Origin: Bacteriovoracaceae bacterium
Lineage (GTDB): Bacteria > Bdellovibrionota > Bacteriovoracia > Bacteriovoracales > Bacteriovoracaceae
DNA length: 58,444 nucleotides
Assembly: GCA_029865945.1 (NCBI GenBank)
Contig: JARXAH010000078.1
Span: 1 to 58,444 of the forward strand
Direction of reading: 5' to 3'
The position numbers and the translations under genes are program-made. Below, piece after piece: positions 1 through 58,444 of the stretch; positions within the stretch are counted from its first letter, which is position 1; each line of letters opens with the position of its first letter. The notes under the pieces are model-generated. The model worked only from the letters and a program-made list of their open reading frames with translations, made no database searches and was not told where the DNA came from.

Positions 1-258
1 GTATAGAGAGATCAAATTTCCGATGACTGAGCCAAGCGCAAAAGGATAAAAAAGAGACTTTGCAACATGATTTCTAAGTAACCAACTTCTGGAAGCGTTG
101 CTAATGAATTGCGCGGCCGCGTGGAGAGGAATCACGGTGCTAACGGGTTGGACAAACAACATGAGAGAAAGCAGTGCGGTGCCACCGGCCATGCCAATGG
201 TTGCAGAAATGATGGACGTAAAAAAACTAATGATGACGTAAGGAAAAAACTCTTGCAT
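1..258 (-). CDS. TauE/SafE-family permease, N-terminal part (runs off left edge)
   Basis: Reading leftwards from an ATG at 258-256, the frame stays open to base 1, giving the first 86 residues. The protein starts MQEFFPYVIISFFTSIISA, then has a glycine-rich turn (GMAGGTALLSLMLF) and the stretch VIPLHAAAQFISNASRSW. This pattern of first hydrophobic helix, Gly-rich loop and a helix with an (I/V)PLHA motif is typical of TauE/SafE (sulfite exporter/DUF81) inner-membrane permeases. The substrate cannot be predicted. The rest of the gene lies outside the window. The 63-codon frame at 109-300 on the other strand is a shadow of it. Confidence 0.7.
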   Translation of the reverse strand, partial: MQEFFPYVIISFFTSIISATIGMAGGTALLSLMLFVQPVSTVIPLHAAAQFISNASRSWLLRNHVAKSLFYPFALGSVIGNLISLY

Positions 259-375
259 TTTTTTTATCTTTTTAACTTATCCATTTACATGAAAACTTAA
301 CTTAGTAGTTGAGTGTTTAGGTCGGTGCAATAAGGCACTTGGTTTTGTGTGTTTCACTCATTAAACTTTAACTAA

Positions 376-2463
376 ATGCTTAAAAAGTTAAAAGAACTAT
401 TCTCAAAATCTTCCTCCATCGCCATGTTATCGAATCAAGGTTCAGCGTTAATTCAAGTCACTATTGTGGGAGCGCTAGTCGGGGCACTTGCTTTATTTAC
501 CAGTCAAAATCAAATGAACACTTCGCAATTTATCAAAACTGAAATGGCGAAAAATTCCTTAACTAATGTTATGTACCGAGTGGCGGCACTACTTTCAAAA
601 GAAGAAATTTGTAATGCGTCCTCCCTTCATCTGCTTACGACGTCATCAACCACGACGTGGTCCACAACAGGGACGGGAATCACCGCCGGCGGAGGAACGA
701 CGGGTGTCGATAATGTGGGATATCTATTAAAGGTGGGAACAGATTATGGTCTCAACGATACTTTTAAATTAACGCAACTTGATTTTGTCATTTCCGATCC
801 CACGAATCAGTACGCTCGCCTGGACGCGACCTTTACCGTCAATACCGATAATGGAAATGCTGTTTTTCTCGGGGCCAATGTGATTACGCGATCGATAACG
901 GTGAAGTACAACGATTACACTTCTTCAAATACCGTTGAGGCCTGTTGGGCCGACACCTATTTGGCGATTAGTGATATTATTTCACGCTACTGCCGAGGTT
1001 TAGGTTCGATTTATTCTGTGCTTACCAATCAATGTTTTTTGATTGGAATGAATCCCATTAAGTGTCCCTCTGGATATCTAGTTCAAGGATTAACCTACGA
1101 TCAGAGTGGCTCCTACGCGGACAATAAAATGGAACCGGTGTGTGCGCTTCCGGCCACGAACATTTTTACGTCCAGCACATGCGCGGCCAATCAAATTCCG
1201 ATTGGAATCAATGCGGATGGCTCGCTTCACTGTATTTCTCTCACCATGAATTACATTTCTCATCTCGTTGATACCTCTTCGGTGAATTGTACCTCGAAGC
1301 CCATGAGACGTTTGATGATGTCGAGTACGAGTAATCTCATTGTTCCTGAGTGTGGTACTAATACTCCTACACCGACGGCGTATCCAACCAACACGCCCAA
1401 TACCACACCAACCTATACGGCCACGCCTACCTCTAATCCCACGGCAACTAATACTCCGGGCGGGCCAACCAACACCCCTACGCCGTCTCCCACTAGCACA
1501 CCAACCGCTGGGGGAACCGGGTGTACGGGTATACAAGGCGGGCCATTTCCGGGAACGCTTTCTGCTGCAACTAATGTGACTGTAGATTCCCAAGGATTTA
1601 AATACCAGGTATCAGGCGGCGATTTTGATGTGGCGTTTTCTATTTCAGCATTTGTTGGGACTTTTAGTTTTCCATCAATGCGTAATACTGAAGGCTCTTG
1701 GTGGGGAGGAGAGGGGTTTGAAGCTTACCCAGGAGCAAGTGGACTTGGAGATCTTGGGCCTACCGGCTCTGCTGCGCAAGATATGTGGATCTTTTCACGC
1801 CTTCAAATTCAATTGGGAGATAATGCCCAATTTGCCAACTCTTATTTGGAGACGACACCATTAATTGATGGGACAAGCTCACAATTTGTTAACGGGTCGG
1901 CGTACTATTATGTATTTAGTGGAGTAGATTTTCCAGTTTCACAAACTGAAATGGGTACTTATATCCAAAGGAAAAATTTAAATGTTAGCAATGTATTGTG
2001 TTCAGCAAATATAAATGAACTTCCATGTTATCAAAATGGAGACAATAAATATTACGCCGATTATGTTCCTACTGGGTCTACTGTTACGGTGCAATCGTTT
2101 TCACCATTTTATTTAAGAATTAAAAAAACGGGAACCAACGTTATCCTTTACCAAACGAATGCTTATCCCAGCGGTCAGTGGGATCAGATTGCAAGCCAGA
2201 CGATTAATTGTGTGGGAAATTATGAAACAGATTACAATTATATTGGGATACGTTTAGCAGCAGGAGTGTTGTTTGATCGCATCCCTGGTGATTCTCAAAT
2301 CTCCACAAATGTCAATACCGCCTACATGTTCCCCACTGGATACAGGCCTGCAGACGGATATTATGATCAATACCCCAATAGTTCTGGTGTTCGAGTTCCA
2401 GTCAAATCTTTGGTCACTTCTGGAAGCTACTATACCGTAAATCAAATTATTGTTAATCCTTAA
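376..2463 (+). CDS. Prepilin-like surface protein with Thr/Pro linker
   Basis: A 695-residue protein. After a short basic leader it has NQG-SALIQV followed by a hydrophobic helix (about residues 22-42), which resembles a type IV prepilin/pseudopilin cleavage site (G22/S23). The usual Glu at +5 is replaced by Gln (Q27). Residues about 40-310 form a Cys-containing region with repeats of the CPSGY...C type. A low-complexity linker of TPT/NTP units follows (about residues 327-380), then a C-terminal globular part of about 310 residues rich in aromatic residues and glycine. No catalytic motif was recognised. The likely role is an envelope or extracellular filament-associated protein processed by prepilin peptidase; this is inference. 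There is no clear ribosome binding site before the ATG. It is followed closely by the phosphatase gene. Confidence 0.6.
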   Translation: MLKKLKELFSKSSSIAMLSNQGSALIQVTIVGALVGALALFTSQNQMNTSQFIKTEMAKNSLTNVMYRVAALLSKEEICNASSLHLLTTSSTTTWSTTGTGITAGGGTTGVDNVGYLLKVGTDYGLNDTFKLTQLDFVISDPTNQYARLDATFTVNTDNGNAVFLGANVITRSITVKYNDYTSSNTVEACWADTYLAISDIISRYCRGLGSIYSVLTNQCFLIGMNPIKCPSGYLVQGLTYDQSGSYADNKMEPVCALPATNIFTSSTCAANQIPIGINADGSLHCISLTMNYISHLVDTSSVNCTSKPMRRLMMSSTSNLIVPECGTNTPTPTAYPTNTPNTTPTYTATPTSNPTATNTPGGPTNTPTPSPTSTPTAGGTGCTGIQGGPFPGTLSAATNVTVDSQGFKYQVSGGDFDVAFSISAFVGTFSFPSMRNTEGSWWGGEGFEAYPGASGLGDLGPTGSAAQDMWIFSRLQIQLGDNAQFANSYLETTPLIDGTSSQFVNGSAYYYVFSGVDFPVSQTEMGTYIQRKNLNVSNVLCSANINELPCYQNGDNKYYADYVPTGSTVTVQSFSPFYLRIKKTGTNVILYQTNAYPSGQWDQIASQTINCVGNYETDYNYIGIRLAAGVLFDRIPGDSQISTNVNTAYMFPTGYRPADGYYDQYPNSSGVRVPVKSLVTSGSYYTVNQIIVNP

Positions 2464-2526
2464 CCAATTCGTTAAATTAAATTTCATCAACATTTTCCTA
2501 AGCGAAAAATAACGGAGAAGTTTAAT

Positions 2527-3336
2527 ATGAAAGTTTTTTTGCTAAGTTTTTTAATGTTACTAAGTTGCTCACAGCTAAAACCTAACGTCCCTAGCAACGA
2601 CAACAAGGTTTCTTCTCCTCAACTTAATCAACAACTTAATCATCAACTGATGGCGATATCTTGGTTTCAGAATTCTGGCGAGGCGAAGGCGCTTTTTTTA
2701 CAAGGCTATGCGCTTGCCACTCGAAATCTAAAATATTTAGAAAAACATAAAAAATCTCATCTTCCAATTGCGGTTGTCTTAGATATCGATGAAACGGTTT
2801 TAGATAATAGTCCCTACAATGCGGGACTTTTAATAAAGAATTCTCAATTTCCTCTTGGGTGGAAGGAGTGGTGTGAAGCAAGTAGGGCCAAAGCACTACC
2901 GGGTGTGAAAGATTTTTTAGCTTACGCCCAGAAGAAAAAAATGGAAATTTTTTATATTTCCAATCGAGAAGAAAATGTTTTAGAGGCCACTTACCAAAAT
3001 CTTTTGGCGCAAGGACTTCCAGCAAAAAAAGAAAACATGTTTTTTAAAACCAAAACTTCTGGCAAAGAAGAGCGAAGAAAAATGGTATCCAAAAAATTTC
3101 ACGTGGCCCTTCTCTTGGGTGATAATCTTAACGACTTTGCGGAAATTTTTGAAAAACAAAATGATCGAGATAGAAAAATTTCAGTAGAGAAATTGGCCAG
3201 TGAGTTTGGAGCGCAGTACATCGTTTTTCCCAATCCTATGTATGGAGACTGGGAGGGTGGAATTTATGAATATCAATGGAAATTGCCGATGGATGAAAAG
3301 ATAAAAATGCATATTCAAAAATTAGAAAGTTTTTGA
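2527..3336 (+). CDS. HAD-family acid phosphatase, lipoprotein (class C / e(P4)-like)
   Basis: A 269-residue protein with a lipoprotein signal (MKVFLLSFLMLLSC; lipid-bearing C14), so probably anchored in the outer membrane or periplasm. The HAD nucleophile motif DIDET is at residues 86-90. The later motifs are the conserved SNRE-type segment and GDNLNDF, which supplies the metal-binding acidic residues. Length and motif order fit class C acid phosphatases / lipoprotein e(P4), which remove phosphate from nucleotides such as NMN and 5'-AMP outside the cytoplasm. The exact substrate is inference. A ribosome binding site (GGAGAAG) precedes the ATG. Confidence 0.8.
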   Translation: MKVFLLSFLMLLSCSQLKPNVPSNDNKVSSPQLNQQLNHQLMAISWFQNSGEAKALFLQGYALATRNLKYLEKHKKSHLPIAVVLDIDETVLDNSPYNAGLLIKNSQFPLGWKEWCEASRAKALPGVKDFLAYAQKKKMEIFYISNREENVLEATYQNLLAQGLPAKKENMFFKTKTSGKEERRKMVSKKFHVALLLGDNLNDFAEIFEKQNDRDRKISVEKLASEFGAQYIVFPNPMYGDWEGGIYEYQWKLPMDEKIKMHIQKLESF

Positions 3337-3516
3337 GGTGTTTACTAAAACTTAAAAAATCTTACCGATGCGATTATCTGATTCTTAAATTTTAAAAGTA
3401 ATGGCATAGTCAAAAAAGTTTATTAGGATAGGGATCGCTTTAATAAAAGCATTTCATTTAATTCACATTCATTATTTATTTTGATGTGTAACTTTCGATC
3501 TTAGTGGGGTGACGCT

Positions 3517-4650
3517 ATGAAATTTTTTTCAGCATTTTTTACATTTGTATTAGCTTTTGCATTTTTACTTACTCAAGGTTGTACCAAAAAAAATGATACG
3601 ATTTTGATCGGAAACTACGGCTCCATGACAGGTGCTGAAGCCACTTTTGGCTTAAGTACAAAAGATGGAATTACTTTGGCGATTGAAGAAATTAACGTCG
3701 CTGGTGGGATCAATGGAAAAAAAGTCGACATGAAAGTTTATGATAACGGTGGAAAGCCAGAAGAGGCCCGCTTGAGTGTAGAGAAGCTTATCAATGTGGA
3801 TAATGTGGTCGCCATCCTTGGAGAAGTGGCATCGACTAGGTCTCTTGCCGCTGCTCCGGTAGCTCAGCAATATAAAGTTCCCATGATCTCTCCAAGTTCT
3901 ACCAATCCAGAAGTGACGAAAAAAGGTGATTATATTTTTCGCGTTTGCTTTATTGATCCGTTTCAAGGAATGGTCATGGCAAAATTTGCGTTTAATAGTT
4001 TGAACTTGAAGAAAGCAGCTGTCCTTCGCGATTCTAAATCTGATTACAGTATGGGGCTAGCGGATTATTTCACTAAAACATTTACTGAGCTCGGTGGAAC
4101 GATAGTGGCCGATGAAAAATATCAGTCTGCTGATGTGGATTTCAAAGCACAATTGACTTCATTGAAAACCAAGGCCCCCGATTTTATTTTTATTCCAGGA
4201 TATTACACCGAAGTGGGGTTGATCGCCCGACAAGCAAGGGATTTGGGTCTCACAGTGCCTCTTTTGGGAGGAGACGGATGGGACTCACCTAAGCTTTTTG
4301 AGATTGGTGGTGATGCACTTACTAATTCTTATATAAGTAACCACTTTGCAGCAGAAGATCCAAGACCAGAAGTTCAAAAATTTGTCACATCCTTTAAAGC
4401 GCGTTTTGGTGTTGAACCAGATGGACTTGCTTCTGCTGGTTACGATGCGGCCAATATTTTATTTGAGGCCATGAAAAAAGCTAAGTCACTCGAAGGTAGT
4501 GAGTTGCGAACTGCGCTCGCCCAAACGAAAGATTTCAAAGGTGCTACTGGTGTGATTAGTTTGGATGAAAACAGAGATGCGGTTAAGTCTGCGGTTATTT
4601 TGAAAATTGAGAGTGGAAAATTTAAATACGTTGAGACAGTTAATCCATAG
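3517..4650 (+). CDS. livK: Branched-chain amino acid ABC transporter, substrate-binding lipoprotein
   Basis: A 377-residue type I periplasmic binding protein of the Leu/Ile/Val family. It begins with a lipoprotein signal ending LLTQGC, then ILIGNYGSMTGAEATFG, the usual first strand and ligand loop. Further family blocks are VAILGEVASTRSLA, VPMISPSSTNPEVT and the C-terminal DGLASAGYDAANIL. It captures branched-chain or related amino acids and hands them to LivHM. It heads a five-gene operon. The lipid anchor is common in monoderms and less usual for Liv proteins of diderms. Ligand specificity within the family cannot be read from sequence. Confidence 0.9.
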   Translation: MKFFSAFFTFVLAFAFLLTQGCTKKNDTILIGNYGSMTGAEATFGLSTKDGITLAIEEINVAGGINGKKVDMKVYDNGGKPEEARLSVEKLINVDNVVAILGEVASTRSLAAAPVAQQYKVPMISPSSTNPEVTKKGDYIFRVCFIDPFQGMVMAKFAFNSLNLKKAAVLRDSKSDYSMGLADYFTKTFTELGGTIVADEKYQSADVDFKAQLTSLKTKAPDFIFIPGYYTEVGLIARQARDLGLTVPLLGGDGWDSPKLFEIGGDALTNSYISNHFAAEDPRPEVQKFVTSFKARFGVEPDGLASAGYDAANILFEAMKKAKSLEGSELRTALAQTKDFKGATGVISLDENRDAVKSAVILKIESGKFKYVETVNP

Positions 4651-4688
4651 TCATTACACCAGTTGTAAGGCCTGGGAAAGGATATCCA

Positions 4689-5591
4689 TTGGAAGAATTC
4701 ATTCAGCACACGATTAATGGACTTTCCCTCGGCAGCATTTATGCTTTAGTGGCCTTGGGGTACACTATGGTTTTTGGTGTGCTCCAGCTCATCAATTTTG
4801 CACACGGTGATATCTTTATGGTGGGATCATTTTTTGGTCTCTACGCCATGAGATTTTTTGCTCCTCATTTTCAACCGGGGCCGGTTCTTGCGATTTTAGT
4901 GATGGGCTGTGCGATGACTGCAAGTGCGGTGCTTGGAGTTTTAATTGAGCATCTTGGCTATAAACCCATGAGGCGTGCTCCGAGAATTAATATTTTAATT
5001 ACCGCCATCGGTATAAGTTTGTTTTTAGAATACGGAGGCCAACTGGTGTTTGGGGCAAGCCCACAATTTTTTCCTCCCTTTTTTGAAAAAACTCAATTTC
5101 ATATTTTTGATTCCGTTACCATCGATAGCAATCAAATTAGTATTTTTTTGATCGCCTGTTTGCTCATGACCGCGTTGCAGTTTTTAGTTTTTAAAACTCA
5201 ATTTGGTAGATCCATGCGCGCCTTAAGTCATAGTTTAGATACCGCCAATTTAATTGGAATCAATGTGAATCAAGTGATCCGCATTACTTTCATGTTGGGA
5301 TCAACTCTGGCCGGTGCGGCAGGTGTGTTGTACGCGCTTGCTTACCCTAAAGTTGAACCCTTGATGGGCGTTCTTCCAGGACTAAAAGCATTCGTTGCTG
5401 CCGTTCTGGGTGGAATCGGAAATATTACAGGAGCTGTGATTGGGGCCTTGATTTTAGGATTAAGTGAAACCTATGTGGCCGGATACATCAGCAGTACTTA
5501 CCGAGATGCCTTAGCGTTTATCATTCTCATTATTGTTTTACTCGTGCGCCCGTCTGGGTTACTCGGTAAAAAACGAATTGAAAAAGTTTAA
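4689..5591 (+). CDS. livH: Branched-chain amino acid ABC transporter permease LivH
   Basis: A 300-residue hydrophobic permease with the LivH N-terminus GLSLGSIYALVALGYTMVFGVLQLINFAHGD. The cytoplasmic coupling helix region is LIGINVNQVIRITFMLGSTLAGAAGVLYAL. It forms the translocation pore with LivM in the inner membrane. Translation most likely starts at TTG 4689, because a GGAAAGG ribosome binding site lies seven bases upstream and no ATG is suitably placed. It follows livK by 38 bases and is four bases from livM. Confidence 0.92.
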   Translation: MEEFIQHTINGLSLGSIYALVALGYTMVFGVLQLINFAHGDIFMVGSFFGLYAMRFFAPHFQPGPVLAILVMGCAMTASAVLGVLIEHLGYKPMRRAPRINILITAIGISLFLEYGGQLVFGASPQFFPPFFEKTQFHIFDSVTIDSNQISIFLIACLLMTALQFLVFKTQFGRSMRALSHSLDTANLIGINVNQVIRITFMLGSTLAGAAGVLYALAYPKVEPLMGVLPGLKAFVAAVLGGIGNITGAVIGALILGLSETYVAGYISSTYRDALAFIILIIVLLVRPSGLLGKKRIEKV

Positions 5592-5594
5592 TCC

Positions 5595-6629
5595 ATGCAA
5601 AAAATAAAACATTATCTTAATCAGACAGTTGTTAAGATTTTCCTTTTGCTCTTCGTTTCATTTTTGATCTCTTGGGTGTTGTCCGGTTTTCCTTTTTCGG
5701 ATCAAGCGTTATCTCAAATTTTATTTTTAAAACCCTTTAGAACCAGTGGCCTTCTTAGTCCTTATGTTTATTCCATTCTTATTCTACTGGGAATCAATGT
5801 GATGCTCTCTGTTTCCTTGGCACTATTAAATGGTTTTTGCGGCCTATTCACCATGGGACACGCCGGATTTATGGCCATCGGAGCTTACAGTAGTGCTTCC
5901 TTCATTATGTTTGCTATTCCTAGCTCAACCCCACTTTTACTTAAACTCATCGCCGCTGTTTTGATTGGCGGATCCATGTCTGCGATTGTGGGTTTTGTGA
6001 TCGGCTATAGCTCCCTTCGCTTAGCGGGCGATTACCTTGGAATGGTGACTCTTGGTTTTGGTGAAATAATTCGAATCGCTATCTTAAATATTGATGCTGT
6101 TGGTGGGGCAAGGGGAATGATTGATATTCCTCAATTCACAAATCTTTTTAGTGTCATGTTTGTTAGTGCGCTGATCGTGCTCATTGTTAAACGAATTCGG
6201 GAATCTCGTTTTGGTAGAACCATGTTTGCGATAAAAGAAAATGAGATTGCCGCCCAAATGATGGGGATCAATCCCACCAAAATAAAAGTACAGGCCTTTG
6301 TCTTTAGTAGTTTTATGGCCGGGATGGCCGGCGCTCTCTTTGCGCACTCCGAAGGTTACCTAAGCACGCAAACTTTTACCTTTGTAAAAAGTTTTGAAAT
6401 TATTGCGATGAACGTGATCGGTGGGCTTGGAAGTATTTCTGGTGCTATTGTGGGCGGTGCACTACTCACTGTTCTTCCGGAAGGATTTAGAGTCCTTCAA
6501 GATTTTACAGGCATTGATCTTAGAATGATTATTTACGCCCTTACGATTACGCTGATTATGATTTTTCTTCCTCAAGGTTTAATGGGAAGTAAAAATGGAA
6601 ACGTGAAGGAATTTAAGTGGCTCAAATGA
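5595..6629 (+). CDS. livM: Branched-chain amino acid ABC transporter permease LivM
   Basis: A 344-residue inner-membrane permease. It carries the LivM blocks GLFTMGHAGFMAIGAYSSA, LRLAGDYLGMVTLGFGEIIRI and the coupling segment GRTMFAIKENEIAAQMMGIN, and ends with IFLPQGLMGSK. It pairs with LivH. It overlaps the start of livG by up to 13 bases, which suggests translational coupling. Confidence 0.92.
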   Translation: MQKIKHYLNQTVVKIFLLLFVSFLISWVLSGFPFSDQALSQILFLKPFRTSGLLSPYVYSILILLGINVMLSVSLALLNGFCGLFTMGHAGFMAIGAYSSASFIMFAIPSSTPLLLKLIAAVLIGGSMSAIVGFVIGYSSLRLAGDYLGMVTLGFGEIIRIAILNIDAVGGARGMIDIPQFTNLFSVMFVSALIVLIVKRIRESRFGRTMFAIKENEIAAQMMGINPTKIKVQAFVFSSFMAGMAGALFAHSEGYLSTQTFTFVKSFEIIAMNVIGGLGSISGAIVGGALLTVLPEGFRVLQDFTGIDLRMIIYALTITLIMIFLPQGLMGSKNGNVKEFKWLK

Positions 6630-7423
6630 CATCAACAATTACAACTACAACTTCAAATCAACCACTGTTAAAATTAGATAATATGTCTCTCTATTTTGGG
6701 GGAGTTCGCGCTAATCACCAAGTGACTTTTTCCATGGGTGAGGGCCTGCTATACGGTCTAATCGGTCCCAATGGCGCTGGAAAATCTACTATCTTTAACG
6801 TGATCACTGGCCTGTACACACCTACTTCAGGCGACGTTTTTTTTCAAGGGGAGTCCATCAAGGGACGTCCGTCTTATGAACTTGCGAAAAGGGGCATTGG
6901 CCGAACGTTTCAAAATATACGCCTTTTTAAAGAACTCACGGTGCTTGAAAATGTGATGACTTCTTTTTTTCATCAGACGCCTGGTGGCTATGGAAGCGCA
7001 CTATTTCGAACGGATTTTTATAGTGCTAACGAAAAGATCGTGCGAGAAAAATCCCTCGAATTGCTGGAGCTCATGGGCCTGATTGACAATGCAGAAGAGA
7101 AGGCCCAGTCCTTGCCCTATGGAAAGCAGCGCAAGTTAGAGATGGCCCGAGCGCTAGGCCTAAATCCAACATTGCTACTGCTCGATGAACCGGCCGCAGG
7201 ATTAAACCCATCAGAAACAAAAGAACTCACCAATCTCATTGCGAAAATTCAAAAAACGAAAAAAATTTCTGTGCTACTCATTGAACATGATATGAAATTG
7301 GTGATGGAAATTTGCGAAAAAATTTTTGTGCTTGATTATGGAACTTTGATTGCAGAAGGTGGTGCCGCAGAAATCCAATCTAATCCTCGCGTGATAGAAG
7401 CTTACCTTGGTGTGGAGGATTAA
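6617..7423 (+). CDS. livG: Branched-chain amino acid ABC transporter ATPase LivG
   Basis: A 268-residue ATP-binding subunit. Walker A is GPNGAGKST. The signature is the LivG-type variant LPYGKQRKLEMARAL in place of LSGGQ, followed by Walker B LLLLDEP and the switch histidine in LLIEHDM. The GTG at 6617 has AAGGA six bases upstream. An alternative ATG at 6626 would give an ATGA overlap with the livM stop. The Thr-rich leader is not conserved in the family, so the later start is possible. Confidence 0.92.
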   Translation: MAQMTSTITTTTSNQPLLKLDNMSLYFGGVRANHQVTFSMGEGLLYGLIGPNGAGKSTIFNVITGLYTPTSGDVFFQGESIKGRPSYELAKRGIGRTFQNIRLFKELTVLENVMTSFFHQTPGGYGSALFRTDFYSANEKIVREKSLELLELMGLIDNAEEKAQSLPYGKQRKLEMARALGLNPTLLLLDEPAAGLNPSETKELTNLIAKIQKTKKISVLLIEHDMKLVMEICEKIFVLDYGTLIAEGGAAEIQSNPRVIEAYLGVED

Positions 7424-7425
7424 AC

Positions 7426-8154
7426 ATGTCGACTTCGCTATTAGCGTTAGAAGTAAATCATTTATCTGTGAATTTTGGAAATGTGCAGGCCTTAAAAAAC
7501 ATATCCTTTAATGTTCCCACGGGCAGCATCATTTCATTGATTGGCGCCAATGGGGCAGGAAAAACAACAACGCTCAGATCCATTTCCGGTGCGGTTGAAC
7601 GCAAAGGGGAAGTCAAACTTTTTGGAAATTCCATTAGTGGATTAGAGCCTTATCAAGTGGCCGGGAAAGGAATTGTTCATAGCCCTGAGGGGCGAGGAAT
7701 TTTTCCCAATTTAACGGTACTTGAAAATTTGAAATTGGGCACCATGACGGGGCCTCACGCCGAAGATCATTTTGATCAAAATTTAAGCGAGTGCTATCTT
7801 TTATTTCCTCGCTTGAAAGAGCGCTTAAGACAAATGGCAGGAACGTTATCGGGAGGCGAGCAACAAATGCTTGCGATCGCTCGCGCGCTGATTGGTGAGC
7901 CCAAAGTTTTATTACTCGATGAACCTTCCCTAGGCCTTGCTCCGCAAGTCGTAAAATTAATCTTTGAAATTATTTTGAAAATTAATCGTGAAAAAAAAGT
8001 TACTGTTTTATTAGTGGAACAAAACGCCAAGCAAGCACTTAAAGTGAGTGACTATGCTTACGTATTAGAAGTTGGGACCATCTCATTAGAAGGTAAGGGT
8101 AGCGAGCTTTTAAATAATGATAGTGTTCGCAAAATCTACTTAGGCGAACACTAA
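7426..8154 (+). CDS. livF: Branched-chain amino acid ABC transporter ATPase LivF
   Basis: A 242-residue ATP-binding subunit, last gene of the liv operon. Walker A is GANGAGKTT, the signature is LSGGEQQMLAIARAL, Walker B is VLLLDEPSLGLAP, and the switch region is LLVEQNA. The family mark HSPEGRGIFPNLTVLENL is present. It begins two bases after the livG stop. The next gene is convergent and starts only 16 bases further, so any terminator must be very short or lie inside a coding region. Confidence 0.93.
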   Translation: MSTSLLALEVNHLSVNFGNVQALKNISFNVPTGSIISLIGANGAGKTTTLRSISGAVERKGEVKLFGNSISGLEPYQVAGKGIVHSPEGRGIFPNLTVLENLKLGTMTGPHAEDHFDQNLSECYLLFPRLKERLRQMAGTLSGGEQQMLAIARALIGEPKVLLLDEPSLGLAPQVVKLIFEIILKINREKKVTVLLVEQNAKQALKVSDYAYVLEVGTISLEGKGSELLNNDSVRKIYLGEH

Positions 8155-8170
8155 TAGCGTTGAGTTGTGT

Positions 8171-8608
8171 TTAGTTTTTTTGAGCAAGTTGTTTATTTAA
8201 TCCTGGATCAATTCCTAATCGTGCAAGGTAAAGAATTTTTCTATCTTCAAAAATTTTCGTAATGCAATTTATCTTTGCGTAAGTCGCATTGTTTCCATTT
8301 TCATTCTTAGCTTTCTTGTCATTCATCCATGTTTTTGCTTCTAGAATGCTACTATCAATGAGCGCCAACACTTTTTCAATTTCTGCATTTGATCTTTGGT
8401 ATCCATCAAATTTCAAGAAGCATACTTCGCCATTTGGTGTGGTCTTTATACCCATCATGATCGAGTGATCTTTTCCTAATTGCTGAATGATATTTCCATA
8501 AATGGGAACATCGTAAAATGATCTATCTTCTACATATTGCTCCGAATCACTAAAGCAGCTCGATAAAACAGTAAGCATGGATAATGTTATTAACAATTTC
8601 ATTTTCAT
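8171..8608 (-). CDS. Small predicted lipoprotein, unknown function
   Basis: The start at ATG 8608 gives MKMKLLITLSMLTVLSSC, a clean lipoprotein signal with lipobox LSSC, and a GAGGGGG ribosome binding site upstream; a longer frame to 8644 exists but is less likely. The mature part is about 130 residues, mostly polar, with two further cysteines that might form a disulfide. No family was recognised. It is convergent with livF. Confidence 0.6.
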   Translation of the reverse strand: MKMKLLITLSMLTVLSSCFSDSEQYVEDRSFYDVPIYGNIIQQLGKDHSIMMGIKTTPNGEVCFLKFDGYQRSNAEIEKVLALIDSSILEAKTWMNDKKAKNENGNNATYAKINCITKIFEDRKILYLARLGIDPGLNKQLAQKN

Positions 8609-8644
8609 ATGGATGGCCCCCTCTGGAAGCGGACGGTAAAACAT

Positions 8645-9116
8645 ATTCAGTTTGTAAGAAAGTTCCTAGGAATAATTTCCCTAGTCTTACTTTATTAATG
8701 AGTAAAATTTTCATCTTCAGTGCGTAGTGCGGCATAATAAGGGTTGTCGACAAACCTAAGGACTTAGGAAAGCTCAAACTCTTCTTCCATCCATACCGGA
8801 CGATCCATGGAAATTTGGGTGGAAATAGGAGCTATACGTAACGCAAAACTTGGAATGAAGATGGAGAGTATCGCTGCTAAATAACATTTCATTTCTGTGC
8901 TCAAATTTTCCATTTGAGTTCTCCTTCTCGAATTCTTTTATGACGATAAAAATTTATTGATAATTTAGTATCGGTATTTTTTTTAAAAACTTTATTTTGG
9001 ATAAAAAGCTTGATGCGGTCGCTCAAGAAATCAAAAGAATTTTGCCAAAACAGCTCTAGGGGGCCACCATGTTAATAGTACAAATTCATTAAAGGTAATT
9101 TATTCAAGGAGGGGTA
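8645..9116. other. Gene-poor stretch between two divergent units
   Basis: About 470 bases without a long gene. It holds one short minus-strand frame (8764-8913, listed separately). It also holds the upstream region of the carboxypeptidase gene, with a strong AAGGAGGGG ribosome binding site just before 9117. The stretch 8931-9000 is very AT-rich. No convincing promoter hexamer pair was found. Confidence 0.5.
8764..8913 (-). CDS. Possible small secreted peptide (49 aa)
   Basis: The ATG at 8913-8911 is preceded by a near-perfect ribosome binding site (AGAAGGAG, seven bases upstream). The frame runs to a TAA at 8766-8764. The peptide begins MENLSTEMKCYLAAILSIFIPSFA, which looks like a Sec signal with an Ala at the cleavage point. 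About 25 acidic and mixed residues follow (ending EEEFELS). If the second Met is used, the signal would be a conventional length. No homolog is known to me. Support is the ribosome binding site and signal-like start only. Confidence 0.4.
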   Translation of the reverse strand: MENLSTEMKCYLAAILSIFIPSFALRIAPISTQISMDRPVWMEEEFELS

Positions 9117-10502
9117 ATGTTAAAACTAATAATGTTTCTTATCGTATTTGTATCTTCGCTATCAAGGTCCAGTGCTAATTTCTTGGAACAAAATCCTGGA
9201 AATTTAAACGTTGAAATACAGTCTCAAAATTTTGAAGATGATTATGAGTGGCTTCATAAGTATCAATACGATTTAACCTACGCATCCAAGAAATTTCAAA
9301 ATTTTCATGTTGTCACTTCTGAAGCGGGACTGAAATTTCTATCCAAACGTTTCAAAATCAATCAAGTATCCCTCAAAGAAAATTTTTTGATGATGGCCCC
9401 GGATGGAGACTATCAATCACCTGATGACGTCAATCAATGGGCCAATGAGCTGGCAAAATTGTATCCAGAATTTGTTCACTTGGAATCAATTGGGAAAAGT
9501 TTAGAAGGAAGAGATCTTTGGGCGATTAGAATTAGTGATGATCAAGACGCCAACCCAAACGAGCCGTCAGTAATATTTAATGCTCTTCATCACGCAAGAG
9601 AAGTCATGACTGTTGAGGTCATTATGGATATTGCGACCTGGATTTTAGAAAATCACACCAACAATGATCAAGCTGAAAAATGGCTTAAGAGCTTACAAAT
9701 TTATCTTATCCCGATGGTTAATCCTGATGGCTCCAATAAAGTTTGGACTGGAAATAGTATGTGGCGCAAAAATGTGCGCGACGGCCACGGAGTCGATATC
9801 AATCGCAATTACCCGTACAAATGGAATACTTGTAATGGATCCAGCAGCAGCACTTACGCCCAAGATTATCGCGGGCCTTCCGCTGCCAGCGAGCCTGAGA
9901 CACAAGTGATGATGGCCTTTATCAAAAAAGCAAAACCAAGTTTTAGTATTTCCTTTCACTCTTACGGAGAAATGGTGATTTATCCTTTTGGATGCCGAGA
10001 TAATCGCACTCCTCCAGAAATGGGAGTTGAAAAAATGGGTAAAGAAATGGCAGCAACGATAGGATACTCACCAGGGACTAGTTGGGAGTTGTTGTATGAT
10101 GTGGACGGTGGAGATATCGACTGGCTCTTTGCCGAGGCAGGAGTGATTCCTTTTGTCATTGAGGTAAGTCCACGAACCGATGGTTTTCAACCAAGTTTTG
10201 CAAAACGTGATCCTTTAGTCACGAAGGTAAGATCAGCATGGCAGTATTTGCTGGGCAGATTTGATCGTGCAGGTATCAATGTGAGTAGTTCAAAGTCTGG
10301 TCGATTAGAGATTTTGAAAAAACAAAATGTTCGATGGAAGACGGTATACTCTGTTTCCACTAATGAACAATTAAAATTTTATCCTTTAGAGAGTGGAAAT
10401 TATAAAATAAAATTTCGAGCTTTAAGTAGTGATACAGAAAGTAAGAACGTTGTCGAAACGTTTCAAATTAAAGATAATACGACAGTTAAGTATCATTTTT
10501 AA
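9117..10502 (+). CDS. Secreted M14 zinc carboxypeptidase
   Basis: A 461-residue protein with a Sec signal (about residues 1-20), a propeptide-like region to about residue 95, and a metallocarboxypeptidase domain of family M14 at about 100-385. Zinc ligands are H159 and E162 (HARE motif) and H281 (SISFHSYGE). The catalytic Glu is E349 (FVIEVSP). The substrate-binding DINRNYPY motif is near 227-234. A C-terminal beta-rich tail of about 70 residues may aid binding or secretion. It removes C-terminal residues from peptides outside the cell or in the periplasm. The ribosome binding site AAGGAGGGG is very strong. The prey- or protein-degrading role is inference. Confidence 0.9.
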   Translation: MLKLIMFLIVFVSSLSRSSANFLEQNPGNLNVEIQSQNFEDDYEWLHKYQYDLTYASKKFQNFHVVTSEAGLKFLSKRFKINQVSLKENFLMMAPDGDYQSPDDVNQWANELAKLYPEFVHLESIGKSLEGRDLWAIRISDDQDANPNEPSVIFNALHHAREVMTVEVIMDIATWILENHTNNDQAEKWLKSLQIYLIPMVNPDGSNKVWTGNSMWRKNVRDGHGVDINRNYPYKWNTCNGSSSSTYAQDYRGPSAASEPETQVMMAFIKKAKPSFSISFHSYGEMVIYPFGCRDNRTPPEMGVEKMGKEMAATIGYSPGTSWELLYDVDGGDIDWLFAEAGVIPFVIEVSPRTDGFQPSFAKRDPLVTKVRSAWQYLLGRFDRAGINVSSSKSGRLEILKKQNVRWKTVYSVSTNEQLKFYPLESGNYKIKFRALSSDTESKNVVETFQIKDNTTVKYHF

Positions 10503-10524
10503 TCTGGTCCTAAGGAGATTTGTC

Positions 10525-10953
10525 ATGACTGAGACGGTAAGTATACAAGCAAAAGTTAATCAAGAAATTACTCAGGCCATGAAAGATAAAAATAAGGAGC
10601 GCTTAGAGGCGCTCCGCTTTTTAAAGAGTTTGTTTATCCATAATAATACATCAGGAAAACCTACGGACGATTTGTCCGTGGTTGTAAATCATGTGAAGAA
10701 ATTAAATGATTCTTTGGCCGCTTATCCGGTAGGATCGGAGCATGCCTTAAAAATTCAGGCCGAATTAAAAGTCATGGCCGAATATTTACCTAAGGCAATG
10801 GAAGAGTCTGAAGTGATCAACCTGGTTAAAGAATTTATGAAATCCAATCCATCTGCTCAACTTGGAGATGCGATGAAGTTTGTGACACCACAAATTAAAG
10901 GCAAATTTGATGGCAAGCGGGCCTCAGAAATTGTTAAATCGCTTATAAACTAA
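10525..10953 (+). CDS. yqeY: GatB/YqeY domain protein
   Basis: A 142-residue protein starting MTETVSIQAKVNQEITQAMKDKNKERLEALRFL, the usual helical start of YqeY proteins. The C-terminal half is related to the tRNA-binding tail of GatB (AEYLPKAMEESEVINLV and a final GKFDGKRASEIV). The ATG at 10525 has an AAGGAG site; longer upstream extensions of this frame lie inside the carboxypeptidase gene and are not real. Family members are often linked to amidotransferase or tRNA metabolism, but the reaction is unknown. It overlaps the tatD-like gene tail to tail by 11 bases. Confidence 0.85.
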   Translation: MTETVSIQAKVNQEITQAMKDKNKERLEALRFLKSLFIHNNTSGKPTDDLSVVVNHVKKLNDSLAAYPVGSEHALKIQAELKVMAEYLPKAMEESEVINLVKEFMKSNPSAQLGDAMKFVTPQIKGKFDGKRASEIVKSLIN

Positions 10954-11605
10954 ATATTTTTGTTGTATTTTTGGTAATGGTTTCATCGTTGATACAGCAC
11001 GTTTCATTCATGAAACTTTTCAATGTGGAATATTCAGAAATTTGATCGTCACTTTCTATTAAAATCTTATCGGTTGGAATATCTTTAATAATTTTTAATC
11101 TACGGTCTAATTTTAATTTTAAAATCCTTGGCGATATTGAGGCGTAGAGAGCGAATTTTGTTTTTGTTGGGTAGCAATTTAGCAAATAGTTGTGCCAAAT
11201 GACGGGGCCAGTGCGATGAGTTTCATGAAGAATCTTTAAAATCTCAGACTCACTTCGTACCGAGTGAATGATAATTGGTTTATCTGGAAATTTATTGGCA
11301 ACCAAGAGGGCCCATTTAAAAATCATCTCTTGTTGATCATTGGTTACATCACTCCTAAAAAAATCTAGGCCCACTTCTCCCAAGGCCAAACAGCGGGGAT
11401 CTTGCAAGTGATCAAGGAAAAATACTTCTACATCGTTTTGGTTTTTTATTTTCGACAAGTACCAAGGATGAAGACCGGTGGAGTAATATCCTTGAGGAAC
11501 GGGTTCGTTGACCTTCCAGTAATCCCAATTTTGCACGGTGAAGACATCTTCGCTTGGGGAGGGGAAATGAGAATGAGCATCAAAAATTTTATAATTTAAT
11601 TTCAT
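10943..11605 (-). CDS. TatD-family metal-dependent hydrolase (short)
   Basis: About 220 residues, shorter than the usual 260. Family marks in order are FDAHSHFP (metal-binding HxH), GLHPWY, ALGEVGLDF (metal Glu), KPIIIHS (metal His) and near the end ILIESDDQ, matching the conserved ESD/ETD block. TatD proteins are TIM-barrel nucleases or deacylases acting in DNA repair or D-aminoacyl-tRNA quality control. The C-terminus after the ESD block is brief, with no usual PY(L/R) motif, so activity may be altered. The start was placed at ATG 11605, overlapping the tcdA stop. It is the last gene of a three-gene minus-strand unit. Confidence 0.75.
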   Translation of the reverse strand: MKLNYKIFDAHSHFPSPSEDVFTVQNWDYWKVNEPVPQGYYSTGLHPWYLSKIKNQNDVEVFFLDHLQDPRCLALGEVGLDFFRSDVTNDQQEMIFKWALLVANKFPDKPIIIHSVRSESEILKILHETHRTGPVIWHNYLLNCYPTKTKFALYASISPRILKLKLDRRLKIIKDIPTDKILIESDDQISEYSTLKSFMNETCCINDETITKNTTKIFSL

Positions 11606-12374
11606 TGGCAAAAATTTTTTCTAGCGCCGCATGCGCCGCAAACATTCCAAGAGTCGAAGTGATCGTGACTAAGCTTCCCATTTTTTGCTCGCAAAATGAA
11701 CCCTCTTCCACTTCCAAGGAATGATCTTTATTTGAAACTTCTTCTTTCGGAAGTTCAGTGGAAAAGACGGTGGTGATCCCGAAGGGTTTTTGTTTTTTTC
11801 GTGTAAACTCAAATTTAGTTCGTAGTTTTTTCCGTACACGTTGAAGAAGCGGGTCGTGGATAGTGTGTGCGAGATCTGCAATCTTAATGAGGGTCACATC
11901 CGTTTTTCCGGCCCCACCCCCCGTACAAATGATAGGGATATTTTCCCTCTGGGCCGTATCTAATAATAAACATTTATTGGCAACCCCATCAATCGCGTCA
12001 ATGATAACCGATGGGGAGAGTTTCATTAGTGATACGATATTACTTTCAGTGCAAAAATCTTCGATGATCAGTACCTTAATATCTGGATATATTTTTTTTA
12101 CTCTCTCGCTCAATAAAGTTGCCTTTTGCATTCCCACCGTCTCGTAGGTGGCCATAATTTGCCGATTAATATTGCTGACACACACATCATCAGCATCCAC
12201 TAAAATGAGAGTTTTGACCCCGGTGCGCGCCAGTGCTTCTACTGCCCACGAGCCGACGCCCCCCAATCCCACAATCATGACGGTTGCATTTTGTAATTTT
12301 TGAAATTTTTCGTCGCCGTAAATTTTGGCCACTGCTTGCAGTGATAAAGGAATTTTCAAAGTCCCATTCTCCAT
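11589..12374 (-). CDS. tcdA: tRNA threonylcarbamoyladenosine dehydratase (TcdA/CsdL-like)
   Basis: A 261-residue E1-like (ThiF/MoeB superfamily) protein. It has the nucleotide-binding motif VMIVGLGGVGSWAVEALARTG, the VDADDVCVSNINRQ block (ATP-contacting Asp, Asn and Arg) and IDAIDGVANK. TcdA converts t6A37 in tRNA to its cyclic form ct6A using ATP. No zinc-binding CxxC pairs are seen, which fits TcdA rather than MoeB. It overlaps the rlmB-like gene by 19 bases and the tatD-like gene by 17, so the three are probably translated together. Confidence 0.87.
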   Translation of the reverse strand: MENGTLKIPLSLQAVAKIYGDEKFQKLQNATVMIVGLGGVGSWAVEALARTGVKTLILVDADDVCVSNINRQIMATYETVGMQKATLLSERVKKIYPDIKVLIIEDFCTESNIVSLMKLSPSVIIDAIDGVANKCLLLDTAQRENIPIICTGGGAGKTDVTLIKIADLAHTIHDPLLQRVRKKLRTKFEFTRKKQKPFGITTVFSTELPKEEVSNKDHSLEVEEGSFCEQKMGSLVTITSTLGMFAAHAALEKIFANEIKL

Positions 12375-13138
12375 ACCGCAAGAGTAATGGCGGTTGCTTG
12401 GCTCACGTTTAAGCTATCAAGCACGCCGGTTCCGGGGATCGATGCCATGACTAACTCATTTCTTAATTCTTTTGAGAGGCCAACATTTTCAGCGCCCATG
12501 AAAAAAGCATATTTCGTTTTTTTTATAGGGTATTGTTCGATCACTTCTTTTAAATTTTTTTTGGCGTGGGAATCGAGGCCAATGAAAACAAAACCCAGTT
12601 GCTTTAATTCTTTGATAAAAGTCATCGTATCATTCATGAAATAATGGGGGAAATATTCCCATCCTCCCTGGGCAACTCGGTAAGCGGCCGGAGTTAAATT
12701 TTTCATTTCGCTATTTAAAATGAAGCAGGCATTGATACCAAAATGCGCTCCCGATCTCGCCATTGCCCCTAAGTTGTGAGGATTAGTCACTCCATCGACA
12801 CACAAAATACATTGGGCGCTACTATTGGATAAAACATTTTTCCAGGCAGGAAAAAACGTCCTTTTGGCCACCATGATGATTCCTTCATGATGCTCAGATT
12901 TTGCAATTTTCGTTAAGTCATTAGCTTCGACAATGCGGTAGCCTAATTTTTTTTGAGAGCAAAAGTACATCACCGATTTTAAGGCGTCAGTGTGTTCTTT
13001 GAGGGTATAAAATTTAATGAGAGAATCAGGTCGCTTTCGAAAGAAGGCCTCGCAAGCATTCCACCCGTAGATAATTTCTTCTGCTTCAAAAAAATTTTCA
13101 CTAGATTTATTATTACCTTTTGGTCGATTTGTTCGCAC
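12356..13138 (-). CDS. SPOUT (TrmH/SpoU) RNA 2'-O-methyltransferase, RlmB-like
   Basis: A 260-residue protein. The N-terminal RNA-binding half starts at IIYGWNACEAFFRKRP. The C-terminal trefoil-knot domain carries the three SpoU motifs: VTNPHNLGAMARSGAHFG (catalytic Asn and Arg), FFMGAENVGLSKEL, and IPGTGVLDSLNVSQATAI. It methylates a ribose 2'-hydroxyl in rRNA or tRNA using SAM. It resembles RlmB (G2251 of 23S rRNA) in layout, but the exact site is not certain. First gene of the minus-strand trio, divergent from the RlmM-like gene with only 61 bases between the starts. Confidence 0.85.
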   Translation of the reverse strand: MRTNRPKGNNKSSENFFEAEEIIYGWNACEAFFRKRPDSLIKFYTLKEHTDALKSVMYFCSQKKLGYRIVEANDLTKIAKSEHHEGIIMVAKRTFFPAWKNVLSNSSAQCILCVDGVTNPHNLGAMARSGAHFGINACFILNSEMKNLTPAAYRVAQGGWEYFPHYFMNDTMTFIKELKQLGFVFIGLDSHAKKNLKEVIEQYPIKKTKYAFFMGAENVGLSKELRNELVMASIPGTGVLDSLNVSQATAITLAVWRMGL

Positions 13139-13199
13139 GCTTGATCCTTCGCTAGGAATTATTGTTTATTTAATTTCTTATTTTCGTTATGATGGCCAA

Positions 13200-14180
13200 A
13201 TGCACATTGCCATCGCGCCACTAAATTTTCAATCTATCCTAGAAGAAGAATTAAAACTTAAAAAAGTAAATTTTCAACTGCTGGGAGATGGGACTTATCT
13301 TCTACCAGAAGCTGGCCCAGATTTACAACTATGGTGGGCCGCTCAACACTGGAAAGAGGGAAGTCGTCATCGTTTTGAATCTATCTCACAGGCGGCGAAG
13401 CAGCTTGTAGAAGGTGGCCCAAAGTTTAAACATCGATATTATTTTCATCCAACAACTCACGTACGTCGAATGAATCTTATCGGTGAGAAACTTTTACAAT
13501 TAGATTTAAAAAAACGAATCACCTTTTTGGAGGGGCATGACCTTTCCCTGCCACCCATGCTGAATGTAACTATGTTGGGAAAAGATGAATTTTTTCTATC
13601 ACAGCATGCAACTCCAAAGAGACCTGCAGGCATTTATGAATTTGTAGAAGATAAAGTGACTCCGCCCAATCGTGCCTACTTAAAGCTCTGGGAATTTTTT
13701 ACACGCTTCGCTTGGCCCACGGCCAATTCATCATCAACTTCACCATCGTTATTAAAGGATGTGGCAATTGATTTAGGAAGCTCCCCTGGAGGATGGACTT
13801 GGGTGCTGAGTCATTTTTTTCAAGAAGTTATTTCCATTGATAAAGCACCGCTAGAAGATCGAATTCTCAATCATCAAAATCCCAATCTTGGAAAAGTTTC
13901 ATTTATGAAGCAAAATGCCTTTGCCCTCAATCCCAAAGATTTTCCGCAAGTGAGCTGGCTATTTTGTGATGTGATTGCTTACCCAAGTAAGACGTTGGAG
14001 ATGATTCAAAAATGGCTCTCTGATGGCCATTTAAAAAATTTTGTTTGCACGATAAAACTTCAAGGAAAAACAGATTTTGCTGCGATCGAAGAATGCTCAA
14101 AGATTCCAGGCTCTCATGTTATCCATCTTCATAACAACAAACATGAACTAACATGGTATAAATTGCAAAATTTAGGTTAA
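13200..14180 (+). CDS. FtsJ/RlmM-like rRNA 2'-O-methyltransferase
   Basis: A 326-residue protein. The C-terminal half is a Rossmann-fold methyltransferase with SAM motif AIDLGSSPGGWTWVLS, acidic SIDKAPL, WLFCDVIAYP, TIKLQGK and HELTWYKL. Together these give a K-D-K-E tetrad typical of FtsJ/RlmM enzymes that methylate ribose 2'-OH. The N-terminal half (about residues 1-170) probably binds RNA, as THUMP does in RlmM, but I see no clear THUMP motif. The target could be C2498 of 23S rRNA (RlmM); this is inference. Confidence 0.8.
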   Translation: MHIAIAPLNFQSILEEELKLKKVNFQLLGDGTYLLPEAGPDLQLWWAAQHWKEGSRHRFESISQAAKQLVEGGPKFKHRYYFHPTTHVRRMNLIGEKLLQLDLKKRITFLEGHDLSLPPMLNVTMLGKDEFFLSQHATPKRPAGIYEFVEDKVTPPNRAYLKLWEFFTRFAWPTANSSSTSPSLLKDVAIDLGSSPGGWTWVLSHFFQEVISIDKAPLEDRILNHQNPNLGKVSFMKQNAFALNPKDFPQVSWLFCDVIAYPSKTLEMIQKWLSDGHLKNFVCTIKLQGKTDFAAIEECSKIPGSHVIHLHNNKHELTWYKLQNLG

Positions 14181-14292
14181 TAAACTTTTATAGTCGGTTA
14201 TTTTTCACCGACTGCTATCTTTAAGAAATCATTAGAAATTCTTCCCATCCAGGAATCGTTTGTTAACACTCAGTCAATTGAGCGAACCTCCC

Positions 14293-14320
14293 TTGAATCT
14301 GATCCTCCAAGGCCTATAGT
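14293..14320 (+). promoter_or_regulatory. Candidate promoter of the hpf gene
   Basis: TTGAAT at 14293-14298 and TATAGT at 14315-14320 are separated by 16 bases, a good sigma-70-type pair. Transcription would start near 14327, placing the hairpin described next at the very 5' end of the mRNA. Confidence 0.5.
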
Positions 14321-14331
14321 TATATTTAGAG

Positions 14332-14357
14332 ACCGTCCTTCCCAAGGGAGGATCGGT
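14332..14357 (+). promoter_or_regulatory. 5' leader hairpin before hpf
   Basis: ACCG at 14332-14335 pairs with CGGT at 14354-14357, and TCC(T)TCCC pairs with GGGAGGA around a two-base AA loop, with small bulges. It lies just upstream of the AAGGGGG ribosome binding site of hpf. It is not followed by a T run, so it is not a terminator. A role in mRNA stability or translation control is inference. Confidence 0.45.
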
Positions 14358-14379
14358 CGTGTTGAAAGGGGGTTATTTC

Positions 14380-14715
14380 ATGAAAGTAAAAGTTTCTTTT
14401 CACAATGTTGACCACAGTGATTCTCTGGAAGAATTTATCCGAGAAAAAAGCTCAAGGCTTGAGCATTTCTTAGGAGAGTCAGAGAAATTAGATTGGGTCG
14501 TCCAATTTCGGGATCGTTTTTTTGATCCCATTTTGAAAATGAAGTATGGAGGAAAAGTGTGGAGCATTCACGCTCGCGGATCCAATCCGTATTTATCCAT
14601 TCAATCTGTTTTGAAAAAAGCATTTCGAATTTTGGAGGCACAGAAATCACGGCTCAAAGTTCGAATCCATGATCACGCAGATTGGAAGCGAGGTAACATT
14701 CCGCTAACTGTTTAG
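14380..14715 (+). CDS. hpf: Ribosome hibernation promoting factor (HPF/RaiA family, short form)
   Basis: A 111-residue protein starting MKVKVSFHNVDHSDSLEEFI, matching the beta-alpha-beta-beta-beta-alpha fold of the sigma-54 modulation/S30EA family. It lacks the long C-terminal dimerisation domain, so it is a short HPF or YfiA type. Such proteins bind the 30S decoding centre and silence or dimerise ribosomes in starvation. The start at ATG 14380 has AAGGGGG eight bases upstream; a GTG at 14359 would extend the frame by seven residues but lies in the hairpin. The HPF family usually ends with a basic C-terminus, as here. Confidence 0.83.
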   Translation: MKVKVSFHNVDHSDSLEEFIREKSSRLEHFLGESEKLDWVVQFRDRFFDPILKMKYGGKVWSIHARGSNPYLSIQSVLKKAFRILEAQKSRLKVRIHDHADWKRGNIPLTV

Positions 14716-14734
14716 TTGTAAAATCTTTCACGGG

Positions 14735-14763
14735 GGGCCAGGAGTGTATTTTTTCTTTGGCCC
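14735..14763. terminator. Possible hairpin between convergent hpf and blh
   Basis: GGGCCA at 14735-14740 pairs with TGGCCC at 14758-14763 around 17 bases, and G-U pairs extend the stem outward. No strong T run follows in either direction, so its role as a terminator is weakly supported. Confidence 0.3.
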
Positions 14764-14816
14764 TTCCTCTATATTATATAAAAAGAAACCAAATATTTTT
14801 TGTATTAAACATTCGA

Positions 14817-15746
14817 CTACTTGATCAATCGCTTCGACTTACCAAAGCGAATAAGAAGTGCGTGAGGCAAGGCCAAAGAAGAGAGGACAATAATAATATA
14901 TTGAAAAATCCTCTGACTGAGAATTTCCTGATTTACAGAGTGCAGATAAAATAAAACAGGAAGTCCTGATAATGGGATTAACCAATAGGGCAGGATGGTT
15001 AGTGGAGAGGGAATTTTAACCGTAAGCAAGACATTGACAACATGCTTAACAGAGTGAATGAAACAAAAATAGATCCCAAAGGCAAACAAGGGATTAATTA
15101 AAATGAAGAGAGTTGATATCAACAAAGGCTCGAAAAACGTTATATCAGCTTCTTTTAAATTTTTAAAAAACCTTAAAAGTCCTAAAAAAGTGTGAATCAC
15201 AACAAAAAATAAAGAAATAGAACCTAAAACCAAAAAAATACTTTTGAGCTGAGTAAGATTAACTTCCGGTTGTATCCATTTCACGATTTGAAGGGTTTCT
15301 TTTTCGTGAAACATCATGGGAAGACAAAAAGGTAAGCTGACTCTTGCAAGGAACTCGATGACCTTAATTTTTACTGAAGAGGCACTATCTTGCATGTCAC
15401 TGTCCGCAAAGTGAAACAAGGAATAGCTCATAAAAAAAAGAAAACAGGCCGTTGGGTAAATGGGCCAAAGAAATAGAATAGGTATCGCAAATCCCATATA
15501 AATCAAAAGGCCAATCAACATTAGCTTCTTTGATGGCAGGATTCTTCGAATAATATAAACATCAAGCGCTCCATGGGGCATTCCTAAAAAAACGAGTCCT
15601 GTAATGAGGAGAGTGAGCCTGAAATCCAAGTTTGGAAAAAAATAACTTAAAGTAAGTGTGGAAACAAAAACTAAGACCGCAACCGTAGTTGCGATCTTAG
15701 TCCAAAGCGCTATTTTGAAATCATCGAAAGATGTCTTAACGAGCAA
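14817..15746 (-). CDS. blh: Beta-carotene 15,15'-dioxygenase (Brp/Blh family)
   Basis: An integral membrane enzyme of about 309 residues that splits beta-carotene into two retinals, the rhodopsin cofactor. Family histidine blocks are GMPHGALDVY, YSLFHFADSD, HSVKHVVNVL and a final LPHALLIRFG; these supply the iron ligands. At least eight hydrophobic segments are present. The open frame extends to a TTG at 15806, but a TTG at 15746 overlapping the rhodopsin stop gives a more normal N-terminus, and a GAAAAG sequence precedes it. Neither start is certain. Coupling to the rhodopsin gene (10-base overlap) fits co-production of opsin and cofactor. Confidence 0.9.
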   Translation of the reverse strand: MLVKTSFDDFKIALWTKIATTVAVLVFVSTLTLSYFFPNLDFRLTLLITGLVFLGMPHGALDVYIIRRILPSKKLMLIGLLIYMGFAIPILFLWPIYPTACFLFFMSYSLFHFADSDMQDSASSVKIKVIEFLARVSLPFCLPMMFHEKETLQIVKWIQPEVNLTQLKSIFLVLGSISLFFVVIHTFLGLLRFFKNLKEADITFFEPLLISTLFILINPLFAFGIYFCFIHSVKHVVNVLLTVKIPSPLTILPYWLIPLSGLPVLFYLHSVNQEILSQRIFQYIIIVLSSLALPHALLIRFGKSKRLIK

Positions 15747-16521
15747 GTTGCTTTTCTTCAATTTGAGAAGGAAGTGATCCGTCTTCTTTTGATTTTTGGT
15801 AAGCAATTGCGAAAATCATCACACCGTAAAGACATTTGGCCGTGATGTCAGCAATCGTGTAACCCACTTGTACGGCAACAATGGATCCTGGTGATTGAAG
15901 ACCGCCCCAAGTTCCGATGGCATAAGCGATCGGATAAAAACCCCATGTCGCAATAAGTAGGTAGCGAGTATTAGTAAAAAGTGTTTTTACCTTTTCGCTA
16001 GCACTTGAAAGTTGTGCGCCAAGTTGGCCCCATAAAACGACGAGGATGTAAATAAATGGGATCGTAGAAAGAATTCCCCAAAGATTTCTTGTTCCTAGAT
16101 CAGTGGAAATTTCCCCTGGATAACCAAGAGCGATCATCAGGACGGCAGCGATTACGAGATTTCTTAGCATCGGTCCCGTTGAACCTTTGCTGATGTTGAG
16201 AACAAGCACCAACTCAACAAGTAAAAGAGGTACTGTAAGTAACCAATCTACATAGCGGTAGGCATCATTAAAGGGTTTTCCACTTGGCTCATAAGAACCG
16301 TTGACGAGAGAGAATGCTCCTTCCCAACTCCCCATGATTCTGTAGTAGTGATAACCCGCGATGAGAACAACAAGCGAAGACACGATCATCGATACTCTGT
16401 ACTTAGCACCGATAATTTTTTGGGACATGACGAAAAATGCGAATGATCCAAACATGGCCGCAACTGCTAATGAAAGCATGTTGAATACCAATGAATACTC
16501 GCCGGCCGATAAACTAGGCAT
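15736..16521 (-). CDS. Xanthorhodopsin/proteorhodopsin-type proton-pumping rhodopsin
   Basis: A 261-residue seven-helix opsin. Retinal lysine is K229 (helix G, DITAK) with counterion partner D225. Helix C reads RYVDWLLTVPLLLVE, giving proton acceptor D92, T96 and donor E103, the DTE pattern of outward proton pumps. H58 in helix B matches the His that tunes D92. L100 sits at the spectral-tuning site and predicts green absorption. By my ungapped helix E alignment from the conserved Tyr (Y158), G149 sits where proteorhodopsin has Phe152; glycine there opens the carotenoid-binding fenestration of xanthorhodopsin. GYPGE before helix E also fits that clade. The ribosome binding site is a perfect AGGAGG. 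It acts in the inner membrane. Confidence 0.96.
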   Translation of the reverse strand: MPSLSAGEYSLVFNMLSLAVAAMFGSFAFFVMSQKIIGAKYRVSMIVSSLVVLIAGYHYYRIMGSWEGAFSLVNGSYEPSGKPFNDAYRYVDWLLTVPLLLVELVLVLNISKGSTGPMLRNLVIAAVLMIALGYPGEISTDLGTRNLWGILSTIPFIYILVVLWGQLGAQLSSASEKVKTLFTNTRYLLIATWGFYPIAYAIGTWGGLQSPGSIVAVQVGYTIADITAKCLYGVMIFAIAYQKSKEDGSLPSQIEEKQLAR

Positions 16522-16576
16522 GGAACCTCCTGTTAAAGTTTAGTTCTAGAACGTCTATGATCTTTGTTCATTAATC

Positions 16577-16582
16577 ATTATA
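16577..16582 (-). promoter_or_regulatory. Candidate -10 box of the rhodopsin-blh unit
   Basis: A consensus TATAAT on the minus strand lies 56 bases upstream of the rhodopsin ATG, preceded by a run of seven A. No good -35 hexamer is found at 16-18 bases (TTGTTA is 14 away). If real, rhodopsin and blh can be transcribed apart from the crt genes. Confidence 0.4.
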
Positions 16583-16632
16583 TTTTTTTCTAATTCTAAC
16601 AAGTAAGTTTAAGCAATTTTATTATTTATTAT

Positions 16633-17106
16633 TTATTTTTTGTTATTCTTGATTCGCGAATCTCGAAAGTACTTCCACGGCACAACTAACATACCAAGGC
16701 TGTGGGTATTCTCTTTTCCATGATTAGCGTGATGAACCTTGTGGGCAGTATTGAGAGCGACGAGGTACCAATGTTTCAATCTTGAAAAGAGAACAATTCT
16801 TCTATGAATGATAACCTCATGAACCAAAAAATAGGCCCCACCATAGGCCATAATACCAAAGCCTATGGACCCAAGGGCAGGAGCTCCCAAAAGACTATCA
16901 ATCAAGATGAAACAAAAACTTGGAATAGCAAAAACAAAAGCGAAGAAATCATTTTTTTGCCACTTTCTGTTTTTGTTTTGAACATGGTGATCTTGGTGAA
17001 GTGACCAAAGAAAACCATGCATAACATATTTATGAAGAAGGTAGGCTGCTAACTCCATGAAAAAAAAAGTAGAGATAAAAATAGCTATCCAGCTCAACCG
17101 GCCCAT
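16633..17106 (-). CDS. crtZ: Beta-carotene 3-hydroxylase CrtZ
   Basis: A 157-residue membrane diiron enzyme of the fatty acid hydroxylase superfamily. It has all four histidine boxes of CrtZ: HKYVMH, HQDHH, HEVIIHRR and HKVHH. It adds 3- and 3'-hydroxyls to beta-carotene, giving zeaxanthin via beta-cryptoxanthin. It starts on the last base of the crtYcd stop (TAATG), so the two are coupled. It is the last gene of the crt unit and lies 111 bases before rhodopsin. The product is a plausible light antenna for the neighbouring rhodopsin. Confidence 0.93.
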   Translation of the reverse strand: MGRLSWIAIFISTFFFMELAAYLLHKYVMHGFLWSLHQDHHVQNKNRKWQKNDFFAFVFAIPSFCFILIDSLLGAPALGSIGFGIMAYGGAYFLVHEVIIHRRIVLFSRLKHWYLVALNTAHKVHHANHGKENTHSLGMLVVPWKYFRDSRIKNNKK

Positions 17107-17864
17107 TAAAGATCCCTCCTCAGGGAGTAGGTGATTTTTGAAATCTCGTCTCTCATCACGACAAAAAGTATCAGCCCTTGGGAAACCATCAAGTTGGTCA
17201 CGAGGAAAAAGATGGCCTCTTCTAAGGGGAGAGGGCCTAAATTAAATCCGATCGTATAGGTGTCTGATATACTCCAAATCCCCCAAGAAATCGCCAGACC
17301 ATCTGCCATCCATAGGTAAAATGTCGTTATCAAGGTTGAAACAAGAAGAATTTTATGATTTGCGAGTAAATAATTTCCACCAAAAAACCATTGCAAAAGA
17401 ATCACGGGCATACCCCAGCTCAAGATAAGTCCTAAGTACCTACTTTTTTCAAAGTAAAGAAAGATGAGTCCTAAAAGAAACAAAAGGAGATAAGAAGAGA
17501 AAACTATTTTTTTTCTATTCATTTTCTGAACTATTTTCATGTTAGTAATTTTAGTAAGTGGAATTCTTTTTTGTAGTAAAAAACAAAAAAGGCCGGAGAG
17601 AATCGTTTGTAAAACAAAAAAACAGTACTCCTCTAATGGAACATAACCGATCGTTCCCAGAATTCTATCTTCTCCGTAAATCCACACTCCAGACTTAACC
17701 AAGTAATTATCCCAAGGTGCTGTATAAGTAACCGCTAGAAAAATGAGAAGAATAATTCCAAAGCGAAACTCTTTTTTATTGGGAAGATCACTTTTTTTAT
17801 ATAACGTGACTACAATCGTGAGTGGAATTCCTAAAAAAATGAGAAGGAATTGAAGATAAGTCAT
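17106..17864 (-). CDS. crtYcd: Lycopene beta-cyclase, CrtYc-CrtYd fusion type
   Basis: A 252-residue integral membrane protein containing two related halves, each with a PLEE motif (VPLEEYCFF in the first, LPLEEAIFF in the second). The first half also has YTAPWDNYLV...GVW.Y. This is the cofactor-poor membrane cyclase known from archaea, actinobacteria, myxobacteria (as separate crtYc and crtYd) and fungi. It is unrelated to the FAD-dependent CrtY common in proteorhodopsin cassettes. It cyclises both ends of lycopene to beta-carotene. It starts one base after the crtB stop. Confidence 0.93.
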   Translation of the reverse strand: MTYLQFLLIFLGIPLTIVVTLYKKSDLPNKKEFRFGIILLIFLAVTYTAPWDNYLVKSGVWIYGEDRILGTIGYVPLEEYCFFVLQTILSGLFCFLLQKRIPLTKITNMKIVQKMNRKKIVFSSYLLLFLLGLIFLYFEKSRYLGLILSWGMPVILLQWFFGGNYLLANHKILLVSTLITTFYLWMADGLAISWGIWSISDTYTIGFNLGPLPLEEAIFFLVTNLMVSQGLILFVVMRDEISKITYSLRRDL

Positions 17865-17865
17865 T

Positions 17866-18759
17866 TCATTTGTTCCCTTCCAAGTGATGATGAAGAGAAA
17901 AATGAAGTTCCTCTTTGTGGTTACTTGGCCTCCAAAAAAAAGAACTCTTAAGTTTCACGATGCACTTCAATGTCACCATCATTTTTTCTGCCAGGTTCAA
18001 GTAAATCCTACCTCCTGAAACATCGTAATTATTTTTTCGTATTTTTATTCCGATATGACGATAAAGCTCGCCAGCAAGAAAAATAACAAATCGTGCCCGG
18101 ATAGGGATGTAAGACAAACCCTCATAAGCACTTCGGTAATATCGGTCGGCCTTATCGAGGGCCTCTTGAATATAAATTTTTAGCTCTTGTGCACTTACTG
18201 TTTCCGATCCTGGAAGGTAGTATCTGCCTCTTTCAGCATCTTCTTTCACATCTCGGCAAATATTGGTTAATTGCATTGCGATACCGAGGTCGACGGCGTG
18301 AGGGTGAGATAAAGTGGATGACACCCCAATCAAAGGACACATCATCAGACCTACGACCCCCGCTACTCTGTAGCAATAAAGCATTAAATCTTCTTCGGAT
18401 GTGATTTCACCGCCGCGAACATCAAATTCGGCACCCTTGAGGAGTTCTTTTATATGTTCTCTTTTTACGCCCCAACTCTCGACCTCATTCATGAGTTGAT
18501 TAAAGGACGTTTGAAAAAGAGGATTTTCTAAGTCATTTAAAATAGAGGCAACAGCAAGGGCAGATTCTTCGTCTGGTAACTCATCGGCGCAATCATCAAT
18601 GAAGCGACAAAGACGATAGAGAGTCGCAATTTTTTTTAAATCTTTTTGAGAAAAAATCAAACTGGCAAAGTAAAACGACTTCCCGTGCTTCGACATCAGT
18701 TCTTCAGCATTGGACATAAGGTAGTTACGGGTTAACTCTTCGTAGGTTTGGTTATTCAA
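17866..18759 (-). CDS. crtB: Phytoene synthase CrtB
   Basis: About 297 residues of the squalene/phytoene synthase family. It joins two geranylgeranyl diphosphates to phytoene. Seen: HGKSFYFASLIF, the first Asp-rich motif DDCADE, FDVRGGE, and the second Asp-rich motif in NICRDVKEDAERGRYYLP. The frame is open to 18810, but the TTG at 18759 has GTGAGAG upstream and overlaps the crtI stop by eight bases, so it is the preferred start; a GTG at 18771 and an ATG at 18717 are alternatives. Confidence 0.92.
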   Translation of the reverse strand: MNNQTYEELTRNYLMSNAEELMSKHGKSFYFASLIFSQKDLKKIATLYRLCRFIDDCADELPDEESALAVASILNDLENPLFQTSFNQLMNEVESWGVKREHIKELLKGAEFDVRGGEITSEEDLMLYCYRVAGVVGLMMCPLIGVSSTLSHPHAVDLGIAMQLTNICRDVKEDAERGRYYLPGSETVSAQELKIYIQEALDKADRYYRSAYEGLSYIPIRARFVIFLAGELYRHIGIKIRKNNYDVSGGRIYLNLAEKMMVTLKCIVKLKSSFFWRPSNHKEELHFSLHHHLEGNK

Positions 18760-20296
18760 GTGAACTCTCACGCTCTGAAGAAGAAAATTTTTTTGGAATC
18801 GCAAACCCAACGTTAGTAAATTTATTTTTTAAATCGGGAACCATTTTTTCTAGCACTTTTGCTGAATTTAAAACGCCAGGGACACCAGCTCCTGGATGGG
18901 TGTTGGCACCAACAAAATAGAGTCCTTTGATATCTTCTGATTGATTATGAAAGCGAAAATATGCCGACTGACTCAAAGAGGGTTCTAGACCAAACGCGGC
19001 CCCTTTTTCGCTCTGTAATTGAGTCTCAAAGTAATCTGGAGTGACCGAAAAATCGACGGTCATGTTTTCTGTGAGGCATGGTAAATGGTTTTTTTCAAGC
19101 CACCCATAGATTTTATCTTTGTAGCGCTGCTCTTCGTCTCTCCAATTTGTTTTTCCCACTTTGTTTGGGACGGGAGAGAGAACATAAAAACATTCGTGAC
19201 CATCAGGTGCAAGTGAGGAATCCGTTCGCGTGGGAGCGTGTAAATAAAGGCTAAAGTCATCTGCCAGGATTTTTTTTGAAAAGATATCATTTAAGAGGCC
19301 TTTGTAGCGTGGCCCCATCAGTATCGTATGATGGGCGAGGCCTGGGTAGAGTTTTTTAGTTCCAAAGTAGGCGACAAATAAGCTCATCGAATGTTGTTTG
19401 AGTCCAAGGCGAAAGTCGCTATGTTTCGAGCGGTGCTTAGCATCAATCATATCGCGGTACACTCTGACAGGATCAGCATTACTTACGACTATGTCACAGG
19501 GAAAAATTCTCTCATCAGTTGTGAACACTCTTTTAACGCTGCCTCTTTCAATCTCAATTTTTTTAACCGAGGATTGGGTGTAAATCTTGGCACCTTTCAT
19601 GAGTAAAAGTTTTCTGAGCGCATCGACGATCGCCCCTGTTCCACCTTTGGCAAAATAGACTCCCCATTTTCTTTCTAGCCAATGAATAAGGAGGTAAATG
19701 GAGGTAATCGTAGTGGGATTTCCCCCGACAAGGAGTGGCTCAAAACTAAAGGCCATTCTGAGACGTTCATCTTTAATATATTTTGAAACGAGGCCATAAA
19801 CCGAGCGATAGTTTTGTAAACGAACCATATCAGGGATAGCCCTCATCATGGAGGAGATGGTATTAAAAGGCTCATCGGCGAGCTGAGTGTAGCCGACATC
19901 AAAAATAGCTTCCGAGTGTTTGGCCAGAAGCCGATAACCATCAACATCGGCAGGAGAAAGCGCTCTGACGTTTTCTATTATTCGGTCGTTATCTCCCACA
20001 TAATCAAATTGGGAGCCATCGTTGAAGATGATTCTATAGAAGGGATCGATCGCCATTAATTCATAAAAATCTTTAGCGTCTTCACCGAGGAGCTCAAAAA
20101 GCTCGCTTAAGAGATAGGGAGCAGTAATGACAGTTGGCCCTGCATCAAAAGTGAAACCGTCTTTTTTGAAAACGGCGGCTCTTCCACCGATGTCCTCTCT
20201 CGCTTCCAAAATTGTAACTTCATAGCCCTTCTTGATGAGCCTGACCGCTGAAGCCAGACCGGCAAAGCCAGAACCAATAACGACTGCCTTGTTCAT
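18752..20296 (-). CDS. crtI: Phytoene desaturase CrtI
   Basis: A 514-residue FAD enzyme. The N-terminal dinucleotide fold is VVIGSGFAGLASAVRLIKKG with the following EAREDIGGRA. The C-terminal block GLYFVGANTHPGAGVPGVLNSAKV is the CrtI signature. It converts phytoene to lycopene by four desaturations. It overlaps crtE by four bases (ATGA) and crtB by about eight. The length is normal. Confidence 0.95.
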   Translation of the reverse strand: MNKAVVIGSGFAGLASAVRLIKKGYEVTILEAREDIGGRAAVFKKDGFTFDAGPTVITAPYLLSELFELLGEDAKDFYELMAIDPFYRIIFNDGSQFDYVGDNDRIIENVRALSPADVDGYRLLAKHSEAIFDVGYTQLADEPFNTISSMMRAIPDMVRLQNYRSVYGLVSKYIKDERLRMAFSFEPLLVGGNPTTITSIYLLIHWLERKWGVYFAKGGTGAIVDALRKLLLMKGAKIYTQSSVKKIEIERGSVKRVFTTDERIFPCDIVVSNADPVRVYRDMIDAKHRSKHSDFRLGLKQHSMSLFVAYFGTKKLYPGLAHHTILMGPRYKGLLNDIFSKKILADDFSLYLHAPTRTDSSLAPDGHECFYVLSPVPNKVGKTNWRDEEQRYKDKIYGWLEKNHLPCLTENMTVDFSVTPDYFETQLQSEKGAAFGLEPSLSQSAYFRFHNQSEDIKGLYFVGANTHPGAGVPGVLNSAKVLEKMVPDLKNKFTNVGFAIPKKFSSSERESSLE

Positions 20297-21366
20297 TTGG
20301 TAATCTCTCCAGCAAAACTCATTTTTTCAGATACCCGTGATCTCTCTCGAATGGGGGCCAGGATCTTTTCGATGAGGGAATTTACTAAACGAAATAAAAT
20401 TCTGTTGCCCTCAAAAAGCGAGTGTGAGCGTAAGTCATCCACTCGTTGCTCAAGGTGATTTAAGCAAAATTCAAGATGATGACTCTCGTTAAAAAGCTTT
20501 TCAATAATCTGGAAATCGTTTTCGTCGGTATCAGCTCTTTTCTTCCTTAAAATACGGGCAAGGATATCGAAGTCCCCTGGATTTCTCTCAAGATAGTTGA
20601 CGACTAAGAAGCTCACCTTGCCTTCCTTGATATCGCACCCGCGCTCTCCTCTTTGTTTGTTGCCATAAAAATCGAGGATATCGTCTTGAATCTGAAAGAT
20701 GTGTCCAAGTTGAAAGAAAATGTTCTCAAGAGAATGGATAAATTCTTTTGAAACTCCAGCAATGATTCCAACTCCAATGGCCAGTCCAGCAAAAAGAGAG
20801 GACGTTTTTCCAGCTATACAGTCAAGGTACTGCTGATGAAGGTTGTGGTGAGATTGAAGTTTATTTAATTCAAACTCATCAACTTGGCCTGCAACGACAC
20901 GGGAGCTCATCACGGTGAAAAGATGGAGTAGTTCGTTTTTAGAGCTGAGATTACTTTTAATGAGCTCTTGAGGGGCGATGATTAAGAGAAAGTCACCGAG
21001 ATTAATGGCCTGCTCGGGCCCGTATTCTCTCCAAGCAGTAGGCCTTCCTCGTCGTATTTCGTCTCCGTCTTGAAGGTCATCATGAATGAGAGTTGCATTG
21101 TGGAGAATCTCGCAAGTCACGGCCCAAGGGAGGACCAAGGCCAGATCAAGATTCATGGATAGGGCAAGATCACGAATAAACATAGGTCTAAGCATCTTAC
21201 CTTTTGACTCAAAATGCTTAAGAGCCATCGTACGCAGCCTTCCCTCAGAATTTCTCTTGATCGATTCTTCAATGATACGACTCACTTCGCCCAGAAATTC
21301 ATCCGGACCACAGGCAGTGGCGAATCTTGCGGCAAATCTAAAGTCTGAATCTATAAGTGAATTCAT
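20293..21366 (-). CDS. crtE: Geranylgeranyl diphosphate synthase CrtE
   Basis: A 357-residue trans-isoprenyl diphosphate synthase. The first Asp-rich motif is DDLQDGDEIRRGRPTAW and the second is QIQDDILDFYG; both bind Mg-diphosphate. It builds the C20 precursor for phytoene. The C-terminal tail of about 90 residues is long for the family. It is the first gene of crtE-crtI-crtB-crtYcd-crtZ. It could also supply other isoprenoids, but the operon makes carotenoids the likely purpose. Confidence 0.92.
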   Translation of the reverse strand: MNSLIDSDFRFAARFATACGPDEFLGEVSRIIEESIKRNSEGRLRTMALKHFESKGKMLRPMFIRDLALSMNLDLALVLPWAVTCEILHNATLIHDDLQDGDEIRRGRPTAWREYGPEQAINLGDFLLIIAPQELIKSNLSSKNELLHLFTVMSSRVVAGQVDEFELNKLQSHHNLHQQYLDCIAGKTSSLFAGLAIGVGIIAGVSKEFIHSLENIFFQLGHIFQIQDDILDFYGNKQRGERGCDIKEGKVSFLVVNYLERNPGDFDILARILRKKRADTDENDFQIIEKLFNESHHLEFCLNHLEQRVDDLRSHSLFEGNRILFRLVNSLIEKILAPIRERSRVSEKMSFAGEITK

Positions 21367-21389
21367 GAGGTAGCTCTGTGTTGGATTAG

Positions 21390-21418
21390 ATTGTAAAAAT
21401 AAAACTATAAACGTTCAA
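21390..21418 (-). promoter_or_regulatory. Candidate promoter of the crt operon
   Basis: On the minus strand, TTGAAC (21418-21413) and TACAAT (21395-21390) are separated by 17 bases. Transcription would start near 21383, leaving a short leader of about 17 bases before the crtE ATG. The ribosome binding site there is weak. Confidence 0.5.
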
Positions 21419-21445
21419 TGACTAATGATAATTGAACTTAGATAA

Positions 21446-21470
21446 AAAAAGAGGTTAGTTAGCTCTTTTT
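21446..21470 (-). terminator. Probable terminator after the 21582-23261 gene
   Basis: AAAAAGAG and CTCTTTTT form an eight-pair stem around nine bases, with T runs on both sides. It lies downstream of the secreted-protein gene and just upstream of the crt promoter, separating the two units. The stem is AT-rich, so efficiency is uncertain. Confidence 0.45.
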
Positions 21471-21581
21471 GTGCTGATGCAGGTTTGGTTTTCAAGAAGG
21501 GTTTTTAATCATCTGCATGAATAGGTAGTGAAGGCAATATTGAGATTGCGAAAACGCAAACTGAAGGAACATAAAAATGCA

Positions 21582-23261
21582 TCAGTATATTATGGGCAAG
21601 ATACCGCCTTTAGTCGCATAAGAATTGCAAAAGATTGAACTTTCACTAATTGGTGCTTCTGAATCGGCCGCTATTACATCGTTTTTACTCCAAGGAATAA
21701 TTGAGAAATATTGAGCAAGGCTTGCGCCAACTTTACCCGATTTAGTAATCCAAGAATCGGTTAAGCTGCTCGTAGGGTATTCTTCCATTTGAGCAAAATA
21801 TCTGACACTCGCATAACTTAATGAACCCTTTGAGCTATGCCCTTGGACCGTTCTACTAGAATCAAATTCTTGATTAAGATTATTAGAAGCGGCGACAAAA
21901 AATTGATTAACTAAATCTAAATATTTTTGCTTCGTCATCCAAGAAGGAGCTTTACTACCATGCAAAAAACCAATGACCATGATAAGTTCTTTGTCCACTC
22001 GAGATTCATACATCATACCAGGGGCAAAGTATTGATGGTACAGATTCATAAATGCCTCTTGAAGTGTGGGATTTAATTCCTTTTCCAATCCGGCCATCTG
22101 AACCATTTTATCTAGGTATGGTTTCCAAAAATAATAAGAAAAATCTTTCAACGTCACAAATTTAGAAACAGAAAAATCATAATTAAGTTCAATGAGATAG
22201 TTTTGGCCATGAGGAGAATCCTGTCTTAATCCGGTTTCCATGAGAAACTTTGATTGAGAATTGCCTAAGCTTGATGCGATAGCTTTAAGATAGGCATCCG
22301 TGTTGCCTGCGTAAACCTTTTCAATAAGCAGCTTTCCAAGGTTTTCATGGAAAAGGGCAAAGAGAGGTATGATTAATTTATTTTTAAATGTATCAATTGA
22401 CCTTATGGAAATTACTTGGTTTGCGACATCATCCAAAGCTAGAGTTTCTCTTCCTTTAATCGAGAAGAATCCACTTTCTTCATGCAAGTTAACTGTTTCA
22501 TCAATGAAATTAAAATCTTTCAGTGTCTTTAGATATTTTGACATTTGAAGCTGAGATCTCGCCTTCTGAAAGGCGAGTTTTTTAGAATCACCAAATTGGG
22601 TTGGATCCATATTGGTAGCAGAAAGTTTTAAAAAAAATGGTTCACTTCCTGTATTTGTTATCGAAGTTTGAGGAACAATAAGTGTTGTGCGAGAAGCCGT
22701 TGTCACTCCATAAAATTTCATTAGATTGCATTGAGATTTCGTTATATACAAAATATTATTTTTTTTCAACGATTCCTTCAATTTATTAAAATAGCTGTTT
22801 AGATCATTATCTTTTTCATAGGGATGCTTAAACCAAATAAAATAATCTTCAACTGATTCATTAACGGTGATATTAAGAAACCCGCTTTTAATCCTAATTG
22901 TTTCATTTTGTACTAAATAGCTTTCAACTAAATTCATAGTTGCTAGATCTTCGAATTCTGCATTGATTATATTTTTAGGAATTAAAATGTAGTCCATCTC
23001 AAAAACGGTTAATTTTACTGGAGTATTATTGTTTCTAATAGGAAGCAGTAATTGAGAAGCTTCATCTTTTACCCAATTCAGTGGGGAATTTGTTAATGGT
23101 GAAACAGGATTTCCATATTGTTCAAAGAGTAAGTAATGGTAAAGATTCGGAAAATTAGTTTTCAAGTGGTCATCAATACCACTGTCTTGTGAGTAAGAAT
23201 TAATACTTAATAGAGATAAGAGGATGGTGAAAACTAGCTTTGGGTTTAAAAAAAATGGCAT
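21582..23261 (-). CDS. Large secreted protein of unknown function
   Basis: A 559-residue protein with a Sec-type signal (MPFFLNPKLVFTILLSLLSINSYSQ, start at ATG 23261; a TTG at 23276 adds five residues). The mature part is mixed alpha/beta with scattered aromatics. Two cysteines are visible, one near the middle (KSQCNLM) and one near the end (SIFCNSYATKGG). I recognise no catalytic motif or family. A possible terminator and then the crt operon lie downstream. A periplasmic or extracellular location is inferred from the signal only. Confidence 0.6.
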   Translation of the reverse strand: MPFFLNPKLVFTILLSLLSINSYSQDSGIDDHLKTNFPNLYHYLLFEQYGNPVSPLTNSPLNWVKDEASQLLLPIRNNNTPVKLTVFEMDYILIPKNIINAEFEDLATMNLVESYLVQNETIRIKSGFLNITVNESVEDYFIWFKHPYEKDNDLNSYFNKLKESLKKNNILYITKSQCNLMKFYGVTTASRTTLIVPQTSITNTGSEPFFLKLSATNMDPTQFGDSKKLAFQKARSQLQMSKYLKTLKDFNFIDETVNLHEESGFFSIKGRETLALDDVANQVISIRSIDTFKNKLIIPLFALFHENLGKLLIEKVYAGNTDAYLKAIASSLGNSQSKFLMETGLRQDSPHGQNYLIELNYDFSVSKFVTLKDFSYYFWKPYLDKMVQMAGLEKELNPTLQEAFMNLYHQYFAPGMMYESRVDKELIMVIGFLHGSKAPSWMTKQKYLDLVNQFFVAASNNLNQEFDSSRTVQGHSSKGSLSYASVRYFAQMEEYPTSSLTDSWITKSGKVGASLAQYFSIIPWSKNDVIAADSEAPISESSIFCNSYATKGGILPIIY

Positions 23262-23460
23262 TAAATTTCTCAACAATTATTTAATGATGGCCGCCATACG
23301 AATCAACATTTTCTTCTCAATGGACGATCAGCTTCAAATTTATGTTAAAATCTAATTTTGAGAAATGGTATGACAGGAAAAAATTGCTATGATTGTAAAA
23401 AATTGAATGTTTTATAAAATCATCTACAAGGCAATTCTTTAATAAATAGGCGAGAGTAAC

Positions 23461-24123
23461 TTGATTATACAAAAAAAAAATAAATCAGAGTGGTGCCGTA
23501 AATTTGTATTTGCATTAATATTGTTTGTTGGATGTTTATCAAACGTCTTTGCAAGTGAATGTGATGGAAAAGTGACACCGGATGCATTTTATTTTAAGTC
23601 CGAGCGACTTCAATTTAAGCCCATACTATCTGATGCTGAAAAAAATGTTGCGAAAGGAATTTGGTTAAATACTGAAGTTCAGAATATGAGTAAAGATTTT
23701 CGCACTGACGTTCAATTAAATGAAATATTGGTAAACGGCGTAAGTTCAATGGAAAGGTTTAAATATAAATTTTATAATGAATTCGAAAATCCAGTCATAA
23801 ATTTTGGAATATATCTAGAAAATGTCATGATTGGAATTTTTCAAGTTTCTACCTCGAGATATGATGAAGGTATAAAGTCGGACGTTGCTTACCACTTAGA
23901 TCCATTATTCTGGAAAAAAGGTTTTGCAAAAGAATCGTTGAAAAGAATGGTTCTTTTTATTTTTGATGTGCTAGGATCGAATAAAATAACGGCAGAAATA
24001 GAGAAAACTAATGAGGGATCGATTGCAGTCGCTGTGAGTAATGGTTTTACAAAAAAACCAAATCCTTTTGCCGGTTTTGATGCACCTACAACAGATTTCT
24101 ATGAACTTACAAAGCCAAAATAA
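23461..24123 (+). CDS. GNAT-fold acetyltransferase-like protein with a signal peptide
   Basis: A 220-residue protein. From about residue 45 it follows the RimJ/RimL (Acetyltransf_3) pattern: SERLQFKPILSDAE at the start, IGIFQVS, AYHLDPLFWKKGFAKESLKRMVLFIFDVL (acetyl-CoA loop region, with KKGFAKE matching the usual G-x-G/A motif), and KITAEIEKTNEGSIAVAVSNGF. The first 30 residues are a basic stretch plus hydrophobic core ending NVFA-S, a Sec signal, with an embedded VGC that could be a weak lipobox. Acetyl-CoA is cytoplasmic, so export of such an enzyme is unusual. The start is TTG 23461 with a GGCGAGAG sequence upstream. Confidence 0.72.
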   Translation: MIIQKKNKSEWCRKFVFALILFVGCLSNVFASECDGKVTPDAFYFKSERLQFKPILSDAEKNVAKGIWLNTEVQNMSKDFRTDVQLNEILVNGVSSMERFKYKFYNEFENPVINFGIYLENVMIGIFQVSTSRYDEGIKSDVAYHLDPLFWKKGFAKESLKRMVLFIFDVLGSNKITAEIEKTNEGSIAVAVSNGFTKKPNPFAGFDAPTTDFYELTKPK

Positions 24124-24201
24124 TCAACTTGATTAATAGTATTTTAGAAATTAGTTATCTTTCTTTTCAACTTCCTTTCAATCAGTTAACTTCAACTCAC
24201 T

Positions 24202-25122
24202 ATGTTGGGATATTTTCTTTTAATTTTTAGTACTTTTATTTGGGGCATTTCTTTCGTTGCGGTTAAATGGATTTTGCCCTTTTTCAGTGCTCAGCAACTT
24301 CATCACGTGAGACTTTTCATTGCTGGAGGGGTGTCGCTCATTTATTTTTCCACTTGGTGGCTACTCAATCAGTTTAGGAAAAAAGAAACGATCACTTACC
24401 GATTACTTTTTAAGAAATCCTTTTGGTGGCCGCCGCTGCTTTGTGGTTTCATCCTCTACCTTTTTTTAGCACTGCAAACCGAAGGGATTGCTTTCACCAC
24501 AGTTGCGAAAAGTGGGTTTATCACTTGTCTCTATGTTCTATTTATTCCCATTTTTTTATTTTTAGGTTGGAAGAAAAAATTTAGTTTTATTTTTTGGGTT
24601 TATTGCTGTCTATCGCTGCTGGGAATCTATTTGTTAATGGACGCCAAATTTGAAAATATTAATCATGGCGACGTGTTAACCTTGCTTTGTGCCATGGTGG
24701 GTGCGATTCATATCTTGGCCGTGGATAAATTGGCCTATCACTATCGCCCCATCATTTTTAATTGTTTGCAATGCATCGTGATGGCGATGCTCGCCACCTT
24801 GGCGGTTACGTGGAATGGGGAATGGGTAGTAATCGCTTCAGGATTGAAACAAATGGATCACATGGCCATTTTAGGTTTTATCATGATTGGTTTTTTTTCT
24901 TCGTTTTTGGCCTTTGCCTTTCAAATCTATGCTCAAAAAATGATCGCGCCTCACATAGTGGCCGTGCTTTTTTTGCTTGAGTCACCCTTCGCAGCGATTT
25001 CTGCCGTTTTTTTCTTAGGTGAATCGCTAAGTTTGCAAGGTATTATTGGGTGTGGGTTAGTTCTCTTGTCTGCTTACCAAGTTTCGCGAATGAGTGGTGA
25101 GGGACAAGAAGTCGCGGGTTGA
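24202..25122 (+). CDS. EamA/DMT-family transporter
   Basis: A 306-residue inner-membrane protein with about ten hydrophobic helices in two EamA repeats. The start FSTFIWGISFVAVKWI and the second-half start LLCAMVGAIHILAVDKL fit the drug/metabolite transporter superfamily. The end (LLESPFAAISAVFFLGESLSLQGIIGCGLVLLSAY) is highly typical. The substrate is unknown. Its last 66 bases overlap the tail of fetA on the opposite strand. Confidence 0.88.
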   Translation: MLGYFLLIFSTFIWGISFVAVKWILPFFSAQQLHHVRLFIAGGVSLIYFSTWWLLNQFRKKETITYRLLFKKSFWWPPLLCGFILYLFLALQTEGIAFTTVAKSGFITCLYVLFIPIFLFLGWKKKFSFIFWVYCCLSLLGIYLLMDAKFENINHGDVLTLLCAMVGAIHILAVDKLAYHYRPIIFNCLQCIVMAMLATLAVTWNGEWVVIASGLKQMDHMAILGFIMIGFFSSFLAFAFQIYAQKMIAPHIVAVLFLLESPFAAISAVFFLGESLSLQGIIGCGLVLLSAYQVSRMSGEGQEVAG

Positions 25123-25743
25123 AATTTCTGCCATGTCGCTAGTATGGTGATCGATGAGGATGACTGATTTTTGCTGGGACTTTGTTTTTTTCACATAATA
25201 TTCAAGTATTAATTTTCTTTTTTCTTGATCGATGGCCGATAAAGTTTCGTCGAGCAGATAGATAAGGGGATCAGCAGCGCTTGCCAGTGAATGCTGAAGG
25301 ATTTGCAGTTCTCCTCCCGACAAATAGGAAACCGGTCGCTTTAACCACTCACTCCAAGAAATACTAAGCATGGATATAAAATCTTCAGCGCGTTTCTTCT
25401 GCCAATTTTGCGGCGAATTAATTTTGAGCGATTCAAATGTTTTGTAAACTTCTGAAACGGTTTTATCGCCCAGTTCCGGAAACTGATTGAGGTAGAGCAT
25501 TTTTCTTCGCAACTCAAAAATATTTTGCTTTGAAGTATCGAGACCTAAGAATAAATAAGTATCGAATTGGATAGGGTAGAGATAGATGAGGGATTTTAAG
25601 AATAAACTTTTTCCACTTCCTGATGGGCCAACTAAGTGAATAAATTCTCCGCTCTTCAAGGAAAATTCATTGATCGCCAAGATAAGTTCTTTTTTATTGT
25701 TAAAGAGGGATAAATTTTTGATTGCTATGAAAGTTTCATTCAT
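25057..25743 (-). CDS. fetA: ABC transporter ATPase, FetA/YbbL-like
   Basis: A 228-residue ATP-binding protein with Walker A GPSGSGKS, signature YLSGGELQILQ, Walker B LIYLLDETLSAID and the switch in ILIDHHT. It begins four bases inside the end of the fetB-like gene. FetAB is linked in E. coli to iron export and oxidative stress resistance. Assignment rests on pairing with the UPF0014 permease. Confidence 0.83.
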   Translation of the reverse strand: MNETFIAIKNLSLFNNKKELILAINEFSLKSGEFIHLVGPSGSGKSLFLKSLIYLYPIQFDTYLFLGLDTSKQNIFELRRKMLYLNQFPELGDKTVSEVYKTFESLKINSPQNWQKKRAEDFISMLSISWSEWLKRPVSYLSGGELQILQHSLASAADPLIYLLDETLSAIDQEKRKLILEYYVKKTKSQQKSVILIDHHTSDMAEISTRDFLSLTTHSRNLVSRQEN

Positions 25744-26546
25744 GAAACATCACTCAACAAAAAATCAAAACCTTTAGACGATTTAAATAATTGCTTGGCC
25801 GTAAGTTTGATCCCTATGTAGGAGCCCACAAAAATACTGGAGCTCACCGCGACCATGATCACATATTGATAGAGTGCGGCCTGAATCGGAGAAACGTTAG
25901 ACATGATTTGCCCGGTCATCATTCCCGGCACCGTTACAATTCCTGCCACGCTCATGGAGTTAATGACAGGTGTGATACTCACCTTGATGGAATTTTTAAG
26001 TAAATCTTGGGACGCCTCATACGGCGTGGCACCAAAAGAGATAAGCGAAATAAAATAGGCACGGTTAGAATTAAGTTCGGAGGTGAAGCGCTCAACTCCA
26101 AGGGTAATTCCATTAAGCGAATGTCCTAAAATTAATCCAAGTAAAGGAATAATGATGGTGGGTTTAGTGAGATCATATTGCTGCAAAACGATAAGTGTGA
26201 TCAAGGTAATCGGCCAAGTTGAACAGATGAGGGCCACAAAATTTAAGCGCCGCTGCCCGCGTACGGCGAGCGGAAGCCGTGCAGAACTTGCGATCGCCGC
26301 CACCACCGTGATGGAAGCAATGGAGAAAAGCGTGATCGCCGGGTGATTGGCCTGAAAAATGTATCCCAATACGTAACCTAAGAGACTTAGTTGAACCAAG
26401 CACCTAAGAGTGGAAATCCACAGAGGACGATGCAGCGACCATCCCATTTTCCAAGAAAATATTCCCACGAAAAGAGTGAGAAAACTGATGGCGATAATTT
26501 CTTGGTGAGATATATTTGGCATATTTAATTTATTATAATCGCGCAT
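25740..26546 (-). CDS. fetB: UPF0014 membrane permease, FetB-like
   Basis: A 268-residue protein with about six or seven hydrophobic helices. It carries family blocks WISTLRCLVQLSLLGYVL, RLPLAVRGQRR, NGITLGVERF and MSVAGIVTVPGMMTGQIM. It is the permease partner of the ATPase just downstream. The ATG at 26546 or an ATG at 26522 could start it; neither has a clear ribosome binding site. Divergent from nuoA with 61 bases between starts. Confidence 0.87.
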   Translation of the reverse strand: MRDYNKLNMPNISHQEIIAISFLTLFVGIFSWKMGWSLHRPLWISTLRCLVQLSLLGYVLGYIFQANHPAITLFSIASITVVAAIASSARLPLAVRGQRRLNFVALICSTWPITLITLIVLQQYDLTKPTIIIPLLGLILGHSLNGITLGVERFTSELNSNRAYFISLISFGATPYEASQDLLKNSIKVSITPVINSMSVAGIVTVPGMMTGQIMSNVSPIQAALYQYVIMVAVSSSIFVGSYIGIKLTAKQLFKSSKGFDFLLSDVS

Positions 26547-26607
26547 GGACTAAGCCGCTACAAGGTGTTAATTTTAGAATTATTCATTTAGATTTTAGGT
26601 TAAAGCT

Positions 26608-27000
26608 ATGAGTACATCTTTAGACCATGTTTATCACGGGTACTTGCCTATTTTGCTCGTTTTGGTAATTGCGATTACCATCGGCGGAGTGCTTTTACTC
26701 ATCAATCATTTACTCGCCAAAGCTCCTCTCGAAGTTACTCCCAAAAAATACGAAGTTTATGAATGTGGAGTGGAGCCAGAAGGATCGGCACGTCAGCAAT
26801 TTTCTGTGAAATATTACTTAGTGGGAATTATATTTTTAATCTTTGACGTGGAAGTTGTTTTTCTTTACCCGTGGACCATAATCTTTAAAGACTCTATCAA
26901 AGACTCTTATGTCATTCTTGCCCAAATGATTATGTTCAGTTTTTTACTCATCGGCGGCTATCTCTACTTGAGAATGCGTGGCGCTTTCGACTGGGAATAA
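26608..27000 (+). CDS. nuoA: NADH-quinone oxidoreductase subunit A
   Basis: A 130-residue protein with three membrane helices. The conserved YECGVEPEGSARQQFSVKYYLVGIIFLIFDVEVVFLYPW is complete, including the loop Cys and the FDxE helix. It belongs to the membrane arm at the quinone-channel base. First gene of a contiguous nuoA-N operon. A 156-base gap holding a long palindromic element separates it from nuoB. Confidence 0.95.
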   Translation: MSTSLDHVYHGYLPILLVLVIAITIGGVLLLINHLLAKAPLEVTPKKYEVYECGVEPEGSARQQFSVKYYLVGIIFLIFDVEVVFLYPWTIIFKDSIKDSYVILAQMIMFSFLLIGGYLYLRMRGAFDWE

Positions 27001-27020
27001 TTTAACAATGTATATTTATA

Positions 27021-27136
27021 GCTGCTTCAAAAGCACCAAAATCAAGGACGCACGACTGAGAACAGCGAGGTTTGCCAGAGGCAAATCGCAGCTGGGCGAA
27101 GGCGGAGGACGTAGAGTTTGGGGCTTTTCAAGTAGC
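27021..27136 (+). repeat. Long palindromic element between nuoA and nuoB
   Basis: The arms 27021-27040 and 27117-27136 are inverted repeats matching at 17 of 20 positions plus one G-U pair. In the centre, GCGA(GG)TTTGCC at 27065-27076 pairs with GGCAAATCGC at 27080-27089 around a three-base AGA loop. No frame is supported inside. It is a folded RNA or cruciform-like element, similar in layout to those at 37432, 50395 and 56771. Confidence 0.6.
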
Positions 27137-27156
27137 GTATGAACAAGGAGTAAGGG

Positions 27157-27735
27157 ATGTCAAAAGATGGTAGCTCAATGGTGTACCCCACTTTACTCAA
27201 TCACGCCGCAAAATGGGCGCGCAAAAATTCCTTATGGCCAATGCCTTACGGAACCTCCTGCTGTGGTATTGAACTTATGTCCACCTTATCTAGTACTTAT
27301 GATTTAGCTCGCTTTGGTGCAGAAGTTGTACGCTTTTCGCCCAGGCAATGTGACATGCTCATCGTCGCCGGAACCATTACCACGAAAATGGGCCCAGTCT
27401 TAAGAACCATTTATGATCAAATGTTAGAACCTAAGTGGGTCATTGCCATGGGGGCTTGTTCTTCGTCTGGCGGAATTTTTGATACCTATTCAGTGTTACA
27501 AGGTATTGATGAAATTATGCCGGTTGATGTTTATGTCCCCGGGTGTCCTCCGATTCCTGAAGGACTTATTCACGCGATTTTACATTTGCAAAAAGTCATC
27601 GATCAAGGTTTGCCTCGCAATACGGCAGAAAAGCCTAGCTACGATGAGGCCATCAATGCCATGACTTATAAAAAATATGTGGGACCGAAATCACAGTACG
27701 TAGTGACTGAATCTGGTGTGCTCCCAAATCGATAA
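27157..27735 (+). CDS. nuoB: NADH-quinone oxidoreductase subunit B
   Basis: A 192-residue peripheral subunit that carries the last iron-sulfur cluster (N2). The ligands are the CC pair in [10 protein letters not shown], the Cys in [13 protein letters not shown] or GACSSSGG, and the Cys in [11 protein letters not shown]2 gives electrons to quinone at the NuoB-NuoD interface. The ribosome binding site is GGAGTAAGGG. Confidence 0.95.
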
Positions 27736-27744
27736 GGAAATAAC

Positions 27745-28287
27745 GTGGTAAAAGAAATCCAAAATAAGGCCAATGAAATACTGCAAAATACTTTTGCAAG
27801 TGAGCGAAAATTTTCCTTGGATAAAGTGGGTGAGCCCATCTTGTGGGCCAATGGTCCTAAAGATGCTTTGCATCTTATTAAAAAATTTCAAGATCATATT
27901 GATTTAAAAATCGATTTTTTATCTGACCTTACTGCGTACGATAATACTGATAAAAAAGATGGCGAAGGGCGATTTGTCGTCGTGATTCAATTACTCAGCA
28001 TGCAAACTTTTATTCGCATCAGGCTAAAAGTTTTGCTTAAAGCTAATGAAGAGATGGAAACGTTAACGAACATTTGGCCAGCGGCCAATTGGTTAGAGCG
28101 CGAAGTTTTTGACATGTATGGAATCATTTTTGCTGGCCACCCTAATCTCAAGCGCATCCTTATGGATGAGCGATTTCACGGCCACCCGCTTAGAAAAGAG
28201 TACCCTTATAAACAGCGCGAGCCATTTTCTGATAATACCAAAATTAATTTATCCAATTCGACGAGAGGGAGTTCATCCCATGAATAA
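27745..28287 (+). CDS. nuoC: NADH-quinone oxidoreductase subunit C
   Basis: A 180-residue subunit of the connecting domain. The family signature is AANWLEREVFDMYGIIFAGHPNLKRILMDERFHGHPLRKEYP. Separate from NuoD, unlike the NuoCD fusion of enterics. Starts at GTG 27745 with AAGGAAAT upstream. Its last eight bases overlap nuoD. Confidence 0.94.
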   Translation: MVKEIQNKANEILQNTFASERKFSLDKVGEPILWANGPKDALHLIKKFQDHIDLKIDFLSDLTAYDNTDKKDGEGRFVVVIQLLSMQTFIRIRLKVLLKANEEMETLTNIWPAANWLEREVFDMYGIIFAGHPNLKRILMDERFHGHPLRKEYPYKQREPFSDNTKINLSNSTRGSSSHE

Positions 28288-29530
28288 TTTGAATGATAAT
28301 TTTCCATCTGACTACGTGGATTTGACCGATAAAATTGACCAAACCAAACAAGGAAATGATTTTTATAATCCCAACGTTTTGATCAACTTAGGGCCATCGC
28401 ATCCTGCGATGCACGGAACTTTAAGAGTCATGTGTCGTGTCAATGGTGAAACGATTGAAGATGCCAAGTGTGAGATAGGTTATCTCCACCGCGCCATTGA
28501 AAAATTGGGAGAAGTAAAAACGTATCACCAATGGATCGTTTATACGGATCGCTTAAATTATTGTTCTGCCCTCAATAATAACGTGGCCTACGTCATGGCC
28601 GTTGAAAATGTGATGAACATAACCGTGACTGAACGTTGCATGTGGATTCGCGTGATCTGTATGGAACTCGCACGCATCATCGATCACATTATTTGTGTGG
28701 CGATTAATGCCCTAGACATGGGAGCGATGACTGTCTTTTGGTTATTTTATCATTGGCGCGAAGAAGCTTACACCATGATTGAAAGCATGTGTGGGATGCG
28801 CTTGACCACAAGCTATGCCCGCATCGGCGGAATGATGTACGATTTTCCTGATGACTTAATTCCAAGACTTAAAAAATTTGTTGAAAATTTCCCTAAGGCC
28901 ATTGATGAAATTGAAGGCTTGCTTACTAGTAATCGCATTTGGATTGATCGCACAAAGGGAGTGGGTAAATTAAGTGCAGCGGAGGCCATCAAGTACGGAC
29001 TCACTGGCCCGTGTTTGCGCGCAAGCGGAGTCAATGTGGATTTGCGCCGCGATCGTCCTTATTACACTTATTCAGAATTAGATTTTGATGTGGTGGTGGC
29101 GAGCGGTGGTGACGTTTATGATCGCTACTTAGTTCGCATGGAAGAGATTCGGCAGAGCGTTCGAATTTTGAAACAATGTATTCTCAGACTTCCGAATGGG
29201 CCGCTTTGGGTGGATGATAAGCGAGTTCGCATTCCAGATAAAATTGATGTTTACACCAAAATGGAAGTGCTCATTCACCATTTTAAAATTTTCATGGAAG
29301 GTATTAATGTTCCTCCCGGTGAAGCCTATACATGTGTGGAAGGCCCAAATGGTGAACTTGGATTTTATATTGTGAGCCGTGGCGGGCCTAAGGCATGGAG
29401 AATGCGAGTGAAGTCGCCATCCTTTATGTTGTTTCAGCATTTTGAAAAATCCATATTAAAAGAAAAAATTCCCGATGCCGTTTCCATCTTAGGAAGCGTG
29501 AATGTGATTGCGGGCGAGTTGGACAGGTAG
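28280..29530 (+). CDS. nuoD: NADH-quinone oxidoreductase subunit D
   Basis: A 416-residue 49-kDa-type subunit lining the quinone site. Seen: LINLGPSHPAMHGTLRV, the HRAIEKLGE block, LDMGAMTVFWLFYHWREE and a final SVNVIAGELDR. The frame is open further upstream to 28109, but that part is the nuoC gene in another frame. The ATG at 28280 has GAGAGGGAG before it and gives the normal length. Confidence 0.95.
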   Translation: MNNLNDNFPSDYVDLTDKIDQTKQGNDFYNPNVLINLGPSHPAMHGTLRVMCRVNGETIEDAKCEIGYLHRAIEKLGEVKTYHQWIVYTDRLNYCSALNNNVAYVMAVENVMNITVTERCMWIRVICMELARIIDHIICVAINALDMGAMTVFWLFYHWREEAYTMIESMCGMRLTTSYARIGGMMYDFPDDLIPRLKKFVENFPKAIDEIEGLLTSNRIWIDRTKGVGKLSAAEAIKYGLTGPCLRASGVNVDLRRDRPYYTYSELDFDVVVASGGDVYDRYLVRMEEIRQSVRILKQCILRLPNGPLWVDDKRVRIPDKIDVYTKMEVLIHHFKIFMEGINVPPGEAYTCVEGPNGELGFYIVSRGGPKAWRMRVKSPSFMLFQHFEKSILKEKIPDAVSILGSVNVIAGELDR

Positions 29531-29552
29531 AAAAGAAGAATAGGGAGAAAAA

Positions 29553-30092
29553 ATGGCCTTAAGCGATCAGATAAAAAATAAAATGGAAGCGATACGCTAC
29601 CAATTTCCCACTGAGCAGGCGCTCTTGATTCCACTACTGCACGCGATTCAAAAAGAGCGTGGATGGATTTCTAAAGAAGCGATGGTGGAGAGTGCAGAAT
29701 TTTTGCATTTACCGCTCGCAAAAGTTCAAGAAGTGGTGACGTTCTATACGATGTTCAATCAGGAACCCGTGGGAAAAGTACATCTGCAACTTTGCACCAA
29801 TATTAGTTGCTGGCTCAATGGTTCAGAAAAATTATTACACTGTTTAGAAAAACGTTTAAACGTGGGCTGCGGCGAAACCACTAAAGATGGAAATTATACA
29901 CTATCTGAGGTTGAGTGCTTGTGCGCCTGTGGAACGGCGCCTGTACTACAAGTGAATGACGAGTACTATGAAAACTTATCAGAAGTGAAACTTACCCAAT
30001 TAATGGATGAGTTGGACGCAAAGTTAAAAACCAGTGAAGGAAATGTGATTGGGAAATATGTAGATAGCTATCCGAGAGGGCCTAAGGCATGA
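29553..30092 (+). CDS. nuoE: NADH-quinone oxidoreductase subunit E
   Basis: A 179-residue 24-kDa-type subunit with a thioredoxin-like 2Fe-2S (N1a) domain. The ligands are in LCTNISCWL and ECLCACGTAP. Part of the NADH-input module with NuoF and NuoG. It overlaps nuoF by four bases (ATGA). Confidence 0.95.
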   Translation: MALSDQIKNKMEAIRYQFPTEQALLIPLLHAIQKERGWISKEAMVESAEFLHLPLAKVQEVVTFYTMFNQEPVGKVHLQLCTNISCWLNGSEKLLHCLEKRLNVGCGETTKDGNYTLSEVECLCACGTAPVLQVNDEYYENLSEVKLTQLMDELDAKLKTSEGNVIGKYVDSYPRGPKA

Positions 30093-31423
30093 GCGCAATA
30101 AATTTTCCTAATGAGAATAGAATTATAACCAAGCACTTAGAAAAACCAGATACTCATTTAATTGGCCATTATGAAAGCGTCGATGGTTACGTGGCCGCCA
30201 AGCGTGTGCTCAATGAAATGAGTGGTGATGGGGTCGTTGATGAAGTGAAGAAATCCAATTTGCGGGGACGCGGCGGTGCGGGATTTCCCACTGGGATGAA
30301 GTGGTCTTTTATGCCTAAAGATCCGAAAGATGCGAAAGGAAATCCCAAACCAAAATACTTAGTTTGTAATGCTGATGAAGGCGAGCCCGGAACTTTTAAA
30401 GACAGTTTAATCATGAACCGTTTTCCTCACATGCTCATTGAAGGCATGATTATTGCGGGACATGCGATTGGATCTGAAGTTGGCTACATTTATGTGCGCG
30501 GCGAATACGTAAAAGAAATTATATCAGTAGAGAAGGCAATCGATGAGGCGCGGGCCAAAGGTTATTTGGGAAAAGATATTTTTGGAATTAAAGGAAAAAA
30601 TTTTGATATTTTTCTTTACCGAGGAGCGGGAGCTTATATTTGTGGTGAAGAAACAGCACTCTTAAATAGTTTGGAAGGAAAGAGGGGAGAGCCAAGGCTT
30701 AAGCCACCTTTCCCTGCTCAGGTTGGTGCTTTTGGAATGCCAAGTTGTGTAAACAATGTAGAAACTTTTGCGTCTGTACCTTTTATTATTCGTGAAGGTG
30801 CGGCCAAGTTTGCAGCGATGGGAACGGAAAAGGCCGGAGGAACAAGGCTTTTTTGTGTCTCAGGGCATGTCGAACGTCCTGGTGTTTATGAACTACCGAT
30901 CAATGTAAATTTATTAGATTTGATTGAACATTGCGGAGGCGTTCGCGGCGGCCGCGCACTCAAGGCCGTGATTCCTGGAGGAGCTTCAGCACCGATGCTC
31001 ACTGCCAGTGAATGTAACGTGGCGATGGATTTTGATAGTCTTGCGAAAGCAGGAACCATGGCCGGATCGGGCGGCGTGATTGTCATGGATGAAACGGTTT
31101 GTATTGTCGAGGCCGCCAGCATTTTACTTAAATTTTATGAACATGAATCTTGTGGCCAATGTTCCCAGTGCCGCGAAGGAAGTCATTGGCTTGCTCGCAT
31201 GTTTCACCGAATTGAAAACGGTGGAGGCACCAGTGCAGACCTTGATTTCATAAGTGAAATTTGTGGAAACATGGCCGGGCAAACGATTTGTGCCTTTGCA
31301 GACGCCGTCACTGGCCCTGCATTATCCTCCATTAAAAAATTTAGACATGAATTCGAAGAGCACATCCGTTTGGGCCGATGTCCACACAAACACGTATTAG
31401 TTGCGCAACAAGTGGAGGCGTAA
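30089..31423 (+). CDS. nuoF: NADH-quinone oxidoreductase subunit F
   Basis: A 444-residue 51-kDa-type subunit that oxidises NADH. FMN/NADH site: GRGGAGFPTGMKWSF and GAGAYICGEETALLNSLEG. The 4Fe-4S N3 ligands are in ESCGQCSQCREG, with a distal Cys at GQTICAFAD. Located between nuoE and nuoG. Confidence 0.96.
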   Translation: MSAINFPNENRIITKHLEKPDTHLIGHYESVDGYVAAKRVLNEMSGDGVVDEVKKSNLRGRGGAGFPTGMKWSFMPKDPKDAKGNPKPKYLVCNADEGEPGTFKDSLIMNRFPHMLIEGMIIAGHAIGSEVGYIYVRGEYVKEIISVEKAIDEARAKGYLGKDIFGIKGKNFDIFLYRGAGAYICGEETALLNSLEGKRGEPRLKPPFPAQVGAFGMPSCVNNVETFASVPFIIREGAAKFAAMGTEKAGGTRLFCVSGHVERPGVYELPINVNLLDLIEHCGGVRGGRALKAVIPGGASAPMLTASECNVAMDFDSLAKAGTMAGSGGVIVMDETVCIVEAASILLKFYEHESCGQCSQCREGSHWLARMFHRIENGGGTSADLDFISEICGNMAGQTICAFADAVTGPALSSIKKFRHEFEEHIRLGRCPHKHVLVAQQVEA

Positions 31424-31428
31424 ACAAA

Positions 31429-32970
31429 ATGAAAACTGAACTTAATTATCAAAGTTATAAAAAACCTGTTATCGATACACCGCCTGCTACACCTGAAGCG
31501 AAACCCACGCCAAAAATTACCATTGATGGCGTCGTGATTCCTTTTCAGGCAGGCGATACTATTATGCAAGCGGCCGAGCGAGCCAACGCCGCCGCAGAAA
31601 TTCCAAGATTTTGTTACCATCCAGGACTTCCCATCGCGGGCACGTGCCGAATGTGTACGGTGGAAGTAGAAAAAATGCCAAAACTTATGACGTCGTGTTC
31701 GACTCCGGCCGCCGATGGCATGATCGTTCATACGCAAAGTCCGAAAGTGAGAAAGAGTCGCACCGGTGTGATGGAATTTTTATTGGCCAATCATCCACTA
31801 GATTGTCCAGTTTGTGACAAGGCCGGTGAGTGCGAGCTTCAAGATTACAATTTTGAGTACGGCCCATCGACGTCGAGATTTGTAGAAGAAAAAAGAGTTT
31901 GGGACGACGCCACCACAAAAAAATTATCAGATAAAGTAACGCTCAATATGAATAGGTGCGTTCACTGCGAACGCTGTGTTCGTTTCACAGATGAAGTGAC
32001 CAAGACCAATGACTTAGTGATGAAAAATCGCGGTTATAAAAAAGAGCTGAGCGCAACCGATGAAGAGCGCGGCCTTTGGAATGATTATCAAGGATGCTTG
32101 ACCGATTTTTGTCCGGTGGGTGCGCTTACCTTTAACGATTTTCGTTTTCATAAACGGGTTTGGTTTTTAGATAAGAAGAAGAGCATTTGTGATCAATGCT
32201 CGAAGGGTTGCAATATTGAAGTGCACAGCGATCAAAATGTGGTCGAGCGCTTGATGCCGGTATTTAATGAAAGTGTCAATGGACACTGGATGTGTGATGA
32301 GGGAAGAGTTTCTTATCATACGGCGATGAATCCCCTAAGAATTGTATCGCCGCTACTTAAGAGTAAGGGTGCAAGCAAAGACGCCGCACTAGTATCAACT
32401 ACTTGGGAATTTTTGTTTCAGCAATTAAACGTAGTGATCAAAAGTTCAAAAAAAATTCTTTTCATTATTGGAACAGACGCCAGTTGTGAAGAGGCCGAGC
32501 AAGTAAAAAACTGGTCTAGTAAATTGGCCGGAAGTTCGGTCGTTTATTTTAATGGTGTCAATGGGGTGCAAACATCCAAAGATGACGGCAAACTCGATCA
32601 CTTACTACGCATGAAAGATAAGACATCAAATACCAGGGGCGTTGAGGCGCTTGGAATTCAACCAATTAATCCCAATCAGGTTTCAGACGCTGACCTAGTG
32701 ATTTATTTGCGCGCTGGTCGCGCTCAACTACCCATCGAATTTAGTTCTTCTGCGCCTTGGTTGCTCTGGGGTGTTTGGAATTTAGAAGAAGTAAAATCTG
32801 TACAGCAAAAATTAAATGTAGTCGGGCTCATTCCTGGTCTCATGACCATGGAAAAAGATGGCTCCTACGTTAACGAATCACAATTGAAACAAACAGTGAC
32901 CACCACGATTCAAACTACGGGACACTGCTTAACGGTGAATAAAGTTATTGAGGGACTATGGATCAAATAA
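31429..32970 (+). CDS. nuoG: NADH-quinone oxidoreductase subunit G, shortened
   Basis: About 513 residues. The N-terminal part has the 2Fe-2S N1b ligands (CYHPG...GTCRMC...SC), HPLDCPVCDKAGEC (N5), and CVHCERC with CLTDFCPVG (N4). CDQCSKGC and a later WMCDEGR match the extra cluster N7 motif. The C-terminal molybdopterin-oxidoreductase-like domain is much shorter than usual; E. coli NuoG is about 900 residues and most others about 680 or more. The end still has TMEKDGSYVNESQL, which corresponds to the usual EGT-F-N block, so an internal loss is likely. Start at ATG 31429, six bases after the nuoF stop. Confidence 0.93.
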   Translation: MKTELNYQSYKKPVIDTPPATPEAKPTPKITIDGVVIPFQAGDTIMQAAERANAAAEIPRFCYHPGLPIAGTCRMCTVEVEKMPKLMTSCSTPAADGMIVHTQSPKVRKSRTGVMEFLLANHPLDCPVCDKAGECELQDYNFEYGPSTSRFVEEKRVWDDATTKKLSDKVTLNMNRCVHCERCVRFTDEVTKTNDLVMKNRGYKKELSATDEERGLWNDYQGCLTDFCPVGALTFNDFRFHKRVWFLDKKKSICDQCSKGCNIEVHSDQNVVERLMPVFNESVNGHWMCDEGRVSYHTAMNPLRIVSPLLKSKGASKDAALVSTTWEFLFQQLNVVIKSSKKILFIIGTDASCEEAEQVKNWSSKLAGSSVVYFNGVNGVQTSKDDGKLDHLLRMKDKTSNTRGVEALGIQPINPNQVSDADLVIYLRAGRAQLPIEFSSSAPWLLWGVWNLEEVKSVQQKLNVVGLIPGLMTMEKDGSYVNESQLKQTVTTTIQTTGHCLTVNKVIEGLWIK

Positions 32971-34028
32971 TGTGGATTGCTCTTTTTTTAAAGATTGCCG
33001 TAGTACTTGCCTGTTGTATGGGATCAGTTCCTTTTTTAGTTTGGTTTGAGCGGCGTGGATCTGCTTGGATTCAAGGACGAGTGGGCCCAAACAGAGTGGG
33101 GCCGTTTGGATTATTGCAATCGCTCGCAGACGTTCTTAAATTTTTTTTCAAAGAAGATTTTGCTCCCAAGAACGCATCGCGAATCTATTATTATTTAGCA
33201 CCTATGATTGCCCTCATTGCCCCCCTGGGTGCACTGACTATGATTCCCTTTGGATCTTACGTGGAAGTTGCGGGACAAGTGATCAACTTACAAATTGCAG
33301 AAGTTAATGCTGGGGTTTTATTTATACTCGCCTTCGCTGGCCTTGAAGTTTATCCCATCATCTTGGCGGGTTGGGCCTCAAACAATAAATATTCTGTATT
33401 CGGAGCGCTAAGGGGATCTTCCCAAATTGTTTCTTACGAAATTTCCATGGGGCTTGCCCTCGTCTCCATGTTGCTCGCTTATGGAACCTTAGATTTACAC
33501 AGCATGGTAGAGTGGCAAAGTAGTGCCGCAGGAATGTGGGGTTGCGTGATGAATCCCATCGGCGCACTCATTTTTTGGATTTGTACTTTTGCAGAAACCA
33601 ATCGACTTCCTTTTGACTTACCTGAAGGGGAAGCAGAAATCGTGGCCGGATTTCACGTTGAGTACGGCTCGATGAAATTTGCGCTCTTCTTTCTTGCCGA
33701 GTATGTGGCGATGATTATGGCCAGTGCGCTTCTCGCAACCGTCTTCTTCGGTGGTTACAGTTTGCTTCCAGGATTTTCCCACTTGGTGGGTTGGGTGAGT
33801 TCAGCGCAAGGATGGCCTCTTCAAAATGTGAAAGCGTTTTTTGAATTCGCGAGTCTCTTTCTTAAAGTTGCCTTTTTTATGTTTGTCTTCGTTTGGGTGA
33901 GATGGACCCTTCCTCGTTTTCGATTTGATCAGCTTATGGATTTGGGATGGAAAATTTTATTTCCATTGGCCATGTTGAATTTAGGTTATATGGTTGCGCT
34001 CGTCACTTATTTGGCGAGATCGCATTAG
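32958..34028 (+). CDS. nuoH: NADH-quinone oxidoreductase subunit H
   Basis: A 356-residue membrane subunit at the quinone channel. It has VWFERRGSAWIQGRVGPNRVGPFGLLQSLADVLKFFFKED and ETNRLPFDLPEGEAEIVAGFHVEYGSMKFALFFLAEY, both diagnostic. Overlaps nuoG by 13 bases. Confidence 0.96.
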   Translation: MDQIMWIALFLKIAVVLACCMGSVPFLVWFERRGSAWIQGRVGPNRVGPFGLLQSLADVLKFFFKEDFAPKNASRIYYYLAPMIALIAPLGALTMIPFGSYVEVAGQVINLQIAEVNAGVLFILAFAGLEVYPIILAGWASNNKYSVFGALRGSSQIVSYEISMGLALVSMLLAYGTLDLHSMVEWQSSAAGMWGCVMNPIGALIFWICTFAETNRLPFDLPEGEAEIVAGFHVEYGSMKFALFFLAEYVAMIMASALLATVFFGGYSLLPGFSHLVGWVSSAQGWPLQNVKAFFEFASLFLKVAFFMFVFVWVRWTLPRFRFDQLMDLGWKILFPLAMLNLGYMVALVTYLARSH

Positions 34029-34060
34029 TTAAATAGAATAGAAAAGATTGGGAAAAAATT

Positions 34061-34579
34061 ATGGGAAAAATAAATACCGTCAATGTTTCCAAAAAATATA
34101 CCTTTAAAGAGAGCCTTTATTTGGTGGCGATTATTCAAGGAATGATGATTACCTTGAAAAGATTTTTTGAAGGTTTTGTCCTACATAAAAAATTCACCAT
34201 TATGTACCCGGAAGAACGCCGCGATTATTCTCAGCGTTTTAGAGGTGAGCATTTCATAAGTATAGATAACAATAAAACGGAAAATTGTACTGCTTGTTTC
34301 CTTTGTGAAACCGTTTGTCCTGCTGAGTGCATTCACATTGTGGCCGATGAACGAGAAGATGATCAAAATTTATATGGCGTCAAAAAAGAAAAAAAACCTT
34401 TGAGTTTCGATATCGATGCGCTTCGCTGCTGCTTTTGCGGTATGTGTGAAGAAGCATGTCCAAAAGATGCGATTAAGTTGTCTCGAAACTATGAAATGTC
34501 AGTTTTGAAACGTGACGACGCCATTTATGATCTCGATCACTTGAAGCGCGAAGTGAAAGGCCTAAAAGGAAGAGGTTGA
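34061..34579 (+). CDS. nuoI: NADH-quinone oxidoreductase subunit I
   Basis: A 172-residue 23-kDa-type subunit with two 4Fe-4S (N6a, N6b) motifs: CTACFLCETVCP and CCFCGMCEEACP. It bridges the NADH module to NuoB. Ends three or four bases before nuoJ. Confidence 0.95.
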   Translation: MGKINTVNVSKKYTFKESLYLVAIIQGMMITLKRFFEGFVLHKKFTIMYPEERRDYSQRFRGEHFISIDNNKTENCTACFLCETVCPAECIHIVADEREDDQNLYGVKKEKKPLSFDIDALRCCFCGMCEEACPKDAIKLSRNYEMSVLKRDDAIYDLDHLKREVKGLKGRG

Positions 34580-34583
34580 TTTT

Positions 34584-35129
34584 ATGGACTTGTCGATGAC
34601 ACTGGAAGATATTTTTTTGTTTGCTTTTGGGCTGGTGGCCGTTGGTGGATCATTGGTCATGCTATTTGCAAAAAATCCCATTACGGTGGCCCTGGGACTT
34701 TTGAGTGTGCTGCTCGCCACCGGATGTACTTATGGTTTAATGGGTGAACACATGGTGGCCACTCTTCAAATTGTGGTTTACGCCGGTGCGATTATGGTTC
34801 TCTTTGTCTTCTCCATCATGCTTTTAAATTTAAATAACCTCAAATTTGATCTCGCATGGCCAAGGGTTTTATTTTGGGCAAGTGTGGCGGGGTTGGCAGC
34901 GTTTTTTGCCTTAATCTGTATAAACGTACTTTATTTTTTTCAATCCAAGATGGCGCAACATCAGTGGGGCGAATTTACGCCTGAAAAAGTTTCGGAGCTT
35001 GGTGGTAACGCGCGCGTATTGTCCCAGGCCCTTTTTTCACAAAATTATTTTTCCTTTGAATTAGTTTCCATCCCTCTCTTAATTGCGTTGGTGGGGGCCG
35101 TGGTATTAGCGAAACGAAAACTAAATTAA
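34584..35129 (+). CDS. nuoJ: NADH-quinone oxidoreductase subunit J
   Basis: A 181-residue membrane subunit with five hydrophobic segments. The conserved third-helix block is LQIVVYAGAIMVLFVFSIMLLNL, whose pi-bulge links quinone reduction to proton pumping. Confidence 0.93.
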   Translation: MDLSMTLEDIFLFAFGLVAVGGSLVMLFAKNPITVALGLLSVLLATGCTYGLMGEHMVATLQIVVYAGAIMVLFVFSIMLLNLNNLKFDLAWPRVLFWASVAGLAAFFALICINVLYFFQSKMAQHQWGEFTPEKVSELGGNARVLSQALFSQNYFSFELVSIPLLIALVGAVVLAKRKLN

Positions 35130-35176
35130 CTAAATTAATGTAAACGAAATTAAACTAACAACAAGGTAGTCCTTCT

Positions 35177-35488
35177 ATGTTTTATATTGATCATTCTTCC
35201 TTTGTGCAAATTTTGGCAGCGTTTCTTTTTTGTATCGGATTGCTCATTGTCATTTTTAGAAGAAATTTAATTGTGATGCTTATGGGTGTGGAATTATTGC
35301 TCAATGCGGCCAATCTATCGCTGATTGGTTTTTCACATCACTTCTCTATGATTGACGGTCAAATTCAGGCCTTCTTTGTGATTACCCTTGCGGCCGCGGA
35401 GTCTGCGATCGGACTTTCCATCTTGGTTAATCTCTATCGCCATATCGGAAGTATTAATACCTCAGACACTCAATTGATGAAAGGATAA
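35177..35488 (+). CDS. nuoK: NADH-quinone oxidoreductase subunit K
   Basis: A 103-residue membrane subunit with three helices. Conserved Glu in LMGVELLLNAANL and in LAAAESAIGLSILV lie on the proton path. Normal length. Confidence 0.95.
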   Translation: MFYIDHSSFVQILAAFLFCIGLLIVIFRRNLIVMLMGVELLLNAANLSLIGFSHHFSMIDGQIQAFFVITLAAAESAIGLSILVNLYRHIGSINTSDTQLMKG

Positions 35489-35500
35489 CAGGTTTTAAAT

Positions 35501-37432
35501 ATGGATTCACAAATATTATTAGCAATCATTCTTTTGCCACTCATGGGAAGTTTCATTACTGGAACGCTTTCCTTTTTTGAAAGAACTGAAGAATCGCCAA
35601 AAGCTAAATCCTTAAGATCAGGACTTATTGCCTCCATGGCCATTGGGTTGGCCTTTGTCATTTCTCTCTATCAATTTTATTTGCTCTCTCAAACTCAATT
35701 TGTCTCTGGCCCGGTTTTTTTAAAGTGGAATTTAGGAGAGTGGCTTGCCTTTGGCCCATTGAAATTTTCAATTGGACTAAGATTGGATCACATCAACTCA
35801 GTGATGTGTTTAATTATTACGGGAGTGGGATTTCTCATTCATCTTTTTAGTATTGGCTACATGGATCACGACCGAAGTGCCTCTCGTTATTTTAGTCATT
35901 TAAATTTATTTTGTACGGCGATGCTTATTCTTGTTCTCGGAGATAGTTTTCCCCTTATTTTTTTAGGATGGGAAGGCGTGGGAGTTTGCTCATACCTTTT
36001 GATTGGCTTTTGGTATCAAGAAAAAGAAAAACAAGCGGCCGCCCTCAAGGCCTTCATCTTAAACCGAATTGGCGACGTGGGATTTTTAATCGGAATGTTT
36101 TTACTCTACAAAGAAACGGGATCTCTCGAGTGGGGAAATTTATCGGGACAATCTCTCTCTCAATCAAGTGCGTTTTGGATTGGACTTGCTTTTTTTGTGG
36201 CCTGCACCGGAAAATCCGCTCAGATACCTTTATTTGTATGGCTCCCCGATGCCATGAGTGGCCCAACACCCGTTTCGGCCTTGATACACGCGGCCACCAT
36301 GGTGACGGCCGGTATTTATTTACTCCTTAGGTTGCAAGGAATTTTATTATTGTCTCCTGACCTTATGATGATCATTGCCTGGGTTGCGGCGGTGACATCA
36401 CTTATGAGCGCCACGATTGCAGTTACTCAAAATGATATTAAGAAAATTTTGGCCTACTCAACTGTTTCGCAACTGGGTTTTATGTTTGTGGCCATTGGCG
36501 TTGGCGCTTTTTCCACCGCGCTTTTTCACGTAACGACCCACGCCTTTTTTAAAGCGCTTTTGTTTCTCGGAGCAGGATCTGTGATTCATGCCTGCCACGG
36601 CGAACAAAATGTTTTAAAAATGGGAGGACTTAAAAAATATTTACCTCACACTTACTTAACGATGCTGGTGGGATCACTTGCGCTCGCAGGAATTCCGCTA
36701 ACAAGTGGGTTTTTTAGTAAAGATGAAATTTTACATTCCATCATTGCCCTTCCTTATGGGGGGCTCAGCTTGTATTTGGTCATGACAGTGACGGCAGGAC
36801 TCACCGCCATTTATAGTGTGCGGCTTATTACCCTTACATTTTTAGGAAATTACCGCGGCCCAACTGACGCGCAAAATTTGCCTCACGAATCCGGACCATG
36901 GATGACGATCCCGCTCTATGTCCTTGCGGGCCTTGCCCTTTTTGGTGGTTGGATGGGTGCTCCTCATATTTTCCATTTGCACCACACTTTCAATGCGTGG
37001 ATTGGGCAGTCGCTGCAAATTTTAGAATTACCAGAATTGGGTGTTCATTGGAATGTTTCAGAATTGATACCAATGCTGATTTCATCGATCATCGCCGTTA
37101 GCTTCTTTTGGTTTTTCGCCGTGGTGTTTCGCAAATTTACTCAGCTTGATCAGTGGTGGAAAGGATCTAAAGTGTTTATCCAGTTGGCGTCTTCTAAATA
37201 TTTAGTGGATGAAATTTATCACCTCATTATTGTTAGGCCTATTTATATGGCCTCTAAATTTTTGGCCAGAGTCCTTGACCGCGATGTGATTGATCGAAGC
37301 GTCGATGCCAGTGGCGGTCTGGTAAGTAAAGTTGGAGGGAGACTTCGCATCCTTCACAGTGGTGATTTGCAAGACTATGGGGCGATGATTGTGATTTTGC
37401 TTGGGCTTATTGCCAGCACGTTTTTTCTTTAA
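35501..37432 (+). CDS. nuoL: NADH-quinone oxidoreductase subunit L
   Basis: A 643-residue antiporter-like subunit at the distal end of the membrane arm. It has FLGWEGVGVCSYLLIGFWY (key Glu), VWLPDAMSGPTPVSALIHAATMVTAGIYLL (lysine/histidine proton path) and the long C-terminal lateral helix. The stop codon touches the left arm of a long palindrome; the next gene begins 200 bases later. Confidence 0.95.
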   Translation: MDSQILLAIILLPLMGSFITGTLSFFERTEESPKAKSLRSGLIASMAIGLAFVISLYQFYLLSQTQFVSGPVFLKWNLGEWLAFGPLKFSIGLRLDHINSVMCLIITGVGFLIHLFSIGYMDHDRSASRYFSHLNLFCTAMLILVLGDSFPLIFLGWEGVGVCSYLLIGFWYQEKEKQAAALKAFILNRIGDVGFLIGMFLLYKETGSLEWGNLSGQSLSQSSAFWIGLAFFVACTGKSAQIPLFVWLPDAMSGPTPVSALIHAATMVTAGIYLLLRLQGILLLSPDLMMIIAWVAAVTSLMSATIAVTQNDIKKILAYSTVSQLGFMFVAIGVGAFSTALFHVTTHAFFKALLFLGAGSVIHACHGEQNVLKMGGLKKYLPHTYLTMLVGSLALAGIPLTSGFFSKDEILHSIIALPYGGLSLYLVMTVTAGLTAIYSVRLITLTFLGNYRGPTDAQNLPHESGPWMTIPLYVLAGLALFGGWMGAPHIFHLHHTFNAWIGQSLQILELPELGVHWNVSELIPMLISSIIAVSFFWFFAVVFRKFTQLDQWWKGSKVFIQLASSKYLVDEIYHLIIVRPIYMASKFLARVLDRDVIDRSVDASGGLVSKVGGRLRILHSGDLQDYGAMIVILLGLIASTFFL

Positions 37433-37560
37433 CCTGGTTCGGGAAATCCGTCGGTCTGCTGTGTCGCAAGAACCGCTCTCTTCCTTGCGGCTTGGTTTTC
37501 ACCAAGCCTCAGTCGGTCGCGATTCTGCTCCTAGCATACCTCGGATTTGCCGAACCAGGT
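37432..37560 (+). repeat. Long palindromic element between nuoL and nuoM
   Basis: Arms 37433-37450 and 37542-37559 match as inverted repeats at 17 of 18 positions, and one more pair is possible outward. Inside are CGCAAG/CTTGCG (37465-37489) and a perfect eight-pair hairpin GGCTTGGT-TTTC-ACCAAGCC (37489-37508). GTCGGTC occurs twice (37450-37456 and 37512-37518). The whole folds as a closed multi-branch RNA. Confidence 0.65.
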
Positions 37561-37632
37561 ATTTTTACCAATACGGTTCTTATGTTTTTCACCGGACTGA
37601 GGTTATTTAGAAGTGAGAAGGAATTTTAAATT

Positions 37633-39222
37633 ATGAATACAAGTAATACAGGCGTAACAGAGCAATTAATGATTTCACAAATCATGTTGCCTTACTTGCT
37701 TCCTTTTTTTATTTTGCCCCTCTTAGGAATTATCATTAATTTCTTTCTTCCCAAAAATAATGGTAAAAATTTTGGCCTTGCCCCTTGGATTATTTTTATT
37801 TCCCTTCAAGCGGTCATGCTTGGAATAAGTGCCTACCTCCACTTCGATTTTCTTCCTGCGCTCAAGTTAACCTTCGCCGCTGGGTTTAAGTGGAATTGGC
37901 TTCCGTCCCTTGGAATTTATTTTGATGTGGGGATTGATGGCCTCGCTAGTACTTTTCTCTTTTTTTCTTCGCTCACTTTTTTACTCATTAGTTTATTTTT
38001 GGGGAAATGGTTTGTTCAAGAGAAGGGGAGAGTTTATTTAAATTCTTTTTACGTAGTGATCCTATCCGTGAATGGAACTTTTTTATCGCAAAATTTAATT
38101 CTTTTTTATTTGTTTTGGGAATTAGTGCTCCTTCCCATTCTTGTCATGGTAGCTGTTTACGGCCACAAAGATTACCGCGCTGCTCTCATGAAATTTTTTA
38201 TTTTTACTTTTGCGGGTTCAGTGGCGATGCTATCGGCCTTCATTGCCTTGGCCGTTTTAAATTATCAGCATTTTGGTTTTTGGGAATTTGATTTTACTAG
38301 TCTGGGAAGAGTCATGGCCCTATCCACACCTACATCTGTCTTTTTTATGGTGGCCTTCTTTATTTCTTTTGCTATCAAGGGCCACGTGTTTCCGTTTCAT
38401 ACTTGGCTTCCCCAGTTATATGAAAAAAGTCCACTCCCGGTTATTTTTCTCATTACCGGTGTTCTCTTTAATATGGGGGCCTATGGGTTTTTGAGATTTT
38501 TTCCTAACTACTTTTTGTGGCCAATGACGCAAACAGCGTGGGGCGATTTTTTTAGCTACCTTGGTGCCTTTGGAGTGGTCTACGGTGCGTGGGTGGCGCT
38601 TGCGCAAACAGATGCAAGGCGAATGCTCGCTTATTTATCGGTGTCTCACATGGGATATTTTGTTATGGCCATTTTTGCCAAAAATGGTTTTGCGCTCTAC
38701 GGAAGTTTAATTCAGACTTGCGTTCACGGATTAGTGGCCGTTTCCCTCCTTGCCATTTTTGTGCCGCTTATCAATTCTGAAACGAAATCAGAGGCGTCGT
38801 CGTCCTATCTTCTTTCACAGTGGCGCGGCCTTGCGGCCAAATACCCTTGGTTTACTACGTTTGCTTTTATTTCCACTATGGCGGCCCTTGCGCTCCCTGG
38901 AACCCACGGATTTGCGGGAGAGTTTTCCATTTTGTTTGGATCATTTCAGGAAAAAGTAGGGCCAACACTGGTTGCGCTAGTCGGAGTGGTGCTGGGTGCC
39001 CTCGTGCTACTTAAAATGTTTCAGCAGCTTTTTTGGGGTGCGTCTTCTGAAGGAACAAGCGAGAAAAATATGGTGGTTTCATTTTCGAAACGCTATCTTC
39101 TCGCAGCGGCCATATCTGTGATTCTTACCATTGCTATTGGAATTTATCCTCAGCCTTGGTTTGCTCCCGGACAAACTGGACTTTTAAAATTTGTTAATAC
39201 CCTTAATTTAACTCAGCGGTGA
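37633..39222 (+). CDS. nuoM: NADH-quinone oxidoreductase subunit M
   Basis: A 529-residue antiporter-like membrane subunit. Key Glu is in YLFWELVLLPILVMVAVYG. The proton-path block is HVFPFHTWLPQLYEKSPLPVIFLITGVLFNMGAYGFLRF. It follows a 200-base gap holding a palindromic element. Confidence 0.94.
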   Translation: MNTSNTGVTEQLMISQIMLPYLLPFFILPLLGIIINFFLPKNNGKNFGLAPWIIFISLQAVMLGISAYLHFDFLPALKLTFAAGFKWNWLPSLGIYFDVGIDGLASTFLFFSSLTFLLISLFLGKWFVQEKGRVYLNSFYVVILSVNGTFLSQNLILFYLFWELVLLPILVMVAVYGHKDYRAALMKFFIFTFAGSVAMLSAFIALAVLNYQHFGFWEFDFTSLGRVMALSTPTSVFFMVAFFISFAIKGHVFPFHTWLPQLYEKSPLPVIFLITGVLFNMGAYGFLRFFPNYFLWPMTQTAWGDFFSYLGAFGVVYGAWVALAQTDARRMLAYLSVSHMGYFVMAIFAKNGFALYGSLIQTCVHGLVAVSLLAIFVPLINSETKSEASSSYLLSQWRGLAAKYPWFTTFAFISTMAALALPGTHGFAGEFSILFGSFQEKVGPTLVALVGVVLGALVLLKMFQQLFWGASSEGTSEKNMVVSFSKRYLLAAAISVILTIAIGIYPQPWFAPGQTGLLKFVNTLNLTQR

Positions 39223-39229
39223 TCATGTT

Positions 39230-40750
39230 ATGGAAAATGTAGATTTAAAAACGATGCTTCCTCTCGTGCCTCTTAGTAGTGATGAGTGGAGTCGATTGCT
39301 TCCCTTTCTTATTTTGACCATTGGTGCGGTGGTTTCCCTTTTGTTTATTCCTTTCAAGACGAAGCTGAGCAAGACGGCAAGTGTTGGCCCTTTTGCGGTT
39401 GCCATATTGTCCTTAGTCGCTTCTATCTTCGTTTTATTTTATCAACCCACAGAAATTTATTCCTTGTTCTCCCGCGAATTAGTTTTTGACAGTACGTCCC
39501 GATTTTTAAGTCTTGCCATTCTCATCTGCACCCTGGGATGTGTGTTGATCAGTTTTGGTTATGATGAACAAGAAGAATTGCCTGCGGAACTTTACGCACT
39601 TTTTTTATTTGCATCTATCGGCATGCTCGCCATGGTTTCCACTCAATCACTCATGATGATGTTTATCGGTGTTGAGTGTATGTCGTTTTCTGTTTACGTG
39701 ATGGTGGCGATGAGACGATCAAGCCGATTTTCTTCAGAGGCCTCGATTAAATATTTTATTTTGGGCGGAATTGCTTCGGCGATTATGCTCTATGGAATTG
39801 CAATCATTTTTGGAACGACGGGAACTTTTCAACTGACTGATATTTTCCAGCGCGTAAGTGCAGGGTACACCCTCTCTCCACTTTTTTATGTGGGTGTGGG
39901 ATTATTATTAATCTCCTTACTATTTAAAGTGGGCGCCGTTCCCGTTCATGCTTGGGTTCCGGATGTGTATCAAGGGGCCGCCAATAACGTGACTGCTTTT
40001 ATGATGTCTGCTGTTAAGCTTGCTTCCATTAGCATCCTTGCCAAAATTATGTTGGTAGTTGTATTTCCTGTGGGCGTGAGTTCGCTTTTTTATTATCCCC
40101 TTTGGATCATTGCGGCCCTTACGCTTCTTGTTGGAAATATCATGGCGATGATGCAAAACGATGTTAAGCGCATCATGGCCTATTCCTCCATTGCGCACAC
40201 TGGCTACTTGCTGGTGGGTTTACTTGTGGCCGCGAAAAGTGGTCAAGGAATTCAGTCGGTGTATTTTTATCTCATCATGTATGTGTTTTTAAATATTGGC
40301 ATGATGGCCGCTTGTATTTCCCTATCTGCTCCCAAAGTGAGGCAGCTACCACTCTCTCAATTACAAAATTTATTTTTCGATCGTCCTTGGACTTCGATCA
40401 TCATGATCATTCCCTTGCTTGCGATGGCGGGAATTCCTCTCACTTCTGGTTTTATGGGCAAGGTGGCGCTCTTTTCCATGGCCGTTCATGGGGGAGAATT
40501 ATCTTTGACGTTGGTGGCACTGCTGGGAAGTGTGATTTCTGCCGTTTTTTATATTCGAATTTTTATTTTGATGTTTGAGAAAAATTCTTCTTCTATAAAT
40601 ACCAGCACGAATACAAGTTCTGGTGTCAGTGCGCAGAATTTAATTTTGCATAAAAACTCTGCGCTGCTCTTCACAGTGGGACTTGGAATTACTTTGTTAA
40701 CTTTGTATCTCGGGATTTTTCCGGGAGCGCTTTGGACCTGGATCAGTTAG
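39230..40750 (+). CDS. nuoN: NADH-quinone oxidoreductase subunit N
   Basis: A 506-residue antiporter-like membrane subunit, last of the operon. It has MFIGVECMSFSVYVMVA (key Glu), GAVPVHAWVPDVYQGAANNVTAFMMSAVK and MQNDVKRIMAYSSIAHTGY. Its end overlaps the convergent gene by eight bases. Confidence 0.94.
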   Translation: MENVDLKTMLPLVPLSSDEWSRLLPFLILTIGAVVSLLFIPFKTKLSKTASVGPFAVAILSLVASIFVLFYQPTEIYSLFSRELVFDSTSRFLSLAILICTLGCVLISFGYDEQEELPAELYALFLFASIGMLAMVSTQSLMMMFIGVECMSFSVYVMVAMRRSSRFSSEASIKYFILGGIASAIMLYGIAIIFGTTGTFQLTDIFQRVSAGYTLSPLFYVGVGLLLISLLFKVGAVPVHAWVPDVYQGAANNVTAFMMSAVKLASISILAKIMLVVVFPVGVSSLFYYPLWIIAALTLLVGNIMAMMQNDVKRIMAYSSIAHTGYLLVGLLVAAKSGQGIQSVYFYLIMYVFLNIGMMAACISLSAPKVRQLPLSQLQNLFFDRPWTSIIMIIPLLAMAGIPLTSGFMGKVALFSMAVHGGELSLTLVALLGSVISAVFYIRIFILMFEKNSSSINTSTNTSSGVSAQNLILHKNSALLFTVGLGITLLTLYLGIFPGALWTWIS

Positions 40751-41213
40751 TTGATGATAAATCTGTTTTAGAGTTGTTCTGATTTTTTAATTTCATTAAG
40801 TTATTTGCAATTTGACATTTAAAATGAACAGTTCTTGTTTCTGAGCCTTTTATTATACCAAGATAAATTGAATGTACCTGCTTTACTCTAGTTTGCGAAT
40901 ATAATGTATACGATTCAGAAACTCCAAATTCTTTCTTAGAATTCATTTCAAGAAAAGTACGATTCACACTGCGAGGATCGTCTATGAAATCATCAAATGA
41001 TATTTTTCTATTCGGACTATTTAATATTGAGAGATAAAATGAAATATTGAAATTAAAGTATTTCAAATTGGAAGTATTGTCTTCATCTAGTTTTATATTT
41101 AATGCATAACTGTATTGAATGTCTTCGCTTGAACATGGAAATTCAAGTATAGATGCATGTAAACTATTTACACTAAAAAAAACTACCATAAACATTGCGA
41201 AAAAATTTTTCAT
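40743..41213 (-). CDS. Small secreted protein, unknown
   Basis: A 156-residue protein with a Sec signal (MKNFFAMFMVVFFSVNSLHA-S). Two cysteines (EFPCSSE and HFKCQI) flank the mature region and could pair. The middle is rich in Asn, Ser and Phe, with beta-like alternation. No family recognised. Convergent overlap with nuoN of eight bases. Confidence 0.6.
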   Translation of the reverse strand: MKNFFAMFMVVFFSVNSLHASILEFPCSSEDIQYSYALNIKLDEDNTSNLKYFNFNISFYLSILNSPNRKISFDDFIDDPRSVNRTFLEMNSKKEFGVSESYTLYSQTRVKQVHSIYLGIIKGSETRTVHFKCQIANNLMKLKNQNNSKTDLSSTN

Positions 41214-41404
41214 AAATCCCCCACGTTTTTTTCATTTTATTACAGTTAAGGGGAATTATCTGCTCACCCTTTCTTATCTATATCATCTGTATAATGTTTG
41301 ATCATTATTACGACTTGAGTAAAACACAAAATGTGTTAATTTATTGATAAGTTTGTGTTTCTAATTGCTAGATGTTGTTTGCTATTTGCTCAAAAAAAAT
41401 AAAG

Positions 41405-43072
41405 TTAAGGGATCGTATCCAAATCAATTTGTTTAAAGTCTTCATTGATAATTTTCGTACTTTGATTTGCGCTCACATTAAAGGATGCGCGGGAGAAATA
41501 ATTCGTCTTTGTTGAGGAAAAATCTTGATAAACCAAATAGAGATCAGTCGGTGTGGCATTAAAGCGACTTGGAACATTATTTATCACCAAGCGGTAACAA
41601 CTTCGTCCATCATTGAGCTCTAAGGTTTTTTCCATAAAATAAGTCACTGGCTTAATACCCACATCCGCGAGTTGATTATTATTAATATTGGAAGGCAAAA
41701 ATTGTAAAATTTCGTCAAAATTTCTCTTTTTATCTCCATCACTATCCATGGTCCAACTATTGGGAAGCGCAGGATTGATACCCATCTGATATTCTTCGTA
41801 GTCGGTGATGCCATTAAAATTTGTATCGGCAACGGAATAACTAGTGGCGAGCAAGTTTTCTTCACAGTTATTAAGGCCATCTCCATCGAGATCTGAAATA
41901 ACATTATTTTCGTCGGCAAAACTAATACAAAGGGGAAAAATTTCAGATTTGGAACAATCATTTTCGCGGCAAGGTTTTCCGGTAAGCTTGTACTCCACAC
42001 CATCATTTAATCCATCACCATCGGTATCTATCACTTCAGGATTGGATCCTAACTCGCGCTCTTTTTCATCCATGATTCCATCGCCATCAGAATCATACTT
42101 GGGTTCCTTACTCTTCGGGTCCCACACAAAACTTTTGAAATGGAGGTGGGCCGATAATAATTCTTTTTTTATTTTTTTTGCCGCATCTCCAAATAAATTA
42201 TAATTGACTGGTCTTCCATAATTGAACATTAAAAATCTTCCACCAGTTCTCAAAGCAATTTCTCGCATCAAAGCTTCATGAGTGGGATCGGCCGTCGCAC
42301 CATATTGTCCTCCGAGCATATTTCCCCAAAAATAAGTGGAGACCACATTGATCTTATTGATGTATCGACTATAATTCGAATTTTTGAGTAGTCCCATTAA
42401 TCCATTATTGGGATTTTGGGCATTCCCCACAAAGGCATCCAGAACCTGCGCTTCGGTTAATTCTCCTTGCGTTTGAGAGGTTGGCCTTCCATCCGAAGCA
42501 ACCATCAGTGTGATTTCTAAAACAGTATTATTTCCAGAGAAAATCACATTGTCTTCGATGTACTTTATGATCAGGGATTTCGCGAGAAGAACACCTTTGG
42601 TCATGTCTGAGAAGCCTTGATCTCCACCCCAAGAACTTGGGTTGTTGTAAGTGTTATAAACTAAATTATTATAATAAGGAGTATTTTCCGTTCCCCGCGG
42701 TGTCCAAGGAATGAGAACTTGTGCATCATCATTGAAATTAATGAGGGTGTACAAATCTTCAGCGCGTCCATGATCGGCCTGAGAGTCTTGAATAATGGGA
42801 TGAAATCGCATGATATAGGTGGGATCCGTTTTTTGTGCAGAGGCCGAAGTATCAATTAAGTTGATATAAAGTTTTTGGGTTTTTATGTCCTGAAATTTTT
42901 GGTCGCAAAATTCTGCTTCCACTTGCGCCACTTCAATAGAAGTGGAAATTTGCAGAGGGTCGAGCTCTTTTTTTCCTTTACAACTTTGAAGCAAAGAAAA
43001 ATTAATAAAAATCAAAATAAAATTTAAATTTATAGCTAAAATCATAGGAAATAACCGATGAATTGTTTTCAT
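41405..43072 (-). CDS. Lipoprotein with VWA-like domain and TSP3 calcium repeats
   Basis: A 555-residue lipoprotein (lipobox LLQSC, C31). Residues about 60-280 form a von Willebrand A-like domain: the strand LYINLIDTSASA gives a DxSxS metal site, and ITLMVASDGRPTS matches the later VWA strand. From about 325 to 480 are thrombospondin type 3 repeats (DSDGDGIMDEKE, DTDGDGLNDGVE, DLDGDGLNNCEE, DTNFNGITDYEE), each binding calcium. The last 80 residues form a domain with a lone Cys (RSCYRLVINNV) that resembles the tails of two neighbours. Probably on the outer surface. Overlaps the upstream gene by four bases. Confidence 0.8.
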   Translation of the reverse strand: MKTIHRLFPMILAINLNFILIFINFSLLQSCKGKKELDPLQISTSIEVAQVEAEFCDQKFQDIKTQKLYINLIDTSASAQKTDPTYIMRFHPIIQDSQADHGRAEDLYTLINFNDDAQVLIPWTPRGTENTPYYNNLVYNTYNNPSSWGGDQGFSDMTKGVLLAKSLIIKYIEDNVIFSGNNTVLEITLMVASDGRPTSQTQGELTEAQVLDAFVGNAQNPNNGLMGLLKNSNYSRYINKINVVSTYFWGNMLGGQYGATADPTHEALMREIALRTGGRFLMFNYGRPVNYNLFGDAAKKIKKELLSAHLHFKSFVWDPKSKEPKYDSDGDGIMDEKERELGSNPEVIDTDGDGLNDGVEYKLTGKPCRENDCSKSEIFPLCISFADENNVISDLDGDGLNNCEENLLATSYSVADTNFNGITDYEEYQMGINPALPNSWTMDSDGDKKRNFDEILQFLPSNINNNQLADVGIKPVTYFMEKTLELNDGRSCYRLVINNVPSRFNATPTDLYLVYQDFSSTKTNYFSRASFNVSANQSTKIINEDFKQIDLDTIP

Positions 43073-43962
43073 GGAGTATTAATCTCGGTTAAATAATCTA
43101 ATTCTAAAATGTATCTGGTCTTGTTGTTTAATGGGTCATTATTTTTCACTAAGGAATTTAAGGTCAATAGGTAAGTTCTAAAAATATAATTTAATTCCGA
43201 ATTCGTTTTATGCAAAAAGAAAAATTGTATTTTATTAACATCTAAGATGGGATTGAGTGCTAAACCTTTCACCGTATATTTATAACAAGTTTGCGCGTTA
43301 TTGTTGCTTACGACTTCATTGGTTATTTTCAATTCATATTTTTTTAAGAATTCACTTTTCGCATTGGATTCACTTAAGGGCATGCCAGAAGAAATTTCCT
43401 TGGTGTTATCGACTCCGTCTGCATCGGAATCAGCGGCCGCATCAAATGTTTTAATGGGATTGAGGCCAAAATGAAGTTCTAATAAATCGGGAAGGCCGTC
43501 TTCGTCGGAGTCTGGTTTTACAATTTCAGTACCTAATAAATTTTCTACCACGTCGGGGATACCATCATTATCGGCATCTACTTCAGAGGCCACGGGCAAG
43601 CTGGGAATTTCAGAGGCCGTCAAACCACTCTTAAAGATAATTAAGTCATCATAAAAATTATCAAAGGTGTAGGCCTTAAGGGGATCGAGTCCCAGTTCGG
43701 TGGCCTTGAGTTCCTGATCATCATCAAGGCCATCGCCATCACTATCGTAAACGTGGCCACTTCGTTTGATCTTGAGATTTCGGTTGTACACAATAAATTG
43801 AATTTTCTCTTGTTGGTTTGTAAGACAGTAATTATTAATCACAATATCTATTTGGGGAACTGTTTCAATGGTCGCAACCGTTTCTAATGTTTGTAGTTGC
43901 TTGCCCTTTTGACAAGAAAATAAAAAAATGAGCATGAAAGAAATTTTTTTTATTTCCTTCAT
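43069..43962 (-). CDS. Lipoprotein with TSP3 repeats, lacking a VWA domain
   Basis: About 297 residues from ATG 43962 (MKEIKKISFMLIFLFSC, C17); the frame is open to 44019, and an earlier ATG at 43992 is possible. The short N-terminal stretch VINNYCLTNQQEKIQFIVYNRN aligns with the strand before the VWA site in the neighbours. It then goes straight to TSP3 repeats (DSDGDGLDDDQE, DADNDGIPDVVE, DSDEDGLPDLLE, DSDADGVDNTKE). The C-terminal domain starts with QTCYKYTVKGL. It looks like a neighbour copy that has lost the VWA module. Third gene of the unit. Confidence 0.75.
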   Translation of the reverse strand: MKEIKKISFMLIFLFSCQKGKQLQTLETVATIETVPQIDIVINNYCLTNQQEKIQFIVYNRNLKIKRSGHVYDSDGDGLDDDQELKATELGLDPLKAYTFDNFYDDLIIFKSGLTASEIPSLPVASEVDADNDGIPDVVENLLGTEIVKPDSDEDGLPDLLELHFGLNPIKTFDAAADSDADGVDNTKEISSGMPLSESNAKSEFLKKYELKITNEVVSNNNAQTCYKYTVKGLALNPILDVNKIQFFFLHKTNSELNYIFRTYLLTLNSLVKNNDPLNNKTRYILELDYLTEINTP

Positions 43963-44069
43963 CGCTTCAAAATTGAAATCATCTTTTTTCATAATTTCTT
44001 CATCTTCTTCGTCACACACGTTCTACAACATTTTTTTACTATACTGATTTTAAATATATTCATTGGTCA

Positions 44070-45698
44070 TTAATCTGAATTTGCCCCTGGTCCACCTCCG
44101 GGTGATGGGCCTCCACCACTAACGCCAGGGCAGTACGCCTCTTCGGTGCCGAGCAATTTATAATATTTACCGTTCATTGAAGAAATGGATCGTGCAGGAG
44201 TCGCACCCACTTCAATTAAGTTGGCGCCCCAGACCGCGTGCACTAAAAAAGTTTTCGATTTTGTTTGATAAGGAAGCGATCCTGGAGGCGGTGTTTGGCC
44301 TCCACTGCAATCTCCAGTAACTAGTCTCACCAATTTAATGGAGATGTTTGCGTTGTTAGCATTACCTGAAAAAGAAGTTTTCGCAAAACCATCGCCTAGG
44401 CCTGGAATATTGCTATAAATGGAAACGGGCAAGCCATAAAAATTTTTTACTTGATTGAGATTAGTAGGAAGGGAAATTCCGGCAATATCGACGACGTAAC
44501 TATAATTGCCCTCTGATTCTTTAACCATGGATAAACCTTCTTCCCGAAAGGTAACTTTGATTGAGGATCCGGAATAAATTAATTCACTAGTGATATTTCT
44601 CGCCACATAAGGAGTAATTCCTCTACTGATAAATTGTCGGTAACCACTGAGAGCGTCATCCACGATGGTGGAAGGAACAGAAGTATTGAGTTGGGTATCA
44701 TGAACCGTTAAAAAATCAATAATGTCTGGTTGGGCATTATTGTTTAAGTTCCAGGCCGCTTCGTTATAAGCTTCAAGTTCTGTCGAAACGGAGTGAAGGA
44801 CGCCGCTATTTTTTTGGGTTGTAAAATGGGGCGCAGGAATATTCAATAGTACATCTTGAGAGTTATTACACTTATCTAAAAGAGTGACTCCCATTTTTTG
44901 TTTGCTTGAGCCAAACATGGTGTAAAAAGGAATAGGACCATTACTTAAAAGTGTGGGTGTGCGGAAGCGATCTCGCCAAGGCATACTGAGTGGAGGATTA
45001 CTATTTCGTATCCAACTTCCATCCTTATCAAAAGATCCAACTTTTACTTCGCTGAGTCCAAGTTGAGCGTACTTAATCACGCCACTAAAATCTGCAAAGT
45101 ATCCTCCTAAAGAATAATTTCCTAACGTCTCACTTGCCGGCGTTAGGACTAGGCCATTGACGTCGAATTCAAAAGGATCACCTACGATGGCCGTTTCACA
45201 CTGAATAATTAAATTGGATTCCAAAGAAAGTTTTGCTCCCGTTGAATTATCAGTTACCGTAGTTGTCAGCCCAATTAATGTAGGGTTAACAACGGTTAAT
45301 GAAAAATCTTCTCCTTCTTCCGTGCTAATGGGAGATCCATTAACATTATTCGTTAAATCTACAATTTTGGTTTTAAAGGAAAGAGGGAGATTGGCAAATT
45401 CTGGTTTCAATGTTGCAACGATTTTTGCTTCAACTGTTTTGAGTCTATTTTTAGAACTTAAGAATTTAAAATCACCCTTGGTTTTTTTTACGTTGGTTGA
45501 AGCGATGGAAGGCACACCGTTATCTTGAGAAAATTCTATGCTAAGCTCTTTAAAGGGATTTGTATTTTGAGTTTCAAGTGATCCCGAAAGTGAACGACCG
45601 CTATCAGAAACTTTTCCACCCTTAGAGCACGCCCAGGAAAATAATAAAAGGAGCATCGCCCACATTTTAATATTTGATGGAAAGTTAAGGTGTTTCAT
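44070..45698 (-). CDS. Large lipoprotein of unknown function in the TSP3 operon
   Basis: A 542-residue protein starting at ATG 45698 (MKHLNFPSNIKMWAMLLLLFSWAC; lipid-bearing Cys at 24). Its frame extends to 45755, but this start overlaps the upstream stop by 14 bases. Much of it is beta-strand-like with few charged clusters. The C-terminus is a Gly/Pro-rich tail with PSPGGGPGANSD. No TSP3 repeat and no metal site were seen. It differs from its neighbours and may serve as a scaffold or partner; this is inference. Confidence 0.65.
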   Translation of the reverse strand: MKHLNFPSNIKMWAMLLLLFSWACSKGGKVSDSGRSLSGSLETQNTNPFKELSIEFSQDNGVPSIASTNVKKTKGDFKFLSSKNRLKTVEAKIVATLKPEFANLPLSFKTKIVDLTNNVNGSPISTEEGEDFSLTVVNPTLIGLTTTVTDNSTGAKLSLESNLIIQCETAIVGDPFEFDVNGLVLTPASETLGNYSLGGYFADFSGVIKYAQLGLSEVKVGSFDKDGSWIRNSNPPLSMPWRDRFRTPTLLSNGPIPFYTMFGSSKQKMGVTLLDKCNNSQDVLLNIPAPHFTTQKNSGVLHSVSTELEAYNEAAWNLNNNAQPDIIDFLTVHDTQLNTSVPSTIVDDALSGYRQFISRGITPYVARNITSELIYSGSSIKVTFREEGLSMVKESEGNYSYVVDIAGISLPTNLNQVKNFYGLPVSIYSNIPGLGDGFAKTSFSGNANNANISIKLVRLVTGDCSGGQTPPPGSLPYQTKSKTFLVHAVWGANLIEVGATPARSISSMNGKYYKLLGTEEAYCPGVSGGGPSPGGGPGANSD

Positions 45699-47463
45699 AA
45701 AAAACCTCATTCTCAAATGGTAAGGCCGTAAGACCGCTGATGTTGCAAACTTCACTATTTAAATTGGACTGATAGAGGCAATATTTTTTAGGCAAAGTGA
45801 GGAACAAAGATTTTTTGATAAACTGTTGAGAGCCGCTCGTAGTTTGTTTCGCGTAATAATACATTTTAAGTTTGAGATTTATTTGTCCTTCATAAATTCT
45901 AAAAAATGTTACATTGGCTTCGGAGCATCCTTTTTGACCACTCAACGTTCCATTAATAGAGGAATAATTATAGGTCATAGGATTAAGTTGTGAGCTGATT
46001 AAGTAATTGGGAAAATCGGGAGGAAGGCCAAGTAAAATTTCTTCATTATCAGGAACTCCATCAAAGTCCCGATCGGTGAGATTGTTCAGGTTAAGAGGGA
46101 TGTTGAAGCGCAAAGATAGGCCATCGGGAATACCATCGCGGTTGGTATCAGATAAATTGGGATTGGATCCAATCAATAATTCTTGGCAATTCGTAAGGCC
46201 ATCGCCGTCCGTATCATCATTGATAGGACTGCTACAAGCAGGAATATTATTTTGAGTGGTGCGTCCGAAATAACGAAACTCAACTAAGTCAGAGTAACCA
46301 TTGTTATCGGTATCAACGGAATTTTTATTGCTGCCAATGTTGGATTCAACATAATTAGAAAGTCCATCGCCATCGTCGTCAGCTCCGTAAATGATTTGTC
46401 CTTGATCATCTTGGTACCAACTTGCATTTTCATTGACCAAAATGAGTTCATTGGATTTATATTCGACTAAAAAAGGGGGGATCACGAGATCGTCGAGGGT
46501 TGGGGCATTTTCCACTTTTTTATAAAATCCCCCACCAAAACGGGCCATATCTTTAAGTAAAGTTTCCGGGTTGTCTCTGATTAAAGGAGAACAAGAAGGA
46601 TCTGCATCTGGTAGCGGAACTAAGTCTGGGGTTCCATCTCCATTATTATCAGCGGAGGTGAATAAAATCATATTCACGGAATTCGTTTCAGCAATGATAT
46701 TAGAATTAGTTAAAGAAGCACTCACTTCTTTAAGGGCAAGAACGCTCTTTAAAATATCCAAACGATTTTGTTGAAATCCGTTAACGAAAGGAAGTCCATC
46801 AGTCATCATGATGTTCAAGATATTACTTCTTGCTTTAGGGGCGGAGGGAGCAGGATTGTAAGGATATAGTTGCTTAATAAAATTCGTGAATTGATTTTTG
46901 ACGTTGGCAGCTTGATTGAGCGCATCGATGTAGTTTGTTGCTCCCGTGCATTTATCATTTAAAAAATTGACGCCGTTAAGTGGCCCTAAATCAGCGGCCA
47001 TGTTGTCTAAGACACCGAGAATTTCTTCTTGGTTGTTGCTAAAGGCCTGAGTTCCATTGGCAAAATAGTTGCTGCATTCAGGGCCAGAAGATACTCCAAA
47101 AGCAGTGATGGCAAAATAAATTTTTAAAGTTGGGTCAGTGAATTTGCCTTTTACAAAAAGTTTAATGGAATCAAAAATGCTGTTATCTGGATTTGTTCCC
47201 TCATAACAAAAAAGATTATTGGCCCCTAGTTGTTGCCAAACACTATTAGATCTATCGAGGATGATATTTAGTAACAAAATATTATCTACAAGCTGATCAG
47301 GAACTGGACAATACTTTACTGTGAGGTCAATGAGAGATTCTTCGGGGGCAACTTCCGCTGGCCTCAAGTTGAGAGATTCTAAATTTTTTTGCCCACCACA
47401 GGAAAAGGCAAGCAGCGCCGTAAAGAGCATGAGCAAAATAGGACTCAATTGAAAATGATCCAT
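45685..47463 (-). CDS. Lipoprotein with VWA-like domain and TSP3 repeats
   Basis: A 592-residue lipoprotein (lipobox AFSC, C22). The VWA-like part is at about residues 60-330: LLLNIILDRSNSVWQQ carries a DxSxS metal site, with ILNIMMTDGLPFVNG and MILFTSADNNGD further on. TSP3 repeats follow at about 360-480 (DDDGDGLSNYVE, DTDNNGYSDLVE, DTDGDGLTNCQE, DTNRDGIPDGLS, DRDFDGVPDNEE). The C-terminal domain has KGCSEANVTFFRIYEG, like the tails of the two TSP3 neighbours. First gene of the unit. Confidence 0.8.
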   Translation of the reverse strand: MDHFQLSPILLMLFTALLAFSCGGQKNLESLNLRPAEVAPEESLIDLTVKYCPVPDQLVDNILLLNIILDRSNSVWQQLGANNLFCYEGTNPDNSIFDSIKLFVKGKFTDPTLKIYFAITAFGVSSGPECSNYFANGTQAFSNNQEEILGVLDNMAADLGPLNGVNFLNDKCTGATNYIDALNQAANVKNQFTNFIKQLYPYNPAPSAPKARSNILNIMMTDGLPFVNGFQQNRLDILKSVLALKEVSASLTNSNIIAETNSVNMILFTSADNNGDGTPDLVPLPDADPSCSPLIRDNPETLLKDMARFGGGFYKKVENAPTLDDLVIPPFLVEYKSNELILVNENASWYQDDQGQIIYGADDDGDGLSNYVESNIGSNKNSVDTDNNGYSDLVEFRYFGRTTQNNIPACSSPINDDTDGDGLTNCQELLIGSNPNLSDTNRDGIPDGLSLRFNIPLNLNNLTDRDFDGVPDNEEILLGLPPDFPNYLISSQLNPMTYNYSSINGTLSGQKGCSEANVTFFRIYEGQINLKLKMYYYAKQTTSGSQQFIKKSLFLTLPKKYCLYQSNLNSEVCNISGLTALPFENEVFYETP

Positions 47464-47607
47464 TACTTAATTATCGGCTTAAATAGTCAGGTACTTTAAT
47501 GGAAGAAAAATTGTTTAGTAAAATAAGGAGGTTTGGCTAGTGACGAAAAAAATGGTTAGGAAAAAGGCGCCCATTTTTTGAGGCAGTGAGAGAATGCTAA
47601 AGGGATG

Positions 47608-47874
47608 TTAAAGGATGTTAAAGGAAATTCCTTCTAAATTTTGAAACGGCATAATAAGAATTTCTTTATTGGTGATCACGTCCTTTGCTTGGCGTTCAAT
47701 TTTATGTTGGGCGAGCTTGATCATACTAGCGTCTCCTTGAAGTAATAATTCAAGGCAATCACTAGATTTTTTTGTGACTACACCGGTAATTTCCACTTTC
47801 CTCACAATATCAAAAACTTCTCCGGCCGTTTTGTCATCGAAATCCCCAAAATAGTTTATTTTTCTACAAATCAT
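47608..47874 (-). CDS. Acylphosphatase-like small protein
   Basis: From ATG 47874 (AAAGGAT upstream) the protein is 88 residues: FGDFDDKTAGEVFDIVRKVEITGVVTKKSSDCLELLLQGD then a helix. This spacing resembles the alpha/beta acylphosphatase fold, but the catalytic Arg (VQGVGFR) and Asn are not present. It is probably not an active acylphosphatase. A longer frame to 48111 only overlaps the next gene and is not supported. Confidence 0.5.
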   Translation of the reverse strand: MICRKINYFGDFDDKTAGEVFDIVRKVEITGVVTKKSSDCLELLLQGDASMIKLAQHKIERQAKDVITNKEILIMPFQNLEGISFNIL

Positions 47875-47918
47875 AATGAATTTATCCTTTAGCGATAGTG
47901 ACACCAATTTTAGCAAAT

Positions 47919-48488
47919 TTAGAAAGGAATAAAAAGCTCTGGACGATGAAAATCTGGTCTCTCCTCTGGATTGGGATTGAGGGAATAATATTCTCGGCCC
48001 GTGCCAGTCCCTAAGCAAGCGAAGGCACCGCCATATAATTGATGATGTTTGAGGTGATCTTTTAAAAAAGGCAGATCTCTGGGAGTTGGGACGCAGAGAC
48101 GAGCTTTCCATTCCTTGTCTGAAAGTTGATTTTCAAAAGTGAATTGCCACATCCAAGGGGTTGCGAGACGTTTTCTTGGCTCAATAATAATCAAGTTTAA
48201 TTGCTTTTCGTTGGGTGAAAATTCACATTCTAAGTAGGGCGCGTTCACATCCTCGGGGCCATTTCTCCATTGTAAAAAAATTTCTACCACATCAAAGTTC
48301 CATAATTCAGCATTCTTTTCATGAGTAGTTACCCAGGGTAGTTGATCGAATTTTTGTACTTCGAAGTGAGCGTGAAAGTTATGGGAGTCTTTATAGAATT
48401 CAAAATAGACAGAATGATTTTGCTTCATCTCTGGCCTATTAGTGTTTGAGTGCGGTTTTAGTTCAAATTTAGTCACCAATGACTTCAT
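47919..48488 (-). CDS. DOMON/CBM9-like domain protein
   Basis: A 189-residue protein from ATG 48488. No signal peptide is seen. WNFDVVEIFLQWR, YLECEFSPNEKQLNLIIIEPRKR and a final PDFHRPELFIPF recall the CBM9/DOMON-like beta-sandwich that binds sugars or heme. The ligand is not known. Overlaps the mgtC stop by about 20 bases. Confidence 0.6.
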   Translation of the reverse strand: MKSLVTKFELKPHSNTNRPEMKQNHSVYFEFYKDSHNFHAHFEVQKFDQLPWVTTHEKNAELWNFDVVEIFLQWRNGPEDVNAPYLECEFSPNEKQLNLIIIEPRKRLATPWMWQFTFENQLSDKEWKARLCVPTPRDLPFLKDHLKHHQLYGGAFACLGTGTGREYYSLNPNPEERPDFHRPELFIPF

Positions 48489-49242
48489 CTTTGTTTTTAT
48501 TGGTCGAACCATTTTCTCGAATGGAGTGGTAGGTGTATTGTTCCACTTTGGGATTGGCCTTTAAGTACTGAACAATTTTTTTAATTTCTTTGTAGGTCAC
48601 TTTGACGTGGTATTGAAGATTAACTTTGTGTAATTGTTCATTGGAAAAAAATTCTTTGCTAATGACCTGCGTTTCAAGGAGCGACATGATCCTCGAAATA
48701 TCAGGTTCAATGGAATCTCGTCCGGTAATTTCTAGTAAAAAATGTTTTTCCGGTTGAATAAGGCGAATAAGAGGATCGATGATATTTAACACACAAAGCG
48801 TGGTGATCGCAAAAATCATCGCTGATAAAATGTAACCAGAACCTACCGCAACTCCCATGGCGGCCACCACCCAAATAGTGGCGGCAGTGGTCATGCCATA
48901 AACTGCACCTCGGGAGTGTAAAATCGCTCCGGCGCCTAAAAATCCTATACCTGAAACAATTTGCGCGGCAATCCGGTTGGGATCTCCCAATAAATTGGAT
49001 CCGTTTTCATGTCCAAAGTGGTTGGTATTTAAGTGGGAAATCGTCACATAGAGAGTGGCGCCGAGGCAAATCAAGATTTGAGTTTTTACTCCCGCCGATT
49101 TTAATTTTTTTTCTCGGTCAATCCCAATGATTGTTCCTAGAAAAATGGCGGTGATAATTTTTATTCCGATGGCAATATAAGGTGGAACAGCACCAAAAAA
49201 TTCCAATTCTATATAATTATTGATAAAGTGATTTGCATCCAT
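48469..49242 (-). CDS. MgtC/SapB-family membrane protein
   Basis: A 257-residue protein. The membrane part has IGIDREKKLKSAGVKTQILICLGATLYV, GIGFLGAGAILHSRGAVYGMTTAATIWVVAAMGVAVGSGY, the family signature. The C-terminal cytoplasmic part is about 100 residues, ACT-like in pattern. Linked in other bacteria to magnesium limitation and acid stress. Divergent from terC. Confidence 0.9.
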   Translation of the reverse strand: MDANHFINNYIELEFFGAVPPYIAIGIKIITAIFLGTIIGIDREKKLKSAGVKTQILICLGATLYVTISHLNTNHFGHENGSNLLGDPNRIAAQIVSGIGFLGAGAILHSRGAVYGMTTAATIWVVAAMGVAVGSGYILSAMIFAITTLCVLNIIDPLIRLIQPEKHFLLEITGRDSIEPDISRIMSLLETQVISKEFFSNEQLHKVNLQYHVKVTYKEIKKIVQYLKANPKVEQYTYHSIRENGSTNKNKDEVIGD

Positions 49243-49300
49243 GCAATTTTATTTAAACAAATAAATTTGATAACTACAACAATCTATCACATAGGTTTTT

Positions 49301-50314
49301 ATGACATATTTTCCGTTTTCTGATTATTGGGGATTTTACGTCGGATTTCTTGGTTTAGTTTTTTTCTTTTTGGCCATGGATTTGGGGATTTTCCATCGCA
49401 AGGCCCACGTCATTTCCTTTAAAGAGGCGGCCACATGGACTGTCATTTGGATGGCCGCTGCGGTCTTATTTTGTTTTGGATTTTATCAGTATTGTCTCCA
49501 TAAATTTACAGTGGATACCCAATTTCACTCCATTCAAGGATTTGATGGCGTATTGACTTCAAAAAGATTGGCCCTTGAATTTCTCACTGGCTATGTGGTG
49601 GAGCAATTTTTATCCATCGATAATATTTTCGTTTTTATTATCATTTTTAATTTTTTTCATGTGCCTAAAAAATTTCAACACCGCATTTTGTTTTTTGGTA
49701 TTTTGGGCGCCTTGCTTTTTCGCGGAATTTTTATCGCCCTCGGTGCCAGTTTGTTGCAATACACTTGGGTGATGATTATTTTTGGAATTTTTCTCATGGT
49801 GACCGGATTTAAGGTGATGTTTGCACCAGAAAAAACCGATCTTCACCCAGATCAAAATTTTATTATAAAACTCATCAAGAAATTTTTTCCTGTTAAAACA
49901 AATGCACCCGAAGGAAAATTTTGGGTACGGGAATCTGGTAAATTTTTTATCACGCCACTCTTTATTACCTTGGTTTTTGTTGAGCTAACCGACGTGGTCT
50001 TTGCGATTGATTCCGTGCCGGCCATTTTTGCCATCACCAAAGAGCCCTTCATCGTTCTCACTTCCAATATCTTTGCCATTATGGGACTTCGTTCGCTTTT
50101 CTTTATGCTCAGTGGTGTGGTGGGTAAATTTCATTTGCTCAAATATGGCCTTGGCCTTGTTTTAGTTTTCATTGGAAATAAAATGAGTTGGCTCAATGAT
50201 TATTACGGCGGTCATTTTCCCATTGGCGTTTCTTTGGCCATCATCCTGGGATTAATTGCTTTATCAGTGGTGATGTCGCTGGTGATAAAACCAAAAAATG
50301 AAAGTATTCCTTAG
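49301..50314 (+). CDS. TerC/Alx-family membrane protein
   Basis: A 337-residue inner-membrane protein with eight or nine helices. Signature parts: FLTGYVVEQFLSIDNIFVFIIIF (Asp-Asn pair) and FVELTDVVFAIDSVPAIFAIT (two conserved Asp). Related to TerC and Alx, which act in tellurite resistance or manganese export. The N-terminal helix FFFLAMDLGIFHRK is typical of the Alx/TerC branch. No tellurite genes are nearby. Manganese or metal export is therefore the more likely role (inference). Confidence 0.87.
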   Translation: MTYFPFSDYWGFYVGFLGLVFFFLAMDLGIFHRKAHVISFKEAATWTVIWMAAAVLFCFGFYQYCLHKFTVDTQFHSIQGFDGVLTSKRLALEFLTGYVVEQFLSIDNIFVFIIIFNFFHVPKKFQHRILFFGILGALLFRGIFIALGASLLQYTWVMIIFGIFLMVTGFKVMFAPEKTDLHPDQNFIIKLIKKFFPVKTNAPEGKFWVRESGKFFITPLFITLVFVELTDVVFAIDSVPAIFAITKEPFIVLTSNIFAIMGLRSLFFMLSGVVGKFHLLKYGLGLVLVFIGNKMSWLNDYYGGHFPIGVSLAIILGLIALSVVMSLVIKPKNESIP

Positions 50315-50394
50315 AGCGCGAGCGAGAGTGTGAAGAAAGTTATCTTATCTTTACTTTTTCTTTGGATCTTTAGAATAGTATTTATTTTTTGTAA

Positions 50395-50502
50395 TTATAC
50401 CCACCGCACTTTGGTTTTCAGGGGGCGTATTCGTCGTCGACGTATAACCATACGCCTTTCTCCTCATCCACTACCCTGAAAACCAAATTCCAATGAGTAT
50501 AA
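50395..50502 (+). repeat. Long palindromic element downstream of terC
   Basis: Arms 50410-50423 and 50474-50487 are a perfect 14-base inverted repeat (TTTGGTTTTCAGGG / CCCTGAAAACCAAA). A TTATAC/GTATAA pair lies further out (50395-50400, 50497-50502). Inside, GGCGTAT and ATACGCC (50424-50430, 50450-50456) form a second stem enclosing the self-complementary CGTCGACG. No strong T run follows. It may act as a terminator, but the fold is more elaborate than usual. Confidence 0.6.
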
Positions 50503-50598
50503 CACCGCATCAAAAGTAAAAATTACCCTATTGAAATTACTCTCTTGCAGAAAATAATACTTGGGCGTAGATCACCCGTGTAACAAAAGAGGTGGTCT

Positions 50599-50967
50599 AT
50601 GGGAAAAATTTCCTTTGTATTTTTTATCATTATTATTTTGGCGGTTAATTTGTCCGTGGCCTTATCTGAAACTACGGTGAGCAAAAAACCAAAATTCAAA
50701 AATTATGAATCCATGACCGTAAGTAATGGTGACGGTACGGAAGAAATTAATAATGATCTGGGTGATGATGAAATTCATGCACTAGAGGGATTCGCAAAAG
50801 AGGAAAGAGAGTATGGAAAATTTGAATCCATTACTCGCGACGGAAAAAAATATCGCAAAGGAAAAAAAATTAATAAGAAATATATTGATTTTAGTTACCA
50901 ACCAAAAGCACCAACGCTGCAATTAGATGTTGCTCAAGCTCCTAAGTCGAAATTTACTAAAGAATAA
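50599..50967 (+). CDS. Small secreted basic protein, unknown
   Basis: A 122-residue protein with a Sec signal (MGKISFVFFIIIILAVNLSVALS). The mature part is strongly charged with many Lys and Asp/Glu (KNYESMTVSN, FESITRDGKKYRKGKK), with the FESIT- and YESMT-type phrase twice. No cysteine and no family. GAGGTGG ribosome binding site. Confidence 0.55.
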   Translation: MGKISFVFFIIIILAVNLSVALSETTVSKKPKFKNYESMTVSNGDGTEEINNDLGDDEIHALEGFAKEEREYGKFESITRDGKKYRKGKKINKKYIDFSYQPKAPTLQLDVAQAPKSKFTKE

Positions 50968-51123
50968 AAAAATTAAAAAATGAAATTGGCGCGTTTAGGA
51001 AATGATTTTATTTATTTCTATCTTTGTGATTGAGACGAGATCAGTTAATGAGATCGTAATCACACAAATTTAACGAATTAATCTAGATCTCAAATTGTTA
51101 ACTTCGAGATCACATAATGCAAA

Positions 51124-52698
51124 CTAGGGTTTGGACAGAAATAGATGTACGTCAGTTACTGCTGATTCATCGCACCTTGAGGACGTATAATCGAATTCAT
51201 ATTCATGTACTTTTCCTTCGACGGTTGTTTCATTTGAGTATGGATAGTATGTGCCTAAGCCTTCTACATCAAAACCACTTCCTTGGATATTGGATATATA
51301 TTTTCCAGGACATGCTCGGTAGGTTTTTCCATCAGTACCAACATAAGACTTAGGAAATACTTCAATAATTTGTATCCCTGATGAGACATAACTAAAGTGT
51401 TCTTTTGCCGCGCTCTTATTGCCTCCAATTACTAGTTCAAAATTTATATTGCTAGCTGCTGGTATCTTTCTTAAGGCTGCTTTAACTGCTGCCGTATTTC
51501 CCCAACCCCATGAAGATCTAGCATACCAGGAGACTAAGGGCCGATAGTAAGGTCCTTGTGCGAAAGAATTCCACTTCATAATAGAGTCTTGCTGTCTCTG
51601 GTGAAATTTGCAACCGAATCGATTTCCGGATGAGATATGAAAGGGTGGTGAAGGAACTGCTGGTATTTGCCAAACACCAAAGGATTGGTCAAATGTGGTG
51701 GGGGAGCTAGCGAGATAATTTCTTTTGTGACCAATATCTGAAAAGACCTGACAATAATTTAAATCAAGATATTCATCATCGTGATTAAAGAGATGTCCCA
51801 TTTCATGAACGAGAATTCGTGAATATTCCTCCAAATTTGCAGGACCGAGTGAGTTCAATCCCATAAATGAAACTAAATTAATATAAGCGTGTGGCCACCA
51901 TGATGTACTCCAGTCGCTTCCTGGAATAAAATAAGGGACCGAAGAATCTTTTGCTAAAAATATGGTTGCACTACTATTCGGTGAGCTTCCTATGCTTGAT
52001 TCATAAAACATAACCTTGTTTTCATTGATTACAGTTTTATTTCCGGAAGAAGGATATCCATTATTAAATAACACATCATTAAAGGAATCAAACGTACTGT
52101 AAAGTTGTGATGGCTCACCATTAATTTCTTCAATTCTATGATTTATAAAAAAATTTAAATTAATACTCGGAGGTGCTTCTTTTGCCAATCCTGCTAAGGC
52201 CACTGTGACTTGATTTGTGAAATTGTCTATTTCATCTTGTGTCCAATCCTCGCTTTCATTAGGAACTTCCTCTCTACTTTCCAAAAAAACAAGATTAACA
52301 GTTATTAAACCCACCATTTTTTTTTCTAAAACAACTGGATCATCAGGGCCCTTAGAATTTTCGGATTTAGCAGGTGTAAATGCATCGCCTAATGACGAGG
52401 GCTTCAATGAGTTAGATTTTATTGTGCTGAAAGCAGTAGAATCCATGGATTTGAAATCAAGTTTCGAGGAAGAGAATGTATTACTAAAAATGGGATTAGA
52501 GAAAACAAAAAAACCATTTTTGCTATGTGATAAAATTTTTAGATTATTTTTTTTTGCCACATCTTTAATTTTGTCTAGATCAACTTTTGAAACGTTTTTT
52601 TTATTTAATTTTAAAATGTTACTGGACGCATAAATCTGTAACGAATTTATAATTGATAATAAATAAATATAATGAACAAAGAATTTGTATCCCCACAT
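51124..52698 (-). CDS. Secreted zinc metallopeptidase (metzincin-like)
   Basis: A 524-residue protein with a Sec signal ending about residue 24. Zinc motif HEMGHLFNHDDEY at 298-310: H298, E299 and H302 with a third ligand possibly D308, spaced as in HExxHxxGxxH/D metzincins, with N305 replacing the Gly. The DEY ending resembles family M64. Residues 25-290 probably form a prodomain plus the first half of the catalytic domain. Cys residues near the end suggest disulfides. Likely degrades protein outside the cell; target unknown. Confidence 0.7.
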   Translation of the reverse strand: MWGYKFFVHYIYLLSIINSLQIYASSNILKLNKKNVSKVDLDKIKDVAKKNNLKILSHSKNGFFVFSNPIFSNTFSSSKLDFKSMDSTAFSTIKSNSLKPSSLGDAFTPAKSENSKGPDDPVVLEKKMVGLITVNLVFLESREEVPNESEDWTQDEIDNFTNQVTVALAGLAKEAPPSINLNFFINHRIEEINGEPSQLYSTFDSFNDVLFNNGYPSSGNKTVINENKVMFYESSIGSSPNSSATIFLAKDSSVPYFIPGSDWSTSWWPHAYINLVSFMGLNSLGPANLEEYSRILVHEMGHLFNHDDEYLDLNYCQVFSDIGHKRNYLASSPTTFDQSFGVWQIPAVPSPPFHISSGNRFGCKFHQRQQDSIMKWNSFAQGPYYRPLVSWYARSSWGWGNTAAVKAALRKIPAASNINFELVIGGNKSAAKEHFSYVSSGIQIIEVFPKSYVGTDGKTYRACPGKYISNIQGSGFDVEGLGTYYPYSNETTVEGKVHEYEFDYTSSRCDESAVTDVHLFLSKP

Positions 52699-52918
52699 TT
52701 CAACCTCTTTGAATTTGAATCGGAAGAAAAGAGAAAAATATTAAGAAGGTCAATTAATTTTTGGTAATTCCAATGGTATATTCGAATACTTAGAATTTTG
52801 ATTTATTAAAACTGGAAATTTTTTAATTAAGCAGCACTGATTTATGGTGATTGGATTTGGCTATTTGGCTATTTGGTTACTTGTCTAAGTTTGGTAAATT
52901 CTTTTGGATGAGAATGAA

Positions 52919-52959
52919 CCTAAAGGTGTCAGAAGAGATTATCTACTGACACCTTTAGG
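52919..52959 (-). terminator. Strong hairpin downstream of hppA
   Basis: A perfect 14-base inverted repeat (CCTAAAGGTGTCAG at 52919-52932 and its complement at 52946-52959) around 13 bases, 18 bases past the hppA stop. On the minus strand, the tract that follows is only moderately T-rich (TTCATTCTC). Confidence 0.6.
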
Positions 52960-52976
52960 TAAAAATTGAAAATAAA

Positions 52977-55037
52977 CTAGAGCATCGCAATGAGCGGAGC
53001 TACTAACAAAGAAACAACCGACATCACTTTAATGAGAATCGCAATACCTGGGCCGGAAGTATCTTTGAACGGATCGCCCACCATATCACCAACCACTGCA
53101 GCTTTATGAGTGTCAGAACCTTTTTTGTGTCCTGGCAATCCACCTTTTTCAATAAACTTTTTCGCGTTATCCCAAGCACCACCAGCATTCGCCATAAAAA
53201 GTGACAAAGTTGCGCCTACAGCGAGTGATCCCGCAAGCATTCCTGCAAGAACCGCAGGCCCAAGCGTAAATCCCACAAGCACGGGAGCAACAACAGCGAT
53301 TAGACCAGGGACAATCATTTCTTTAAGCGCTGCCGTCGTCGCAATATCCACAATTTTTTTAGGATCTGGATCTGCTTTAAGCTCCATCAAACCTGGAATC
53401 TCTCGAAATTGACGACGTATTTCTTCCACGATCGCACCAGCAGCGCGTCCCACAGCAAGCATCGTTGTCGATCCCACTAAGAAGGGAAGAATTGATCCCA
53501 GTAAAATTCCAATCAAGATTTTTGGTTCATTTAAAACTAATTGTAAATCAGGAAGACCATTTAACGACCGCACGTGATTCACTTCCATATTGAAGGCAGA
53601 AAAAAGGGCGAGCACCGTCAAAATCGCAGAGCCAATCGCAAAACCTTTTCCAATCGCCGCCGTCGTATTTCCAACGGAATCTAATTCATCAGTAATTTTT
53701 CTTACCTCAGGGCCGAGGCCTGACATTTCTGAAATTCCGCCAGCGTTATCTGAGATTGGCCCGTAAGCATCAACCGTCATTACGACGGCAGTTCCGCCCA
53801 ACATTCCCACAGCGGAAAGAGCAACACCATAGAGACCTAAATAATGATCAGCAAGGTAAGCAACGCCGGCCACTACGAGCATAGGCACGGCCGTCGATTC
53901 CATACCGATCGCTAGTCCGTAAATCACATTTGTTCCAGCTCCAGTCGTTGCCGATTGTGCAATTTTTGAAACGGGAGTTGATGATGTGTAGTAATCTGTA
54001 ATGAGACCGATAATCGCACCACCAAGTGCACCCACAGTTAAAACTAAAGTAACTGACTGAGTGATTCCAAGAGACGCCATCACTGCATATGAAACGGCCG
54101 CCAAAATAACCGGAGGCATAATAAGTGCTCCGCGAAGAACTTTCGCAGGATTCATATTTTTCATGAGGCGCGCAATAAAAATACAAACAATTGATACCAC
54201 TAATCCAAGACCAGAGAGGATGAGAGGAAGCCCCACTCCAATCCACTTATTAGTTTCTAAATCTCCCTCTACAAAAGTAGGAAGTTGCGTTGACGTAATC
54301 GCAATCGCCATCGCGGCCACAATGGCGGCCACCATGGATTCATAAATGTCGGCACCCATTCCGGCCACATCACCTACGTTGTCACCCACGTTATCTGCAA
54401 TTACGCCTGGATTTCTTGGATCATCTTCCGGAATATTTTCAATCACTTTTCCAGCAATATCAGAGCCCACATCGGCGGCCTTGGTGTAAATCCCACCACC
54501 AATACGTGCGAAAAGTGCAATCGATGATGCACCGACAGCAAACGAGTGAAGCACTTCGGAGAGTTGAGTCGATTCACGATAAAATAAGTAGAGTACTCCA
54601 AGACCAATGAGGCCGAGTGCCGCTACCGTTAATCCCATCACCGCTCCACCATCGAGAGCAGTCACGAGTGCGTCGGCCGCTTTATTTCTAAAGGCCGCTT
54701 GAGTCGTTCGAACGTTGGCAAAAGTAGCTGCCTTCATTCCAATAAAACCAGCGAGCAAAGATAAAAACGCTCCTAGTAAAAAACAAAATCCGGCGAGCAA
54801 ACTCATTTTCCATGCGAGTAAGGCAAATACCACAACCCCATAGACAGCAAGAGTTTTGTACTGTCGCCACAAAAAGGCCATGGCACCCTCGCGAATATAT
54901 CTCGCGATTCGTTCCATCGTTTCATTTCCTTTCTCTTGTTTCAGTACGCGAAAATAAAAAAAGATCGCAATCAAAAGACCTAGAACTCCAAAAATTACAG
55001 GAGTCTTCAGCCATGTAGACCATGTTTCCGTTGTCAT
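52977..55037 (-). CDS. hppA: Membrane-bound ion-pumping pyrophosphatase
   Basis: A 686-residue inner-membrane pump with about 16 helices that hydrolyses PPi to move H+ or Na+ outward. Active-site blocks: DVGSDIAGKVIENIPEDDPRNPG, NVGDNVGDVAGMGADIYES, and GGAWDNAKKFIEKG. GNTTAAIGKG has Ala where K+-independent enzymes have Lys, so the enzyme is probably K+-dependent. The Glu in GADIYES is the position used by Na+-type pumps and K+-dependent relatives. Start at ATG 55037 with GGAGAGG; a TTG at 55052 is less likely. Confidence 0.93.
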   Translation of the reverse strand: MTTETWSTWLKTPVIFGVLGLLIAIFFYFRVLKQEKGNETMERIARYIREGAMAFLWRQYKTLAVYGVVVFALLAWKMSLLAGFCFLLGAFLSLLAGFIGMKAATFANVRTTQAAFRNKAADALVTALDGGAVMGLTVAALGLIGLGVLYLFYRESTQLSEVLHSFAVGASSIALFARIGGGIYTKAADVGSDIAGKVIENIPEDDPRNPGVIADNVGDNVGDVAGMGADIYESMVAAIVAAMAIAITSTQLPTFVEGDLETNKWIGVGLPLILSGLGLVVSIVCIFIARLMKNMNPAKVLRGALIMPPVILAAVSYAVMASLGITQSVTLVLTVGALGGAIIGLITDYYTSSTPVSKIAQSATTGAGTNVIYGLAIGMESTAVPMLVVAGVAYLADHYLGLYGVALSAVGMLGGTAVVMTVDAYGPISDNAGGISEMSGLGPEVRKITDELDSVGNTTAAIGKGFAIGSAILTVLALFSAFNMEVNHVRSLNGLPDLQLVLNEPKILIGILLGSILPFLVGSTTMLAVGRAAGAIVEEIRRQFREIPGLMELKADPDPKKIVDIATTAALKEMIVPGLIAVVAPVLVGFTLGPAVLAGMLAGSLAVGATLSLFMANAGGAWDNAKKFIEKGGLPGHKKGSDTHKAAVVGDMVGDPFKDTSGPGIAILIKVMSVVSLLVAPLIAML

Positions 55038-55064
55038 AGTAATCCTCTCCAATATTAGTGCCTA

Positions 55065-55092
55065 ATTTTAGTGTTTTTCCTTTCAATTGCAA
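55065..55092 (-). promoter_or_regulatory. Candidate hppA promoter
   Basis: On the minus strand, TTGCAA (55092-55087) and TAAAAT (55070-55065) are 16 bases apart, about 28 bases before the hppA ATG. The -35 box TTGCAA is self-complementary and is also used by the divergent asnB promoter. Confidence 0.5.
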
Positions 55093-55114
55093 AGCATCCA
55101 TTTTCCTTTAAAAT
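55087..55114 (+). promoter_or_regulatory. Candidate asnB promoter
   Basis: TTGCAA (55087-55092) and TAAAAT (55109-55114) are 16 bases apart. The leader is about 36 bases, with AGAGGA before the ATG at 55157. Confidence 0.5.
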
Positions 55115-55156
55115 AGAAATTCAGAGGGAAGTTGACGAAAAATAAGAGGAAAAATC

Positions 55157-56761
55157 ATGTGTGGTTTATTTGCATCAATGAGTGATGTATCCAAAATTCC
55201 AGAGTTCACAAGTTACTTTAATCAAATTTTGCACCGTGGCCCAGACAGTACGGTCATGGAGAGGCGAGAGTCAGGAGTGGTGCTGGCCTTTCACCGACTT
55301 GCGATTATGGATACTACCCACGCCGGGGATCAGCCGCTAAAAGATTTAGGTGAGAGTGTGTTTCTCCTTTGCAATGGAGAAATTTATAATTTTGAATATT
55401 GGCGCAAGCATTATCAAGATCTCGGAGCCTATCGTTTTCAGTCTCACTCTGATTGTGAAGTGATCTTGCCACTTTATTTGGATAAGGGGATTGCGGCGAC
55501 TGCAAGCGCGCTGGATGCGGAATTTGCCTTTGTGATTTGGGACGATAAAAAGCAAAAAATGTTTGCGGCCCGGGATCCCATCGGAATTCGTCCTCTCTTT
55601 TATGGTTATTCAAAAAGTGATAAAAAAATCATGTTCGCTTCAGAGGCGAAAGTGTTAGTTCCTTTGTGCGATCAAGTTCAAGCATTTCCACCAGGACATT
55701 ACTATGATGGGGAAGGAAAATTTATTCGTTTCAAAAATGTAGCGACGCCCGCTAAGTCTACAGGTGATGATCTTGAAACAATTTTAGAAAAAATAAATCA
55801 AAAGTTAACGGAAGGGGTTCGCAAGCGCTTGGTCGCCGACGTACCAGTGGGATTTTTGCTTTCCGGTGGCCTTGATTCGAGTTTGGTATGTGGTATCGCT
55901 GCTAAAATGCTCAAGCGTCCATTGATTACTTTTTCGGTGGGCCTAAGAAAAAATCCCATTGATTTGCCCCACGCAAAAAAAGTGGCGGAGTTTATCAAAT
56001 CAAATCATCACGAAGTTTATTTTACCGAGGAAGAAACACTACAGGCTGTAAGAGAAGTGATTTGGCATTTAGAAACGTGGGACATCACCACCGTGCGCGC
56101 AAGCATTCCTATGTACTTAGTTTGTAAATACATTCGCAAGCACTCAAAAATTAAAGTACTGCTCACAGGTGAAGTGAGCGATGAAATCTTTGGCTACAAA
56201 TATACAGATTTTGCGCCTTCCGCAGAGGAGTTTCAAAAAGAATCCGTTAAACGAATAGAAGAATTGTATATGTACGATGTATTGCGTGCTGATCGGTGTA
56301 TTGCGGCCCATTCACTAGAGGCGCGTGTTCCCTTTGCGGATTTAGATTTTGTGGAGTACTGCATGTCGATTCCTGGATTAAAAAAAATGAACACTCACAA
56401 TATGGGAAAATGGCTACTTCGCAAGGCCTTTGAAAAAGATAATTTCATTCCTGATTCTATTTTGTGGCGAGACAAGGCCGCTTTCTCCGACGCCGTTGGA
56501 CACAGCATGGTGGAAACACTTAAAGCTCACTCAGAGAATTTGTACACGGATGAAGATATAGTTCGCGCGAAAAAAAAATATCCTTATAAAACACCTTTTA
56601 CGAAAGAATCCCTCTGGTACCGCGATATTTTTGAAGAATTTTATCCCGGAAAATCGGATTGGATTAAAGATTTTTGGATGCCCAATAAAAGTTGGAAAAA
56701 TTGTGATGTGCAGGATCCGAGCGCTCGCGTTCTTCCCAATTATGGTAAGTCAGGAGATTAG
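55157..56761 (+). CDS. asnB: Asparagine synthetase B (glutamine-hydrolysing)
   Basis: A 534-residue cytoplasmic enzyme. MCGLFASM has the N-terminal glutaminase nucleophile Cys2 (after Met removal). The C-terminal synthetase domain has the PP-loop FLLSGGLDSSLVCG near residue 235 and TGEVSDEIFGYKYTDFAP. It makes asparagine from aspartate, glutamine and ATP. The length and arrangement match E. coli-type AsnB. Confidence 0.95.
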   Translation: MCGLFASMSDVSKIPEFTSYFNQILHRGPDSTVMERRESGVVLAFHRLAIMDTTHAGDQPLKDLGESVFLLCNGEIYNFEYWRKHYQDLGAYRFQSHSDCEVILPLYLDKGIAATASALDAEFAFVIWDDKKQKMFAARDPIGIRPLFYGYSKSDKKIMFASEAKVLVPLCDQVQAFPPGHYYDGEGKFIRFKNVATPAKSTGDDLETILEKINQKLTEGVRKRLVADVPVGFLLSGGLDSSLVCGIAAKMLKRPLITFSVGLRKNPIDLPHAKKVAEFIKSNHHEVYFTEEETLQAVREVIWHLETWDITTVRASIPMYLVCKYIRKHSKIKVLLTGEVSDEIFGYKYTDFAPSAEEFQKESVKRIEELYMYDVLRADRCIAAHSLEARVPFADLDFVEYCMSIPGLKKMNTHNMGKWLLRKAFEKDNFIPDSILWRDKAAFSDAVGHSMVETLKAHSENLYTDEDIVRAKKKYPYKTPFTKESLWYRDIFEEFYPGKSDWIKDFWMPNKSWKNCDVQDPSARVLPNYGKSGD

Positions 56762-56770
56762 AAATTGATC

Positions 56771-56932
56771 ATTTCGGTTTAAAGTTCATCAATGTTGTCG
56801 GTCGTCGGCATCATCGCAATCCAAAACTTTGGATTCCTCAAACTGCGAGGAGCAGTACCGCGTCTCGTAATTTCAGCCTCAAAGAGTAAAATCTTTTACC
56901 TTTGGCCTAGTTCCTGAACATTAAACGGAAAT
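56771..56932 (+). repeat. Long palindromic element downstream of asnB
   Basis: Arms 56771-56788 and 56915-56932 match as inverted repeats at 16 of 18 positions. Inside are a perfect hairpin AATCCAAA/TTTGGATT (56818-56835), CCTC/GAGG (56836-56849), and a long bulged stem from 56875 to 56906 whose tip is GTAAAA-TC-TTTTAC. GTCGGTC occurs at its left side, as in the nuoL-nuoM element. Confidence 0.55.
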
Positions 56933-57276
56933 GGGATTATGCCCATTGGCGCTCTCGATTTAACTCGCAAAGCTAAAAAGTTAAAAATTTCTATTTGCCA
57001 AGACTAAAAATAAAATATTTTTTCTTGCTTTTGTTTTTAGCATAGGACATGTGTTCGCCATGCAAAATCCCATTTCATTGAGAGCATTAAGATATCATCA
57101 GCAATTTAGTAATATCAATTTTGAAACCGCTGAAAAATGATCGAAGAAAATGATATAAAAGAAAAAAACAATATTGATGAAAAATTTAAAGTCAAAAAAA
57201 AATTGGAAAGAAAAGTTTAGAAGAATTGGGCCATAGTTGGAAAAAGCAAAAACAAGAATTTTTGAGCAAGAAAAGT

Positions 57277-57308
57277 AAAAAAAATGGCCGGCGATTTTTA
57301 ACCGCCAG
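57277..57308 (-). terminator. Intrinsic terminator of the 57341-57721 gene
   Basis: On the minus strand, TGGCGG and CCGGCCA-side bases form a GC-rich hairpin around TTAAAAAT (57285-57308), followed by eight T (57284-57277). It sits 33 bases after the stop. Confidence 0.65.
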
Positions 57309-57340
57309 CTTTATTGAGCTCAAAAAATTTCGATGACTAG

Positions 57341-57721
57341 TTAATAATAGCAAGTAAATTTATTTCCAAAAATTTTACAAGAACTGAACTTCGTCGATAA
57401 CTTTTTAATTGTGAAGAATGCCGCTCCTGCACTCGTTGTTACCCTGCAACCAATCCTGTAGAAATTATCATTAAATTTTATGGCCGAATGAGGTTTAATG
57501 CTTATATTTCCCGAACTTAAAGATGCAACCCAGGTATCAGCTTGTGCAGCTGGATTACCTGAAAAAGGCATCAAAGAATTGTTGTTGTTGTGCAAAAGAT
57601 CACCATCTGAAGTTAATAAACCTGAAGTGGGCAATGCTGGACATGAAAAAACTTCGTGAGGCGGTACAGCTTCAGCAATTGAAAAGTTAAAAAGCACCAA
57701 GAATAATGAAAAAAATTTCAT
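57341..57721 (-). CDS. Small secreted Cys-containing protein, unknown
   Basis: A 126-residue protein with a Sec signal (MKFFSLFLVLFNFSIAEA). Four cysteines (VFSCPAL, IGCRV, SSCKIF and FTCYY) could form two disulfides. No family. AGAGGGA ribosome binding site. It has its own terminator. Confidence 0.6.
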   Translation of the reverse strand: MKFFSLFLVLFNFSIAEAVPPHEVFSCPALPTSGLLTSDGDLLHNNNNSLMPFSGNPAAQADTWVASLSSGNISIKPHSAIKFNDNFYRIGCRVTTSAGAAFFTIKKLSTKFSSCKIFGNKFTCYY

Positions 57722-58116
57722 ACGTCCCTCTTTATTAAAAATTAAAGTGATATTTCGTACACCCGTAAAATATATTAGAACGAAAACAAAAATCTATTTA
57801 ATTCCTTAGACTGATCAACAACTTAGATAAATTTAGATTGCAATTAAAATTGGCAAAATCAAATTAGAATCAAATTAAACCTAACGGTTTTTGGGTGGGC
57901 GGCGCTCAGAAATTCTTTACCTTGGCGATATGGAAGTATTTTTGGCTGAAAATTTCCATTTTCCCTAATTTTGTTGGCCTGCTCTGATTTTTTATAAAAA
58001 ATAAAAAAATTTGCAACTTCTTGAAAACTCATCAAAACGAGACTTTAGGTGCGGCCGGTGAAGATGACCACACCTAATGAGTAAAGAAAAAATGAGCGCC
58101 GGCCGTGCATGAACCA
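57722..58116. other. Intergenic stretch, no gene seen
   Basis: About 395 bases, AT-rich, with only tiny frames. At 58051-58106, GCGGCCGG and CCGGCCG arms form an inverted repeat about 40 bases apart, with a nested GGTG/CACC pair, just past the stop of the next gene on the minus strand; it may end that transcript. The region 57722-57780 is the leader of the 57341-57721 gene. Confidence 0.4.
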
Positions 58117-58383
58117 TTATTTAAATAAACTTAATATTAAGCCAACGATTAGGAGTGAAAGTTTTAAAAAAATATATCCAAGACCTATCGCTAAAGGGAT
58201 GGAAACTAAAACTGAACCAGCGGTACCTAGCTCTTGTTCAAACTTATAAAATACAAACAAACCTGAACCTAGTGTAATAAATATAGTAAGCGGTATGATT
58301 ATTACCACAGGTGGAGGACCCCATGGAGAATTTCCTCCGAATTTACCATATTGTTTATTCTTAAACATCCAACTGCATTCCAT
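58117..58383 (-). CDS. Small membrane protein, unknown
   Basis: An 88-residue protein. A Gly/Pro/Asn-rich N-terminus (GKFGGNSPWGPPP) is followed by two hydrophobic helices (about residues 26-46 and 56-87) around the charged loop YKFEQELG. Start at 58383 or at a second ATG 58368; no clear ribosome binding site. No family recognised. Confidence 0.5.
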   Translation of the reverse strand: MECSWMFKNKQYGKFGGNSPWGPPPVVIIIPLTIFITLGSGLFVFYKFEQELGTAGSVLVSIPLAIGLGYIFLKLSLLIVGLILSLFK

Positions 58384-58444
58384 TTAAAACCACAAAGTAT
58401 TTTTATTTTAATTGCTCATACTAAAAAATGCAATTTAAGATCTA

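Follow-up and report, generated by a model that had tools for sequence, protein, structure and literature searches.

A rhodopsin gene that adjoins a set of carotenoid genes raises the question of whether the encoded pump would work on retinal alone or with a carotenoid antenna supplied from the same locus. We addressed this question in a 58,444-nucleotide stretch of a Bacteriovoracaceae genome (contig JARXAH010000078.1; the window), in which an original prediction had placed a rhodopsin at 15736–16521, read it as a proton pump and put crtZ next to it. The open reading frame list and profile searches revealed seven same-direction genes on the minus strand (14817–21366), in the order crtE-crtI-crtB-crtYcd-crtZ-rhodopsin-blh. 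These are a crtE-type polyprenyl (GGPP) synthase (20293–21366; PF00348, 177 bits), the phytoene desaturase crtI (18752–20296; TIGR02734, 574 bits), the phytoene synthase crtB (17866–18810; PF00494, 177 bits), a lycopene beta-cyclase of the fused CrtYc-CrtYd type (17106–17864; TIGR03462 in two stretches, 130 bits), crtZ, a predicted beta-carotene 3-hydroxylase (16633–17106; PF04116, 40 bits), a predicted xanthorhodopsin-family proton pump of 261 amino acids (15736–16521; Pfam Bac_rhodopsin, 125 bits) and blh, a beta-carotene 15,15'-dioxygenase for retinal synthesis (14817–15806; TIGR03753, 141 bits for a cut-off of 95; also PF15461). The blh frame is a mechanical call whose 5' end overlaps the rhodopsin gene, and its true start is uncertain. 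The five crt genes overlap or almost abut, and 111 bases separate crtZ from the rhodopsin. The run is an apparent operon, presumably co-transcribed, and by its gene content it should provide both zeaxanthin and retinal.

Both the frame and the residues named in the original prediction were borne out. In alignments to solved chains, D92, T96, L100, E103 and K229 pair with D94, T98, L102, E105 and K233 of Kin4B8, a rhodopsin that binds zeaxanthin experimentally and for which energy transfer has been measured (PMC12308411, PMC13093654). K229 is the retinal lysine and D92/T96/E103 (DTE) is the pump triad; D225 pairs with Kin4B8 D229, and H58 is also among the residues listed. These equivalents, together with placement in the xanthorhodopsin clade, support the predicted function as a proton pump. 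A sensory or other non-proton-pumping role appears very improbable, given the DTE triad and retinal lysine, the position of the protein inside the proton-pumping xanthorhodopsin clade, and the lack of a transducer gene among the adjoining frames scanned.

In a maximum-likelihood tree of 100 rows, the rhodopsin grouped with Kin4B8 in a clade of 10 rows (support 100/94), and this clade was sister to the Thermus rhodopsin TR (96/87). It thus lies on the xanthorhodopsin side with Salinibacter xanthorhodopsin (SrXR), Gloeobacter rhodopsin (GR), TR and Kin4B8, and the proteorhodopsin-type sequences of Bdellovibrionota form the outgroup. The named sequences in this clade bear the labels Bacteriovoracaceae, Bdellovibrionaceae, Bdellovibrio sp., Oligoflexia or simply Proteobacteria. 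Among solved structures the best match was Kin4B8 (348 bits, about 64–65% identity), followed by SrXR (304 bits, 58%), psXR (282 bits, 56%), TR (276 bits, 52–53%) and GR (269 bits, 53%), while the nearest sequences of all belonged to genomes within its own family: G097 (95%), G028, an Oligoflexia MAG (89%), and G008 (85%). The AlphaFold model (pLDDT 89, pTM 0.86) has seven helices and a B-C beta hairpin as in xanthorhodopsins (strands E70-73/E76-79). It matched TR, psXR, apo Kin4B8 (7ytb) and zeaxanthin-bound Kin4B8 (8i2z) with tied Z scores of 34.7–35.3 (rmsd 1.2–1.5 for the two Kin4B8 structures), and SrXR and GR with Z scores of 34–35. By sequence kinship the protein is classified as a xanthorhodopsin.

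The antenna proposal had originally centred on G149 as the glycine that opens a fenestration for a carotenoid antenna. The alignment kept G149 at this position, opposite Kin4B8 G153, SrXR G156 and GR G178, where green proteorhodopsin has Phe (PMC9151804). A tryptophan introduced there in GR (G178W) blocks carotenoid binding (PMC9151804), and a bulkier residue at Kin4B8 153 blocks zeaxanthin (PMC12308411). We nevertheless demoted the glycine as key evidence, since it occurs in 82 of about 102 rhodopsins retrieved (~80%) and is therefore real but weak, and not distinctive. Judged from sequence, the stronger argument for an antenna is the rest of the pocket together with the carotenoid pathway.

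Besides G149, the pocket pairs with Kin4B8 as T153/T157, N184/N188, Y187/Y191, Y200/Y204, A201/A205, T204/S208 and W205/Y209 (this rhodopsin first). Y200 is the conserved tyrosine (Kin4B8 204, SrXR 207), and T204 supplies the polar Ser/Thr at Kin4B8 position 208, where Thr is also found in KR1 and EinA29G6, both zeaxanthin binders, whereas xanthorhodopsin and GR have Met (PMC12308411). In the alignment, Y200, T204, N184 and Y187 match the pocket expected to take a hydroxy-carotenoid. Position 209, which is Tyr, Asp or Glu in the hydroxy-xanthophyll subtype (Kin4B8, KR1, EinA29G6), is occupied by W205, an aromatic residue with an indole NH, as in TR. In Kin4B8, binding drops to 2% with S208A, and energy transfer falls from about 40% to about 18% with Y209F (PMC12308411). 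Set against these mutants, two of the three key features are kept here (the glycine and the polar residue at 208), and the third is Trp rather than Tyr. This difference, and the family-wide default of the glycine, could be taken to mean that the pump runs on retinal alone, with the glycine simply inherited and zeaxanthin from CrtZ serving as a membrane photoprotectant. We consider this quite unlikely: the closest sequences retain the polar Thr at position 208 along with Y200, N184 and Y187, zeaxanthin binding has been shown for a relative whose pocket is almost the same (PMC12308411), and TR, with the same Tyr-Ala-Thr-Trp set (YATW), pairs with salinixanthin in an antenna complex (PMC9728251), so that Trp at position 209 is compatible with carotenoid binding.

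Gene content pointed to the same pigment. As originally proposed, the gene adjacent to the rhodopsin encodes a probable CrtZ-type hydroxylase; it is about 41% identical, over about 86% of its length, to a Pantoea stewartii / P. ananatis protein and is the sole PF04116 match in the genome. The P. stewartii homologue adjoins crtB, a phytoene desaturase, crtY and a polyprenyl synthase; its record says only sterol desaturase family protein, and we take it, as established knowledge, to be CrtZ. With crtE, crtI, crtB, crtYcd and crtZ contiguous, the locus has the gene content for a carotenoid with 3-hydroxylated beta-rings. Profile searches found no CrtW ketolase in the genome, which is 96% complete; of its two FA_desaturase proteins, one scored 15 bits against the CrtW model and the other nothing, for a cut-off of 350. 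We therefore rejected a keto-carotenoid antenna.

A broader alternative is that the antenna is some other carotenoid, such as beta-cryptoxanthin, a glycosylated or 2-hydroxylated derivative of zeaxanthin, or a keto-carotenoid. In its favour, Kin4B8 can also function with the 2,3-dihydroxylated carotenoid nostoxanthin (PMC12308411), and our search of the nearly complete genome covered some of the modifying enzymes, not all. We nonetheless regard it as unlikely, because no CrtW turned up in the genome, neither FA_desaturase protein scores as a ketolase, and the gene run has no modifying enzyme besides CrtZ.

A zeaxanthin-antenna proton pump whose pigment genes all lie alongside it is thus the best explanation of the locus, and one that we hold to be likely. 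The antenna-equipped pump first envisaged gains support from the whole pocket, the complete pathway in the gene run and the kinship with Kin4B8, from which we infer pigment binding, energy transfer, pumping and co-transcription. In the proposed scheme, CrtE, CrtB, CrtI and the CrtYcd cyclase would produce beta-carotene. Part of it would be cleaved by Blh to retinal, which would bind at K229, and the remainder would be hydroxylated by CrtZ to zeaxanthin. A zeaxanthin beta-ring would then enter the opening at G149 beside the retinal ring, with the carotenoid held by Y200, T204 and their neighbours at one end and by N184/Y187 at the other. Zeaxanthin would take up blue light and hand the energy to retinal, which would drive outward proton pumping via D92/T96/E103. 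The locus may represent a self-contained light-energy module. The same window also contains other proton-motive machinery, namely a membrane H+-pyrophosphatase (52977–55052) and a run of complex I (nuo) genes (about 30089–40750).

On the minus strand we identified a 16-bp hairpin followed by a U-run (15668–15703), which lies 35 nt downstream of the rhodopsin stop codon, within the 5' portion of the blh frame. It recurs in G097 and G008, where a T-A pair is replaced by C-G, and in G028, where the U-run is interrupted; hairpins of other sequence with a T-run occur at a similar place in two further loci (L003 and L004). The element is likely a terminator or attenuator, and as an attenuator it may allow much rhodopsin and little Blh to be made. 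At other loci as well, hairpins resembling terminators often follow rhodopsin genes. A promoter scan gave no excess over shuffles.

Rhodopsins were found in 8 of 129 family genomes and in about 30 of 369 genomes of the phylum; among the eight, G120 carries a proteorhodopsin type and G066 a broken copy. The latter (L088; G066:C13:124600-125043) has three internal stops in a genome that is 98% complete, and we read it as a sign of loss. CrtZ was likewise present in 8 of the 129 genomes, including all four that have a YATW rhodopsin (G000, G008, G028 and G097); this 4/4 overlap has a p of 6e-6, a nominal value only, given the linkage of the genes and the relatedness of the genomes. Those four and three genomes without a rhodopsin (G022, G123 and G124) have a CrtZ at least 56% identical to that of the window, and G087 has a more distant one. 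The three genomes with crtZ and no rhodopsin indicate that CrtZ can occur independently of the pump, a point in favour of the retinal-only reading weighed above.

Pocket and cluster order are shared by G097 and G008. G028 shares the pocket, with crtE-I-B-Y-Z and the rhodopsin-blh pair on different contigs, indicating that the two modules can separate. Identity to the NuoF of the window was 72% for G097, 71% for G087 and 52% for G008, whereas the corresponding rhodopsin values were 95%, 70% and 85%. As the two sets disagree, the cluster does not follow this housekeeping gene, which suggests, at the level of sequence identity, that it was transferred within the family. A foreign base composition was ruled out (cluster GC of 0.37–0.43, resembling the flanks), and plasmids gave only three distant relatives (no more than 45% identity). 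No relative was confirmed in viral contigs.

A published suggestion holds that polar pockets take 3-hydroxy carotenoids and hydrophobic pockets 4-keto carotenoids (PMC12308411). We compared position 208 with pathway genes in 16 Bdellovibrionota xanthorhodopsin genomes, nine with Ser/Thr and seven with Met; G206, which has Asp, was left out. A CrtW-like ketolase (more than 200 bits, below the strict curated cut-off) was found in five of the seven Met genomes (G176, where the frame has one stop, G177, G179, G322 and G353) versus one of the nine polar ones (G087). CrtZ without CrtW was found in four of the nine polar genomes and in none of the seven Met genomes. For these 16 related genomes, Fisher tests gave p values of 0.035 for crtW and 0.15 for crtZ. 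This pattern agrees with the published suggestion, and the association is no more than suggestive, with small numbers, several incomplete genomes and related rows. It could reflect two antenna systems in Bdellovibrionota whose pocket and pathway co-evolved, one with a polar Kin4B8/Thermus-type pocket (Thr/Ser 208) and CrtZ/zeaxanthin, the other with a hydrophobic YMM pocket and CrtW/keto-carotenoids, the Thr-Trp pair being a second natural way to hold a 3-hydroxy ring; we put forward this possibility tentatively, at slightly under an even chance.

Two loci of the phylum, L005 (G281) and L006 (G280), encode rhodopsins 91–92% identical to Kin4B8 with Ala instead of Gly at the fenestration. The family with these Kin4B8-like rhodopsins also has a CrtI-CrtB fusion, with the phytoene desaturase at the N-terminus, which we read in three genomes (L134, L135 and L137 in G280, G281 and G282; frames of 813–834 amino acids); L140 (G285) has a similar frame length. 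No paper on such a fusion was found among those searched.

Which carotenoid partners Kin4B8 in vivo has been stated to be unknown (PMC12308411). As a close Kin4B8 relative with its own zeaxanthin pathway, the cluster offers a concrete genomic prediction of the native pair of pump and pigment for this clade, and lineages of the phylum that combine the other pocket with a ketolase serve as a natural control, making the published pocket rule testable. Novelty through lineage, on the other hand, was rejected: antenna pumps of predatory-type lineages had been thought little described, but Kin4B8 is already assigned to freshwater Bdellovibrio (PMC13093654). Both the mechanism and its Bdellovibrio-lineage setting are already known, and the locus is a well-equipped further member of the Kin4B8-type antenna pumps, not a new system.

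Kin4B8 itself (7YTB, 8I2Z) shares with the protein studied here the clade, the phylum, the pump residues, the fenestration Gly and the equivalents of N188, Y191, Y204 and A205, and differs in having Ser208 for Thr204 and Tyr209 for Trp205. It also differs in genomic setting: here crtZ and the whole pathway lie alongside, whereas neither CrtZ nor CrtW turned up in G280 and G281, the genomes compared whose rhodopsins are nearest to Kin4B8. Thermus TR (5AZD), of the sister clade and the top structural match (Z 35.3, tied with others), has the same TM6 residues Y, A, T and W at Kin4B8 204, 205, 208 and 209 and the fenestration Gly. In contrast, its identity is 52–53%, the equivalents of N184/Y187 are Ala/Leu, and the antenna demonstrated for it is exogenously added salinixanthin; genes for thermozeaxanthin are present in Thermus (PMC9728251). 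Salinibacter xanthorhodopsin (3DDL) and GR (6NWD) are alike in fold, pump residues and fenestration Gly (G156 and G178), but their 208/209 positions are hydrophobic (Met-Ala and Met-Leu) and they use 4-keto-carotenoids. Finally, the second Bdellovibrionota xanthorhodopsin clade (L013, L017, L024, L027, L028, L038, L079, L081 and L099) has the phylum, the fenestration Gly and the pump residues in common with the rhodopsin of the window, and is set apart by its hydrophobic YMMF/YMMM pocket and by the CrtW-like ketolase in five of the seven genomes examined.
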